Below are positions 1 to 64,000 of a stretch of 64,000 nucleotides of DNA, one piece after another. The notes beneath the pieces were generated by a model. That model did no database searches. It saw nothing but the letters and a program-made list of their open reading frames with translations, and was not told the DNA's origin. This stretch comes from Lunularia cruciata. Its lineage: Eukaryota; Streptophyta; Marchantiopsida; Lunulariales; Lunulariaceae. Numbering within the stretch: the first letter of the stretch is position 1; every line of letters starts with the position of its first letter. The position numbers and the translations under genes were made by a program. Location: contig OX419758.1 of the NCBI GenBank assembly GCA_948567375.1, forward strand, positions 12,281,001 to 12,345,000. Direction: 5' to 3'.

Positions 1-733
1 CTATTTTGATGTTGACCCCGAGAAAAGGGCACTCCAATAGTAAGTTACAGCGACCACACATTTTTGAGACATCCTGTCTTGTCAGATAAAGTCTCGTCTT
101 ATGAATCCCGGTCTTCATAACATTCCATCGGATGCCGAGAGAAGCGGATTCAGAGAAATGTGGTTCCTGAATCTTTCCATCAGATCCGTTCGAAGCTTGC
201 GACGTTGCAGCATTGGTATCTGATGGGTCACCTTACGGTCATGGTTGGTTGTGATCATAGAAACTACTCGGAGATATACATCATGATCGAGACTGTCCTT
301 TTCTACTCCCGTGACTGTGCAGCCTGCTTGCTTTCATTTTAAGTCTCGTGTCGAAGTATATCCGTGTGTCAGCTGCAATTCTCCAATGCGCTCGATCATG
401 ATGGGCTAGAGAATCAATACCGATTTGCTAGTACTTAAGTTCTAACGACCAAACAGACATGGGAAAGAAGTGCAGCTTTCGAGCTCGTGGACTGACGTAA
501 CATAGCCGGTACTGTAAAGAGATAACCGTTTCTACTCATCCAAACGTTCAAAAGCTGCTCTGATTTCGATGCCCCAACGTCCATAGCCACATCTACACTC
601 GACCACGGAACTCAACTCCTGGAAAGACAATACATGATGAAATCTTCCCAAAATACAGGAACTGAGGTGAGATCTCTCACTAGTCATCTTTCTGAGTGAC
701 ACTAACGATTGCTTACGAGTAGGATGAAGTCAG
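1..733. other. Stretch without a recognised gene
   Basis: I see no coding signal that I recognise. Base composition is mixed and CpG is present, unlike the CpG-poor fossil elements further on. The 60-residue open frame near 160-342 has no recognisable motif and is likely chance. The sequence just before 734 may belong to the upstream part of the LINE that follows, but I cannot show it. Confidence 0.5.
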
Positions 734-1441
734 ATGCATAACAAATCATACTCTCATGTACCCATATGCATTTTCACACTCACTTGTGAGTGTGGTTCTA
801 CATTAGATGCAGCGGCGGCCCACATGACACGGTGTCCTTCTGGAGGACCGAGGATAGCTACCCATGATGTCATTAGAGACATAGTGTTTGCTATGGCACG
901 AGAGAATGGATACTTGGTTTGGAGGGAGCGTTCGTATGCTTTGCAGACGACACATGTCAGGGCAGAGTTATACTTGGTCCGAGATGATCAGGTGACAGTA
1001 GCGGATGTCGTGGTCACCGACCCTACGCGGGATACAGTTTCGGAGGGAGTGATTACCCACCCCGTAGATGGGCGACGAGTGCAGCAGGGGGTCGCAAGGT
1101 CTCCAAGTATAGGGGCATGCAGCGAGGTCACCTCTTTGTTCCTCTAGCCTTGGAGTTATATGGAGCGATGGACACGGCATTTGACACATTTGTTAGGGAG
1201 TGCGCGGGAGCTTATCATGTGAGGCGACAGGGGTACCACTCTCACTCTCATATTTTGTAGCATATTTTAGACAGCGTGTGTCCATTGCTCTACAGAGGGC
1301 AGTGGCCGGTGCAATCCATAGGAGAGCAATCACATTAGGTGATGTTTCTTCGGATGCTCCAATTGTGTGTAGATCGTACGACTTGCATAGCTCGGATATC
1401 TTAGGTGCAGTAGGGCATCTTAGGTGCAGTAGGGCAGATTT
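734..1441 (+). pseudogene. LINE reverse transcriptase C-terminal part: zinc knuckle plus restriction-like endonuclease
   Basis: This is the 3' coding end of a non-LTR retrotransposon. The first frame shows a knuckle of the form C-x-CG-x2-LD-x5-H-x3-CP followed by GG and HDVIRD, then an ADVVVTDPTR segment. Both are typical of the C-terminal restriction-like endonuclease (RLE) region of R2/Dualen-like LINEs. The reading then continues in another frame (GHLFVPLALELYGA) and again in a third (FRQRVSIALQRAVAGAIHRR), so at least two frameshifts and one stop break it. No RT core is present upstream; the copy is 5'-truncated. A second copy at 38362-39117 covers the same segment on the other strand. 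RLE assignment is from motif spacing only. Confidence 0.65.
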
Positions 1442-1550
1442 CTCATACAGACTCTATTGGAGCTTAGCCCCATGTTACCTTTTTTGTCTCTCCCTTGTAC
1501 CGCTTGATGGGGTCTTCCCATCCTTGATTTTTCCTACGCGCTCGCCTTTT
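1442..1550 (+). repeat. LINE 3' untranslated tail with two hairpins
   Basis: This segment recurs at least ten times in the window, usually alone. It holds two inverted repeats: a GGGGCTTAGCCCC-type hairpin (here GGAGCTTAGCCCC) and GATGGGGTCTTCCCATC. It ends with ACGCGGTCGCCTT (here with one change) and has no long poly-A tail. The repeated occurrence of this exact 3' block, with target duplications at several copies, shows it is the 3' end recognised by the LINE reverse transcriptase. Confidence 0.75.
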
Positions 1551-2927
1551 TCTATGTACCCGTATAGATTATGTTTAATCATAAGATAATTGGCCCACAC
1601 GAGTCAGATGAACATACACGTCAACATTGGAACGAAGTAAACGTGATCAGAATGATCTGCTTTGAAAGCCAGGTCACAACTACTTCAGCTTGTTTGTTTC
1701 AGGCTTGTGCGATTTTTCATTACAGATTTTAAACCGATATTTCCTAGAGTATTTGATAGGAATATTATGTGAATTTTTGGTGATAATATTGGACCAGGGT
1801 GGACCCGACCGAAGTGGTTAGGAGAGAAAGAACAGTACAGAGATTCTTGAACTGCGTTTAGTACTGTACGCTTGGCCGCTTCCAAGTTATTAGTGTAACA
1901 TTCGTTACGACATCCTCGTGCGTCTCTGTCATTCCAACGGGTAACGTAAACCTTATTTGACACGAAGTTTGTGTATCTAGCTGAGGTAGTTCTCCCTCTT
2001 GTTCCCTCTCATTAAGGGTAATGATCCTCATTCTTGAGAAAACCTACAGGGTTTAACGTCCAAATTTCCTGATGCTGAGACGAATCCAGGTACAGTACAT
2101 AGGCCCCAACCTTTTGCTCTTGTTAGTCGAGCTCAAAGTCTTTTTCATAAGAAAACATTGTCGCGCTCGTCACATACATGTAAGATGGGTTCTATCAAAT
2201 CTAGTTCCTTGCGACCTTTCTTCCCTTGATAAAAGGATAATCCTCCCACATGCACTCCCATTTGACTTGTTACAATCATACGCCGAATCCCTGGACTGGG
2301 TATTTGAGACGATTATTAGATTGTTTTTATCACTCGTTGCTAAGGTCCTTACAATCATCTTATCAAGAGCAACTGCAAAAAGTGCTCCTCCATCGTTTAT
2401 AGAAAAGTATCAAGCCGGGTTCCTGTTGATAATCTGTTGATCGTCTGAATCATCCGAATCTGAATACTCCGTTCTTCTTGAAGACTCTCCACTTTCTTGA
2501 CCTGAACTGTGAGAAGCTCCAGTGAACCAGCTCAACAAACTGCCACTCACCACACTACGTGATGACCTGCATAGACCAAGTTCAGTTCCATGTGAATTTT
2601 CAGTGAAACAGTCTTCATAAGATGTTATTGAGGATCAGTCACTAGTACATGTAAGTGAAGTGAGAGAGACAAAGAGGAAGAAGGAGCATAAAGACTCATC
2701 ATTGCTATAAAGGAGACATGTATCCTCTAAAGTGCTGACGACATACAAGTGCTGACGACAGGGAGTAAAGTCTGGATATAGAGCGAGACCAAAACATATC
2801 CTGATTCCGATCCATGGCGACTCGAATCGGTCAATGAAGGCATATGAATATATTAAATCCCCAAGACAAGTCGTTGGGAGTACGCAAGGCTTCGTGACGA
2901 GAGCCGACTTTAATGAAGGTATCTAGG
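1551..2927. other. Stretch without a recognised gene
   Basis: Open frames at 1685-1963 (minus) and 2072-2440 (plus) have no motif I recognise, and low-complexity composition does not favour either. A short direct repeat AGTGCTGACGACA occurs twice near 2731-2763. Nothing else is supported. Confidence 0.5.
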
Positions 2928-2935
2928 AGTATACT

Positions 2936-3918
2936 CAGGCCTGCCTATAATCGCCTATTATAGGCATAATCCGCAATCCGAAAAATCCGCAAATCCGATT
3001 ACATTACCTAAATTAGTTTTAATATAGACGCCGTTTCCAAATTAATTTAGGTGCAGTTTCTAAAAGAATTTATAATTCTCGTCTATTGGCTTTCAATCTC
3101 GAAGGTCAATAAACTAGAATTAGAAATTTGCATGGTGCAACAAGAGGTGTATTTCAGATCAATCTAGATATTATAATACAAGATGCAAAGTTGCTACTCA
3201 GTTATCATAATACGCAAGTTAACCTAAACTGCTTGGCCTGCAGCACACCATCGAGTCCAAAGTCCGATCTACTTTCAAAGGTGATGATCACCTTTCTCCC
3301 ACCTCAGAATAGAGAAGTCAGAGAAGTAAGACACCACTGTACTCGGGAAAGACAGTTGCAATGCCGCCACAAAACTAGACCATGCTTGGAAACCGAGCAC
3401 TGGGCAAGGTCCATGCATTGTCAAAGGATATCTTTTGGTTACAACCATCAATGCACTCCTGCAACACAGGCTCATTGCAGTGAGCTCGAAGAAGAGCTTC
3501 ATGCTCATTAGCAATGAAGTCTATTTGTGTGGCCAAGTATTGATGCTGCAAGCAAAAGCTCTGTCTACGCGTCTCACGAATGAAATGAAATCTGCCGCAG
3601 AAACACGAACAAGCTCCTGCTGTAAAACAGGTGGTAGTGCAAATGGATTGATGAATGGCTGTTGTCTGCATCCCTGCTGCACTACAATTCCCTCCATGTT
3701 AGTACATGTTTCAATAAAGACTAGACCACCATCTTGCAACAACTCTATTTTAGAAACTCACAAGAATTACTTTAGGTCATTTAGGTCCCAACTGATTGAT
3801 GATGAGACATCATCAGGCAGTCTAATGAGGTTTTGCCATGGTGCGGGCCTTAACTTAGACTCCTCACAAGAATTACTTTAGACGCCAGAAACCATACCCG
3901 CCTATTATAAGCAGCCTG
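2936..3918. mobile_element. Non-autonomous hAT-like DNA transposon
   Basis: The two ends are inverted repeats: the left reads CAGGCCTGCCTATAAT and the right, read on the other strand, CAGGCTGCTTATAAT. The element is flanked by a perfect 8-bp duplication AGTATACT at 2928-2935 and 3919-3926. An 8-bp duplication with a CAGG-type end fits the hAT superfamily. The 983-bp body has no recognisable transposase, so it would depend on one made elsewhere. The left end also contains its own palindrome (CCTATAAT/ATTATAGG). An internal direct repeat TCACAAGAATTACTTTAG lies near 3758 and 3866. Several open frames of up to 148 codons overlap in the body and look like chance. Confidence 0.75.
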
Positions 3919-3963
3919 AGTATACTATATTCTGTGAATGCATGGATTTGCTTGTTTACTCTA

Positions 3964-4032
3964 CTCCGAGCGAAAAGCGACCGCGTAGGATAACAAGAAG
4001 GAGGGGAAGCCCATCAAGCCGTACAAGAAGGA
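3964..4032 (-). mobile_element. Truncated LINE tail
   Basis: A 69-bp antisense copy of the LINE 3' tail (GCGACCGCGTAGG to the CATCAAGCCGTACAAG block), flanked by an 11-bp duplication TGTTTACTCTA at 3953-3963 and 4033-4043. Only the last part of the LINE was copied. Confidence 0.75.
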
Positions 4033-4043
4033 TGTTTACTCTA

Positions 4044-6175
4044 TTCGCGTCATCTTCGAGCTAAGACCTTTCGTCACCACGATCATGTTTCAAGTGACAT
4101 GTGATAGGATGACGGATGAACCACCTGAGACAAGAAGCACCAAACACAAAAGACATGAGATGGATCGATTGAATCAACAGGAGCAACGACTAATCAGTCC
4201 CAGACACATCTAAATTCATGGGCGTCATCAGGTCTCAGGTGAAAACCGCGAATATGCTACTTTCCGAAACATAACTTATGGATAGAGTTTGTCCTGTTAT
4301 TCAGACACAGCTCGTACCGGGTTTCCAGCCCCGAACGCGTCGAGACTGGAACCACCTTTCACCTATTGGAATCCGGGTTCTAACGCGGTGCTGGTAGCCC
4401 CACTTCTGTAGGGGATGAAATCGTCCACGAGGATGTATTCATTACCTTGGAATCAGATCATCGGCACGCGAACAAATCATGATTTCGTATAACGGTCCGA
4501 CGTATCGTGCATTCTCGTAATTGATATTGTACTTTCGTGAAAGATAATTGTAAACTCTAGTCAAAGTCAATCTGATTAGCAAGATTTTGAGCTTTGGTAT
4601 TTAGTACATAAAGTAGGACAATTGCAGAAAGTGAAATGCATGCATACGGTGGAAAGAATTGGGAACTCCTCCTTCAAAGGCGAAGAGTGGAGGCAGAGTG
4701 ACTGGAGAGAAGCGAAATGCTGAAGGTGGAAGACAAGCAAAAGTACAATTTCCCTTAAGTTATTTCTCTTTCCAACGTAGACATAGATTCCCTGTCTCGA
4801 TGAATCAATTTTGAGGAAACGTCATGCGTCTAATTTTAGAGAGAGAATCTCTCTATCAGAAGATCGATGGTTATTCCATGGCATGCTGTATTTTTTAAAC
4901 TAAGAAAGAAAACGCAATTAGTCTGGGTAGAAGGACTTCACCATATATTGAACAGGTGAAAAGAGTCGGCTTTGAAGTTCGAACGTCACGTTAGACATAA
5001 AGACAACTGACGAAAGAAATCCTAACTGTTCTTATAACACATCAAAGGCAAAGAGTGATTGTCTATGTCAAACACCTGAAGCGTAACTTCGGATTATTTG
5101 TTACTAAATGAACAAGATTGCTTAAATGAGGGTGATGTCCTAAGGAAGTGATTCTCAACGAAAACCTATTCGAAGTGACCTGTACAATGAAATCTGATTT
5201 CGAGTTACACTTCCATATAGAAGAGCGTTGAAGTGTACTTTGCTACTGCAATATGGGCCACCATGAAAGTGAGTGAAGTTTGGTCGAATCAACAAGGAAA
5301 ACGTGTTTTCCGAACAGGTTTATGAAATCATGTTGCCCCAATTCGTGACGTATTCTATTTGACTCGATACACGATGCACGAGAGCAGCCTACAGTATAGA
5401 GAATTTGCTGAGGACACAGGCTTTTACCAGTATCGTCAACTAAGGAACTAAGGATGAGCACTATGCCTGTTCAAGTATCGATACACTATGAACGATATAT
5501 ATATCCACAAGAAAGGGGAAAGTAATACAAGGCACCACCAAGTGCAAAGTGTAAAAATAGCGCGATGCCCACCAATCCCAAGCAACAATGAAAGAAACAG
5601 AAACAAGGCCCCAAAAGCACACCAAGGGAAAAAGGACATTGATAACAAGCCCCAAGGAAGCAAAGGAGAGGGAAGCAAAGTCAAGTCTACTCCTGAACTT
5701 CCTACTAAAGATACTCCAATGGTAAGTGGGGAAGATCCTAGCGAGTTGGGTGTTCCAACTGCTTGTCATTGAAGACCCAAAGCCTCAGCACATTGTAAAA
5801 TGACAGTACATGTTATTTATAGTAGGTAGTACGTATGGTTGGGGAGGCACCCAATGCACCTCTCCTCTGCAAGGAATCTTGTTATGTCTCCTTGCGGAGC
5901 CAGTCAAAGTGATGGTGAAGTTGTCCAAAAATCTCAATCTCCACAAGGACAAAGATGTTCAAGGATAACCAGGAGACGCATAGTGGTACTCCTTACCCCT
6001 GGAGGAAATGGTCACAACTGCTCTGCCTATGCACCTACCTGTACCAATGACTTTGATCGTAAGGTGTTAGACATAACTACATCATGCAAGGTGCAACAAC
6101 CAACCGTGAAAGTAACAATATCTGCTCACAACCTATGGATAGGTGGTCATGGTAGATCCAACCATCTATCATACT
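4044..6175. other. Stretch without a recognised gene
   Basis: No domain is recognisable. An open frame at 5488-5772 (plus, 94 codons) encodes a lysine-rich polar peptide (KKGE, SKGEGSKVKS) and a frame at 5839-6273 runs into the LTR that follows. Neither has a family I know, and the antisense frames over the same place are equally long. They could be an exon of a host gene cut by the insertion stack, but nothing shows this. Confidence 0.4.
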
Positions 6176-6258
6176 TCGAGGATAGGAGAACCCCCAAGAG
6201 AAACAAAAGAGAGAAAACACAAAGCTTCACATTCAATACTCCGATGCCCCAAAGGAAC

Positions 6259-6706
6259 TATAAAGCCATTTGAAGTGTCGCAGCTAGATTCCTTGGATGC
6301 TAGAGTAGTAGTGTTGGTAGTCAAAGGTATTTTGGTAGTTACTCATAGATTTCATGTTGATGGTCAGATTTCATGTTCACTTTATTGACTACATGGTGGG
6401 GCCAACTATCACTTGCACCATTTGCACCGTCGAGTGTGTTGTTAAAAGGACAATTAGGATTGGAGATCTAGGTCAAAATCAAAGGTATACCCTTGAAGTG
6501 CAGCTCTAGAGAGCTCACTTCTTTGATGTTGAGTCTTTGAGTTCCTAGCTATGGTAGATAGAAACCCAGCGACCATCATCTATAGTCTCTTGGCTAGAGT
6601 GGGTGTGGCTTGACTATAATCAATATTCAATTGTTGGCAGATTGTTGAGTGAATGATCAAGTACTGATCTGATGTGAGTTGCTTCAAGTTGATGAAGAAT
6701 TGATTA
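6259..6706 (+). repeat. 5' terminal repeat a of element A
   Basis: It aligns with the 448-bp repeat a of E from its first bases (TATAAAGCCATTTG here, TGTCACGCCATTTG in E) to TGATTA at the inner end. Shared landmarks include the GGTGGGGCC block, the CTAGAGAGCTCACTTC hairpin arm and GTGGGTGTGGCTTGACT. Repeat b is absent at this end, as in E. Confidence 0.75.
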
Positions 6707-7834
6707 TATTAGAGAAGTGAGAGTCAAAGGAAATTGGGTGCAAGATCTGAGGGTGTTGGTGGTATCTCCAAGCTTGGTTGATCGTTGGTACCTTGATCAC
6801 TGTTCAAATTTCCCTTAGAGTGATTATATGCAAAAAAGTTGGCCAAATTTCCATGAGAATAGAGTCAATTTTAAGTAGAAGTGTTCATTTTGAGCTTAGG
6901 AATGGAAAGTAGGGCCAATTTGGAGTGAGTTGAGCTCAAAATCCAAAATTGAAGATGGAGTTGGGAACCCATCCTCACAAATTCAAAATTTGGAAATCCC
7001 TATCCTTCCAATTTGGCTTGAGTGGAGATTTAGTGGAGGATTCAGTAGTCAACATTTATGTCAAATTTTATGTAAGATTTGGTGGAGAAATTATGTCAAA
7101 TTTTGGCCATAGGAAGTTTGATCTCATTCTTAGTGATCCTCATAGCTTAGGAAGTAGATAGATATCAAATAGCCTAGGAAGTAGATAGATATATCAAATG
7201 CCAAATGGTGGCAGAGTCAATATGGTATTGATTTATGAGATGGAGTGTTTCATTTAGCCTTCTTTTGATTGCCCCTTCATTCTTTGCTTCTTATTTGTGC
7301 ACCATGTTTGTGTGAGGTACCATAACTTTAAAGCATTGGTATTCTAGTCTGCACTCGATTGTGAGGTTGGAATGATGACCAATCAAACTACTTATGTTTG
7401 TCTCTAATGAGACAGGAAGTGATGACCTACACATCGTGAGAATGCATTTTGTGATGGTAGATTACAAGCCACCTTTTCTCCTAGTGTATTTTTCTTGGTT
7501 AGAGCTACCTTAGTGGGTGGTGTTCAATTGGTGGTGGCACTTAGTGTTGGCATTTGGTAGTGATTCTTGGTAGGGTACTTATGGTGGTTATGGTTTCGGT
7601 TTGAGTTACTTTGTCATAATGGAGTTCTTTGTGGATTGTCAAGGAGATATCTTGGTAATACACATCGGGTAGATTGACGCTCTATATTAGTGTGTATCTC
7701 TGATCCTAAGGTGGGAGGAAATTGACTTTGAGTTGAGTTTGACATAATTCAATGGAGAGCGTACTTGGTGTGTCAATATCATGGTTGTGGAACATGGACT
7801 AGACTTATGGGGCCTTTGGAGGCCCCATGCATTA
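6707..7834 (+). other. Leader and start of gag of element A
   Basis: The leader aligns with E up to the first gag piece at about 7762-7834, which matches the LGVSAPLLWDMDEIYG segment of E gag. A strongly conserved primer-site-like motif, TGGTGGCAGAGTCA, lies at 7206-7219 just after CAAATGCCAAA, as in E. A local duplication around AGGAAGTAGATAGATAT lies at 7150-7195. The block stops at the B1 insertion, with CTTTG duplicated at 7835-7839 and 19673-19677. Confidence 0.7.
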
Positions 7835-8434
7835 CTTTGTGTAATCTTTCTAGGATAAGAGACCTTAAGAGAAACACAAAAAAAGAAATATAAGCTTCAC
7901 ACTCAATTCTTTGATACCACAAAGGAGCACTTCAGTTGTATTATATAGCAAAGTGGACTCCCCTAAAGGAAGCTCTACCCTTGGATCAAATACTTGGATT
8001 GGTGACATGTCAACAAGCTCTACCCTTAGATTAGTTGTATGCATGGGTGACATGTTGTTTCTGATCTTACATGTTTTTTGACCAGAGTGAATCTTTAGGG
8101 AATCTTGTTGTAGGAATCTCCCAGTCACATGGTGAGGTATTCGTAAAAAGCTCTTAGCTTTTTATGAGACAAACATGGGGGAGGGAAGGCCAACCTTTTC
8201 TCTATTGGGAAAGGGAATTTGCATATTATTAAGGCCTCCAAAATTGACTCTAAAGTTTTTAGGCTATTCTAGACTCCTACCCTATTAGTAGTACTCTCTT
8301 GGTGATACCCTTGTTTGATCTACTTAGTTCATTATCTATACCATCTTTCTAGATGTTACCAATCTAATTTTCACCTCTAGATCATATGTCTAGCTATTGG
8401 TATTACATTTTCAAGTTGTTTTCAACTACTACTC

Positions 8435-8859
8435 TTTAACAATATGGAATTAAGCGACGAAGTAGTAGAGCTAACAAAGTAGCAAATAAGACAAATTACC
8501 CTAAAATATTTTGGAAGTATCTAGAAAGCTTCTTGGGAATCTTTCCGGTTAGCTTAACTTGCACCTCAAGTAAGTAGATTCTAGAAAGAAGCTTCTAGAA
8601 GCTTCCAACTAGCTTAGCTTGCACGCCAAGTAGACGGTTTCTAGAAGGAAGCTTCTTGAGAAGCTTCTTGGTTAACTTGGCTTGCACTCTAAGAAAGCAG
8701 CTCAAGGAAGCTTCTTGAGAAGCTTTCCAAGAGCCTTGTATGCTACCTATAGATACCAAAGCCAAAGCTCATGCTAGGCATTCAAATTTTTCACTCATTC
8801 AAGTGTCCCAATGTGAGTTTCCATTGTCCTATTTCTCTCCTTGGTCTTGGTCTTTTACA
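8435..8859 (+). repeat. 5' LTR of C1
   Basis: A 425-bp LTR starting TTTAACAATATGG (TGTAACAATATGG in the 3' copy) and ending TCTTTTACA. The middle is packed with GAAGCTTC palindromes, and a TATA-like box (CTATAGATACC) lies near 8743-8753. It matches the 3' LTR at 19116-19540 over its whole length. Confidence 0.85.
8524..8755 (+). promoter_or_regulatory. Heat-shock-element-like array and TATA box in C1 LTR
   Basis: The LTR carries alternating GAA and TTC units. The best match, GAAGCTTCTAGAAGCTTC at 8588-8605, fits four units of the eukaryotic heat-shock element pattern (GAAnnTTCnnGAAnnTTC). Further GAAGCTTC blocks lie at about 8526, 8648-8672 and 8705-8730, followed by the TATA-like CTATAGATACC. 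The same layout is in the other three LTRs of this family (perfect block at 19269-19286 in the C1 3' LTR). Heat response is inferred from the motif only. Confidence 0.55.
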
Positions 8860-8860
8860 T

Positions 8861-8872
8861 TGGTATCAGAGC
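8861..8872 (+). other. Primer binding site of C1
   Basis: TGGTATCAGAGC directly after the LTR matches the 3' end complement of plant initiator tRNA-Met, the usual primer of plant gypsy elements. Confidence 0.9.
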
Positions 8873-9419
8873 AAGAATGGGATGGATGGAATTTATGGAC
8901 CACCGAATCCACTTCCGCCAAACCATTAGGATTTTCATGTCGAGATATTACCCAAGCATCCTTTCACACAATTCATCACCTCGTGCTTTAGGTAGGATTT
9001 TCTACATATGATCACCATGTCTAAGGAACCCTGGATACTTCCGGTTGTAACTTAGGGAGAACGGTGGACGTGTTGCATCTATGTGCCAATCAATTAGATA
9101 AATTGGAAGTAGTGGGATAGAGTACTAGCTATGGCAGCAATACCAAACATTATCAATAACAACAAGAACATATATAGAGAGTGCCAATTCAAGATGGAGA
9201 AGATCACATTTGTTTTCAAAACCCAAGGTGTTTGAAGGTAAGAATCTTCCGGGCACAATGGAGAATTTTGTGTTTGACTGCAAATGTTACTTTGAAGCCA
9301 CCAATCTTCAAGATGAATGAAAATAGATTCTCTTGGACTCTAGCCAATTATATGGTGTGGCAAAAATTTGGTGGTGATTCCGAGTGGAGCGAGCGGAATA
9401 ACAAATTGTTGCACCAATT

Positions 9420-9905
9420 TTGACATGGATAGAATTCAAGGATACAATATTGGGTTGGTTTCAAACTATAAATGCCACCCGAGCTGCACGAGATAAATTG
9501 GCGGAGTTGATGCAAGTTGACTTAGTAAGGAGCTACATCACACAATTTCAGAACATCATCATGCAGATTCCAGATATACAAGAAGGTCAAGTTCTAGATC
9601 AATTTGTCCGGGGATGGAAGTCACAAACCAAATTAGAGGTGAGCATGTGGGACCCACAAAATGTAGAAGAAGCCATGCAATTGGCTAAACACTTTGATTC
9701 TTTGGTGGCAACAACTTAGTCTCAACCTCTACCTACACAAGGCCTACCAATACACTATGCACAAGTGGAAGAACCGACACCAATGGAAATTGATACTATC
9801 CAATGGAGACCACTTGGTGCAGCGAATAGAGGAAGATTGTGAAAAATAGAGGTTGTTTTTATTATCACCAAGTTGGAGATTGCATTGCTGAATGCCCACT
9901 TAGGA
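9420..9905 (+). pseudogene. C1 gag part with zinc knuckle (fossil)
   Basis: The 9420-9719 frame is a clear retrotransposon gag segment (WIEFKDTILGWF, then YITQFQNIIMQIPDI and FVRGWK). A degraded knuckle (GCFYYHQVGDCIAECP) follows at about 9848-9900. The corresponding part of C2 lies at 12739-13575. Confidence 0.8.
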
Positions 9906-10059
9906 ATAGGTAACCTCAACAAGTTGCCCAGATAGAGTTTGTAGAACAAAATGATCAGGGAAATGAGGAATCCTAGTAGGGGATGTCGAGCCACCTATTG
10001 GGAGCTTGGTTAGTTCCAATGGGATTGAAGGCTTGACCTATGCAAGTTTGCTTCATCTA

Positions 10060-11940
10060 CAAGGTACAATATCTAATCGGGGTTGTAGGATTTTGGTTGA
10101 TTTAGGAAGTTTATAAAATTGTATGTTTATGCAAGTAGCAAAGGAATTGGGTATTCCTATCAAGCCAGTGATTGGAAGTAGTTTGATGATGGCGGATGGT
10201 AGAAAGGGTTTTGCATTCTACACCTTGCATCTTGTTACCTTCAAGATTGGGAAGGAGTATTTGGAGTGTATGAGATTTGTAGTGGCACCTCTACACTATG
10301 ATATCATTCTGGGTCTACCTTGGCTTGAACGTCATAAGGTTCAATTTGATTGGAGCCAACAACAAATTCAAGTACAACACTAAGGTAGGAATTTTGGATT
10401 AGATTATCTAGCACCACTGAGTAAGACACCTAAGAATAATCAATCCCAAGATGGGAAGTTTGTCAAGAAGGTAGCCATAGAGCAAGCCTTGAAGGGAGAT
10501 GAGTCCCAAGATGGGAAGTTTGCCAAGAAGGCAACCATGGAGGAAGCTTGGAAGAGAGATGAGCCCCAGGAAGGGAAGTTGGTAAGTAAAGTAGCCATAG
10601 AGCAAGCTTTGGAGAAACATAAGTCTGTATTCATGGGATGTGGATCAAGCTTATTGCACAAGAATAATCTAAGGAGGGCCAAGAGCCTCATCAAGCAAGT
10701 GTTGATCGGATAGTAAAGGAGTTTGAGAAGTTGCAAACAACACTTACTAAGTTGTTGAAGAAGGACTTCATACGACATCCTACCTCTCCTTGCGGAGCAC
10801 CGGTACTATTTGTTTCAAAGAAGGAAGGACAACTTCATTTTTGTATTGATTATTGTGGGCTCAATAAGAAAACTGTGAAGAATTCATATCCCTTGCCTTG
10901 GATTGATGAATTACTTGATCAACTAAGTGGAGCATGTTACTTTTCAAAGTTGGATCTTTGCACCGGCTACTAGAAAATTCCTATTGATAGAGATGATGTG
11001 CAAAAGATTGCCTTTTGCATAAGGTATGGGCATTTAGAGTGCAGAGTTCTACCTTTCGGACTCACTAATGCTCTAGCGGTCTTCATGGATCATATGCATC
11101 GGGTGTTGGATAGACTATTGGATTGGTCCATGGTGGTGTTCTTGGATGATATCTTAATCTATAGTATGATAGATGTAGAACATGTGAATGATGTGCAAGA
11201 AGTCCTAAGTCAACTATGACAATGGAAATTTTACTGCAAGAAGTTGAAGTGTGCCTTTTGGCAGAAGGACGTAACCTTCTTGGGTCATAAGATCTCATCA
11301 AAGGGGATCAAGATAGAAGAAGAGAAAATCAAGACCAATACTAATTGGCCTACCCCAAAGGATGCTATAGAAGTACCGACATTTAATGGATTGGCCAATT
11401 TTAACCGATAGTTTATCCATTATTATGCTCATGTGACTTCATCATTGATTGACTTCTTGGGTAAGAAGTAGAGCTTCTAATGGACCACCAAGCCTGAAGA
11501 AGCATTCCAGAAGTTAAAGCATATGGTGTCTTCAAGACCCATTCTTCAACCATATGATCCTCAACTACCTTGTGTGGTTGATTTTGATGCTTCTAACTTT
11601 GCAATTGGAGATGTGTTACAACAAGAATTCCCAAATGGACTACAATCCATTGCCTTTGTGTCTCACCGACTAAATATAGCAAAAAGAAATTACTCTGCTT
11701 GGGATCGGGAACAACTTGCAATGGTATATGCTACCAAGGTATGGAGGCATTATCTCTTGGGGAAACAATTGATCATGCAAACTGATCACAAGCCATTGTT
11801 GCAGACCCTGCACTTGGAACACATGAAGAGTTGATATCATTGATGGGAAGAGCAACTCTAATTGTTTGACATGAAACTTGAGTACAAATTAGGTCGGTTC
11901 CATGTCATCCTTGATGCACTATCATGACAACCTGATTTGA
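10060..11940 (+). pseudogene. C1 protease, RT and RNase H region (fossil)
   Basis: The order is protease-like segment (about 10080-10380, with KELGIPIKP and LGLPWLERH), three in-frame 60-bp repeats (10443-10622), RT (10730-11290, with [14 protein letters not shown] and FLDDILIYS) and RNase H (11520-11940, with VVDFDASNFAIGDVLQQ and TDHKPLLQ). Nearly the same sequence occurs in C2. The region ends at the C2 insertion (CAAAT at 12039-12043). Confidence 0.85.
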
Positions 11941-12043
11941 AGTCTCTTCCTCTCATCACGGTGGCAATTACGACAATGTCAATTGACCCCAAGGTCCATA
12001 ACAAGTTTTGATCAGCTTTACAACAAGATCCCTTCTTCCAAAT

Positions 12044-12467
12044 TGTTATAGTATGGAGTTTAGTGACATAGTTAGTAAGGCTTACAAAGTAGAGAATATG
12101 CCAAATTAGCCTAGAATATTCCAAAAGCATCTAGGAAGCTTCTTGGGAAGCTTCTCGACTAGTTTACTTGCGCTCCAAGCAGTAGCTTCTAGAAGGAAGC
12201 TTCTAGAAGCTCCTAACTAGCTTAGCTTGCACGCCAAGTAGGCGGCTTCTAGAAAGAAGCTTCTTGAGAAGCTTCCAAGTTAACTTGGCTCGCACTCTAA
12301 GAAAGTGGCTCAAGGAAGCTTCTTGAGAAGCTTGTCAAGGGCCTTGTATGCTACCTATAAATACTAAAGTCGAAGCTCATGCTAGGCATTCGGAGTGTTC
12401 CCTCATTCAAGTGTCCCAATGTGAGTTGTCATTCTCTTATTTCTCTTCTCGGATTTGGTCTTTTACA
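12044..12467 (+). repeat. 5' LTR of C2
   Basis: 424 bp, TGTTATAGTATGG to CTTTTACA. It contains a heat-shock-like triple GAAGCTTCTAGAA at 12196-12208 plus further GAAGCTTC blocks, and a TATA box CTATAAATAC near 12354. Confidence 0.85.
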
Positions 12468-12468
12468 T

Positions 12469-12479
12469 TGGTATCAGAG
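12469..12479 (+). other. Primer binding site of C2
   Basis: TGGTATCAGAG after the LTR, the initiator tRNA-Met type primer site shared with C1 and B2. Confidence 0.85.
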
Positions 12480-12738
12480 TAGGAATGGGATAGATGGAAT
12501 TTATGGACCACAAAATCCACTTCCACGAAACCATTGGGATTTCAAGTCCAAATACTACCCAAGCATCGTTTCACACAATTCATCACTTTGCACTTTGGAC
12601 AAGATTTTATGCATATGATCACCATATTTGAGGAACCCTTGGTGCTTCCGGTTGTAACTTATGGAGAATGGTGGACGTGTTGTTTCTATGTGTTAATAGA
12701 TTAGATAGATAGGGAGTGGTGTGATAGAGTAGCAACCA

Positions 12739-13575
12739 TGGTGGCAATACCCGATGTGATCATTGCTATGCAACAACAAATCAAGCACCTTACTCAATTG
12801 TTGGATGAACAAGATCTTTGACAACAAGAGTAGGTGGAGAGAGTACCAATTCAACAAGGAGAAGATTGGATCAGATTCCCTAAACCTAAGGTATTTGAAG
12901 GTAAGAATCTTTTGGGTGCAGTGGAGAATTTTGTGTTTGATTGTGAACATTATTTTGAAGTTAATAGTCTACAAGATGAGCAAAAATAGATTTCTTGGCT
13001 TCTAGCCAATTGGATGGAGTAGCAAAGCTATGGTGGAGATTCTGAGTGGAGCAAGCTAAACGACAAATTTTTGCACCAATCTTGACATGGGCAGAATTCA
13101 AGAGTGCAATAATTAGTTGGTTCTAAGCTACAAATGTCACATGAGCTGCACGAGATCAGTTGGCAGAGTTGAAATAGATTGGCTCTATAAGAATTTACAT
13201 CATGCAGTTCCAAAACAACATCATGCAAATTCCAAATATATTGGAAGGTGAAGCTTTGGATTGATTTGTGAGGGGCTTGAATGCAAGAACCAAATAAGGG
13301 GTAACCATGCAAGAGCCACAACACTTGGACGAAGCCATGCGGTTGGCCGAACTTTTTGATTCATAGGTGGCAACAACTTGGTCTTGACCTCGACCTCCAC
13401 AGAGCCTACCAATACACTACACACAAGTGGAGGAGCCAACACCAATGGAGATTGATGCCATTCAATGTAGACTACTTAGCATGATAGATAGAGAGAAACT
13501 ATAACAAAATGATGGTTGTTTTTATTGTTGCTGATTAGGGCATCGTATTGCCAAATGTCCACTCAAGAATGGACG
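12739..13575 (+). pseudogene. C2 gag and zinc knuckle (fossil)
   Basis: Gag-like sequence from about 12739 (MVAIPDVI, QQQIKHLTQLL) through a region matching C1 gag, then a knuckle of the C-x2-C-x4-H-x4-C type at about 13513-13572 (GCFYCC ... GHRIAKCP). It is more decayed than the pol part. Confidence 0.75.
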
Positions 13576-13679
13576 ACCTCAACAAGTTGCCCAGGTGGAG
13601 GTTGTAGAATAGAATGATCAGGGAAACAAGGAATCCTAATAGGAGATTTTAAGCCGCCTATTGGGAGCTTGATTAGTTC

Positions 13680-15720
13680 CAATGGGATTGAAGGCTCGAC
13701 CTATGCAAGTTTGCTTCACTTGCAAGGTACAATCTAATCGGGGTTGTAAGACTTTGGTTGATTCTAGAAGTTCAAAGAATTGTATGTCTATACAAGTAGC
13801 AAAGGAATTGGGTATTCCTATCAAGCCAATGATTGGAAGTAGTTTGATGATGGCGGATGGTAGAAAGGGTTTTGCATTCCGCACCTGCATCCTATTACCT
13901 TCAAGATTAGGAAGGAGTATTTGGAGTGTATGAGGTTTGTAATGGCACCTCTACACTATGATATCATTCTGGGTCTACCTTGGCTTGAACATCATAAGGT
14001 TCAATTTGATTGGACCCGCCGCCAAATTCAAGTACAACACCAAGGTAGGAATTTTGGATTAGGTTGTCTGGCACCTTGGAGTAAGACACCTAAGAATAAT
14101 CAGTCCCAAGATGGGAAGTTTGTCGAGAAGGTAGCCATAGAGCAAACCTTGAAGGGAGATGAGTCCCAAGATGGGAAGTTTGCCAAGAAGGCAACCACGC
14201 AGCAAGCTTGGAAGAGAGATGAATCCCTAAAAGGGAAGTTTGTTAGTAAAGAAGCCATAGAGCAAGCTTTGGAGGAAGATAAATTTGTATTCACGGTGTG
14301 GATCAAGCAAATTGCACAAGAACAATCTGCGGAGTGCCAAGAGCCTCATCAAGCAATGGTTGATCGGATAGTTAAGGAGTTTGCGGACGTGTTTCCGGAT
14401 GATCTATCAAAGGGATTACCCTCCAATCGAGGTATGCCCTTCAAGATCAAGTTATTTCCATGGAGTACTCCAATAAGTAGACTGATCTATTGGCTCTCAC
14501 CAAAGGGGTTTGAGGAGTTGCAAACAACACTTACTGAGTTATTGGAGAAGGACTTAATACAACATTGTACCTCTCCTTGGAGAGCACCGGTACTATTTGT
14601 TCCAAAGATGGAAGGACGACTTCATTTTTGTATTGATTATTGTGGACTCAATAAGAAAACCGTGAAGAATTCATATCCCTTGCCTTGGATTGATGAATTA
14701 CTTGATCAACTAAGTGGAGCACGTTACTTTTCCAAGTTGGGTCTTTGCACCGGCTACTAGGAAATTCCTATTGATAGAGAGGATGTGCAAAAGATTGCCT
14801 TTTGCATAAGGTATGGGCATTTAGAGTGCAGAGTTCTACCTTTCGGACACACTAATGCTCTAGCGGTCTTCATGGATCAGATGCATCGGGTGTTGGATAG
14901 ACTATTGGATTGGTCCGTGGTGGTGTTCTTGGATGATATCTTAATCTATAGTATGATAGATGTAGAACATGTGAATGATGTGCGAGAAGTCCTAAGTCAA
15001 CTATGACAATGGAAATTTTACTGCAAGAAGTTGAAGTGTGCCTTTTGGCAGAAGGAGGTAACCTTCTTGGGTCATAAGATCTCATCAAAGGGGATCAAGA
15101 TAGAAGAAGAGAAAATCAAGGCCAATACTAATTGGCCTACCTCAAAGGATGCTATAGAAGTACTGGCATTTAATGGATTGGCCAATTTTAACCAAGAGTT
15201 CATCCATTATTATGCTTATGTGGCTTCACCATTGACTTACCTCTTGGGTAAGAACTAGAGCTTCCAATGGACCACCAAGCATGAAGAAGCATTCCAGAAG
15301 TTAAAGCATATGGTGTCTTCAAGACCCATCCTTCAACCATATGATCCTCAACTACCTTGTGTGGTTGATTTTGATGCTTCTAACTTTGCAATTGGAGATG
15401 TGTTACAACAAGAATTCCCAATTGGACTACAATCCATTGCCTTTGTGTCTCACCGACTAAATACAGCAGAAATAAATTACTCTGCTTGGGATCGGGAACA
15501 ACTTGCAATGGTATATGCCACCAAGGTATGGAGGTATTATCTTTGGGGAAACAAGTGATCATGCAAACTAATCACAAGCCATTGTTGCAGACCCTACACT
15601 TGGAGCACATGAAGAGTCGACATCATCGATAGGAAGAGCAACTCCAATTGTTTGACATGAAACTTGAGTGCAAACTAGGTCGGTTCCATGTCATCCTTGA
15701 TGCTCTATCATGATGACATG
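13680..15720 (+). pseudogene. C2 protease, RT and RNase H region (fossil)
   Basis: Protease-like sequence (KTLVDS, AKELGIPIKP) is followed by the 60-bp repeats, then RT with LPPFKIKL-like lead-in, [25 protein letters not shown] and FLDDILIYS near 14920-14950. RNase H (VVDFDASNFAIG) begins near 15360. Order and motifs are those of plant Ty3/gypsy pol. Confidence 0.85.
14103..14282 (+). repeat. Three 60-bp in-frame repeats between protease and RT of C2
   Basis: Three tandem 60-bp units, each about [20 protein letters not shown] with variations, sit between protease and RT. C1 has the same three units at 10443-10622. The unit length is a multiple of three, so the repeat adds 20 residues per copy to a charged linker. 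Confidence 0.85.
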
Positions 15721-15849
15721 ATTTGAAGGCTCTTCCTTTCATCATGGCAATAATTACAACGGTGTTAATTGACCCTAAGGTCCATAATGAGTCTTGATCA
15801 GCTCTACAACAAGATTCCTTCTTCCAAATGGTACATGGTCATTTGACAA

Positions 15850-17240
15850 CATGTGACAAGGACTACAACACCTTCTCCTTCAAGGAAGGCCTTCTATTCC
15901 ATGCAGACTTGATCTATGTTCTAGCCAAAGGTGATCTTTGACTTGTGCACCTTCAAGAAGCCCATGATTTACCAATAGCTGGACACATGGGAGAAGACAA
16001 GGTCTTGGGCATCCTCCAACGCCAATGGTGGTGGCCCAACATGACACGAGATGTTCAGGACTCTGTCTGATTGTGTGAGAGTTGTCAATGTAACAAGGCC
16101 AGTAACCAAAAGCCGAGTGGATTCCTTTAGCCACTTCCCATTCCAGCTACTTGTTGGAAGCATTTGAGCTTAGATCTAATCACCTCCTTACGCAAGACAC
16201 AACAAGGTCACACAGCAATTGTGGTGTTTGTGGATAAGCTTAGTAAGAAAATCCATTTGGCACCAACGGTTGATATTATGGATGCTTCAACCTTAGCGCA
16301 ACTGTACTTCGATAATGTCTTCAAACATCATGGGATGCCACACGTACTCATCTCCAACCGTGATCCTTGCTTCACCGGAAAGTTTTGGCAAGCATTCTTC
16401 CAGCTACTTGGCACCAAGCTTGCTTTGTCCATAGTCTTTCATCTTCAAACTGATGGACAAATTGAATGTGCAAATTGCACCTTGGAAGATATGCTTTGTG
16501 TCTTTGTCAACATTCACCATACCAATTGGGATCAATGTCTTCTAGTTGTAGAGTTTGCATACAATAATTCTAAATAGATAAGCACCTCCTTTCTTTCTCA
16601 ATTTTGGCCAAGATCCCAAATTCTCTTCTTGCTCCTCCTCCGTCTCAAGTCCCCCATACTTCAACCTTCTTGACCACCATCTCAAAATCTCTCCAACAAG
16701 CTAAATTTCACCTCCTTGTTACTCAGAATTGTCAAAAACCATATGCAGACCATCATCGTTGTGATCTCACCTTTGAAGTTGGTGATAAAGTAATGTTATC
16801 TTCTAGTAATCTAACCCTCCCACTTGATACCCAAGTTCGTAAACTTGCCCCTTATTGGATAGGACCTTTTGATGTCACCCAAATTATCTCTCTTGTTGCT
16901 TATCCACTTGCCTTGCCTTGTCATATGCGCATCCATCTTGTCTTTTATGTTTCCAAGTTGAAACACTTTGTTCTTAACCCCTCTTCTTTCTCCTCTTGAG
17001 TCCAACCTCCTCATCTCCCTATCCCTATCAATGATCATGAGGAGTATGAAGTTGATCGTATCCTTATAGGATACGATCAGGACATTATTGCCACATCCAA
17101 CGAGGACACTGCCAACTTACGGAGTACAAGGTCCTTTGGAAAGGGTACTCCTTCATGATGCCACATGGGAACCTCTTTCTCACCTCCAAAATGCACAAAT
17201 GGCCATCCATGAGTTTGAAGCTTCAATGGCGATAAGGACG
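15850..17240 (+). pseudogene. C2 integrase and chromodomain (fossil)
   Basis: The zinc-binding part (HMGEDK and CESCQC region, 15960-16110) is followed by the DDE core (SLDLITSLRKTQQGHTAIVVF, then ISNRDPCFTGKFW and HLQTDGQIE) and the C-terminal part. A chromodomain-like end (EVDRIL; WEPLSHLQNAQ) lies at about 17040-17240. Chromodomains of this position bind methylated histone H3 in known chromoviruses. Confidence 0.8.
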
Positions 17241-17264
17241 TCACCAACTAGCGGTGGAGGAATA

Positions 17265-17674
17265 TGTAATAGTATGGAGTTTAGCGACATAGTTAGTAAG
17301 GCTTATAAAGTAGAGAATAAGCCAAATTAGCCTAGAATATTCCAAAAGCATCTAGGAAGCTTCTTGGGAAGCTTCTTGACTAGTTAACTTTGCTCCAAGC
17401 AGGAAGCTTCTAGAAGCTTATAACTAGCTTAGCTTGGACACCAAGTAGGCGGCTTCTAGAAGGAAGCTTCTTGAGAAGCTTCCTAGTTAACTTGGCTTGC
17501 ACTCTAAGAAACCGGCTCAAGGAAGCTTCTTGAGAAGTTTCTCAAGGGCCTTGTATGCTACCTATAAATACCAAAGCCAAAGCTCATGCTAGGCATTTGT
17601 AGTTTTACCTCATTCAAGTGTCCCAATGCGAGTTTCCATTCTTCTATTTCTCTCCTCGGATTTGGTCTTTTACA
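17265..17674 (+). repeat. 3' LTR of C2
   Basis: 410 bp, TGTAATAGTATGG to CTTTTACA, preceded by the purine tract GCGGTGGAGGAATA (17251-17264). Heat-shock-like block GAAGCTTCTAGAAGCTT at 17403-17419, TATA box CTATAAATACC near 17563. Confidence 0.85.
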
Positions 17675-17679
17675 CAAAT

Positions 17680-19110
17680 GGTACATGGTCATCTGACAGT
17701 AAGCAACAAGGAGTACAACACCTTCTCCTTCAAGGAAGGCCTTCTATTCTATACGGACCAGATCTATGTTTTAGCCAAAGGTGATTTCTGACTTGGGTGC
17801 CTTCAAGAAGCCCATGATCTACCAATAGTTGGTCACATGGAGGTGGACAAGACCTTGGGTATCCTCCAACACCAATGGTGGTGGCCTAACATGACACGAG
17901 ATGTTTGGGAGTTTGTCCAATCGTGTGAGAGTTGTCAATGCATAAAGGCTAGTAACCAAAAGCCAAGTAGACTTCTTTAGCCACTTCCCATTCCAACTAC
18001 TCATTGGGAACATGTGAGCTTAGATCTCATCACCTCCTTGCCCAAGACACAACAAGATCACACAGCAATTGTGGTGTTTGTGGATAAGCTTAGTAAGAAA
18101 ATCCATTTGGCACCAACAGTCGATATTGTGGATGCTCCAACCTTTGCGTTACTCTACTTTGATAATGTATTCAAACATCATGGGATGCCATGTGTACTCA
18201 TCTCCGACCGTGATCCTTGCTTCACCGGAAAGTTTTGGCAAGCCCTCTTCTAGATACTTGGCACCAAGCTTGCTTTGTCCATAGCCTTTCATACTCAAAC
18301 TGATGGACAAACTGATTGTGAAAATCGCACCTTGGAAGATATGCTTCATGCGTTCATCAACATTCACCATACCAATTGGGATGAATGTCTTGCAATAGTG
18401 GAGTTTGCATACAACAATTCTAAATAGGCAAGCACCGGATTCTCTCCTTTCTTTCTCAATTTTGGCCAAGATTTTCTTGTCCTAGATCCTCTTCTTGCTC
18501 CTTTCTCGGTCTTAGGTCCCTCATATTTCAACATTCTTGACCATTATATCCCAATCTCTCCAACAAGCCAAATCTCACCTCCTTGTTGCTCAAAATTGTC
18601 AAAAACAATATGCAGACCACCATCATCATGATCTCACCTTTGAAGTTGGTGATAAAGTCATGTTATCCTCTAGTAACCTCCCTCTTCCACTTGATACCTA
18701 ATTTTGTAAACTTGCCCCTAGTTGGATAGGACACTTTGATGTCACCAAAACTATCACTAGTGTTGCTTATCAACTTGCCTTACCTTGTCATATGCGTATA
18801 CATCTTGTCTTTCATGTTTCCAAGCTGAAAGCCTTTGTGCCTAACCCCTCTTCCTTTTCCTCTCAAGTCCAACCTCTCCCTCCTCATGTCCCTATCAATT
18901 ATCATGAGGAGTACAAAGTTGATCGTATTCTTGCACGTTGCCACATTCAACAAGGCCGTTGACAACATATTGAGTACAAGGTCCTTTGGAAAGAGTATCC
19001 CCTTCATGATGCCACATGGAAACCTCTTTCTCACCTCCAAAATGCACAGACTGCCATCCAAGAATTTGAAGCTTCATTGGCGACGAGGACGTCACCAACT
19101 TGCGGTGGGG
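17680..19110 (+). pseudogene. C1 integrase and chromodomain (fossil, after the C2 insertion)
   Basis: This continues C1 where it was cut. It shows the integrase zinc part (HDLPIVGHME, CESCQC), core (SLDLITSLPKTQQDHTAIVVFVDKL, ISDRDPCFTGKFWQ) and C-terminal chromodomain (about 18900-19090, with YKVLWK and WKPLSHLQNAQ). It matches C2 closely along its length. Confidence 0.85.
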
Positions 19111-19115
19111 GAATA

Positions 19116-19540
19116 TGTAACAATATGGAATTAAGAGACAAAGTAGTAGAGCTAACAAAGTAGCAAATAAGACAAATTGGCCTAGAATATTCTGGAAGTA
19201 TCTAGGAAGCTTCTTGGGAAGCTTCCTGGCTAGCTTAGCTTGCACCTCAAGTAAGTAGATTCTAAAAGGAAGCTTCTAGAAGCTTCCAACTAGCTTAGCT
19301 TGCACACCAAGTAGACGGCCTCTAGAAGGAAGTTTCTTGAGAAGCTTCCTGGTTAACTTGGCTTGCACTCTAAGAAAGCAGCTCAAGAAAGCTTCTTGAG
19401 AAGCTTCTCAAAGGCCTTGTATACTACCTATAAATACCAAAGCCAAACCTCATGCTAGGCATATGGAGTTTTCCTTCATTCAAGTGTCCCAATGTGAGTT
19501 TCCATTCTCCTATTTCTCTCCTTGGTCTTGGTCTTTTACA
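19116..19540 (+). repeat. 3' LTR of C1
   Basis: 425 bp, TGTAACAATATGG to CTTTTACA, with heat-shock-like block GAAGCTTCTAGAAGCTTC at 19269-19286 and TATA box CTATAAATACC near 19428. Preceded by the purine tract GCGGTGGGGGAATA. Confidence 0.85.
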
Positions 19541-19677
19541 TACTTTGTTAGTCAAAGTGATCTTTCTATGACACCTCTATCTGATCTTGCTAGCCCATCA
19601 TACCTTACATCCCTCTAGATGTTACCAAGTCAATTTTCACATCTAGATAATATTCTAGCTATTGGTATTACACTTTG

Positions 19678-20428
19678 GTACAATGTGTACCATTCAGTTG
19701 GATGCCTTCATCTAGGAGTTTAATAATTGTTGTGATTTGTAATAGATGCAAAACCCAACTTTGTTCACACCCTTTATGGCATGGAAGGGATTGTTTCAAC
19801 ACTTGGAGAGTCTACCAATGGACAACTATCATGAGTTCATGCGAGCTCATTTAGAGTAGATTGAGCTATGGAGACAATATTAGTCTTTGAACTATATCTC
19901 CATCACTTTAAGCTTAGTTTCTAGGGTAGATCTACAATACCCATGAGTTATAGCTTTAGTAGCATTGGTGGATCTATTGGAGATGGTGCTATTACAAGTA
20001 GAGGTACTACTACAAGAGGTAGTGTAGTACTAGGGTTTACTCCCATGGTGGGGTTCTTCTAGTGTTTGAGATAGAACTACTAAGGAATGTGGATTGACAA
20101 GTTGAAGAGCCTATAGGAGTCCAACAAAAGGCTGGACTGAGCCTACATAAGGTGTACATTTGCATGAGATGGCTAATCAGTTTTACTCAAGGAGTTATTG
20201 AGGCCCAAGCAGTCCAGTTTTGGTATAGGATTTTGGATAGGGAGTTGCAACATAAAATACATGATGTTATGTTGTTACATACTACTTCACCTACTTTGGT
20301 AGTGGTCTTTGGTTTGGCTGAGCATATTGGGCTCAACATGGTGGAGGAGAAAGTGGTGACATCTAGATTTGGTAAGGAGACCTCATCCATAGTTATTACT
20401 TCTTACATAGTGCTCCATGTTATGTTGG
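19678..20428 (+). pseudogene. Gag middle part of element A (fossil)
   Basis: It resumes element A after B1 and matches E gag in order: GTVGTIELDDFIQ-like start, PTLFTPFMAWKGLFQHLE, YHEF, then RLISFTQGV.EA.AVQFWY and SPTLVVVFGLAEHI.LNMVEE. It stops at the B2 insertion (GTTGG duplicated at 20424-20428 and 29497-29501). Confidence 0.85.
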
Positions 20429-21181
20429 TGTAATACCACAAGCTAGCCATATGATCTAGATGTAAAATTTGGTTTGGTATCATCTAGAATGATGTTATAC
20501 ATGATGGTTCTAGTAGATCAGATAGAAGTATCACCAAAAGAGTACTTCTACTAATAGAGCAGAAACCAAAATAGACTTGAGAACCTTAGAACCAATAAAT
20601 AGACATATGATTTAAAGGTGAGAATTGGTTTGGTAACATCTGGAAGGATGTTACACATGATGGAATAAACAGATCAGAAAGAGGTATCACCAAAAGGTGA
20701 CTTCTACTAATAGAGTAGGAACTAAAATATGCCTGAAATCTTTGAAGGCAATTTCGGAGGCCTAAACAGATGAATTAGGCCTCAAAAATGTGCAAATTTC
20801 CCTCCCCCCCAACAAGATAGAGGCTGGCCTACCCTCCCCATGGTTTGTCTTGTCGAGAGCTTTCCAAAGGTACCTTACTCACGTGATTTTGAGACTCCTA
20901 CAGGAATATTCCCTAAAAGATTCCCTATGGTCAAAGCTTATTTGACCAACCAGATAGGACCTAGACCAACATGTCACCCATCCAAGTAAGTAATCCAAGG
21001 GTGGAGCTTGATGACATGTCACCTATCTGTGTGCCTAATCCTATGGTGGAGCTTCCTTGGAGGAGATCCTCTTTGTCTATATAATAAAGAGAAGGTGCTA
21101 CTTTGAGGCACCAAATGTTGAGTGTGTAATCTGTGTTTTCTCTCTTCTCTTGTCCTCAGAGTATTACAATGGTATCAGAGC
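20429..21181 (+). repeat. 5' LTR of B2 (20429-21168) and primer binding site (21170-21181)
   Basis: 740 bp, TGTAATACCACAAGC to GAGTATTACA. It contains an internal tandem duplication of about 170 bp (20431-20600 and 20600-20765, both with CATATGAT, GGTTTGGTA and TTCTACTAATAGAG). A TATA-like TATATAATAAA lies near 21077. TGGTATCAGAGC follows the LTR. Confidence 0.85.
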
Positions 21182-21981
21182 GAGTGTCTTAGTCCAAGAG
21201 AGTGGATCACTCCTCTTGGAAAAGCACAAACTACTAAAACTGAGTAATTTGAGGTGGAGAACATAGAGTAATTGTTAGACTTAAGAAGGACTTTAGAGAG
21301 CAAACGGGATGGATGCACCAAGAGGAAAATTTTTTACACCTAGCTTTCCATTCCCAAATCCATTCCACATCAAGGTTATGTACATCTAGCGTGAACAAAA
21401 GAGTGTATTGCTAGTTTATCACTTTGGCGCAGAATTCATGGATAGGGTAATGAACTCACCAAACCCAGTGATTCTACCTATGGTGATATATGACAGAGAG
21501 TGGGATTTGACAATCTACATTCTATTATGATAATATGGATGCTCTTGTCCTCTCCCTTTCAACACTCAAGTAGAAATCCGTGTGAATCCTCTCCCTTTCA
21601 ACACTCAAGTAGAAATCCGTTATGTAGTGAGACCAAAAGTGATGTTTAGAGATTTTGTGGTTAGAAATTTTGGCAAGGAGTATTATCAACGAGTGATAGC
21701 TTTGGAGGTCCCAATAGTAGTTCCAATAGTTTTTGCGCCGTCCACAGTGATCATATTGACTCTATATTGAAGTAGACATTAGCAATTGAGTGTTGCAAGA
21801 ACCATGGATCCACAATTGCAAGAGAAGGTGCAAGGAATGCAAGGGATATTGAATGAATTCAAGAGATTAAGATGACCATGGAGACATTACAAAGTCAAGT
21901 GCAAATCCTCAAGAACAATCAAGCCATGCAAGAAGAAGAGCCGTTGTCGTCGGGAAAATAGCCCACGTGTACTCTTGAGGC

Positions 21982-24854
21982 TTTTGGTGTGATAAATTTT
22001 CTTTTCTCTTTTAGTTGTTGTAAGGAATATGGATTTATGATAATATGTCTTGGGTGTGGTTTTGCTACCTTGCCGCAGGAGATATTTCCTGTATTATTGT
22101 GAAGCCGGAGAAGTTATGGTGTTATGAGCTCAAGGAGTCTTTTAATGTGGCTTGAGCCAAGACATAATGCGGGGTTTACACTAGCTCAGGTTTGGTTTAC
22201 GTTATTGGAATGAAAGAGTACGGGGCTTAGAGGAGAAGAAAATGCCAAAGGATTTTGAGAGAGAAGTTGGCAAAGGATTTTTGAGAGAGAAGTGGCAGGA
22301 ATTTTTGAGAAGAAAGGAAAGTAGGGTTTTCGGAAAGTGAGGGAGGATTTTTTGAGAGGGAGAAAAGCTGACAGTTTGGGGAAATGACAGGGGAGGTTTT
22401 CAGGAGAAGAGTTGGCAGGAGTTCTGAACAAGGAGAATAATTGAAAGTGATGAAGGCTGACAGTTTTCGTGAAATGCCAGAGGATTTTTGATAGAGAAGT
22501 TTGCAAAGATTTTTGAGAGAGAAGTGGCAAGAATTTTCGAGAAGAAAGGTAAGTAGGGTTTTCGGAAAGTGATGGAGGATTTTTGAGAGAGGAAGGGCTG
22601 ACAATTTTGGGAAATGAGGAGAGGAGTTTCAAGAGAGAAAGTTGCAGGAATTTTTGAGAGAAGACAGTAGGGTTTTCGGAAAGTGATGGAGAATTATCAA
22701 AAGTGAGGAAGTGCGGACAGTTTCGGGAAATGAGGAGAGGAGTTTCAAGAGAGAAAGTTGCACGAATTTTCAAGAGAAGACAGTAGGGTTTTTGGAAAAG
22801 TGATGGAGGATTTTTGAGAGAGGAAGGGCTGACAGTTTCGGGAAATGAGGAGAGGAGTTTCAGGAGAGAAAGTTGCAGGAATTTTTGAGAGAACACAGTA
22901 GGGTTTTTGGAAAGTGATGGAGAATTATCGAAAGTGAGGAAGGGCGGACAGTTTTGGGGAATGAGGAGAGGGATTTTGAGAGAGAAGTTGGCAGAGGATT
23001 TTTGAGATAAGTTGCAAGAATTTTTGGGAGAAAAAGGAGACATGAGTTCTTGACAGGGAGAATTATCGAAAGATGAAGGGCTGACAGTTTCGAGAAAGTG
23101 CCAGAGGATTTTCAAGAGGGAATTTGGCAAGGTTGGGCAGGGGTTGATTTCTTCACAGTGCGAATTATTGAAAGTGAGAAGGGCTGACAGTTCGAGAAAT
23201 GCCAGAGGATTTTTGAGAGGGAATTTGACAAGGTTGGGCAGGAAGTTTTCGGGAAATGCTAGAGGATTTTAGATAGAGAAGTTTGCAGAGATTTTTGAGA
23301 GAGACAAAGATTTTCAGGAAATGAGGAGAGGAGTTTTAAGAGAGAAGTTTGCAGGAACTTTCGAGAGAAGACAATAGGGTTTTTGGAGGGAAAGTGCCAG
23401 AGGATTTTTGAGAGGGAAGTTGGCAAGGTTGGGCAAGAGTTGAGTTCTTGACAGGGAGAATTATTGAAAGATGAAGGGCTGAAAATTTTGGGAAAGTGCC
23501 AAAGGATTTTTGAGAGGGAATTTTGCAAGGTTGGGCAAGAGTTGAGTTCTTGACAGGGAGAATTATTGAAAGATGAGGGCTGACAATTTCATGAAATGCC
23601 AGAGGATTTTTGAGAGAGAAGTTGCAGGAATTTTTGAGAGAAGAGAGTAGGGTTTTCGGAAAAAAAGTGCGAGAGGATTTTTGACAGGGGAAGTTTTCAA
23701 GAGAAGAGTTGGCAGGAGTTGAGTTCTTGACAGTGAGAATTATCAAAAGTGATGAAGGGCTGACAGTTCAGGAAATGCCAGAGGATTTCAAGAGGGAAGT
23801 TGGCAAGAGTTGGCAGGAGTTGAGTTCTTGACAAGGAGAATAATTGAAAGTGATGAAGGGCTGACAGTTTTTGGGAAATGCCAGAGGATTTTCAATAGAG
23901 AAGTTGCAGAGATTTTTGAGAGAGACAAGGATTTTCGGGAAATGAGGAGAGGAGTTTTGAGAGAGAAGTGGCAAGAATTTTCGAGAAGAAAGGACAGTAG
24001 GGTTTTCAAAAAGTGCCTGAGGATTTTCGAGAGGGAAGTTGACAAGGTTGGGGAGAAAGTCATGCAAGAGTGGACATGCTGACAGGGTATGAAAATTTGA
24101 GACAGATGAGAGCTGGACAGAGAGCTTTCGGGAAATGACAGTAGAGAGCGTTTGGGAAAATGCAAGAAGAGCTTTGCAAGGAGTGGTTGCAGGATTTGAG
24201 AAGGAGAGGGCTGAACAGGGGTTTTTTAGTGGATCTTTGTGAGGGTTTTCAGAGGAGAAAGCATTGATGGGAGTGCTGTTGGGAGGTGAAGGAAGAAGTC
24301 CGGAGGGTGAGTTGTCTTTACTATTATCGGACAGAGTGCGTGTGAAGGCGCCAGCTGAATTGATTTTCTGTCATAATTTAGTGCAGACACTGTATGAACT
24401 GGAGTTGGTTGGCTTTTCCAAAATTGTGAACCTTGCAATTGAAATTTTATGAATGACAAATCTTGAGACAATGGTATGTTCAATCTGTGACTAGCATCTA
24501 GGAAAGTTCCATTTTAGGAGCTCTCAGTCCATCTATATGAATGGTTTGATTCAGTAGTCTGGGTGTTGGGTTGAGCCGAATAGAATACTATTTGTTGTTT
24601 GTGAAATTCCCAGCCATTCCTAGGGACCGTCAGGTCCAAAACCGTAGCAGAACCCGCGTGAACTAGCCAGTTCTGTGAAGGCCAAAGACAAACACAAACC
24701 CTCGGAAACCCAACATCAGGAAAAAAAGAAAAACCCAAAAGTTTACAGAGCTAAGATTTCCAACACACCAAGAATAGGAAGAGAATGTCAGTCTACAAGA
24801 AACGCTAAATCAACTACAATAAAGGCAAACTAAGCTCAAGAAGGCAGGTGCTTG
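21982..24854. mobile_element. Unclassified insert in B2 gag with a minisatellite core
   Basis: Alignment of B2 and B3 gag shows extra sequence of about 2.9 kb here. It is bounded by an imperfect 15-bp direct repeat (GTGTACTCTTGAGGC at 21967-21981, GTGCACTCTTGAGGC at 24855-24869), which looks like a long target duplication. The body is a purine-rich tandem array (22230-24060) with non-repeated flanks. No RT, transposase or terminal inverted repeats are recognisable. It keeps more CpG than B2 around it, so it is younger. It could be a non-autonomous element or a truncated LINE-type copy; I cannot decide. Confidence 0.55.
22230..24060. repeat. Degenerate ~115-bp minisatellite
   Basis: The block GGGCTGACAGTTT-GGGAAATG recurs with spacings near 115 bp (about 22596, 22710, 22826, 22940, 23065, 23178), then less regularly to about 23860. 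Between these come GGATTTTTGAGAGAGAAG and TAGGGTTTTCGGAAAGTG. About fifteen units are present. The purine-rich strand leaves long chance open frames on the minus strand, such as the 314-codon one at 22186-23130; I do not take that for a gene. Confidence 0.75.
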
Positions 24855-25931
24855 GTGCACTCTTGAGGCCAAACAATATCCCCGACACCATCTCAACCTA
24901 GTACCTGCGACGGAAGTACTTGGAAAGGCATGTGTGCCTACAAATCCTATCAATGATGAAGCCACATTGCTAATCTGGATGAAGAAGACCTGCAACATCA
25001 AGCCTTACAAGAGGCAGCATATGATGGGAGTAGTGGAAAATTGGATCTCAAGAATGAATTGATATTTACGATTGTTCTCAACAAAGATCACGGAGCATGT
25101 TGCAGGCGTGTTTGCATGTGGGTACTTGACTGATAAAGCCCTCACATGGTATGATGCTTGGGAATGATCCATGCTGGCGGAGAGAAGAGAGGTCACGTGG
25201 ACAGCAATGCAAGAAGGATTGTTGAAGAATTTCCAATCGGTGGATTTTGTGCAGATGGCTTGAATCCGACTATAGAGATTGAGACAAAAGAATAGTTTAC
25301 AAGTGTATGTGGAGGCAATTTTGGATCTACAAGTCGCAATAACCGATATGAGTCTAGTAGAGGCTCTTGACAATTTCAAATGAGGGTTAAAGGAGCGGAT
25401 TTGCCAAGAAGTCATGGTGCAAAACCCTCGCATAGTATTTGAAGCCATTGCTTGTGCGTAGAGAATAGCAAGAGCATTGGGTGGAGGTGAAGAAGTAGTT
25501 CCACTTCAACATTATCAAGCAAAAATATCACACATGGGTGGACCAGTACCGATAGAGTTGGGCAACCTTCAATTTTGAGATCGAGGAGCAAGACCACTTC
25601 AAGGAGAGCATGGACGGGTAGAAGAACAAAGAGATGGAGTCCCCACAAGGAGAAAGTACTCAAGGAGAACAACACCGTGTTACAATTGTGGCCGTATTAG
25701 GCACATATCTACCAACTATTGCACTCATTTCCCTAGACGCCCTTGACCTTTGTAGAGGAAATCTTTGAACAACATGGAGAGGCGCATTGAAGAGGAGGAG
25801 GTGGAAATCACTTCGGAAAACAAAGATCACCAATAAATGTACCTTGTGGCCTTATTGGCTCAATAAGGAAGAAGAGAAGCAAGGGAAAGAAGAAGACTAA
25901 TGCACAAAGATCTTGAAAAGCAACCTCACAA

Positions 25932-27790
25932 TTGATTGTCATGAATAGAGTCCTAGAAGGCAATCAAGTGAGAGTATTAATCGATCCGGAGGCAACAAAG
26001 AATTTCTTATCTTGCTCTGTTGCAATAAGATTGGGAATGGATCTAGAAAGGGATATGAGTGAAGAAGTAGAGTTGCCTAATGAGCAAACAGAGAGGATTG
26101 AATCACTACCTAGACTGGTAACACTCTCTATAGGAGAATATCAAGAAGCAATTGAGTGGTGAGTGATACAATTAGCTCATTATGATGCAATCTTAGGCAT
26201 GCCATGGATGGAGCATTTCAACCTTATGGTAGATTGGAGGAAGAAAGTAGTGAGAACCCACCAATGGTCAATCATTGGGGTTAAAGAAAAACCATCCAAG
26301 TTGGATCTGCCTTTATATGTCATAGGGACGGCAATTGTCTGTAAGACCGATAGATGTTTCATGGGTCTAATAAGAGAAGTCCTGAGTGCACAACTTGATG
26401 GACAAGTTCCTGAGAAATTGAAGGCTGTGGTGGATGAATTTCAAGATGTGTTTCCCGATGATCTACCCTCAAGATTACCACCAAAAAGGAGAGTAGATCA
26501 TAAAATTGAGACACTCCCTGGGAAGACACCTTCTTGTAAGGCCCCATATTGCCTATCACCTCATGAGTTGGAGGAGTGTAAGACTCAAATTGAGGAGATG
26601 TTGTAGAAGGGTTCATCTAACCTAACGTATCACCATATGGGGTTCCTGCCTTGTTTGTGAAGAAGAAGGATGGTACAATGCGCATGTGCATTGACTATCG
26701 AGGTCTCAATCAGCAAACGGTGAAGAATAAATACCTCTTACCTCGCATGGATGACCTGCTTGATCAACTCCATGGAGCAAGATACTTCACCAAATTGGAC
26801 TTGCGGAGCGGTTACAATCAAATCCAAATTGCAAAGGAAGATATGTATAAAACTGTCTTTCAAACCAAGTATGGCCACTTTGAGTATCTTGTGATGCCTT
26901 TTGGCCTCACCAATGCACCTGCCACTTTCATGAGTCTAATGAATGACATATTTCATCCATACTTGGATAAGTATGTTATCATCTTCTTGGACGATATCTT
27001 AGTATACAGTAGCACAATGACGGAACACAAACAACATCTACAAGAAGTCCTCTAGATTCTAAGACAGAATCGATTATACGCCAAAATCTCAAAGTGAAAG
27101 TTTGGAAAGTCTGAAGTAGACTACTTGGGGCATAGAGTAATTGCAGAGGGCATTCAAGTATTGATAGAGAAAATAAAGGTCATTCAAAAATGGCGTGCCC
27201 TAGAAGATCAGACTCAACTCAAGAGCTTCTTGGGGTTGACGGGATTCTATCATAGATTTGTCAAGGACTTCTCCAAGGTTGCACATCCTTTAACGGCACT
27301 ACTTGGCAAGGGGAAGAAGTGGACATGAGGAACCACATAAGAGTTGGCCTTTCAAGAATTGAAAGCCGCCCTGCTACATGCACCAATCTTGAAGTGGTAT
27401 GACCCAAAACGACCAATCAAGTTAGCTATAGATGCATCAAGCATAGCAATAGGAGCAGTCCTACAACAAGAGTGGTATGACGAATGGCATCCAATTGCAT
27501 ATTTCTCTCAAAAGTTGCTATCGGCATAGCGCAACTACCACACCACCAAATGAGAAGAGTTGGCCATTGTTCCGGCAACCAAGCATTGGAAGCACTATTT
27601 GGGCAAGAAGGCATTTGTAGTAGAGATAGACCACAAACCTTTAGTCTACCTTGAGACACAGAAGGATCTATCTCATTGCCAGATTTGGTGGGCAAAGTGG
27701 CGACAACGCTTCAACATGTCAATCACTTACGTGGAAGGTAAGAAGCAACTTGCAGATGCATTCACCCACATGCCAATGGCAAACAACTTG
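25932..27790 (+). pseudogene. B2 protease, RT and RNase H region (fossil)
   Basis: Protease-like sequence (VRVLIDPEATKNFLS, AILGMPWMEHFN) is followed by RT ([51 protein letters not shown] near 26990) and RNase H (LAIDASSIAIGAVLQQE from about 27420, VEIDHKPLVYLE). These are standard chromovirus pol motifs. The antisense copy in B3 covers the same parts at 39757-41350. Confidence 0.9.
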
Positions 27791-27879
27791 GTGGCAGAGG
27801 TTAAGATTAACCCTGAATTCTGGCCAGATATTCTAGCTGCTACAAAAACTTATCCATAGATTGTAGAAGCGCAATCATC

Positions 27880-28845
27880 CAAAGGTGTCACCAACACCAA
27901 AGGACTCACCTTTCATGATGGTAAATTATGGATCCCAAATGTCCCAAAATTATGCACCACCCTTCTAGCGGAATGTCATGATTCGGCCATTGCTCTCTTT
28001 GGTTTCTTCAAAACCAAGTTGGCCATGTCCACAACTTATCACCAACAAATAGATGCCAAACAGAGCGGGCTAATTGCACGATTGAAGACATGTTACGCGG
28101 CTTCATCTTAGAAGAGCAAGAAAGGTGGGACACCCTTTTCTTGTTGGTGGAATTCGCTTATAACAATTCAGTAAATACATCCACCCATGTCACTCAATTC
28201 TTCCTCATGTATGGTAAGCATCCCTTCACACTTTCTAGCTTGATGAAGATCCATCCAATGGTTACCAAGGTCAATGCCGTCAACACATTTGTTTCTAGAA
28301 TCCAACATGGTGTAGAGAGCGCCAAGCACAGATTACAGATTGCACAAAATTGACAGAAGTAGTATGCTGATGCACATTGTAGGCACATGAAGTTCAATGT
28401 TGAGGATCAAGTGTGGCTATCGACAACCAACCTCACATTAGTTGGACCTTGTAAGCTCAGACCTTGTTCTATTGGGCCTTTCTCAATTCTTTGTCGCGTC
28501 GGCGCTATGGCCTATCACCTTGAGCTACCACCACACATGAAGATCCATCCCGTGTTCCATGTGCCTCTTCTATGCAGATATGCTCCCCAATCAGGCTAGG
28601 GTCATTCCACACAAGACATTTGACCGTATCTGACACTCATTGATGGCACAAAAGAATATGAAGTGGAAAGTATTCTCCAAAAATGCATGTGTGGTACTTG
28701 CCATCCACGGGTGGACTATCTCATATAGTGGAAAAGTTACCCCCTCTATGAAGCAACATGGGAGCTCGCTGCCAATTTGACACATGCACTGGTGTTGGTG
28801 AAAGCATTTGAGCAACAATTGCACAACGAGGACGTTGCGTCTTAA
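27880..28845 (+). pseudogene. B2 integrase remnant and chromodomain (fossil)
   Basis: Integrase-like sequence (LAECHDSAIA, MLRGFILEEQERWDTLFLLVEFAYNNSVN) and the following KLRPCSIGPFSIL and HMKIHPVFHVPLL blocks precede a chromodomain-like end at about 28640-28830 (YEVESIL, YPLYEATWELAANLTHA). The element is clearly a chromovirus. Confidence 0.8.
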
Positions 28846-28858
28846 AAGGAGTGAGGTC

Positions 28859-29496
28859 TGTAATACCACAAGCTAGCCATATGATCTAGATGTGAAATTT
28901 GGTTTGATAACATCTAGAATGATGTTATACATGATGGTCCTAGTAGATCAGATAGAAGTATCACCAAAAGAGTACTTTTACTAATAGAGCAGAAACCAAA
29001 ATAGACTTGAGAACCTTAGAACCAATAGCTAGACATATGATTTAAAGGTGAAAATTGGTTTGGTAACATTTGGAAGGATGGTATACATGATGGATTAAAT
29101 AGATCAGAAAGAGATATCATCAAAAGAGGACTTCTAATAATAGAGTATGAACCGAAATATGCTTGAAATCTTTGAAAGCAATTTCAAAGACCTAAACGGA
29201 TGAATTAGGCCTTGTACCCTAAGCTCCTAAACTCCTATAGGAAGATTCCCTAAAAGATTCCTTCTGGTCAAAGCTTGTTTGACCAGCCAGATAGAACCTA
29301 GACCGACATGTCACCCATCCAAGTAAGTAATCCAAGGGTGGAGCTTGATGACATGTCATCTATTTGTGTGCCTAATCCTATGGTGGAGCTTCCTTGGAGG
29401 AGATATATATAATAAAGAGAAGGTGCTCCTTTGGGGCACAGAATGTTGAGTGTGTAATCTGTGTTTTCTCTCTTCTCTTGTCTTTGGAGTCTTACA
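28859..29496 (+). repeat. 3' LTR of B2
   Basis: 638 bp, TGTAATACCACAAGC to GAGTCTTACA, matching the 5' LTR, with GTTGG following at 29497-29501. Confidence 0.85.
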
Positions 29497-29501
29497 GTTG
29501 G

Positions 29502-31240
29502 CTTCCAACGGCAAAGTGGACAACCTAGATCCTATGGAACCAATGGAGGGCCTAGTGTAGTTAGACCCTTACCTTCATTTTCATGTCAGTAGTAGCCAAT
29601 AAGTAGTGGTGTTGCTTGTTGAACTTGTGGTAGACCTCACACAAGAGATATTGCACTTAAGGTTATGGATATGATACCTCTAGTGCATCACAACCGGCAC
29701 AAAGATATTGTGACCATTGCCATAGATTTGGTCACACTAATGACCGATGCTTTGACCTACACCCAAAATTATGGAGTGGGAGGGTTGCCAAGGTCAAGTT
29801 GGTAGAGGAGGTCCAATTCATGGAGGTCAAGGTGGTAGAGGTGGTGTTAGAGGATCCACATCTAATAGGGGCGTAGTACATGCCCTTCCTTCTGATACAA
29901 CCATGGCTACTTGGATTGATCAGTTTGAGGAGAGATTGGCTAGCATATTGGACTTCATGTGCAGACCAATAATAGTATATGCATCTTTTCCAATGACAAG
30001 GAGTGTTGTACGTGCTCCAGAGCCTAGAGGGGCATCAGCAAAATTGGACTTAGAAAGAGGAGAGGTTGGTATATTGGTCAGACTTCCCCAGTCTTTTACA
30101 CTCTCTGAGCCACTACACATGACATCCATGGCTCCTAAACATCCTAGTGTAGGCATGGTAGGTGGTGATGGGATGCATGATAGACTACCTACTACTTGAC
30201 CACCTACTACTACACCGGTTGAGTCTAGCTCAATGTGGGGGTGGCCTAGTTGATTTTGCACTTCTCTTTATTCTCAGCCAGTGACATGTGTACATTGGGA
30301 GTTGACCCAACTCCAATGTTCTGGTTGGCTACCACACTTTGTGAGAGTAGGTATGATGTGGTTCTTGCTTCTAGAATAGAGTGGTTGATAGTGGAGCTAA
30401 TGTGGTTGAGAAGCATGGGATTTGCTCAACAATCAGTGGGTTATGGCAAGCAACAATAGCTAGATTGGAAGAGTTACCAGCCAGACCTACAATTGAGCAA
30501 GCACGGTTCACACTTAGAGTTGTCTTATTGGATAACCAAAGGGAGATTTTTTTGTAGGACCTTCAAGGAAGATCTATATACCACAGAGGATCTTATTAGG
30601 CTTTGGTCTATAATCCCTTATGTTGGGGAAGGTTGCAAGTATTGGTCTGGCGCTATGGAAGACCAATGTGAAAAGGTATCCATTTTATATCCAAACATCT
30701 CTAGGGGTAATTCTACACAATACATCACATGTGGAGAGTTCAATGTGAAAATTCAGCCCAATCATCTGACTGATAGCTCAATGGTGAGAGTAATTCAGGC
30801 CATTGCAACCATAGTTGAGTCATATGATGTGCTAGTTGGTGGAGTAGTGGATTTCAATATTGACTATTGGGAGGAGATAGCCTCCTATATACCAGGTTGG
30901 CAGTCATGTGAGGGATGGGTATATTGCCTACCATATACTTCAATAGTGGCAATCTTGGCTCACTATAGTTTAGGACCATGATGGCATCAATTTCAACTTT
31001 CAATGGTTTGGTTACTTGGCCTAGTGACTTATTGGAGTGGAGTACCCATGCAAATGATACTCTAGTACCAAAGGAGATCACTCAGATTCATAGTACAAGT
31101 GGGATCATTCATCCACCTTGGATATTCCATTGTGGAGCTCAAAGGAAGCATTGCAAAAGCATGTAGATCAATTGGTGCAATAGGCTTGGAGTGGAGCCTT
31201 TGTACCACTAAGAGACCAATGTAAGATGAGCCTTAGGAGT
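29502..31240 (+). pseudogene. Zinc knuckles and protease region of element A (fossil)
   Basis: Element A resumes after B2. A degraded first knuckle (29630) and a well-kept second, YCDHCHRFGHTNDRCFD at about 29705-29755 (C-x2-C-x4-H-x4-C), are followed by the glycine-rich GGQGGRGG stretch. The protease-like part (30490-30930, with STQYITCGEF, IAESYDVLVGG-like and FNIDYWEE) follows. All align in order with E 55990-57727. Confidence 0.8.
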
Positions 31241-31259
31241 CTATCCCGTTGTCACCTTT

Positions 31260-32230
31260 GGATGCCATACTCATTTCTTGGCAACATCCAATGGAGGGAA
31301 TATATCTATTGTGAGTTTTTGGTAGGATTAGCACTAGACTAATTGTGGTATTACAGGTGGGTATACAAGTATAGAGGCACTTGTATGTAGAGAGAGATGA
31401 GACTGCTAGGCAAGTCTCTCTACATCACATGGCACACTTGACCTATTGATATCTTGAGTTATTACCAATTTCAATAGTCATGGATTACCAAAAGACTCTA
31501 CTAGTAGATATTTCCTTACTAGGGAAATAGGATTTGGAGAGACATGGTCCCATTCATTTGGTGATTTCTAGATGGCCATGTTAGGGACATACACATGTTG
31601 GCTAAGGTCACGATCTCCAAGATCTCCATTTTGGTGTGTTTTGGGAGATGTTATGTATCCTACAACATCTATAGGTTCATCAATTTGTTTCTTTAGCCTA
31701 CTTTTTGGAGAACATCCCTTTGATGGGTGATTCTTTTACACAAGTGGTGGTAAGTACACATCTGGTGCATTTTTGGATGGGAATTGCCATGTTTTTTGAT
31801 GCAGCCAGAGTGGGATCACGGGCTCATTATCTTTGTCTTTGGTGGACAAACCTCTTACCTAGTGAGGTTCTATAGTATGTTATGATCGGATTCAACTACT
31901 AGATCACCTCACTATTGATGACATCTTGGATATTAGGCGTTAGTCTCAGTGGTGGTAGTGGTTGATAGGTCACCTATGGTGATGGTGAACCTTGTTGGAT
32001 AGCCCAAAGCCACTTTACCCACAATTATGAGTTTCCCAAACTCTCATGCTTTTTGAGAGGGAGGACATGGACTTTTTTGGGACTCATAATTATAGCAATT
32101 GATGTCCACTATCAATGAGAGGAAGCGAGTGATGGGTTTTTGCATTGATATTATTGTTATTATTGTAGTGTTAGAGACATCTGGGTGTTAGGTCATGCTA
32201 TGGATCCAAATGGTTTGACCTCGATTATGA
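31260..32230 (+). pseudogene. Cytosine methyltransferase region of element A (fossil)
   Basis: This aligns with the methyltransferase of E in order. Recognisable are the motif I surroundings (31300-31340), VERDE (31390), motif IV region near 31560-31600, the ENIPLMG motif VI at about 31708-31730 and motif VIII (GSRAHYLCLWWTNLLP) near 31812-31860. The domain sits between protease and RT, as in E. Its presence in this old copy shows that the family has carried the enzyme for a long time. Confidence 0.8.
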
Positions 32231-32799
32231 GCCTTGGCTTGGCAGAGCAACATAGGATGCACTTGATAGGCATCACCACTTGAACACTTGTGAGCTCTAT
32301 GCCTATCAAGATGATTTAGGTACATAATGAGGGCAATGGACCAAGTGGGCATGGTATTCTTGGGACACAAACCAGTGGCTACTAGTGAGAGTGGTCTACT
32401 TGGGGTCCATCTAGGTGAGTGTATTCTACTTGGGATGCAGCTAGAAGATGTATGGAACTTGCAACCAGATCAGTTTTCCACATTGAGGTTGGGACCTTTC
32501 GTTGTTGAGAGCATGACAATATTGCTCCCAAGAGCCTAGTGTAGTAGCCAATTAGTATGTCATCCATTCCTACAATAGTTACAAAGTATACTTTGGTGTC
32601 AGATCTTGGACCCAAGCATACAAGAGGGTAAAGATTGAGAGTTTGGAGGTTCTTGAGGAGCTATATGAATTGTTTTGCCTTTAATACGAAGGATTTAGGT
32701 GCTCTAAAAGGACCTTCTATTTGGATTGAGGTGATTGGCAATACACCAGTTTTTTGACGTCCCTATCAATATAGTGACATGTAGAGAGCATTGATTTGA

Positions 32800-34060
32800 A
32801 GCTAGAGTAAAGACTTTTTTGAGGCTGGTTTGGTGGAGATTTCACATAGAGATTATGCATCCAATATAGTGATACCAGCCAAGAAGGATATGCATGGCAA
32901 CTACATAGATAGATGGCGGATGTGTGGAGATTATTGTCCTATCAACCAACAGACTAAGGTTGATCAATATGCCATGCCTACACCAAAGGAGATCTTTGAT
33001 GCAATTGGGCATGCAAAGGTCTTTAGTATTTTGGATCTTTGAGCAAGATATCATTAGTTGTTGATCAAAGAGGAGGATAAGTCCAGGTTGGAATTTTGGG
33101 CTGTTGAACCTCACGGCAATTATGTATATATTAGTAGAGATTCTTACTATTTGGGTTAATGAATACTCTTGTTGAGTTCTAGAGGATCATGGACAAGATC
33201 CTAGCATGATTGGATTTTGCTTGGCACTATATTGATGACATTTTGGTCTATAGCACTACTATGGAGGAGCATGAGAAACATTTATCGGAGGTATTTGAGA
33301 AATTGAGTTCTCATGGACTCAAATTACATCTTGGGAAGTGTAGATTCTTCTATGAGCAGGTTGAGTATTTGGGTCACACTATCTACCTTTGAGGACTTGG
33401 TGTTCAAGGTACCAAGGTGGAGGCTATTGTACGCATTCCTTGTGCTATAGATGTGAGTAGAGTGCATGCATTCCTTGTTGGTAATATGTTGGAGAATTTA
33501 GTGCCATTGCCAAGGCCTTGACAAAGCTAACTAAGCTTACACATGAGTGATGTTGGGAAGATGAGCAAGAGAGAGCTTTTCTAGAGCTCAAAGAGAGGTA
33601 GATATTTGCTCCTATCCTAAAGAGACTGATCAAAGGATGACCACTTTAGGTTCACATTGATTGGAGTATGTGAGGGCTTGGAGCAATGCTCACCCAACAT
33701 GATAGTAAGGAGAAGAAGTTTGTGGTGGCCTATGGTAGTCACTCTAACAATTCAGCAGAGGCAAAGTATAGTTCATATGAGGGAGAGTGCTTGGTAGCCG
33801 TACAGGCTTATGTAGCACTTATGTAGTATGGGTATGCTTGGTAGCAATGTGAGCAACATGTAGCACATTTCTGATATTACCTATTTGGTAACCTCTTTAC
33901 TCCCATCATTGATCATCAATCACTAAAGTGATTGATAGAGTCTGACAAGCTTTTAGGGAAGCTTACACGATGGGCTTTAATTTTATTGGAGTATGATTTC
34001 ATGGTTATTCATAGACCAAGAGTGGTAAACCATAATGCAAATGGGTTGAGTAGAAACCCA
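32800..34060 (+). pseudogene. RT and RNase H region of element A (fossil)
   Basis: RT motifs are clear (VEISHRDYASN, PAKKDMHGNYIDRW, CGDYCPINQQTK, YIDDILVYSTTMEEHEKHL at about 33222, KCRFFYEQVEYLGHTIY) and RNase H follows to a VNHNANGLSRNPCP end near 34060. They match E closely and differ from B and C, which have LDD rather than YIDD surroundings. Confidence 0.85.
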
Positions 34061-34379
34061 TGTCCCAACCAACAAGATTAGACTGGAGCACATTGGCATG
34101 GTGAGATAAATGAGGAGATGGTACCAAGTTATGATGCATCGACCTTTCTATGTATATTCTTTGAGGCTTTGGTGGTTTCTCTCTCAATGCATATAGGGAG
34201 AGGTATTGAGGTCATAGATCCAAAGGGTAGAGATATTGGTACAATTTAGCAAGACATTAATGATGGTGTCTTAATGATGGACTATCTTTGTAATGGTGTT
34301 GTGGGTGGCATATTTGGGGCCAAGGAGAAAGACAGTGTTCTTTAGCAAGCCAAGCAGATCAAATTGGAAGGCAAACACC

Positions 34380-35670
34380 TTGTCGTGTATGAGAAGATGG
34401 TAGAGTGCAAGTAATACCACTTCCATCTTAGAGATTACAATTGGTCAATCATACTCATGAGGAGCTAGGACATTTTGGAGTAAAGTATACATATAGCTTA
34501 CTCTAGAGACATTATTGGTGGTGCGGTATGAAGACCAATGTATAGCATTTTGTTGCTAGATGTGTGGTTTTTGATTGAGTTAGAGCATCATTTAATCCTT
34601 CTATGTCACAATTACACCCATTACCTATCGTGGAGTTGGGTTGTTGTTGGACTTTAGACTTTGCTAGACCTTTGTTGTTGACTATGAGACATTGTTAGTA
34701 TGTTTTGGTTATGGTGAACCATTTCTCCAAGTGGATTGAGCTGGTGGCACTTCCTAACAAGTCCAATTTAGGGACGGCTTACTCGTTCTTGGATCGGGCG
34801 CACCATTTGAGGTTTTGACTGATCATGGTATAGAGTTCTTTGGGGAGTTTCAGGTCTTGTGTGACAAGGCCTTGACTGATCATTGTACTACCTCTTGAGA
34901 TCACCTTGAGGTAGATGGCTTAGTAGAGAGAGTGCTTCAAATGTTGAAGAAAGGATTGCGGAGGTATGGTTTGCAAAGAGGCACTTTAGAGATTGGGATC
35001 TCTAGTTACATTGGTTGGCCATGGGCTATAGGCTCAACCCGCAAACCTCCTTAGCATCTTTCTCTCCTTACTTTCCACTCTATGGACAAGATCCAAATTT
35101 ACCTACAGCCATTCATCAAGATGCTACTATAGTTGTGGACTTGGATGCTTCAAATGTATGGGTGAATGCATGTTGTCAATGAGTAGAGATCTTTCAAAGA
35201 GTGATGCCAATGACCTTTGAGAACTTAGTTATTGCTCAGCATAGTGATACCTTACGCTATGCTACTATTCAAGAAGGAGGTTATAGACCTTTGATCCATC
35301 AATTTCATCTAGGTGACTATGTACCTACAACAGACAACACCAACAACACTTGATGTTACTACAAGTGACACTATCTTGAGAATGCATGAGGTTTTGCCTT
35401 TTGGAGTTCTTGTGTTGGAAGGACACGATGGTGTTGTTTGGAAGGATCATGTGCAATTGTGCGCCATGCCACCTTCCAAACATTGATGGTTCTATGGACC
35501 CAAGCTTAGCACTTGTACATGCAAGCTTGCAGTGTATGTTATGCGGCTCTTCTGGTAGAATTGCTACTTATTAGTGTGTGATAGCTATTCAAGAGGATGG
35601 CATATGGTATGTTTGACTCTTCCCCTCATGATGGTTCCTCAAGGATAGTGATTATGTCATAGATGTACTT
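34380..35670 (+). pseudogene. Integrase and PHD finger of element A (fossil)
   Basis: The integrase zinc part (HEELGHFGVKYTYSL, ARCVVFD), core (TMRHC.YVLVMVNHFSKWIELVALPNKS, LTDHGIEFFGEF) and C-terminal part are followed, from about 35520, by the PHD-finger equivalent of E (LQCMLCGSSGRIATY, then CDSYSRGWHMVC-like). This shows that the PHD finger is also an old part of the family. Confidence 0.8.
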
Positions 35671-35856
35671 GACTTATAGCTAGTTCATCCTCTATATGGT
35701 ATAGATTGCAAATAGGTGATTAATGATGGGACTCAATAGCACCTAGCCTCCTAATCTTTGCACACCATAAGGTATACCATATATTTGTAGTATATGGTAT
35801 ATCTAGTATCTTGGCTATCTAGAGTTAAAAGGACCTAACCGCCAGCTAGGGGGGCA

Positions 35857-36254
35857 ATTGTGGCACTTTAGAATTCATGTATGAGTTGTGCTTCTATAGT
35901 GTATGATGTTATGTAACGATGTATGTTGTGTAGCAATGCATATATGCACAGCAATTGTCATGTCATTTGTGGAATTATAGCGAGATTGTTTGGATGATAG
36001 AGTAGTAGTGTAGGTAGTCATATGTATTTTGGCAGTTACTCATAGACTACTTGTTGACGGTTAGATTTCATGTTTGGGGTACTAACTACATGGTGGGGCT
36101 CAACATCACTTGCATCATTTGCACCATCAAGTGTTCCATCAATGGGAGTTCATATATGACTTATGTATGGCACTTTAGAGTTCATAAATAATTTATGTGT
36201 GAGTTGTGCTTCTATAGTATATGATGTCGTGTAGCAATGTATATATGCATGATA
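35857..36254 (+). repeat. 3' end block b-a-b of element A
   Basis: After the purine tract CAGCTAGGGGGGCA comes b (about 35857-35953, GTGGCACTTTAG to ATATGCACAGCA), then a shorter a (from 35956, TGTCATGTCATTTGTGG), then b again (about 36171-36254, ATGGCACTTTAGAG to GCATGATA). The GAAC target duplication follows directly, so the second b is the true end of the element. Confidence 0.8.
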
Positions 36255-36698
36255 GAACACCTTGTCTTTATTATATAGCAAAGAGGATCCATTATTTGGA
36301 TTGGCAATATATTATCAAGATCCACTCCTAGATTAGTTACTTGGATGGATGACATGTTGGTCCTTGTCCTATCTAGTTGATCAAATAGGTTTGACCAAAG
36401 AGAATCTTTATAAAATCTTCATGTAGGAAGCATGGATGAGGTACCATTGGAAAGCTCTTAATGAAACAAACAGTCAATTTCAAGGATAATTGAATACTTG
36501 CCATTTTTGAGGCCTAAGTCATCCATTTAGGCCTCCAAAAATGGGTATAAAGTTTTTGGGGTATTTTTGACTCTTGCCCTATTAGTGGAAGTACTCTTTT
36601 GGTGACATCTCTACTTAGTCCATCATATATAACATCCTTCTAGATGTTACCAAGAAAATTTCCATCTCTAAATAATATGTCTAGCTATTGGTATTACA
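36255..36698 (-). repeat. 3' LTR of B3, second part (first part 6176-6258)
   Basis: This reverse-oriented LTR lacks its outer ~80 bp here; that missing part is found at 6176-6258, directly before element A. Put side by side with the 5' LTR at 43798-44357, the break falls at GGAAC/ACCTTGTC, with GAAC present on both sides as the target duplication of A. It ends GGTATTACA, the conserved inner border of the short B-type LTR. A purine-rich tract (AAAAGGGAGGAAG on the minus strand) follows at about 36700-36716. Confidence 0.75.
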
Positions 36699-36727
36699 AA
36701 CTTCCTCCCTTTTAAGATGCAACGTCC

Positions 36728-38235
36728 TCATTGCAAAGTTAACACTAGTGCATGGATCAAGTTGGTTTTTGGCTCCCATGTTGCCTCATACAATAGGCAC
36801 ACTTTCCAATGTACAAGATATTTTACATGTGGATGGCGGGTATCACGGATATGCTTACAAAGAATAATTTCAACCTCATATTCCTCTATGCCGTCAATGA
36901 GTGTTGGATAAGGTCTAACTTCTTGTATGGAAGGAAAGTGTAGTGGTCGGGTGCATATCTGCATAGTAAGAAAACATGGAACCCTAGATGGATCTTCATG
37001 TGTAGTAGTAGCTCAAGGTGGTAGGCCAATGTGGCAATTCAACAAAGAATGGGAAAAGGCCCAAAAAAACAAATTCTGAGCTTACAAGGGCCAACTAACA
37101 TGAAGTTGGTTCTGAAAAACTAGACTTGATCCCCAACATTGAACTCCATATACCGGCAATGTGCATTTGCATATTTTTTATGTCAATTTTGAGTGATCTA
37201 CAACTTGGGCTTAGTGTTCTCTACACCTAGAAACAAAAGTGTTAACACCATCAACCTTGGTTACCACCAAACAAATCTTCATCAAGCTCAAAATGCAAAA
37301 GGATGCTTTCTATACATGAGGAAGAATGGTGTGACCTATGTGGATGCATTCACTATATGCAAATTCCACCAATGGAAGTAAGGTGTCCCACCTTTCTTAC
37401 TCATCTAAGATGAAGCCTTAGAGAATGTCCTCAATAGTGCAATTAGCCTGCTTTGTTGTCCATTGGTTAATGGATGATAAGCCATGGACATGGCCCGTTT
37501 GGTTTTGAAGACACCAAAGAATATTCTCCAAAAGAAACTAGTGAATTGAGTGCCTTTATTAGTGATGAGTACTTGATATAGTCCATGGTGAGAAAAGATT
37601 ACATCTAAGTATAGTTGAGGGAATTGTGGAACATCCACCTCCTTGGTGCTAGGATGCACATGATTCATTTTGCTAAGTTGGTTGACAAAGACTACAATGG
37701 AGTCAAACCTTGAGGTGGTCTTGGGCAATTTACAAACTAGATCCATGCTTACTTGTTCTCAATGTTATATAGAAGTAGGGAGGGGTTGAAGGTTTGGTGG
37801 GAGCTTGATTAGAAGCTTTATTTAGCTGAAAAAGTAGGTAACTTCAAACATACTTTGTCACATTGTTGCTCATCTTGGGCTAATAGTAATGCCATTTGAC
37901 TACATCTAAGGTCTTTTTCACTCCAACGTGACTTGCAATGGTGGAATCATGACATTCTACTAGGATTGTGGTTCTTATGTTTGTAGCATCTAAGATACAT
38001 AACTTGTCATCATGAAATGTGAGCCCTTGGGTATAGGTTACATCCTTGGATGATTGAGCTCCTATAATTTGTGGATCAATTTTTGCAGTAGCCAAAATCC
38101 TTGGCCAAAATTCTAGGTTCATCTTGACCTCTACACCAGATTGTGTGCCATAGGAATCTTGGTGAATGCATCTACAAGTTGCTTCTTACTTTCCACATAT
38201 GTGATCATCATGTTGAACTATTGTCTCCATTTTGC
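36728..38235 (-). pseudogene. B3 chromodomain and integrase region (fossil)
   Basis: Read on the minus strand, the chromodomain (EEYEVEIILCKHIRDTRHPHVKYL, LYEATWEPKTNLIHA) is at about 36735-36890. Integrase (LVCKLPKTTSRFDSIVVFVNQL, LITNKGTQFTSFFW) is at 37405-37746 and its zinc part with the preceding tether (LAECHDSTIASHVGVKKT) is at 37880-38122. The unit stops at a solo LTR. Confidence 0.8.
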
Positions 38236-39756
38236 TATAATACCAAGAGCTAGCCATATGATCTCGATGTGAAATTTGGTTTGGTAACATCTAGAATGAT
38301 GTATACATGATGAACAAAATAGATCAGATAGAAGTATCACCAAAAGAGTACTTCTACTAATTGTGAAGAAGGCGACCGCATAGAAAAAATGAAGGATGGG
38401 AAGACCCCATCAAGCCGTACAAGGGAGAGACAAAAAAGGTAAAGTGGGACTAAGCCCCAATAGAGTCTATATGAGAAATCTGCCCTACCACACCTAAGAT
38501 ATCCAAGCTATGCAAGTCGTATGGTCTACACACATCAGGAGCATCCAAAGAAACATCACTTAATGTGATTGCTCTCCTATGGATTGCACCAACCACTACC
38601 CTCTATAGAGCAATGGACACACGCTGTCTAACATACGCTACAAAGTATGAGAGTAAGAGTGGTACCCCCTATCACCTAACATGATAAGCTCTCGTGCACT
38701 CCATGACAAATGTGTCAAATTTTGTGTCTATTGCTTCATATAACTCCAAGGCTAGAGGAACAAAGAGGTGACCTCGCTGCATGCCCTTATACTAGGAGAC
38801 CTTGCAACCTGTTGTTGCACTCGCCGCCCATCCAAGGAGTGATTAATCACTCTCTCAAAACTATATCCCGCATAGGGTCCGTAACCATAACATCCACTAT
38901 TGTAACCTAATCATCTCAAACCAAGTATAAGTTTGCCCTGACACGTGTTGTCTGCAAAGCATACGAACGCTCCCTCCAAGCCAAGTATCCACTCTCTCGT
39001 GCCATAGTAAACATTATGTCCCTAATGGCATCATGGGTAGCTATCCTCTATCCTCCAAAAGGACATCATGTCATGTGGACCGCTGTTGCATCTAGTGTAG
39101 AACCACACTCACAAGTAGGGCAAAAACCAAAATAGACTTGAAAACTTTAAAACCAATAGCTAGACATATGATTTAAAGGTGAGAATTGGTTTGGTAACAT
39201 TTGGAAGGATGTCACACATGATGGACTAAATAGATCAGAAAGAGATATCACCAAAAGGAGACTTCTATTAATAGAGTAGAAATTAAAATATACCTAAAAT
39301 CTTTGAAGGTAATTTTGGAGGCCTAAACGGATGAAATTAGGCCTCAAAAATGTGCAAATTCCCTCTCTTGTTCCCCCCCCCCTTCTCATTTGGTAGAGGA
39401 AATTTTGGCCTTCCCTCCCCCCTCCCCTACTTTGTCTCATCGAGAGCTTTCCAACAGTACCTCATCCACATGATTTTGAGATTCCTATAGGAAGATTCCC
39501 TAAAAGATTCCCTCTAGTCAAAGCTTGTTTGACCAACCAGATAGGATCAGGACCAACATGTCACCCATCCAAGTAGGTAATCCAAGGGTGGAGCTTGCTG
39601 ACATATCACCTATCTATGTGCCTAATCCTATGGTGGAGCTTTCTTGGAGGAGATCATCTTTGTCTATACAATAAAGAGAAGGTGCTCCTTTGGGGCATTG
39701 GATGATTGAGTGTGAAATCTGTATTTTCTCTCTTCTCTTGTCCTTGGAGTATTACA
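38236..39756 (+). mobile_element. Solo LTR of the long B type, split by a LINE
   Basis: An LTR of the B2 type, TATAATACCAAGAGC to GAGTATTACA, without an internal region. The duplication is TTTGC (38231-38235) and TGTGC (39757-39761). B2 RNase H sequence, read on the other strand, has TTTGCCCACC at this spot, confirming the target. A LINE fragment occupies 38362-39117. Confidence 0.8.
38362..39117 (-). mobile_element. 5'-truncated LINE fragment in the solo LTR
   Basis: An antisense copy of the LINE 3' end at 785-1550, from GCGACCGCATAG at the 3' tail (38368) up to the CACACTCACAAGT knuckle start. It contains both tail hairpins and the RLE region. The LTR sequence TTCTACTAAT / AGGGCAAAAACC flanks it; I see no clear long target duplication. 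It is CpG-poorer than the copy at 734-1550. Confidence 0.8.
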
Positions 39757-41350
39757 TGTGCCCACCAAAGTTGTCAATGAGATAGATCTTTTTGTGTCTC
39801 AAGGTAGACTAGAAGTTTATAGTCTATCTCTACTACAAATGTCTTTTGGCCAAGATAGTAGTTGCAATGCTTGGTTGCAAGGACAATAGCCAACTATTCT
39901 AATTTGGTGGTGTGATAGTTGAATTTTATCAATACTAGCTTTTGATAGAAATATGCAATTTGGTGCCATCCGTCATTCCATTCTTGTTGTAAGAATGTGC
40001 ATATTGCAATGCTTGAATCTTTTGGAGCACTCTATTTTTGTATAACTTCTATTTATCTATTAACACTTGGATACCTTATGCACTTACTATATACTCCAAG
40101 TAGTCTACTTCGGATTTGTCAAACTCACACTTTGAGATTTTGGCATACAATTAATTCTGTCATAAAATCTGAAGGACTTCTCATAGATGTTGCTTGTGCT
40201 CCATCATTGTCCTGCAATAGACTAAGATGTCATCAAGGAAAATGATAATAGATTTATTTAGTGTGGACAAAACATGTCATTCATCAAACTCGTGAAAGTG
40301 GCATGAGCATTGGCAAGGCCAGATAACATCACTAGGTACTCACAGTGATTATACCTTGTCCAAAAGGCCATTTTGTGTATGTCTTCCTCCACAAGTTTGA
40401 TTTGGTTGTAACCCTCTATAGATCAAGTTGGTGAAGTGCTTTGCACTATTGAGTTGATTGGACAGGTCATCCATGCAAGGTAATGGATATTTTTTCTTCA
40501 CTGTTGATTGATTTAGTCCTTTATAGTCAATGTACATGCGCATTGTTCTGTCCTTCTTCATAAAGTAAATAGAAGCCCCATATGGTGATATGTTAGGTTA
40601 GATAAACCCTTTCTATAGCATATCCTCAATTTGCCTTACACTCCTCGAACTCATGAGTTGATAGTCAATATGAGGCCTTACAAGGAGGTGTCTTCCCAAA
40701 AAGTATCTCAATTTTATGATCTACTCTCCTTTTTGGTGGCAATTCTAAAGGCAAATCATTTAGAAATACATCTTGAAACTCATTGACCACATGTCAAGAA
40801 TTTGTCCAATGAGTTGTACATTTTGGACTTCTCTTATTAGACTTATGTAACATCTATATGTCTTACCAATAGATGTGGTCCCTATAACATATAGAGGCAA
40901 TTCTTGCCTTTGTGATATTTCTTTAACCCTAAAGACCATCCATTGACTAGTTCCCACTGTTGCCTTTTTCCAATCAAGCATGGTATTGTAGTCTTCCATC
41001 CACAACATACCTAAGATCACATATCACACATCATAACGAGCTAACTATATCACTTGCCACTCAATTGCTTCTTAACACTCTCTTATAGAGAGTTTTACCT
41101 TTCTAGGAAATGACTCAATCTTCTTTGTCTGACCATGATGTAACTCTACTTTGTCATTCTCATCCTTCTTTAGTTCCATCCCCAACTTTATTGCAACAAA
41201 GCAAGACAAGAATTTCTATCTTGCTCTAACATCTATCAATATTCTCACCTAATTGCTTCTAGTACTCCATTTACAACAACCAATTGTGTGTTTTTCTTCC
41301 TCTACCTTTGCATACTCATCCTCTTCCTCCCCCCACTTTTATTGTTCTCC
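39757..41350 (-). pseudogene. B3 RNase H, RT and protease region (fossil)
   Basis: On the minus strand, RNase H remnants lie at about 39757-40050 and RT at about 40180-40600 (KKDRTMRMYIDYKGLNQSTVKKKYPLP). Protease-like sequence (MILGMLWMEDYN) lies at 40760-41020 and beyond. All align with B2 25932-27790. Confidence 0.8.
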
Positions 41351-41613
41351 ATTGAGCCAATAAGGCCATGAGGTACATTTACTAGTGATCTTCATTTTTT
41401 GATGTGATTTTAACATCCTTCTCTTCAATTCATCTTTCCATGTGGTTCAAAGGTTGCCTATATGGAGGCCAAGTGCTTCTAAGATGAAGAGCACAACAAT
41501 TGACGGCTATGTGCCCAACTCAACCGTAATTGTAACAACTCTATTGTTTTGCTTGAGCTCCATTTCCTTGTGGGGCTCCTTTCTTCAACCTGTCCACATT
41601 CTCCTTGGAACTG

Positions 41614-42350
41614 TGTAATCCTCCAAGGACAAGAGAAGAGAGAAAACACAAATTACACACTCAAACATTTGGTGCCCCAAAGGAGCACCTTCTCTTTATT
41701 ATATAGACAAAGATGATCTTCTCCAAGGAAGCTCCACCATAGAATTAGGCACGCAGATGGGTGATATGTCAACAAGATCCACCCTTGGATTACTTACTTG
41801 GATGGTTGACATGTCGGTCTAGGTCCTATCTGGTTGGTCAAACACACTTTGACCAGAGGGAATCTTTTAGGGAATCTTCTTGTAGGAGTCTCAGAATCAT
41901 GTGAGTAAGGTACCATTGGCAAGCTCTCAACAAGACAAACCAGGGGGAGGGAAGGCTAGCCTCTCCTCCATTGGGGGGAGAACTTGCACATTTTTGAGGC
42001 CTAATTCATCCGTTTAGGCCTCCAAAATTGCCTTCAAAGATTTCAAGCATATTTTGGTTCCTATTATATTAGTAGAATTCCCCTTTTGTTGATAATTCTT
42101 TCTTATCTGTTTAGTCCATCATGTGTAACATCCTTCTAGATGCTACCAAACCAATTCTCACCTTTAAACCATATGTTTAGCTATTGGTTCTAAGGTTCTC
42201 AAGTCTATTTTGGTTTTTTCCCTATTAGTAGAAGTACTCTTTTGGTGATACTTCTATCTGACCTATTTTGATTGTCATGTATAACATCATTCTAGATGTT
42301 ACCAAACCAAATTTCACATCTAGATCATATGGCTAGCTCTTGTTATTACA
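41614..42350 (-). mobile_element. Second solo LTR of the long B type
   Basis: A reverse-oriented 737-bp LTR, TGTAATCCTCCAAGG to GTTATTACA, with the same internal duplication as the B2 5' LTR. It sits between the zinc knuckle and gag parts of B3. The possible duplication AACTG / AGCGG is imperfect, so the borders rest on LTR alignment. Confidence 0.75.
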
Positions 42351-42379
42351 AGCGGTTGTGCTCCTTGGTCTCGGAACCA

Positions 42380-43665
42380 CATGTTACCTAATTCCATAGG
42401 AAGTAGTCCACCAAAATAGGATGTCTTAGCACAATAGTGTTGCATTGAGACTACCCCTTTACCTCCTCCAAGTACCCCTGCTATTCATTGAGTGCAAGGA
42501 ATGGCTTTAAAAATAGTGCAAGGATCTTGTACTATTACCTCTTGGCAAGTTTGCTCTTTTAATTTCTTTTTGAAATTGTCAAGAGCTTCTGTTGGACTCA
42601 TATCAGTTATCACAACTTGTAGATCAATAAATGCCTCCATATACTCTTCTATAATATTCTTTTTCTTCCACTCCTAGAGTTGGGTTTGGGCCATCTATAC
42701 AAAATCCACAAATTGAAAATTCTTGAGCAACATTTCTTGCATCGTCATCCAAGTGATCTCTCTTCCTTTTGCCAATAATGATTGTTCTCAAGCATCATAC
42801 CATGTGAAGGCTTTATCAATCAAGTACTCATATTCAAACATGCTTGTAGAATGATTGGTGATCTTAGTTGTGAATAATCAAAGGTATCAATTCATTATTG
42901 AAATCTAGTTTTCTACTACTCCCATGGAATGTTTTCCCTTGTAAGGGTCAATATTGCACATCTTCATCATTTGTAGTAACAATGTGGCTTTGTTGTTGGG
43001 GTTGGAGTCATTGGCATGAGGGACTCTCCAGGTACTTTGATTGCTGGTGTTAGGTGTTGGGATGACTCTCCTTCGTGCATTCTTGAAGATACTTGATTTT
43101 GCAATGCTTCTATTGCCATCTTGATCTCCCAAAACTCATTCAACATCCCTTACATTCCTTGCTTCAGATCTTGCAACTATGGCTCCATGATTTGTACACC
43201 CAACAAACACTCAATCACTACTTCCTACTTCAATAAAGAGTTAACATGATCACTCGGGAGAGAGCACAAACTATTGGGACTACCATTGGGACCTTAGAGG
43301 CTATCACTATTGATAATATTCCTCACCAAAATTGTAGACTACAAAATCCCTAAACATTATTTATAATCTAATCACATAACAAATTTCTACTTGCGTGTTG
43401 AAAGGAAGAGGATTTGGTACATTCAGATCCATTGCACCATAACAAAATGTAGATTTTTGAATCCCACTCTCTATTATATATCACCACACATAGAATCACC
43501 AAGTTTGGTGAATTCATCATTATGTCCACAAACTCTGTTCCAAAATGATAACCAAGATATACTCTCACTTGCTCATATTGGATATATATAATTTTGATAT
43601 GGAATGGATTCAAGAATGGAAAGCAAGGTGAAGGAAACTGTCCTCTAGGTGCTTCCATCCCATCC
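42380..43665 (-). pseudogene. B3 gag (fossil)
   Basis: On the minus strand gag starts MEAPRGQF at 43658 and continues with FHIKIIYI and FGTEFVDIMMNSPN, then LLLQMMKMCNIDPYKGKHSMGVVENW near 42905-42990 and further gag sequence to about 42380. It matches B2 gag and provides the uninterrupted reference that shows where the B2 insert lies. Confidence 0.8.
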
Positions 43666-43797
43666 TCTCTCTAAAACACCCTAGTCTATCAATTGTAGTA
43701 CAATTTCTCCTATCAAAACTACTCAATCTCAATAGCCCGTGTTCCTCCAAGAAGGGTGGTCCACTTTCTTGGATTAAAACACCTACTTTGATACTAT

Positions 43798-44357
43798 TGG
43801 AATACAAGAGAATTCCCAAGAGCAATACAAGAGAGAGAAAAATAAAGCTTCACACTCAATATTTTGATGCCTCAAAGGAGCAACTTGTCTATATTATATA
43901 GCAAAAAGGGTCTCCTCAAAGGAAGCTCCACCCTTGGATCAGATATATGGTTTGGTGACATGTCAACAAGCTCCACCCTTAGATTAGTTGCTTGGATGGG
44001 TGCATGTTTGTCATTGTCCTATATGGTTTGACCAAAGGGAATCATATGAAGCTTAGAATTGCATGGGTGATGTACAATTGGAAAGCTTTTAATGAGACAA
44101 ATAGTGGGAGGACAAGGCAAGCCTTCACCCTTCATAGGCATGCAATTGCTCCATTTTCAAGGCCTAATTCATACGTTTAGGCCTCCAAAATTGACTCTAA
44201 AGTTCTTAGGGTATTTTTGGCTCTTGCCTGATTAGTGGAGGTACTCTTTGGGTGACATTTCTATCTGATTTACTTATTCCATCATATTTAACATCCTTCT
44301 AGATGTTACCAAGCCAATTTCCACATCTAGATAATACGTCTAGCTATTGGTATAACA
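43798..44357 (-). repeat. 5' LTR of B3
   Basis: A 560-bp short B-type LTR, TGGAATAC to GGTATAACA on the plus strand, with a degraded primer site (ATCAAAG-type) just before 43798. It lacks the ~170-bp internal duplication of the long form. Confidence 0.75.
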
Positions 44358-45915
44358 CAATCACTCAATCTGATCCTGACTCCATGTATCAAGTCATCAA
44401 TCAAGGAAGAAGCCTAGAGCTAGGCTCAAAAGCTTTTCCCACTATAGGAGAGAATCCTAACTCTCTCAAGTAGATGTGCATCAATGAAGATGCTAGTAAG
44501 TGTATGAGTATGCATACGCTCATTGAGATTTTTCTAGAGCTTGTTTGGGTCAAGAGAGACAAAATCAATAAACTTGAGAAGTGATGTGCATGAAAGGTCT
44601 GGCAATAAGTCTCAAGTAAACCAAAGAAAGACCTATTATGATAGGTCCCAATACAAAAGTCATATCCTCATGTAAGAGCTTGTCTACTGAACATGGACCA
44701 CTAGAGCCCATGCTCTGAGATATGTTGCTAGTGTTGTGAGGTCTTGCCCTATGAGGTTTCATTTGCCCATGACTATGAGAAGAGCTATTTGCTACCTACA
44801 CCACTCATCTGATATTTGTTGGAGCATGCATGGCCCAAACAAAGTGGAGAAAATATGGAAGATAGTATTATAAATGTGGTAATAGTGCCTTTGTGGACTG
44901 AAAAGTCCATACTAGATATAAGACACTAGAGAGGTAACACCTAGTAAGAATGGAATACACCTCTTGGTTATTCTACAACTGGGGGAGGAGGTGAGCATGG
45001 GATGTGGCCTGTACTAAGGTGTCTGATATGAATGAGTTACACAAATCTTCGTATCCCAAAGGGGAGCATAAAACTCTCAAACCACCTTTGAGGAACTAGA
45101 ATTTTGGTAGGAATCAAAGAGAGTGAAGGCCGTACGAGAGCGAAGGCCGTACGAGAGCTCCAAACCTTGAGCTCCCTGCCTTGCATTTACGAGTTTTGAC
45201 TTGGAAACCCAAGGCTTCTATAATGATCTGACTCACCTTGGATACTTCATTGCATTGAATGCTTGTATTCACTGTAAATTGTAGCTTTAGAGTGCAAACT
45301 TTAGGTGTTAACTGAATTAGAAATACCATCCTTGTCACTCCGTCCCTACTTGTCGTTAGTTATAGTGAAGATTCTACCATATGCTTCAACACAAGCATGT
45401 CAATTTCACAATAAGGACATATTTCATGGTTCAAGACTGAGATAGCCTCCCGTTTCTTCAATCAAGTTGCAAAGTGCTCGGCCGCAACACCAGTATTAAA
45501 CAACCAAACATGCCAACGACAGATTTAGCATACGGTTGCCCACCCATTCTCGAGGAAATCCGCATGATTTGAGTGTGATAACCATCACCACCATTATCAC
45601 CGCCATGGTCTATGTCACGAAGGGTAATGAGTGAAACCATCGCAACGAGCAATCACTAGTGTTTGATTGATTGCAATTTTTCATCGTTCAGATGTCCAAC
45701 GGTAGGTTAAACAAAGTCGATTTCCGCATGGCAACTAACCAAGTTGCAAAGGTATTGGTATGGAGGAACTCGGTCGCAACCACCAGCACTCAATATCCTT
45801 AAACGCCATTACAATAGCCAAAACATTCTCATGAAAGTTCGCATGATTTGGTTCTGAGAAAATAAAACACCAGGGGGGAGTATTCAGAAATTTTACCTAC
45901 ATGCTGAAATAGAAT
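44358..45915. other. Stretch without a recognised gene
   Basis: 44358-45110 is CpG-poor and looks like old repeat sequence without recognisable motifs. From about 45120 composition changes and CpG returns. A tandem duplication of GAAGGCCGTACGAGAGC lies at 45125-45157. Confidence 0.45.
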
Positions 45916-45973
45916 AAGGCGATCACATGTGATAACAAGAATGATGGGAAGACCCCATCAAGCCTTACAAGGA
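45916..45973 (-). mobile_element. Truncated LINE tail
   Basis: Antisense tail from AAGGCGATCACATG to CCATCAAGCCTTACAAGG, the last ~58 bp of the LINE. Confidence 0.65.
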
Positions 45974-47880
45974 AAAGATATAGTTCGAAATTACTACGGG
46001 TGGTGGGAAACAGCACTATATTGATCTTCGGGCAGACGAGCACCGGTTTTCTAGAAAATGCCATACAATGGAACAAGTATGACCGGCCTCCATACCATGA
46101 AGTGGCAGGACGTCGGTCACAGACACCAGGTTTGATCCACAACGATAAGCTACAGTAGAGCGTCCATTTTCAGGGGAATTTGCATAATGTGCTTAAACAA
46201 AGAGTTCAAACAGGAACAGTCGCATTTTCACCTGTCATTACTTCTAGCAGCAGGAGAGTCACTACCGATCACCATGAGGGCTGGAAGGGACCGCCACAGC
46301 AAGTGATATGGTAGAAGGCTGTAGCTAATCGGTAGATGTTTTGTCGTCAAATTTTGTGTTTGACTTTGGATCTATTGGATAGATCACATTAAGGAATTGT
46401 TGACCATGGAATGATGTCTTTGTTCATCATGACATTTGATGGACGGAAAAGGCATGGCCAACTAGTACTCACGATGTAAAACGGAGCCAAATAGTATCCA
46501 CGACCGGGAAAGAATATTACAATTACTAGACGCAGAAGACGCAAGAGGCCAAAGGAGATTAGCGAACCTGGAGCAAAACTAAAGCTACTACTGATACTGA
46601 ACCGTGTAATTGAAGTCCCCTTAGGTTATCATCCGGTAGATGGATTGGGAATATCGCAGATGGAGGTCAGGGAAGCTTCTATTGATGCTGTCCACCTGTA
46701 ATACCTATGAGCATTAGTAGGATCGAGAGTCTGTCTAACATTTTAACTGGAAATGAAAGGTTGGATATGACATCGAAAGATATAAAATGATGTGATTTAA
46801 AACGCGTCTGCGTGGACACTGAGACCTGAGATGAAAGTTCTTAACTTCATTCGATCACAATCCTCACATGAAGTGTGTGGTCCAGCATTAGGAACTCGTA
46901 GATACATACACGAACGGACAATCATTTCGGTGAACATGCTCTGGAGGAGGCTTTCTAACGAGTAACTCCGTTTTTTTATTTTTCAGTCTCTATGTTTGTC
47001 CACAGTTGCTCTCAATCTTAGCCACCATAATTGACCGGTAGCCCTCACTTCGGTTGGCATGGAGTACCTGGTTGAAGAACTTTGTATCCTCTCCTGTTTT
47101 TCTCCAGGGACGTCAGGTTGACAATGATTATAGAACACTGTAGACCGGAAACAATTACCGCAAGAACAACAAAGAATCATAAGCACTCTAATAGGACAAT
47201 CATCATGTTGGAAAGATGAGAATCAAGTCCACCTATTTTCCAGAAAGAAATATACGGCTCCATTGCAGGAAGAGCATTTAGCTTGGGATTGCAGGAAGTC
47301 AAACTCTTCATACGCTCTTTTGGATTTCACGTGTGGGAGTATCGAGGTCACAGTCATCAGCATTATGAGCGTCGATCCCTGTTGCTCCTTTCGTTTACTA
47401 CAAACCAGTGATTACTGTTATAATCAACACGATCTCTGTCAACTCAGATTTGCCACTACGCTGTGTAACCGATCCCAGAACTCAGATCTTCGATCTCTCC
47501 GATTCGAGTTGTCTTCATCAGTATCAATGACTAAAGGAGCAACAGGGATGTCGGATCCTTTTCCGTAATCAATGGAGTTATGGAAGGGATTACCGCGCAC
47601 CGTAATCTCACCCTAAGTCAAAAATTATACTCTCAAGTTAATTTGGTTTCTAGAATTAAATGTGAGTTACCCTGTCAGAGAGTATAGGAGGATAATCAAA
47701 CATAACTACAGATGTTCGTTTAGCTTTCCCATGAATCCGCGCGAATCTCCTGATTCTATAGCACTCTGAAGAATGATAAACAGGATTTTCTTCTTTTGGG
47801 AGGATTATTTGGCAACATGAAACAAACAACATGAAACAAAGTGTTTGTTCGCCCAAAAAAGAAAAAAAAAAACCAAAAAC
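45974..47880. other. Stretch without a recognised gene
   Basis: No recognisable domain on either strand. The 101-codon frame at 47263-47568 has a mixed, cysteine-containing sequence but no family I know, and no other support. Confidence 0.45.
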
Positions 47881-47894
47881 CAATAGAGAAATAG

Positions 47895-48029
47895 GTGCGA
47901 TTGAGCAGAATTCTCGTATAGACTCTATTGGAACTTAGCCTCATGTTACCCTTTTTTTTCTCCCTCGTACGGCTTGATGGGGTCTTCCCATCCTTCGTTT
48001 GTTTTTCCTACGCGTTCGCCTTTCATCAT
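47895..48029 (+). mobile_element. Truncated LINE tail with 14-bp duplication
   Basis: 135 bp of LINE 3' end (GTGCGATTGAGCAG to CGTTCGCCTTTCATCAT), flanked by a perfect 14-bp duplication CAATAGAGAAATAG at 47881-47894 and 48030-48043. This is clear evidence of target-primed insertion. Confidence 0.9.
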
Positions 48030-48129
48030 CAATAGAGAAATAGAAAACTAACAGGAAAGGGGAGATGAATCCGTACCAAAATCTTTTCCTTAGAAAGGAA
48101 AAGATTGGAATCAGAAATCCTTACTAATA

Positions 48130-48226
48130 CCGATACTCTTTGGCTTAGCCCCTTTTACCTCGTGTGTTTTCTTCCTGTACGACTTGACGGGGCCTTCCCA
48201 TATTTCTTGTCCCGTGCGCGGTCTTA
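48130..48226 (+). mobile_element. Truncated LINE tail, variant form
   Basis: CCGATACTCTTTGGCTTAGC to CGTGCGCGGTCTT, with both hairpins in altered form (GACGGGGCCTTCCCAT). The lead-in CCGATACT is shared with the copy at 48790 and suggests a second LINE subfamily. Confidence 0.65.
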
Positions 48227-48434
48227 AGTAAAAATGGAAACTCAACAGCATCTAAAGAAAAAATGTCAGTATTATCATATATTACTGACATTTGGTTCTA
48301 TTATGAACTACAGTCTGTCATCTGTTCTCTGCTTGTAACCAGAGGTACTCAACATAGATAAAGGTCACGTACAGTGGATTAGGACCATGGTTTCGTCCAC
48401 TGCGGATATACACCATAGTATTTGCCATTGATTT

Positions 48435-48527
48435 CCTACCGTAGGCTAGTAGAAATAGCCGCCTTCCTACCGCAGGCTAGTAGAAATAGCCGCCTGCCTA
48501 CTGCAGGCTAATAGAAATAGCCGCCTG
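48435..48527. repeat. Three tandem 31-bp repeats
   Basis: Units start at 48435, 48466 and 48497, each about CCTACCGCAGGCTAGTAGAA followed by ATAGCCGCCT. Copies differ at one to three positions. The unit opens with a near-palindrome (CCTRC-GYAGG). Confidence 0.85.
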
Positions 48528-48663
48528 TCGGTTGCCTTTTGAGTTCAACTCAACAACATGCAAACCGGCTTGACATGCCTTTAATGGCTCTATCCAGTCG
48601 TATATATTCTAGACACGGTGAATCTGGGCTTCCTTCCTTGCAGTGTCAGCCGAGCATCACCCA

Positions 48664-48725
48664 TGATCTCAATTGTTGCTCGTTCTTCCCCTCCTTCATC
48701 TTTTCTACGCGGTCGCCCTTGTCAT
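48664..48725 (+). mobile_element. Degraded LINE tail
   Basis: Only the end is clear: CGTTCTTCCCCTCCTTCATC then TTTTCTACGCGGTCGCCCTT. Left border uncertain. Confidence 0.5.
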
Positions 48726-48789
48726 TGTTGCTTGTCAGCATCAGTTCAGTTGAACTCGCAAACGGTCTTCTTATTATTTATTATTATCA

Positions 48790-48996
48790 TACCGATACTT
48801 CCCGGATTTAGCTCCATTTTACCTCTTTTGTCCTTGTGAAAAAAAAAGATCGCGTAGAACAAACGAAGGACGGGAAGACCCCCATCAAGTCGTACAAGGG
48901 AAAGAAAAAAAGGTAATATGGAGCTAAGCCCCAATGTCCTTGTACGGGTTTAATGGGTCTTCCCCTCCTTCGTGTTTTCTACACTGTCTTCATTTT
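48790..48996 (+). mobile_element. LINE tail interrupted by an antisense LINE tail
   Basis: The tail begins ACCGATACTTCCCGG, reads to TTTTGTCCTTGT at 48837, and resumes TGTCCTTGTACGGG at 48935 to TTTCTACACTGTCTTC. The insertion between the two parts is listed next. Confidence 0.75.
48838..48934 (-). mobile_element. LINE tail inserted into another LINE tail
   Basis: 97 bp, antisense, GATCGCGTAGAAC to GGAGCTAAGCCCCAA, with a 9-bp duplication TGTCCTTGT at 48829-48837 and 48935-48943. Confidence 0.85.
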
Positions 48997-49234
48997 CTCT
49001 ATTTATTAACATACCAATATCTCAGACCGATACTATTGGTGTGTATACATATGAAGTGAAGAATGGACTTGCATTGAGGTTAGCCAGTGTGTCACTATGT
49101 ACGTCAAATTGCATCGGAAGTGAATTGGTATTGATTGCAGAGAATCGAAGCTGAGGTAGATGGAATGTGTTCTATAGTGTTCACTTTCGCTTTTGGCTAT
49201 TTAAACTAATGTGATGCCCCCACCCCACAGGTTG

Positions 49235-49335
49235 TCTCATACAGACTCTATTGGGGCTTAGCCCCATGTTACCCTTTTTGTCTCATGCTTGATGGGGTCC
49301 TCCAATCCTTCTTTTTTCTTACGCGGTTGCCTTTT
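49235..49335 (+). mobile_element. Truncated LINE tail with 8-bp duplication
   Basis: 101 bp, TCTCATACAGACTC to CGGTTGCCTTTT, with GGGGCTTAGCCCC intact; flanked by ACAGGTTG at 49227-49234 and 49336-49343. Confidence 0.85.
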
Positions 49336-49343
49336 ACAGGTTG

Positions 49344-50700
49344 CAAGTGGTAGAATTGTAGATTGAGATGCAGTAAGAGACAACAATCCATTTCAAAATG
49401 CTGGAGCATTGATGGAAAGGAGAACCTCAGGAAGATGTGGTCCAGGCATTGTCGCGCCAAGGAATCTCGAAACGAGAAGGTAGAGCCCGATGAGGGGTGC
49501 TGATAAGCAACAAAGAGCTCAACAAACGTGTGATTTTTCGAAACGGAGAATTACACCACATGTAAGAACGAGTATAAAATGAAATTTGAGATTGAGTTTC
49601 TCTATCAATCCTTTGATGCAAGACCTATCTGAAGAATTTGTTTGTCAGTTTTAAACCTATCTCTTCGTATCAACTATTTTGGAGTGCGCAACTCCCACCC
49701 GACTATTAGGGGGGATCTTGGGGACGTTATCGCTAAGACCTTAAACTAGCTAACTTACACAATTTGTTTAGCTGAATTGACGAGCCAAAAAGAATAGTAA
49801 CTTTATTAGTATGGAAAAACCCCACCAAAAGTTTCTTCAATTATGTTGGTGTGCTTTTTGTACCATGGATTACTTTCCATTTGTCTTGCTGCAACAGTCG
49901 TTCCCTTTCGCCTATCACTTGATTCTCCCTTTACCTTGACTATAACTGATTCTAAGGAATTTTACCTCGTACATACACACTGTATATTTTATGATTGCCC
50001 TAAATATACTCTACACACCTTTGAGGAATGTTTGAACACGAAGCTACCAGAATTCTTCAACTGAGTATTGAAGGAGATATAAAAGAATCAATATATGTCG
50101 GTTCAGATTCTAAGCATGTCTTCCAACCTTGGGCGCATATTCTAAATAACCAATCCTGTATACAATATTACGTACTACATAGTCACAAGTGATCCATGGG
50201 TTCTGCATTATCCATGTTATTATATACATATATACACAAACACGTGTCTTTATTACGTGATGATCAGATTGAATATAAAAATTAAGTTTCTGAATAATTT
50301 TATAATAAAAATATGGTTATGTTATGTAATATAATATTTTTAATTTTTTTAATTATTTCTATTTAAATTTTATCTTATAATACTAATAAATTTATCATTT
50401 TAATATATAATAATAACTAGAAGAATAGAGAGTCCATCCCCATGATTTTAGAGGGAAACTCATTAAAAATATGTTATGAATAATTAAGAATATTCTATAA
50501 TACCAGAAAATATCCATTAAAATCTCATGCCTTCAGTAGATATATTTGATAAATGACATGTGAGAGAAAATGTGACACCCTTATGGCACATTATTATATA
50601 CGTGTTGCATAACATATTAAAAGAATATAAGTAGAGAAAACAAAAACAACTATGTACAAAAAATTTCAGTCCAGGATAAAATTCAAAAAGAGAAAAGAAC
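49344..50700. other. AT-rich stretch without a recognised gene
   Basis: 49344-50200 has no recognisable coding sequence; 50260-50480 is very AT-rich (TTTAATTTTTTTAATTATTT type). This is the side of the target into which E was inserted. Confidence 0.5.
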
Positions 50701-50710
50701 CTGTTGTTGT

Positions 50711-50817
50711 TGTCGTGCGTATATACATCGCTACACAACATACATCGCTGTCAACATCATACACTATAAAAGCACAACTCACACATAAGTCATACATAGA
50801 CTCTAAAGTGCCACAAT
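50711..50817 (-). repeat. Repeat b, outer copy, of E
   Basis: 107 bp, identical to 51268-51374. This is the 3' end of the element, followed by the short ACAACA run and the ACAG flank on the minus strand. Confidence 0.85.
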
Positions 50818-51265
50818 AATCAGATTGCTTAACATTCTCAACTCAACTCAACTCAGATCAGTACTTGATCTGTCACTCTATAAACTGCCAACAACTGGGC
50901 ATTGATTACAATCAAGCCACACCCACTCAAGCATAGAGAATCCAGGTGACGCTCGCCGGCCTCTGTCCACCATAGCCAGGAACTCGAAGGCTCAACATCA
51001 GAGAAGTGAGCTCTCTGGAGCTCACTTCGAAACTATACCGCCTGGACTCGAGCTAGCCCTGAAACCCTAACGGTCCCGCTGACGGCACACTCGACGGTGC
51101 AAACGGTGCAAAGTGACGGTGGGCCCCACCGTGAAGTCAGTACCCCGAACACGAAATCTAACCGTCGGAAAGTAGTCCCTGAGAAACAGCTAGAATAACT
51201 CTAACTACCATCACTGGAACTCCAGTGTCCGAGCATCTAGATGCGGAACTACAAATGGCGTGACA
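50818..51265 (-). repeat. Repeat a, 3' copy, of E
   Basis: 448 bp, same length as the 5' copy at 60193-60640 and differing at about three sites. It lies between the two b copies. Confidence 0.9.
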
Positions 51266-51267
51266 GC

Positions 51268-51374
51268 TGTCGTGCGTATATACATCGCTACACAACATAC
51301 ATCGCTGTCAACATCATACACTATAAAAGCACAACTCACACATAAGTCATACATAGACTCTAAAGTGCCACAAT
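51268..51374 (-). repeat. Repeat b, inner copy, of E
   Basis: 107 bp between the purine tract and the 3' copy of a; identical to the outer b at 50711-50817. Minus strand ATTGTGGCACTTTAGAG to ACGCACGACA. Confidence 0.9.
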
Positions 51375-51391
51375 CGCCCCCCTAGCTGGTG
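51375..51391 (-). other. Polypurine tract of E
   Basis: On the minus strand AGCTAGGGGGGCG ends directly before the first b repeat. Element A has AGCTAGGGGGGCA at the same place. It would prime plus-strand synthesis. Confidence 0.75.
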
Positions 51392-51544
51392 GTTAGGTCC
51401 CTCTAACTCCAGATAGCCATCTACTCTAAGTATATGGTATACCCTCTAATGGGTAAAGATCAGGAGACCGGGTGCTATGGAGCCCCATCGTTAGTCGCCT
51501 GTCTGCAATCTATACCATATAAAGAATGAACTAGCTATAGGTCA

Positions 51545-51682
51545 AGTACATCTAGGACATAACCACTGTCCCTGAGGAACCACCGTGAGGGGAGGAGTCA
51601 TACATGCCATATGCCATCCTCTCGAACAGCTATCACACACTAACATAGTAGCAGCTCCACCAGAAGAGCCACATAACATACA
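51545..51682 (-). CDS. C-terminal PHD finger of E
   Basis: The last 46 residues fit a PHD zinc finger: C-x2-C-x11-C-x2-C-x4-H-x2-C-x14-C-x2-C (CMLC, CDSC, GWHMAC, WLCPRC), with the conserved Trp two residues before the seventh ligand. The order Cys4-His-Cys3 separates it from RING fingers (Cys3-His-Cys4). PHD fingers typically read the histone H3 tail. At the end of an integrase it would most simply steer insertion to a chromatin type, as chromodomains do in chromoviruses; that role is inferred. Element A has the equivalent at about 35520-35670. Confidence 0.85.
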
Positions 51683-52249
51683 CCTCAAGCCTGCACGTAC
51701 AAGTGCCAAGCTTGGGTCCATAGTACCATCAATGTTTGGGAGGTGGCATGGCGCACAATTGCGCACATGATCCTTCCAAACAACACCATCACGTCCTTCT
51801 AACACAAGGACTCCAGATGGCAAAACCTCGCGCACTCTCAAGATAGTGCGGCCTGTAGAAACATCAAGTGTCGTCGGTGCTGTCTGCTGTAGATATACAT
51901 AGTCGCCTGGATGAAATCGACGGATCGAGGGTCTATAACCTCCTCCTCGAATGGTAGCATAGCGTAAAGTATCTCTATGCTGAGCAATCGCCAAGTTCTC
52001 GAAGGCCATCGGCATCACTCTCCGAAAGATCTCTGCCCGTTGAGAACATGCGCTCATCCATACATCAGGGTCATCCAAGTCCAAAACTACAGTAGCATCT
52101 CGACGAATGGCTGCAGGTAAATCTGGATCTCGTCCATAGAGTAGAAAGTATGGAGAGAAGGATGCTAAGGAGGCTTGCCGGCTGAACCGATAGCCCATGG
52201 CCAACCAAGGTAACTGGAGATCCCAATCTCCCAAGTGGCCTCTCTGCAA
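51683..52249 (-). CDS. Integrase C-terminal region of E
   Basis: The region GDWDLQLPWLAMGYRFSRQA, SPYFLLYGRDPDLP and FHPGDYVYLQQ is the usual C-terminal extension with a small beta-barrel (RTILRVREVLPSGVLVLEG, VVWKDHVRNCAPCHLP). In chromoviruses a chromodomain follows this barrel; here a PHD finger does. Confidence 0.8.
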
Positions 52250-52258
52250 ACCATACTT

Positions 52259-52963
52259 TCACAATCCTCTCTTCACCGTCTGAACCACTCTCTCTGCTAA
52301 GCCATCTGCCTCAGGGTGATCTCGGGATGTAGTACGATGATCAATCAAAGCCTTGTCACACAAGACCTGAAACTCTCCCAAGAACTCTGTACCCTGATCA
52401 GTCAAAACCTCAGCTGGTGCACCAAAATGACTAAGAACTCGATCCAGGAACGAGTAAGTTGTCCCTTCACTAGACTTGTCAGGAAGTGCCACCAACTCAA
52501 TCCACTTGGAGAAGTGCTCCACCATCACCAAAACATACCGATGATGTCTCACAGTCAGCGGTAAAGGTCCGGCAAAGTCCAAACTCCAACGGTAACCCAA
52601 TCCCATGATAGGCAATGGGTGTAACTGTGGCGTAGGAGCATTGAATGATGCTCTAACTCGGTCACAAACCACACATCTGGCAACAAACTGCTGTACCTCG
52701 GTCTGCATACCGCGCCACCAATAATGACTCTGGAGTAAGCTATATGTATGCTTTACTCCAAAATGTCCTAGCTCCTCATGAGCATGACGGACCAACTGTG
52801 GTCTCTGTGATGGAAGTGGTACTACTCGCACTCTACCATCCTCCCATACACGCAAAAGGTGTCTACCCTCCAATCTGAACCGTCTGGCCCGCTGAAGAAC
52901 ACGCGCTCTCTCGTTGGCCCCAACTGTGCCACCCACAACACCAGTGCGAAGATAGTCCATCAC
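52259..52963 (-). CDS. Integrase zinc finger and DDE core of E
   Basis: The HHCC finger is seen as HAHEELGHFGVKHTYSLL and CVVCDRVRASF. The DDE core shows the first Asp in SLDFAGPLPL, the second in VLTDQGTEFLGEF and the Glu in LAERVVQTVKRG. This is a DDE integrase; no tyrosine recombinase is present anywhere in the element, which matters because its split terminal repeats otherwise resemble DIRS-order elements. Confidence 0.9.
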   Translation of the reverse strand: MMDYLRTGVVGGTVGANERARVLQRARRFRLEGRHLLRVWEDGRVRVVPLPSQRPQLVRHAHEELGHFGVKHTYSLLQSHYWWRGMQTEVQQFVARCVVCDRVRASFNAPTPQLHPLPIMGLGYRWSLDFAGPLPLTVRHHRYVLVMVEHFSKWIELVALPDKSSEGTTYSFLDRVLSHFGAPAEVLTDQGTEFLGEFQVLCDKALIDHRTTSRDHPEADGLAERVVQTVKRGL

Positions 52964-52984
52964 TAAGACATCATCATGAATGTC

Positions 52985-54547
52985 TCACTGAACTGTACCA
53001 ATATCTTCACTCTCTGGATCTGTGACCTCAATAACTCCTCCTGTATGCGCTGAGAGAGATACCACCAAAGTCTCTGCAAATATACACAGAAAGGCCGATG
53101 CATGCCAACCTGGCACCATCTCCTCATCTGTCTCACCATGCCAACGTGCTCCGGTCTGATCCTGCTGGCTGGGACATGGGTTTCTACTCAACCCATCTGC
53201 ATCACGGTTCACCACTCCAGGTCTGTGAACAACCGTGAAATCATACTCCTGTAAAATCAGAGCCCATCGTGCAAGCTTCCCTGAAAGCTTGTCGGACTCC
53301 ATCAACCACTTCAGCGGCTGATGATCAGTGATGAGAGTGAAGGGGTTACCAAATAGGTAACATCGGAAATGTGCTACTGCCCAAACTACTGCCAAGCCCT
53401 CTCCCTCATATGAACTATACTTCGCCTCCGCTGAATTGTTGGAGCGACTAGCATAGGCCACCACAAACTCCTTCTCCTCATCATCATGCTGGGTGAGCAC
53501 CGCTCCAAGCCCCAACATACTCCAATTAGTGTGAACCTGAAATGGTCGTTCCCTGATCGGTCTCCTCAAAATAGGAGCAGATGTCAACCTCTCCTTGAGC
53601 TCTACAAAAGCTCTCTCCTGCTCATCTCCCCAACACCACTCTTGTGTAAGCTTGGTCAGCTTCGTCAAGGCCTTGGCAATGGCACTAAATCCTCTAACAT
53701 AGCGGCGATAGAAGTTCGCCAACCCAAGGAATGCTCGCACTCTGCTCACATCCGTAGGCCGAGGAATACGTGCAATAGCCTCCACCTTGGTCTGCTGAAC
53801 ACCAAGTCCTCCGGGGTAGATAGTGTGACCCAAATACTCAACCTGCTCATGGAAGAACCTACACTTCCCAGGATGTAATTTGAGTCCATGAGATCTCAAC
53901 CTCTCAAACACCTCCAACAACTGTCTCTCATGCTCCTCCACAGTAGTGCTATACACCAAAATGTCATCAATATAGCACCGAGCAAAATCCAGTCCAGCTA
54001 GGATCCTATCCATGACCCTCTGGAACTCAGCAGGAGCATTCTTCAACCCAAATGGTAAGAACCTCCACTGATATAACACATCCTTGCCGTGAGGATCAAT
54101 AGCCCAAAATGCTGTCTTGGACTTATCCTCCTCCCTGATCGGCAACTGATGATATCCCGCTCGAAGATCCAAAGTACTGAAGACCTTTGCATGCCCAATC
54201 GCATCAAAAATCTCCTCCGGTGTAGGCATGGCATACCGATCAGCCCTGGTCTGTCGGTTGATAGGACGGTAATCTCCACACATCCGCCTATCTATATAGT
54301 TGCCATGCATATCCTTCTTGGCTGGCATCACTGTTGCTGATGCATACTCTCCATGTGAAATCTCCACCAAACCAGCCTCAAAAAGGTCACTACTCCGGCT
54401 CTGAATCAATGTCCTCTCCATCTCACTATATCGATAAGGACGTCGGAAAACAGGTGTGTCGCTAGTCAGCTCAATCCGTATACCAGGTCCCTTCAGAGCA
54501 CCCAAATCCTTCATACTGAAGGCAAAACAACTCGTGTGACTCCTCAA
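52985..54547 (-). CDS. Reverse transcriptase and RNase H of E
   Basis: A 520-codon frame. RT motifs are RMCGDYRPINRQT, KVFSTLDLRAGYHQLPI, FLPFGLKNAPAEFQRVM and the catalytic YIDDILVYS, followed by the thumb-like KCRFFHEQVEYLGHTIYPGG and RAFLGLANFYRRYVRGFS. RNase H follows (GLGAVLTQHDDEEKEFVVAY, NSAEAKYSSYEGEGLAVVWA, LITDHQPLKWLM) to DADGLSRNPCP. Order RT-RNase H-integrase is that of Ty3/gypsy. It copies the element RNA into DNA and removes the RNA. Sequence is nearer to element A than to the B and C chromoviruses. Confidence 0.9.
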   Translation of the reverse strand: MRSHTSCFAFSMKDLGALKGPGIRIELTSDTPVFRRPYRYSEMERTLIQSRSSDLFEAGLVEISHGEYASATVMPAKKDMHGNYIDRRMCGDYRPINRQTRADRYAMPTPEEIFDAIGHAKVFSTLDLRAGYHQLPIREEDKSKTAFWAIDPHGKDVLYQWRFLPFGLKNAPAEFQRVMDRILAGLDFARCYIDDILVYSTTVEEHERQLLEVFERLRSHGLKLHPGKCRFFHEQVEYLGHTIYPGGLGVQQTKVEAIARIPRPTDVSRVRAFLGLANFYRRYVRGFSAIAKALTKLTKLTQEWCWGDEQERAFVELKERLTSAPILRRPIRERPFQVHTNWSMLGLGAVLTQHDDEEKEFVVAYASRSNNSAEAKYSSYEGEGLAVVWAVAHFRCYLFGNPFTLITDHQPLKWLMESDKLSGKLARWALILQEYDFTVVHRPGVVNRDADGLSRNPCPSQQDQTGARWHGETDEEMVPGWHASAFLCIFAETLVVSLSAHTGGVIEVTDPESEDIGTVQ

Positions 54548-55003
54548 GAACCTCCAAACCCTCCGTCTTTCCTCTCCAGTAAGCTTGGGTCCAAGATCTG
54601 GCTCCCAAGTATCCTCTGTAACTGTAGTAGGAGTGGAAGACGTACTGACTGGCTGCTACACTGGGCCCTTGGGAGCAATGGTGTCATGCTCCCGACCACT
54701 AGAGGTCCCAACCTCTGTGTGAAAAACTCCCTCCACTCTGGCTGCAAGCTCCATACGTCCTCTGGCTGCATCCCATGTGGACCAAGGGTGTAATCCAAGT
54801 AGCCCACGCTCACCTGGATGGACTCCAAGTAGACCACTCTCCCTAGTAGCTACTGGATGTGTCCCAAGAATACCATGTCCACTCGGTCCATCGCCCCCAG
54901 CATGTGCCTGAATCGTCTCGATAGGCACAGGGCTCACAAGTGTCCGAGTGGTGATGCCTATCAAGCGCATCCTACGCTGCTCTGCCAAACCAAGGCTCAC
55001 AAT
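54548..55003 (-). other. Linker between methyltransferase and RT of E
   Basis: About 450 bp with no domain I recognise. It encodes a short repeated peptide (SGLLGVHPGERGLLGLHP) and a Gly-rich stretch (GGDGPSGHGILG). Element A has the same repeat near 32390-32440, so it is an original part of the family. Confidence 0.6.
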
Positions 55004-55995
55004 CTAGGTCAAACAGTTCAGGTCCATAGCCTGACCTAACACCTGACGCCTGGATGCCTCTGACACTGCTGGAACAGCGGTAATACCGGTGCGAAAACCC
55101 ATCACCCGCTCTCTCTCATCAGCATTGGGCTCCACCAACTGCTGTAACTGTGAGTCCCAAACAAGTCCAGGTCCTCCCTCTCGAAAAGCATGAGAGCCTG
55201 GGAAACTCATGAGTGTGGGAAATGCAGCTCTAGGCTGTCCAACTAGGTTCACCACTGCCATGGGTGACCTATCAGCCACTACCACTGTCTGAGACTGACG
55301 TCCAGCATCCAAGATATCATCAACAAGAATGTGGTCTAGTCGTTGAATCCCATCATAACTACGCTGTAGAACCTCTCTGGGTAAAAGGTTCGTCCACCAA
55401 AGACGAAGACGATGAGCCCGTGATCCCACTCTGGCTGCATCTAACAATACAGCAGGTCCCATCTATGAATGGACCTGATGTGTACTCGCCACCACTCTAG
55501 TGCGAGAATCACCCATCAATGGAACGTTCTCCAAAAGGTAAGTTGGAGAAACAGACTGATGAACCTGGAGATGTCGTAGTATCCGTAACATCTCCCAAAA
55601 CACACCAGAACGAGGATCCTGAAGACCCAAACCGCGGCCCGCACGTGTATGTCCCTGACATGGCCATCCAGAAATCACCAAGTGAACAGGCCCATGTCTC
55701 TCTAGGTCATGCGCCCCCAGTAAGGAAATGTCTCCTGGTAAGGCCTTCTGGTAACCTCTGACTGCTGACATCGGTAATAACTCCGAATACCGATAGGCCA
55801 AGTGTGCCACATGATGTAGAGAGACTCGCCTAGCAGTCTCATCTCTCTCTACATACAAGTACCTCTGTACTCGGATACCCGCCTGTAACACCGCAGCTAG
55901 TCCGGTGCTGATCCCACCAAACAACTCTAATAGACATATCCCCTTTACTGGATACTGCCAAGCAATGAGTGTGGTATCCAGAGGTGTCAAAGCAA
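55004..55995 (-). CDS. C5 cytosine DNA methyltransferase domain of E
   Basis: The region shows the C5-methyltransferase motifs in canonical order. Motif I, LLELFGGISTGLAAVL, would bind S-adenosylmethionine. Motif IV, GWPCQGHTRAG, holds the catalytic Pro-Cys. Motif VI, YLLENVPLMGD, holds the ENV glutamate. Motif VIII is SRAHRLRLWWTN, motif IX RERVMGFRTG, and a motif X-like RRQVLGQAMDLN ends the domain. The spacing from IV (GRGLGLQDPRSGVFWEMLRIL-like) and the ERVMGF block resemble the DNMT3/DRM side of the family, while order is unpermuted, unlike plant DRM. It would transfer a methyl group to cytosine in DNA. It lies between protease and RT, and element A has it in the same place (31260-32230). 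Methyltransferase-bearing LTR elements are known from Klebsormidium and Symbiodinium. Activity is not shown. Confidence 0.85.
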
Positions 55996-57727
55996 TTGCC
56001 TCTGGAGGCTCATCCTCACACTCATCCCCTGATGGTACGAAGGCTCCACTCCAAGCCTGCTGCACCAACTGATCTGCATGCTGCTGCAATGCCTCCTCTG
56101 AACTCCACAATGGAACATCCAAGGTGGATGGAACAATCCCACTCGTACTCCATAGCCGAGTGATCTCCTCTGGTACTGGAGTATCCTCTGCATGGGCGTT
56201 CCCCTCCAACAAGTCACCAGGCCAAGTAACTGCACCGCTGAAAGCCAAAACTGATGCTGCCATGGTCCCGGACTGTAGTGAGCCAAGACTGCCACTACTG
56301 AAGCGTACTGGTAGGCGACATACCCGTCCCTCACCAGACTGCCAACCAGGTCTATAAGAGGCTGTCTCCTCCCAATAGTCAATATTGAAACCCATAGGGT
56401 ATAACACTGCTCCCCCAACTAGCACATCATAGGACTCAGCTATCGTCGCAATAGCCTGAGCTCTCACCACCGAGCTATCAGTCGGATGACCAGGCTGAAC
56501 CTGGACAACAAGCTCTCCACGTGTGATGTACTGTGTCGAACCACCACCAAGAGATGTCTGGATCTGAAATGGACACCTCTCCACATCGGTCTTCCGTAAC
56601 TCCAGACCAACAACTGCAGCCTTCCCCAACATAAGGGGCTGCGCACCAGAGTCTAACAAGACTCTCTGTGGTGTATAGACCTTCCTTGAAGGTCCTACCA
56701 AACGAAAGATCCCCCTCTGGTTATCCAATAGGACAACACCAGGTGTAAACCGCGCTCTCTCAAAGGCCGGTCTAGCTGGCAACTCCTCCAGTCTAGCCGC
56801 TGCTGCCTGCCATAAACCACTGGTCGCTGAACGGATCCCATGCTCCTCAACCAAGTCAGCTCCACTACCAACCACCTCTGCTCTAGTAGTAGGAACTGCA
56901 CCATCCCTACTCTCACACAACGTGGCAGCCAACCGGAACATTGGGGCTAGGTCCACTCCCAATGTAAACATGTCACTGGCTGAAAATAAAGGATGCCGCA
57001 TAATCAGCTGGGCCGCCCCCAACATCATGCTAGACTCAATCTGTGTAGTAGCAGGTGGCTGACTAGCAGGTACTCCATCAAGTACTCCATCACCACCTAC
57101 CACACCTGCACTGGGACGTCTAGGAACCATGGATGTCGTCTGCAATGCCTCAGATAACGTGAAAGATTGGGGAAGTCTGACCTGTCTCCCAACCTCTCCT
57201 CTCTGTGGGTCCAACTCCACTGATGCTCCTCTAGGCTCTGGAGCACGTACTGCACTCCTAGTCACTGCTGCAGATGCATCCACCTGTGCTGCTCCGCACA
57301 TGAAGTCCAAAGCATCTCTATCACCAGCATATGAGGTGGAAGCCTCAGCACCCGAATCTGATCTCCTATGAGCAATAGCCATACTAGCCAATCTCTGCTC
57401 CAACTGCTCAATCCGAGTAGCCATAGCTGTGTCAGAAGTAAGGGCAGGTACTGCACCCCTACTAGGTGTAGATCCTCTACCACCACCTCTACCACCTCGT
57501 CCTCCATGAACTGGAGCTCCTCTACTACCTGCCATAGCAGCCCTACCACTCCGTAACTCCGGGTGTAGGTCAAAACACCGGTCACTAGTATGACCAAATC
57601 TATGGCAGTGCTCACACTGCCTCTGTGCTGGCTGTGATGCACCAGAGGTATCAGGTCCGCTGCCCTGAGTACACTCTCTCCTATGGTGAGGTCCACCACA
57701 AGTCCAACAAGCAACACCACCACTCAC
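55996..57727 (-). CDS. Zinc knuckles and aspartic protease region of E
   Basis: Two cysteine knuckles open this region: CWTCGGPHHRREC and CEHCHRFGHTSDRC (C-x2-C-x4-H-x4-C), typical of RNA-binding nucleocapsid. A GGRGGRGGGRG stretch and a Ser/Ala-rich linker follow. A retropepsin-like part near residues 340-450 has the active-site block RVLLDSGAQPLML with hydrophobic surroundings (ESYDVLVGGAV). It would process the polyprotein. The frame leads directly into the methyltransferase. The whole arrangement recurs in element A (29502-31240). Confidence 0.8.
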
Positions 57728-57817
57728 TGGCTGCTGCTGCCCCGAAAATGAGGGTAAGGGTCTAACTCCACTAGGCCCTCCACTCGCTCCATAGGATCTG
57801 GGCTGTCCACCCTGTCC

Positions 57818-58942
57818 TCAAAAACCAACTGGGCATGGTGCACTCTGCTGCACTCTAGAAGAAGTCACAATCGTGGATGAGGTCTCTCTACCAAATCCAG
57901 ATGTCACCACTCTCTCCTCCACCATGTTGAGCTCAATACGCTCAGCCAAACCAAAGACTACTGCCAAAGTGGGCGAAGTAGCCTGCAACAACGTAGCATC
58001 ACGAACTCTACGTCGCAACTCCATGTCCAGTATCCCATACCAAAATTGGACTGCCTTGGCCTCAGTAACCCCCTGAGTGAAACTGATCAGCCGCCTCATG
58101 CGAGTGTATGCCTCGCGTAGGCTCTCTCCAGCCTTCCGCTGGAACTCCTGCAAGCTCCTCAGCTTGTCAGTCCGCACTCCCTGGTAGTTCTGCCTCAAAC
58201 ATAGGAAGAACTCAATCATGGGGTTAAACCCCGGTACCACACCACCTCCTGCAGCGGTACTTCCACTCGTAGTAGCACTATCTCCAGCTAGTGCACCTCC
58301 ACTAGCTCCACCAACACTACTCGAGCTACAACTCGTAGGTACAGCCGACCTACTCCTGGCCACCGAACCTGAAGTGATGGAGACATAGTGTGGAGACCAA
58401 TACTGTCTCCATAACTCAATCTCCTCCAAATGAGCTCTCCTGAACTCATGGTAGTCGTCCATCAGTGGACCCTCCAAGTGCTGAAACAACCCCTTCCATG
58501 CCATGAAGGGTGTGAACAAAGTCGGGTTCCGCATCTGCTGCAGATCACACCAACTATCGAACTCCTGGATGAAGTCATCCAACTCAATGGTACCCACTGT
58601 ACCAGAGTAACGCCTAGGGCCTTTGGAGGCCCCATAAATCTCGTCCATGTCCCACAACAACGGTGCGGACACACCAAGTGCACTCTCAACTGAATCAGCT
58701 CCTGTGTCGAACTCCAACTCAGAGTCAATCTCCTCCCTCACTGGGACCTGAGATACAGGCTGATACCAAGCACCACTCCGAGTAAACCCACTGCGTACTG
58801 CAGGGCTAACTCCTCTGGAATCTCCAAAGAACTCCGTCGTGACAAAGTAACCACACCAACAAACCCGAACCACCAACTGCAACAGCAAGTCGCAACCGCA
58901 AGTGCCCCACCAAGTGCCAACACCACCGCGTGCCAACACCAA
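57818..58942 (-). CDS. Gag of E
   Basis: A frame of up to 374 codons; the true start may be later than the first Met, since the first ~60 residues are hydrophobic and poorly shared. An acidic stretch (EEIDSELEFDTGADSVES) is followed by GTIELDDFIQEFDSW and FMAWKGLFQHLEGP, a Ser/Gly-rich linker, then the capsid-like part (FFLCLRQNYQGVRTDKLRSL, FQRKAGESLREAYTRMRRL, AVQFWYGIL). This arrangement fits a retrotransposon gag that forms the particle. Element A has the same parts at 7762-7834 and 19678-20428. The zinc knuckles lie in the next region. Confidence 0.8.
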   Translation of the reverse strand: MVLARGGVGTWWGTCGCDLLLQLVVRVCWCGYFVTTEFFGDSRGVSPAVRSGFTRSGAWYQPVSQVPVREEIDSELEFDTGADSVESALGVSAPLLWDMDEIYGASKGPRRYSGTVGTIELDDFIQEFDSWCDLQQMRNPTLFTPFMAWKGLFQHLEGPLMDDYHEFRRAHLEEIELWRQYWSPHYVSITSGSVARSRSAVPTSCSSSSVGGASGGALAGDSATTSGSTAAGGGVVPGFNPMIEFFLCLRQNYQGVRTDKLRSLQEFQRKAGESLREAYTRMRRLISFTQGVTEAKAVQFWYGILDMELRRRVRDATLLQATSPTLAVVFGLAERIELNMVEERVVTSGFGRETSSTIVTSSRVQQSAPCPVGF

Positions 58943-60192
58943 CTAAAACACCACCCACTAATGTAACTCTAACCGAGATAACTACACTAGGGGAAGGGCA
59001 ACCTGTAACCTGCCATCATAACACGCACTCTCATAGTCTGCAGGTCATCACTTCCTACCTCACCGGAGAGAAACAAAGGTAGTCTGACTGGTCATCATTC
59101 CAGCCTCACCACCGAGAGCACACCAGAGCACCAACGCTCAAAAGTCAAGGCACCTCACACAAACGTGGTGCACAAACAGGAAGTAGAGAATGGAGGGGAT
59201 CCAATCACAAGAAATCTAAACGAAAACCCTCCATCTCATAACACAACACGGGACTGACTCTGCCACCATTTGGCATTTGACATAAGAGTAGTTCGTATCT
59301 AAGTCCTAAGCTACCAGGATCACCAAGAATGGGATCAAACTACCTCTCCTAGCCAAAGCTACATGTGTATAGATAACAGTGGCACAGTCACTATGACAAC
59401 AAGTGAGGGTGGACCAGTTGGCTAGGGCACCAGTCTAGGAACAAGAGATCTAGGGGTCAAACCCTGTTGCGCACAATCTAGCAAGAAAGGCAGATTTTGC
59501 CAACCAATGACCAAGATCTACACTAAACTAGCTAGCCTCACGCCAGCAAGCTGGCTTGTTGGCCCTTCTAGGCCTTCGTAGCCTCTCATAGCCCACAGCC
59601 CTATGCCTCGAAGCCTCGAAGCCTCGAAACGCCGAAATTCAGCCAAATGAGGCCTTTCTTGTTGCCACTTCGAACCTCCTCCAAAATTGGCAAAACTTCT
59701 CCAAATCTGCAAAACTCCTCCAAACTAGCGAAAGTTCTCCAAATCTGGCCAAACAGCGAAACTCCTCCAATTCTGGCCCAAAATCTGACGTAAACCCTAA
59801 AGATGGATGTCCGCCAAATCCCCCGCTAACTTTCCACTCGAGCCAAATTGACAAAACGGGTTTTTCCAAATCACAATTTCATGAGAAGAGCTTTCCAACT
59901 CCTCCTTCAATTTCACTTTTTGAGCCCAACTCGCAGCAAATTGGTCCTGTCTTCACCTCCTGAGCTCAAAATCACAACACTGCTCGAAAATTGCTCCTTC
60001 TTTGCTCGAAATTTGGCCAGCGCTTCCGCACACCGTCCGCCTAACTGCCAAATTTGCATCAACTACACGAGTTCTGCACACTAGGGAAACACAGAACCTG
60101 AATCGAGCTACCACGATCCACCGAGCTTGGAGATACCACCAACACTCAACGTTCCTGCACCCGATTTCCCCCTGACTTCACTTCTCTGATGT
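58943..60192 (-). other. Leader of E with a primer-site-like motif (59254-59268)
   Basis: About 1.25 kb between repeat a and gag. On the minus strand TGGTGGCAGAGTCAG (59268-59254) follows CAAATGCCAAA. This block is almost unchanged in element A (7195-7220), although the rest of the leader has drifted, so it is probably functional. TGG at its start is what a tRNA 3' CCA end would pair with, but I cannot name the tRNA. It lies ~0.9 kb inside repeat a instead of next to it. Confidence 0.6.
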
Positions 60193-60640
60193 AATCAGAT
60201 TGCTTAACATTCTCAACTCAACTCAACTCAGATCAGTACTTGATCTGTCACTCTATAAACTGCCAACAACTGGGCACTGATTACAGTCAAGCCACACCCA
60301 CTCAAGCATAGAGAATCCAGGTGACGCTCGCCGGCCTCTGTCCACCATAGCCAGGAACTCGAAGGCTCAACATCAGAGAAGTGAGCTCTCTGGAGCTCAC
60401 TTCGAAACTATACCCCCTGGACTCGAGCTAGCCCTGAAACCCTAACGGTCCCGCTGACGGCACACTCGACGGTGCAAACGGTGCAAAGTGACGGTGGGCC
60501 CCACCGTGAAGTCAGTACCCCGAACACGAAATCTAACCGTCGGAAAGTAGTCCCTGAGAAACAGCTAGAATAACTCTAACTACCATCACTGGAACTCCAG
60601 TGTCCGAGCATCTAGATGCGGAACTACAAATGGCGTGACA
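60193..60640 (-). repeat. 5' terminal repeat a of E
   Basis: 448 bp, on the minus strand TGTCACGCCATTTG to GCAATCTGATT. It holds three hairpins: CACTGGAACTCCAGTG, CGGTGGGGCCCACCG and GAAGTGAGCTCCAGAGAGC with its partner CTCACTTC. No b copy is next to it; the leader follows directly. Confidence 0.9.
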
Positions 60641-60644
60641 CTGT

Positions 60645-61438
60645 ACGAAAAGTAAGCATACACTCATGTGACATAATAGATTAGAAATAATGAAAAGATA
60701 AGATAATTTAACCAATTTTGGCAGAATAACTACTCTACGTATTTAATTATATAGTTTAATAATTTATCTATACACATTAATCAGGAAAATCCTATGGATA
60801 ACAGGGAAATTATCAAGTAAGTAGTAAATACAGGGAAATTAGATCAAAATAATAATACTTTTGGCATGACATGATTTTGAAGGGTATGAATAAAGAAGAT
60901 GAATTGACCTCTCAAAACGTATTAACTATTCTTAACCATTTGAAAACATCATTTAACAAACCAGAAATATGTTATCCTCTTTGTTATTTATAGCACTCCA
61001 TTCTTTTTAATATTTTTTAAAGAAATATTTACCAATCGAAGCTGATAGTGTGTATATGACATGAAAAAGACTTTTCAAGAGTGAAAAGCTTATAACCTCT
61101 ATAGTCTTATGACATGGTTCATCCTTCAATATCTTGTCCCTACCCTTTGTTCTCTGTAGACCACTGATCATAAATACTTTTGGAACATAATTGCGGTTCT
61201 GCCAGCTAAAGTGTCAGTTAAAGCCTAAGATGCGAATGAGAATCATAATTTTATAGGGGAGCTCATAAACAATAGTTCTCCCTAGTTATGTTTCAATTCA
61301 GAAACTGAACTCTGACGAGAAGTCATCCTTCAAATTGACAATAAGTATTCTTCAGGTTTGTACATAAAAACGCTTATTATGTACGAATCGCCGGAGCAAA
61401 ATAAGCCTTCGTACCTTTACACGAAGCAACAACGACAG
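60645..61438. other. Stretch without a recognised gene
   Basis: AT-rich flank of E. Neither strand shows a recognisable coding segment or structural RNA. Confidence 0.5.
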
Positions 61439-61600
61439 AAGGCGACCGCTCGAAAAAAAAAAACCAAGGAAAGGAAGACCCCATCAAACCGTACAAGAGA
61501 AAAAAAAAATAAAAAATGAAATGAGGCTAAATCCCAATAGAGTCCATAGGAAAAATCTGCCCAATCGCGCTTAAATATCCGAGATATGCAAATCGTACAG
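61439..61600 (-). mobile_element. LINE 3' end, truncated
   Basis: Antisense from GGCGACCGCTCG through the CCCCATCAAACCGTACAAG hairpin part to ATATGCAAATCGTACAGG, reaching slightly into the coding end. A-rich runs have expanded inside it. Confidence 0.75.
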
Positions 61601-62555
61601 GTCTACGACTTGCATAGCAACAACCCGAACGAGTCTATAAAATGCCTTACAAGCTATGGATAAGTTCTGCTGAAACACTACGGCTTGAAGTACTGATAAT
61701 AAATTTACCCTGAATTGGAAGTGGGAAAAGCGAATTGGAAGTGCGGCGCGTATAGCTACAATTCAATTGAAACCGGAAGGATTACCATTCTTGAGATTGC
61801 TCTGTAAACACACAGCCTACAGGTTGCGCCAAGAAGAAGAATCAGTGGTGTGTGTGCTTTCTGGACATCTTAAACATGATTGAGGGAATCTCTGCCAGCA
61901 TTAGTGATCAATATGGATGAAGAATTATTAATGATTTCTTAGAGTTATGAGCTCAATTAGATGGGTTCCCCAAAAATATGCTCTTGAGTTTGCATCGTCG
62001 ATTAAACGGAAGAATCAGTGTTACTGTAAGAAGAACTCCAGAACTACACCTGCCGGACCTCTGCAGCAGGATTTCAAATTCTGGATGCGGAGCATCATTC
62101 TCGCAAAGTCTCGTACCTCTTTTTCTGTCACAAGTTCGATGACCTCAATTTTCTGCATACCTCCCAAATCTCTGATACTCTTGCCCCAATAGTTCGGCAA
62201 CTGCTTTGAGTCTCAATATGACTAGAAACCATAAGTCAAGTGCTTTTATCTCTGAACTTTCTGAAAGTGCATCAACAATTATCTTTGCATCCACATTTGA
62301 TCGGGAATAGAGACAGAATTTCAAAATTGTTCACAAGTTCTACGGGGCGAGAAACGGTTGAAAACTCCTGAACCGTCTACCGCAAAAGATCCGAACCTTG
62401 CAAATTGCCACACCTTTGAGCAAAGAGGCAAGGATGCGCCAGCTCGACCTACGGGAGTTACAGGGCGAATTGAACATCTTGTTTCCTATATTGTGCATTT
62501 GAGTCTTCAGCTACTTCGACATCGATACGCACTGGATCTTCAGGAGGATCAATAA
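61601..62555. other. Stretch without a recognised gene
   Basis: An 81-codon frame at 61947-62192 has no family that I know. Nothing else stands out. Confidence 0.45.
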
Positions 62556-63035
62556 AGGAAGGAGACAAGAGAGGATTCAAGCACCGGGCCTATGCCAATG
62601 ATCATTAGCATGCCACAAGAGAAGAAGTAGGCAACGAAAAAAAAGACGAGGAGGAGGTCCGCCTCACAGTTTCCACAATGGTTATTTTAAGCATTTTGCT
62701 TGGATTCTACTATAGGAGTATGTATGCCGCAAGAGAGGAAGACAGTAATGGAAAGACGAGAGAGATTCAAGCACCGGGCTTATGCCAATGATAGTGAGCA
62801 TGCCTTAAGAGAGGAAGTAGGCAACGAAAGAAGAAGAGAAGAGAAGGAGGTGCGCCTCACAGGTTCCCTATGGTTATTTTAAGCATTTATGCACGCGGTC
62901 GCCTTCTTCTTTTTAAGTATTATGTTTGGATTCTACGATAGAAGGAGTACGCCGCAAGAGAGGAAGACAGTAATGGGAAAAGAGAAGAAGGGGAGGAACC
63001 TCGCCTCACAGTTTCCACGTGATTATTTAAGTCTC
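62556..63035. repeat. Tandem repeat of about 190 bp, 2.5 copies
   Basis: CAAGCACCGGGC begins at 62578 and again at 62768 (190 bp apart). The block GGATTCTAC...GCCGCAAGAGAGGAAGACAG recurs at 62702 and 62928, the extra distance being a small LINE-tail insertion. The unit is A/G-rich with short coding-like frames but no known domain. Confidence 0.75.
62891..62914 (+). mobile_element. Minimal LINE tail insertion (24 bp)
   Basis: GCACGCGGTCGCCTT plus CTTCTTTTT lies between AAGCATTTAT (62881-62890) and AAGTATTATG (62915-62924). The other copy of the tandem unit lacks it (AAGCATTTTGCTTGG). So it is a LINE insertion truncated to the last ~13 bases of the tail. Confidence 0.55.
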
Positions 63036-63764
63036 ATTTCTGGATTTGACCAAAGAACAAGCATAGCAAAGCCCGATACCGCGGTGTTCCCACCAGAAAC
63101 GGTAGCATCTCGCCCCATCCGTCCCGGTAAGCCGCGCTTTCCCCTTCAGACTAGTCAAATTACAGGCACCAGGAAGCCTGTAACGGGAGACCTCGCCAAC
63201 TCTAGACCTGTAACAGTGCAGTCCAAGTGCTTTGCCTGCATTCAATCCAGCGACAGACTTATCACCTGCAGGTCGTACTGCGCAATATAACTGCCAGAAT
63301 TTCCGTAACCGGCGTGTCTAATACGAATCAAAACTTTGCTCGCTTGCTTGCAAAAACTGATAGAGATTACCGGCTTCGATCCACTGAATCGAGGCGTGCG
63401 CCTGCGGTTTGGCCGTGGGATTGCTTGTGATTCTCGGCAGGGACGGGTATCGGGATTGCAGATAGAGCAGCAACATAATGAATTTGACACCCAGCAACAT
63501 AATTAATTGACAATTGCACGCCTGGATTCAGTCAAGGCCAGGGCTTATCAGTTGGAACTTCAAGTGATGATATGCAGGATTCAGGATGCGGGATGTCGGA
63601 TACGTAATTAATGGTCCGTAACTGTAACTGAAATGGTAACTGAAATGGAGCATTAACTACAGCAGTCGATGCCCAATCCGACAAATCCTCACCAGGAGAT
63701 TACCGACACAGGTGTGCAGAAAGCCTTGTATATTGAGCGCAATACTCACCATCATCGATAAGGA
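63036..63764. other. Stretch without a recognised gene
   Basis: Several overlapping open frames on both strands, none with a known domain. A short triple of AACTGTAACTGAAATGG-like sequence lies at about 63617-63650. Confidence 0.45.
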
Positions 63765-64000
63765 ACAAGGCGACCGCGTAGGAAAAATGAAGGATGGGAA
63801 GACCCCATCAAGCCGTACAAGGGAGAGACAAAAAAGGTAACATGGGGCTAAGCCCCAATAGAGTCTGTATGAGAAATCTGCCCTACCGCACCTAAGATAT
63901 CCGAGCTATGCAAGTCATACGGTTTACACACGATTGGAGCATCCGAAGAAACATCACCTAATGTGATTGCTCTCCTATGGATTGCACCAGTCATTGCACT
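63765..64000 (-). mobile_element. LINE 3' end, cut by the window edge
   Basis: Antisense copy from AAGGCGACCGCGTAGG through both tail hairpins (GGGGCTAAGCCCC; GATGGGAAGACCCCATC) into the coding end (matching 1303-1550). It is the best-preserved copy of the tail here and may continue beyond the window as a longer LINE. Confidence 0.85.

What the first reader, a model, noticed from the sequence alone, without database searches (positions are those of the whole stretch)
50705..60640. A gypsy-like element carrying both a DNA methyltransferase and a PHD finger
E encodes a C5 cytosine methyltransferase (motifs I, IV, VI, VIII, IX, X in order) between protease and RT, and a canonical PHD finger at the integrase end. 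A writer of DNA methylation and a likely histone reader in one mobile element suggests it marks DNA and chooses chromatin. Methyltransferase-bearing LTR elements are known from Klebsormidium and Symbiodinium; I do not know of one that also has a PHD finger.
Basis: partly seen in the sequence, partly recalled or inferred. Interest (0 to 1): 0.95.

Follow-up and report, generated by a model that had tools for sequence, protein, structure and literature searches.

The report
Jumping gene with methyltransferase and PHD
A decayed retrotransposon, in a genome that looks like a bryophyte's, carries both a DNMT3-type DNA-methylating enzyme and a PHD finger of the kind that binds histone tails, and related elements with both parts (the enzyme sometimes worn out) turn up in a liverwort and in volvocine green algae, so the pairing is a lasting feature of a family of jumping genes and not an accident of this locus.

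Summary
The minus-strand element at about 50708-60641 encodes gag, zinc knuckles, a protease motif, a DNMT3-type methyltransferase, RT-RNase H, a Ty3-type integrase and a C4HC3 PHD finger (44.5 bits). A profile of the methyltransferase family matches DNMT3A at 3.2e-27. (1) The repeats are split, A-coding-B-A-B, as published for KnitGypsy-Dnmt3. (2) The window holds an older full-length copy (6265-36242) with both domains. (3) By my profiles, 43 of 163 fetched relatives carry both. Liverwort-like and Closterium proteins have the methyltransferase before RT; volvocine-type ones have it just before integrase, and three of 32 readable rows there lost the catalytic cysteine. (4) This copy is dead (five likely nonsense lesions), yet differences between the two copies indicate purifying selection on the methyltransferase. 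The PHD resembles readers of unmodified H3 tails. Best guess: the enzyme methylates the element's own DNA and the PHD steers integrase to H3K4-unmethylated chromatin; neither step is shown. New variant of a known kind. The host genome could not be searched and the host is not identified.

The parts
60192..60641 (-). Repeat A, 5' copy (about 450 bp; element begins TGTCACG)
   Evidence: 99% identical to the inner A at 50817-51266
57821..58942 (-). gag-like open stretch (374 codons; true start codon not determined)
   Evidence: open frame; remnants in the older copy; similar N-terminal part in Marchantia P0002 by eye
57575..57709 (-). two zinc knuckles (CWTCGGPHHRREC, CEHCHRFGHTSDRC)
   Evidence: sequence; same kind of pair in relatives such as P0002
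56642..56653 (-). retropepsin-type active-site motif DSGA
   Evidence: sequence; no Pfam match for this piece at E up to 1, but relatives P0016, P0025, P0026 and P0032 have PF13650
55007..55945 (-). DNMT3-type C5-cytosine methyltransferase, motifs I-IV-VI-VIII-IX-X in unrearranged order; interrupted by TAG at 55463
54656..54658 (-). in-frame TAG between the methyltransferase stretch and the RT stretch, context TAG-CAG-CCA
   Evidence: also TAG in the older copy; P0002 (Marchantia) and P0001 (Calypogeia) models end in this linker; P0006 and P0015 (Marchantia) models run on into RT; possible readthrough site (motif recalled)
53819..54286 (-). reverse transcriptase (RVT_1)
   Evidence: Pfam 4.7e-32
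53243..53632 (-). RNase H
   Evidence: RT_RNaseH 1.3e-35
52649..52813 (-). integrase H2C2 zinc-binding domain
   Evidence: Pfam 2.1e-18
52313..52594 (-). integrase core (rve)
   Evidence: Pfam 9.3e-14
51734..51922 (-). small barrel at the integrase C-terminus (Tudor/SH3-like in the model)
51548..51682 (-). PHD finger (C4HC3), last domain of the ORF
51376..51386 (-). polypurine-like tract (ctaggggggc) before the inner B
   Evidence: sequence
51268..51374 (-). Repeat B, inner copy (107 bp)
   Evidence: 100% identical to the outer B
50817..51266 (-). Repeat A, inner copy
50711..50817 (-). Repeat B, outer copy; element ends ...GACA
6265..36242 (+). Second, older full-length copy in collinear pieces 6265-7042, 7111-7839, 19672-20413, 29495-29946, 29948-36147, 36168-36242 (70-83% identical), split by nested elements
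   Evidence: blastn pieces in order
31339..32140 (+). methyltransferase remnant of the older copy
   Evidence: tblastn 6e-88 over three pieces in different frames
35455..35669 (+). PHD remnant of the older copy (frameshifted, at least one zinc ligand lost)
   Evidence: tblastn 1.7e-23
35857..36242 (+). B-A'-B end of the older copy (35857-35949, 36007-36147, 36168-36242; A' is a 140-bp part of A)
   Evidence: blastn

Best explanation
It is a dead copy of a Ty3/gypsy-type retrotransposon with DIRS-like split direct repeats, a bryophyte-like branch of the lineage to which KnitGypsy-Dnmt3 most likely belongs. Its polyprotein carries a DNMT3-type methyltransferase between protease and RT and a PHD finger at the end of integrase. 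Shown here: domain identities, order, repeat structure, a second copy with remnants of both domains, relatives with both domains, and a codon-position pattern of purifying selection on the methyltransferase. Inferred: during replication the methyltransferase methylates the element's own double-stranded DNA, before or at integration, so that the new insert looks like host DNA or settles quietly into chromatin, while the PHD binds the unmodified (H3K4me0-type) histone H3 tail and tethers integrase to that chromatin, in the place where chromoviruses carry a chromodomain. Reader and writer together would resemble what the ADD and catalytic domains do within animal DNMT3, but built into a mobile element.
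Against: This copy cannot act: five likely nonsense lesions besides the shared TAG. KnitGypsy-Dnmt3's enzyme was inactive in yeast, called inconclusive. Four PHD proteins of the between-type clade have no methyltransferase detected (P0121, P0137, P0143, P0146) and three others lost the catalytic cysteine (P0089, P0103, P0147), so methylation is not needed by every member. In P0041, P0089 and P0147 Pfam itself sees no DNA_methylase; the call rests on my family profiles. P0036's finger is atypical. The top-scoring structural matches of the PHD (MOZ, MORF, DPF3) are complexes with H3 acylated at K14, and one UHRF1 entry holds an H3K4me3 peptide, so the ligand is open. Selection on the PHD could not be tested (3 usable differences). 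No methylome, ChIP or insertion-site data were available. The CG/CHG decay of the older copy is what host methylation would do without help from the element.
Confidence: 0.45

Rival explanations
1. The methyltransferase acts on the host side: it silences or caps the element's own family (copy-number control) or adds methylation elsewhere, and the PHD only helps integrase fold or assemble.
For: The older copy is decayed at CG (45%/44%) and CHG (40%/38%) against CHH (10%/11%), so it was densely methylated; de Mendoza et al. discuss slowed retrotransposition as an option.
Against: CHG methylation in land plants is attributed to CMTs (PMC9516144 passage), so the decay needs no enzyme of the element. 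A whole C4HC3 PHD kept in both clades is more than a structural filler seems to need.
Confidence: 0.2
2. The methyltransferase is a structural or nucleic-acid-binding part of the particle and its chemistry is dispensable; in volvocine elements it is a dead, DNMT3L-like partner.
For: Catalytic Cys lost in 3 of 32 between-type rows whose motif IV could be read (P0089 Volvox, P0147 Tetrabaena, P0103), with other motifs and the PHD kept. 19 of those 32 have Glu in place of Pro before the Cys.
Against: The 41 upstream-type rows with a readable motif IV (of 46; window included) all keep PC, and of the eight stretches tested the methyltransferase shows the strongest third-position bias between the window copies.
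Confidence: 0.2
3. The PHD reads H3K4me3 and sends the element to active promoters rather than to unmodified-H3 chromatin.
For: PHD fingers as a class include H3K4me3 readers (recalled); one UHRF1 PHD entry among the matches holds an H3K4me3 peptide (3sow).
Against: Gly, not Trp, two before the ligand His in 85 of 90 and 32 of 33 rows (role of that position recalled); matches include PHDs solved with unmodified H3 (BAZ2A, ORC1b, UHRF1).
Confidence: 0.1
4. Chance: the two domains were brought together here by nested insertion, misassembly or readthrough of unrelated genes.
For: The window is full of nested and decayed elements.
Against: One reading frame joins the domains, the older copy has remnants of both, 43 of 163 fetched proteins carry both by my profiles (some cut to fragments by contig or model ends) and 11 of the 120 listed by Pfam's precomputed models.
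Confidence: 0.01

Closest known systems
KnitGypsy-Dnmt3 of Klebsormidium nitens (de Mendoza et al. 2018, PMC5890265)
   Same: Gypsy-type pol with an unrearranged DNMT3-type methyltransferase in the Pol ORF, DIRS-like repeat structure, methyltransferase under purifying selection
   Different: PHD is not mentioned in its main text (0 occurrences; figures and supplements not seen). Ours is bryophyte-like and has a TAG between the methyltransferase and RT stretches. A K. nitens integrase of the same clade does end in a PHD (P0057), but I could not tie it to KnitGypsy-Dnmt3.
SymbioDIRS-Dnmt3 of Symbiodinium (same paper)
   Same: DNMT3-type methyltransferase in a retrotransposon with split repeats; its enzyme methylates CG in yeast
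   Different: Tyrosine recombinase instead of an rve integrase, another retroelement class, no PHD in the text seen
Chromoviruses (Ty3/gypsy with a chromodomain at the integrase end; recalled)
   Same: Chromatin-reader module at the end of integrase
   Different: PHD in place of the chromodomain, and a methyltransferase besides. A title on chromodomain-directed integration was seen in a reference list.
PHD-bearing mobile elements: CR1-like LINEs (title seen in a reference list) and the Ginger1-9_HM DNA transposon (table passage)
   Same: PHD in a mobile element; in Ginger1-9 at the C-terminus of a gypsy-integrase-like transposase
   Different: Not gypsy retrotransposons of plants; no methyltransferase in the passages seen
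Animal DNMT3A/B
   Same: Catalytic-domain fold and motif order
   Different: No ADD or PWWP matched beside it; here it is embedded in a retroviral-type polyprotein

Membership tests
Ty3/gypsy retrotransposon | PR-RT-RH-INT order with rve integrase after RNase H | tested here: met
   the nearest solved relative of the RT-RH part (profile led by relative P0056) is Ty3, 2.4e-93
Ty3/gypsy retrotransposon | a pair of identical LTRs at the ends | tested here: not met
   A-coding-B-A-B split direct repeats in the main copy; B-A'-B also at the end of the older copy
KnitGypsy-Dnmt3 | unrearranged DNMT3-type domain inside a gypsy Pol ORF | tested here: met
KnitGypsy-Dnmt3 | DIRS-like repeat structure | tested here: met
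KnitGypsy-Dnmt3 | same clade by sequence | tested here: inconclusive
DIRS retrotransposon | tyrosine recombinase | tested here: not met
   rve integrase instead; no Phage_integrase match among the seven ORFs scanned
DNMT3 | C5 motifs I-IV-VI-VIII-IX-X in unrearranged order, best match DNMT3 | tested here: met
DNMT3 | ADD or PWWP companion domain (animals) | tested here: not met
   no such Pfam match in the pieces scanned; protist and algal DNMT3s also lack companions (PMC12344493 passage)
DNMT3 | de novo methylation activity | not testable with these tools
   needs biochemistry
DRM | rearranged motif order | tested here: not met
   unrearranged order; the first part of the family profile (7-137) matches the far end of the DRM chain (229-353 of 357)
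Chromovirus | chromodomain at the integrase C-terminus | tested here: not met
   no chromodomain match at E up to 1 in the integrase end; PHD instead
PHD reader of unmodified H3 | C4HC3 ligands, no Trp two before the ligand His | tested here: met
   (meaning of the position recalled)
PHD reader of unmodified H3 | binding to H3K4me0 peptide | not testable with these tools
   needs a binding assay

The most novel reading that the evidence does not exclude
One ancient retrotransposon lineage of green plants carries a reader-writer pair (PHD plus DNMT3-type methyltransferase). The methyltransferase was taken up once, before the charophyte/bryophyte branch parted from the chlorophyte branch, then moved to another place in the polyprotein in one of them, and in volvocine algae it decayed into a catalytically dead, DNMT3L-like partner, while the PHD stayed intact. 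The element thus reinvented the DNMT3 reader-writer-cofactor system outside the host genome's control.
Probability: 0.3. Interest if true: 0.85.

Novelty: new variant of a known kind. Interest (0 to 1): 0.72.

Why it matters
Why a transposon would carry the enzyme that hosts use to silence transposons was left open by the 2018 report. A conserved histone-reader-type finger on the integrase of the same lineage gives a concrete answer to test (choose the chromatin, bring the mark). Relatives in Marchantia polymorpha, a genetic model, and methyltransferase-dead relatives in volvocine algae offer tractable systems and a natural experiment. Going by the organism names that the sources give, the range also widens from Klebsormidium to liverworts, a moss (Sphagnum), Closterium and chlorophytes; contamination of those assemblies was not checked.

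Tried and rejected

In ten literature searches (open-access library only) I saw no paper on a plant gypsy element with both domains or with an integrase PHD; that does not prove that none exists.

Counting caveats: one search's query included the PHD, so its hits are biased to carry one; 120 of 196 were listed. The 163 proteins are the listed hits. Some of the 43 with both domains keep only a fragment of the methyltransferase (for example P0045, P0127, P0136, P0144). The integrase tree used 119 of 163 proteins plus the window (44 lacked the stretch); P0057 was cut to its second half because it repeats an integrase stretch, P0045 was labelled by hand, 45 rows had no readable layout. The methyltransferase tree kept 73 of 86 rows (240 residues or more) and added P0164 and P0168. 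Both are quick trees with midpoint roots and long branches flagged (P0111, P0149; P0149, P0056, P0110, P0168). P0036 and P0164 were added by hand to the 121 PHD rows found by profile or from the window.
Full report
What is there. Between about 50708 and 60641, on the minus strand, one reading frame runs from 58942 to 51542 with six internal stops, while the other two minus-strand frames hold 89 and 170. Along it come a gag-like stretch, two zinc knuckles, a DSGA protease motif, a C5-cytosine methyltransferase, reverse transcriptase, RNase H, an H2C2-rve integrase and a PHD finger. Pfam scores are 32.9 bits for DNA_methylase (cut-off 22, X at the stop) and 44.5 bits for PHD (cut-off 24); the protease rests on its motif alone in this copy. 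The methyltransferase motifs stand in the order I, IV, VI, VIII, IX, X: ELFGGIS, GWPCQGHTR, LLENVP, GSRAHRLRLWWTNL, VGQPRAAFPTL, ERERVMGF (motif names recalled).

Repeats. The ends are not a simple LTR pair. Read in the direction of the genes they are A - coding - B - A - B, with A about 450 bp and B 107 bp. The two A copies are 99% alike and the two B copies identical. A polypurine-like tract stands just before the inner B, and the outer ends are TGTC...GACA. A target-site duplication is not evident. For KnitGypsy-Dnmt3 of Klebsormidium, de Mendoza et al. write that the repeats are as in DIRS elements while the domains are as in Gypsy (Fig. 4 legend, PMC5890265). This element has that same odd structure.

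A second copy. Collinear pieces at 6265-7042, 7111-7839, 19672-20413, 29495-29946, 29948-36147 and 36168-36242 on the plus strand (70-83% identical) form an older copy, split by other nested elements. It holds a methyltransferase remnant (tblastn 6e-88), a PHD remnant (1.7e-23) and a B-A'-B end in which A' is a 140-bp part of A. Over 6519 aligned positions, C-to-T changes from copy 1 to copy 2 hit 45% and 44% of CG sites (coding and other strand), 40% and 38% of CHG, but 10% and 11% of CHH. That is the trace expected of plant CG and CHG methylation. It says that this copy was methylated, not who wrote the mark.

State of this copy. Five of the six stops (57818, 55463, 55004, 52985, 52259) look like lesions. 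The sixth, TAG at 54656, lies between the methyltransferase and RT; the older copy has TAG there too, and the Marchantia P0002 and Calypogeia P0001 models of the first ORF end in the same linker. Against that, two other Marchantia models (P0006, P0015) run on into RT, in P0006 with most of the linker missing from the model, and in P0036, P0056 and P0149 methyltransferase and RT are in one open frame. The context TAG-CAG-CCA fits the tobacco-mosaic-virus type readthrough signal UAG-CAR-YYA as I recall it; in the older copy the next codon has itself become TAG. Readthrough or re-initiation in the liverwort-type elements is a guess, not shown.

Selection. Setting aside C>T and G>A (which in the methyltransferase fall 45, 39, 31), the differences between the two copies on codon positions 1, 2 and 3 are: methyltransferase 18, 13, 43 (odds ratio 3.07, p 4.9e-6); zinc knuckle to protease 42, 28, 67 (2.04, p 9.3e-5); integrase 14, 8, 20 (1.91, p 0.044); linker 5, 9, 12 (1.79, p 0.2); RT-RNase H 23, 18, 32 (1.60, p 0.056); integrase end 9, 5, 9 (1.32, p 0.51); gag 25, 31, 31 (1.11, p 0.64); PHD 1, 1, 1. 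So, as far as this test shows, the lineage that made these copies kept its methyltransferase no less strictly than its polymerase; the difference between domains was not itself tested, and the PHD cannot be judged. For KnitGypsy-Dnmt3 the authors report Ka/Ks below 0.2.

How widespread. A search with the methyltransferase region gave 43 proteins, named ones from Calypogeia fissa, Marchantia polymorpha and Sphagnum fallax. A search with the integrase end and PHD gave 196 (120 listed), among them Marchantia P0045, Klebsormidium nitens P0057, Volvox reticuliferus P0089, Pleodorina starrii P0145 and Tetrabaena socialis P0147. Of these 163 listed proteins, 43 have both domains by my family profiles, some only as fragments, and 11 of the 120 have both by Pfam's precomputed models. 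Pfam sees no DNA_methylase in P0041, P0089 or P0147. Of the named organisms, both domains in one protein were seen in Marchantia (P0045, fragment) and the three volvocines (worn enzymes). A third search added P0164 (both domains) and Closterium P0168 (methyltransferase followed by RT).

Two layouts. In Marchantia and Closterium, and in P0034, P0036, P0039, P0042, P0056 and P0149, the methyltransferase precedes RT; in the other group it lies just before the integrase, after RNase H where that is in the protein. The integrase tree parts them: 34 rows (26 without a methyltransferase between RNase H and integrase, 5 upstream, 3 unknown, 0 between; K. nitens among the unknown) against 86 rows (40 between, 42 unknown, 4 without, 0 upstream), SH-aLRT 97. 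The methyltransferase tree separates 42 from 33 rows at 99. Midpoint roots, quick trees and long branches limit these. In the between group motif IV reads EC in 19, PC in 10 and has lost the catalytic Cys in 3 of 32 readable rows (of 40); in the upstream group it is PC in 41 of 41 readable rows (of 46, window included). Four PHD proteins inside the between clade have no methyltransferase detected (P0121, P0137, P0143, P0146). The PHD therefore seems the steadier partner, with the caveat that the search selected for it.

How it may work. Shown: the parts, their order, their spread, a selection pattern on the methyltransferase. Inferred: the enzyme methylates the element's DNA made by reverse transcription, as proposed for the 2018 elements, and the PHD holds integrase at chromatin with an unmodified H3 tail, as a chromodomain is thought to do in chromoviruses (recalled). 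Against this stand the inconclusive yeast test of KnitGypsy-Dnmt3, methyltransferase-less and catalytically dead relatives, and the absence of insertion-site or methylome data.

Novelty. DNMT3-bearing gypsy elements with DIRS-like repeats are known; so are PHDs in other mobile elements, including a gypsy-integrase-related DNA transposon (PMC2836005, passages). The PHD in this lineage, its pairing with the methyltransferase, the bryophyte and chlorophyte range, the second layout and the dead volvocine enzymes were not found in ten searches of the open-access library or in what I read: PMC5890265 (first of seven parts, sections 9 to 11, and passages; figures and supplements not seen), and passages only of PMC2836005, PMC5408684, PMC8616336, PMC11244446, PMC12344493 and PMC9516144. 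I therefore call it a new variant of a known kind.

Noticed in passing
window 54656-54658 (minus): TAG between the methyltransferase and RT stretches in context TAG-CAG-CCA, also TAG in the older copy: possible readthrough site separating a gag-PR-methyltransferase product from an RT-RH-INT-PHD product.
   Followed up: partly
P0089 (Volvox), P0147 (Tetrabaena), P0103: Methyltransferase domain before integrase without the catalytic PCQ and ENV motifs, while the PHD is intact: dead, DNMT3L-like domains in retrotransposons.
   Followed up: partly
tails after the PHD in between-type proteins (e.g. P0041, P0145, P0147, P0164): Between-type proteins listed continue 54-344 residues past the PHD (upstream-type rows there 0-21) with a recurring WGxVxYxG...YxDG-like stretch that resembles a Tudor-like reader by eye.
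   Followed up: no
window 8437-19541 and 20429-29212: Nested elements splitting the older copy; repeats 8437-8860/19118-19541 and 20429-20782/28859-29212, each about 92% alike, the first region itself a pile of related gypsy copies.
   Followed up: partly
window 22186-24370 (minus-strand open frames): Strongly G-skewed stretch (0.62 at 22001-24000) of degenerate repeats with periods of about 100-300 bp that leaves long open frames.
   Followed up: no
P0057 (Klebsormidium nitens, KFL_015960010): Integrase-PHD protein with part of the integrase repeated in tandem; shows that K. nitens has a PHD-ended integrase of this clade.
   Followed up: partly
P0125, P0130 and 17 other between-type proteins: Pro before the catalytic Cys replaced by Glu (ECQ, ECN, ECT) in 19 of 32 readable rows; effect on catalysis unknown.
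   Followed up: no
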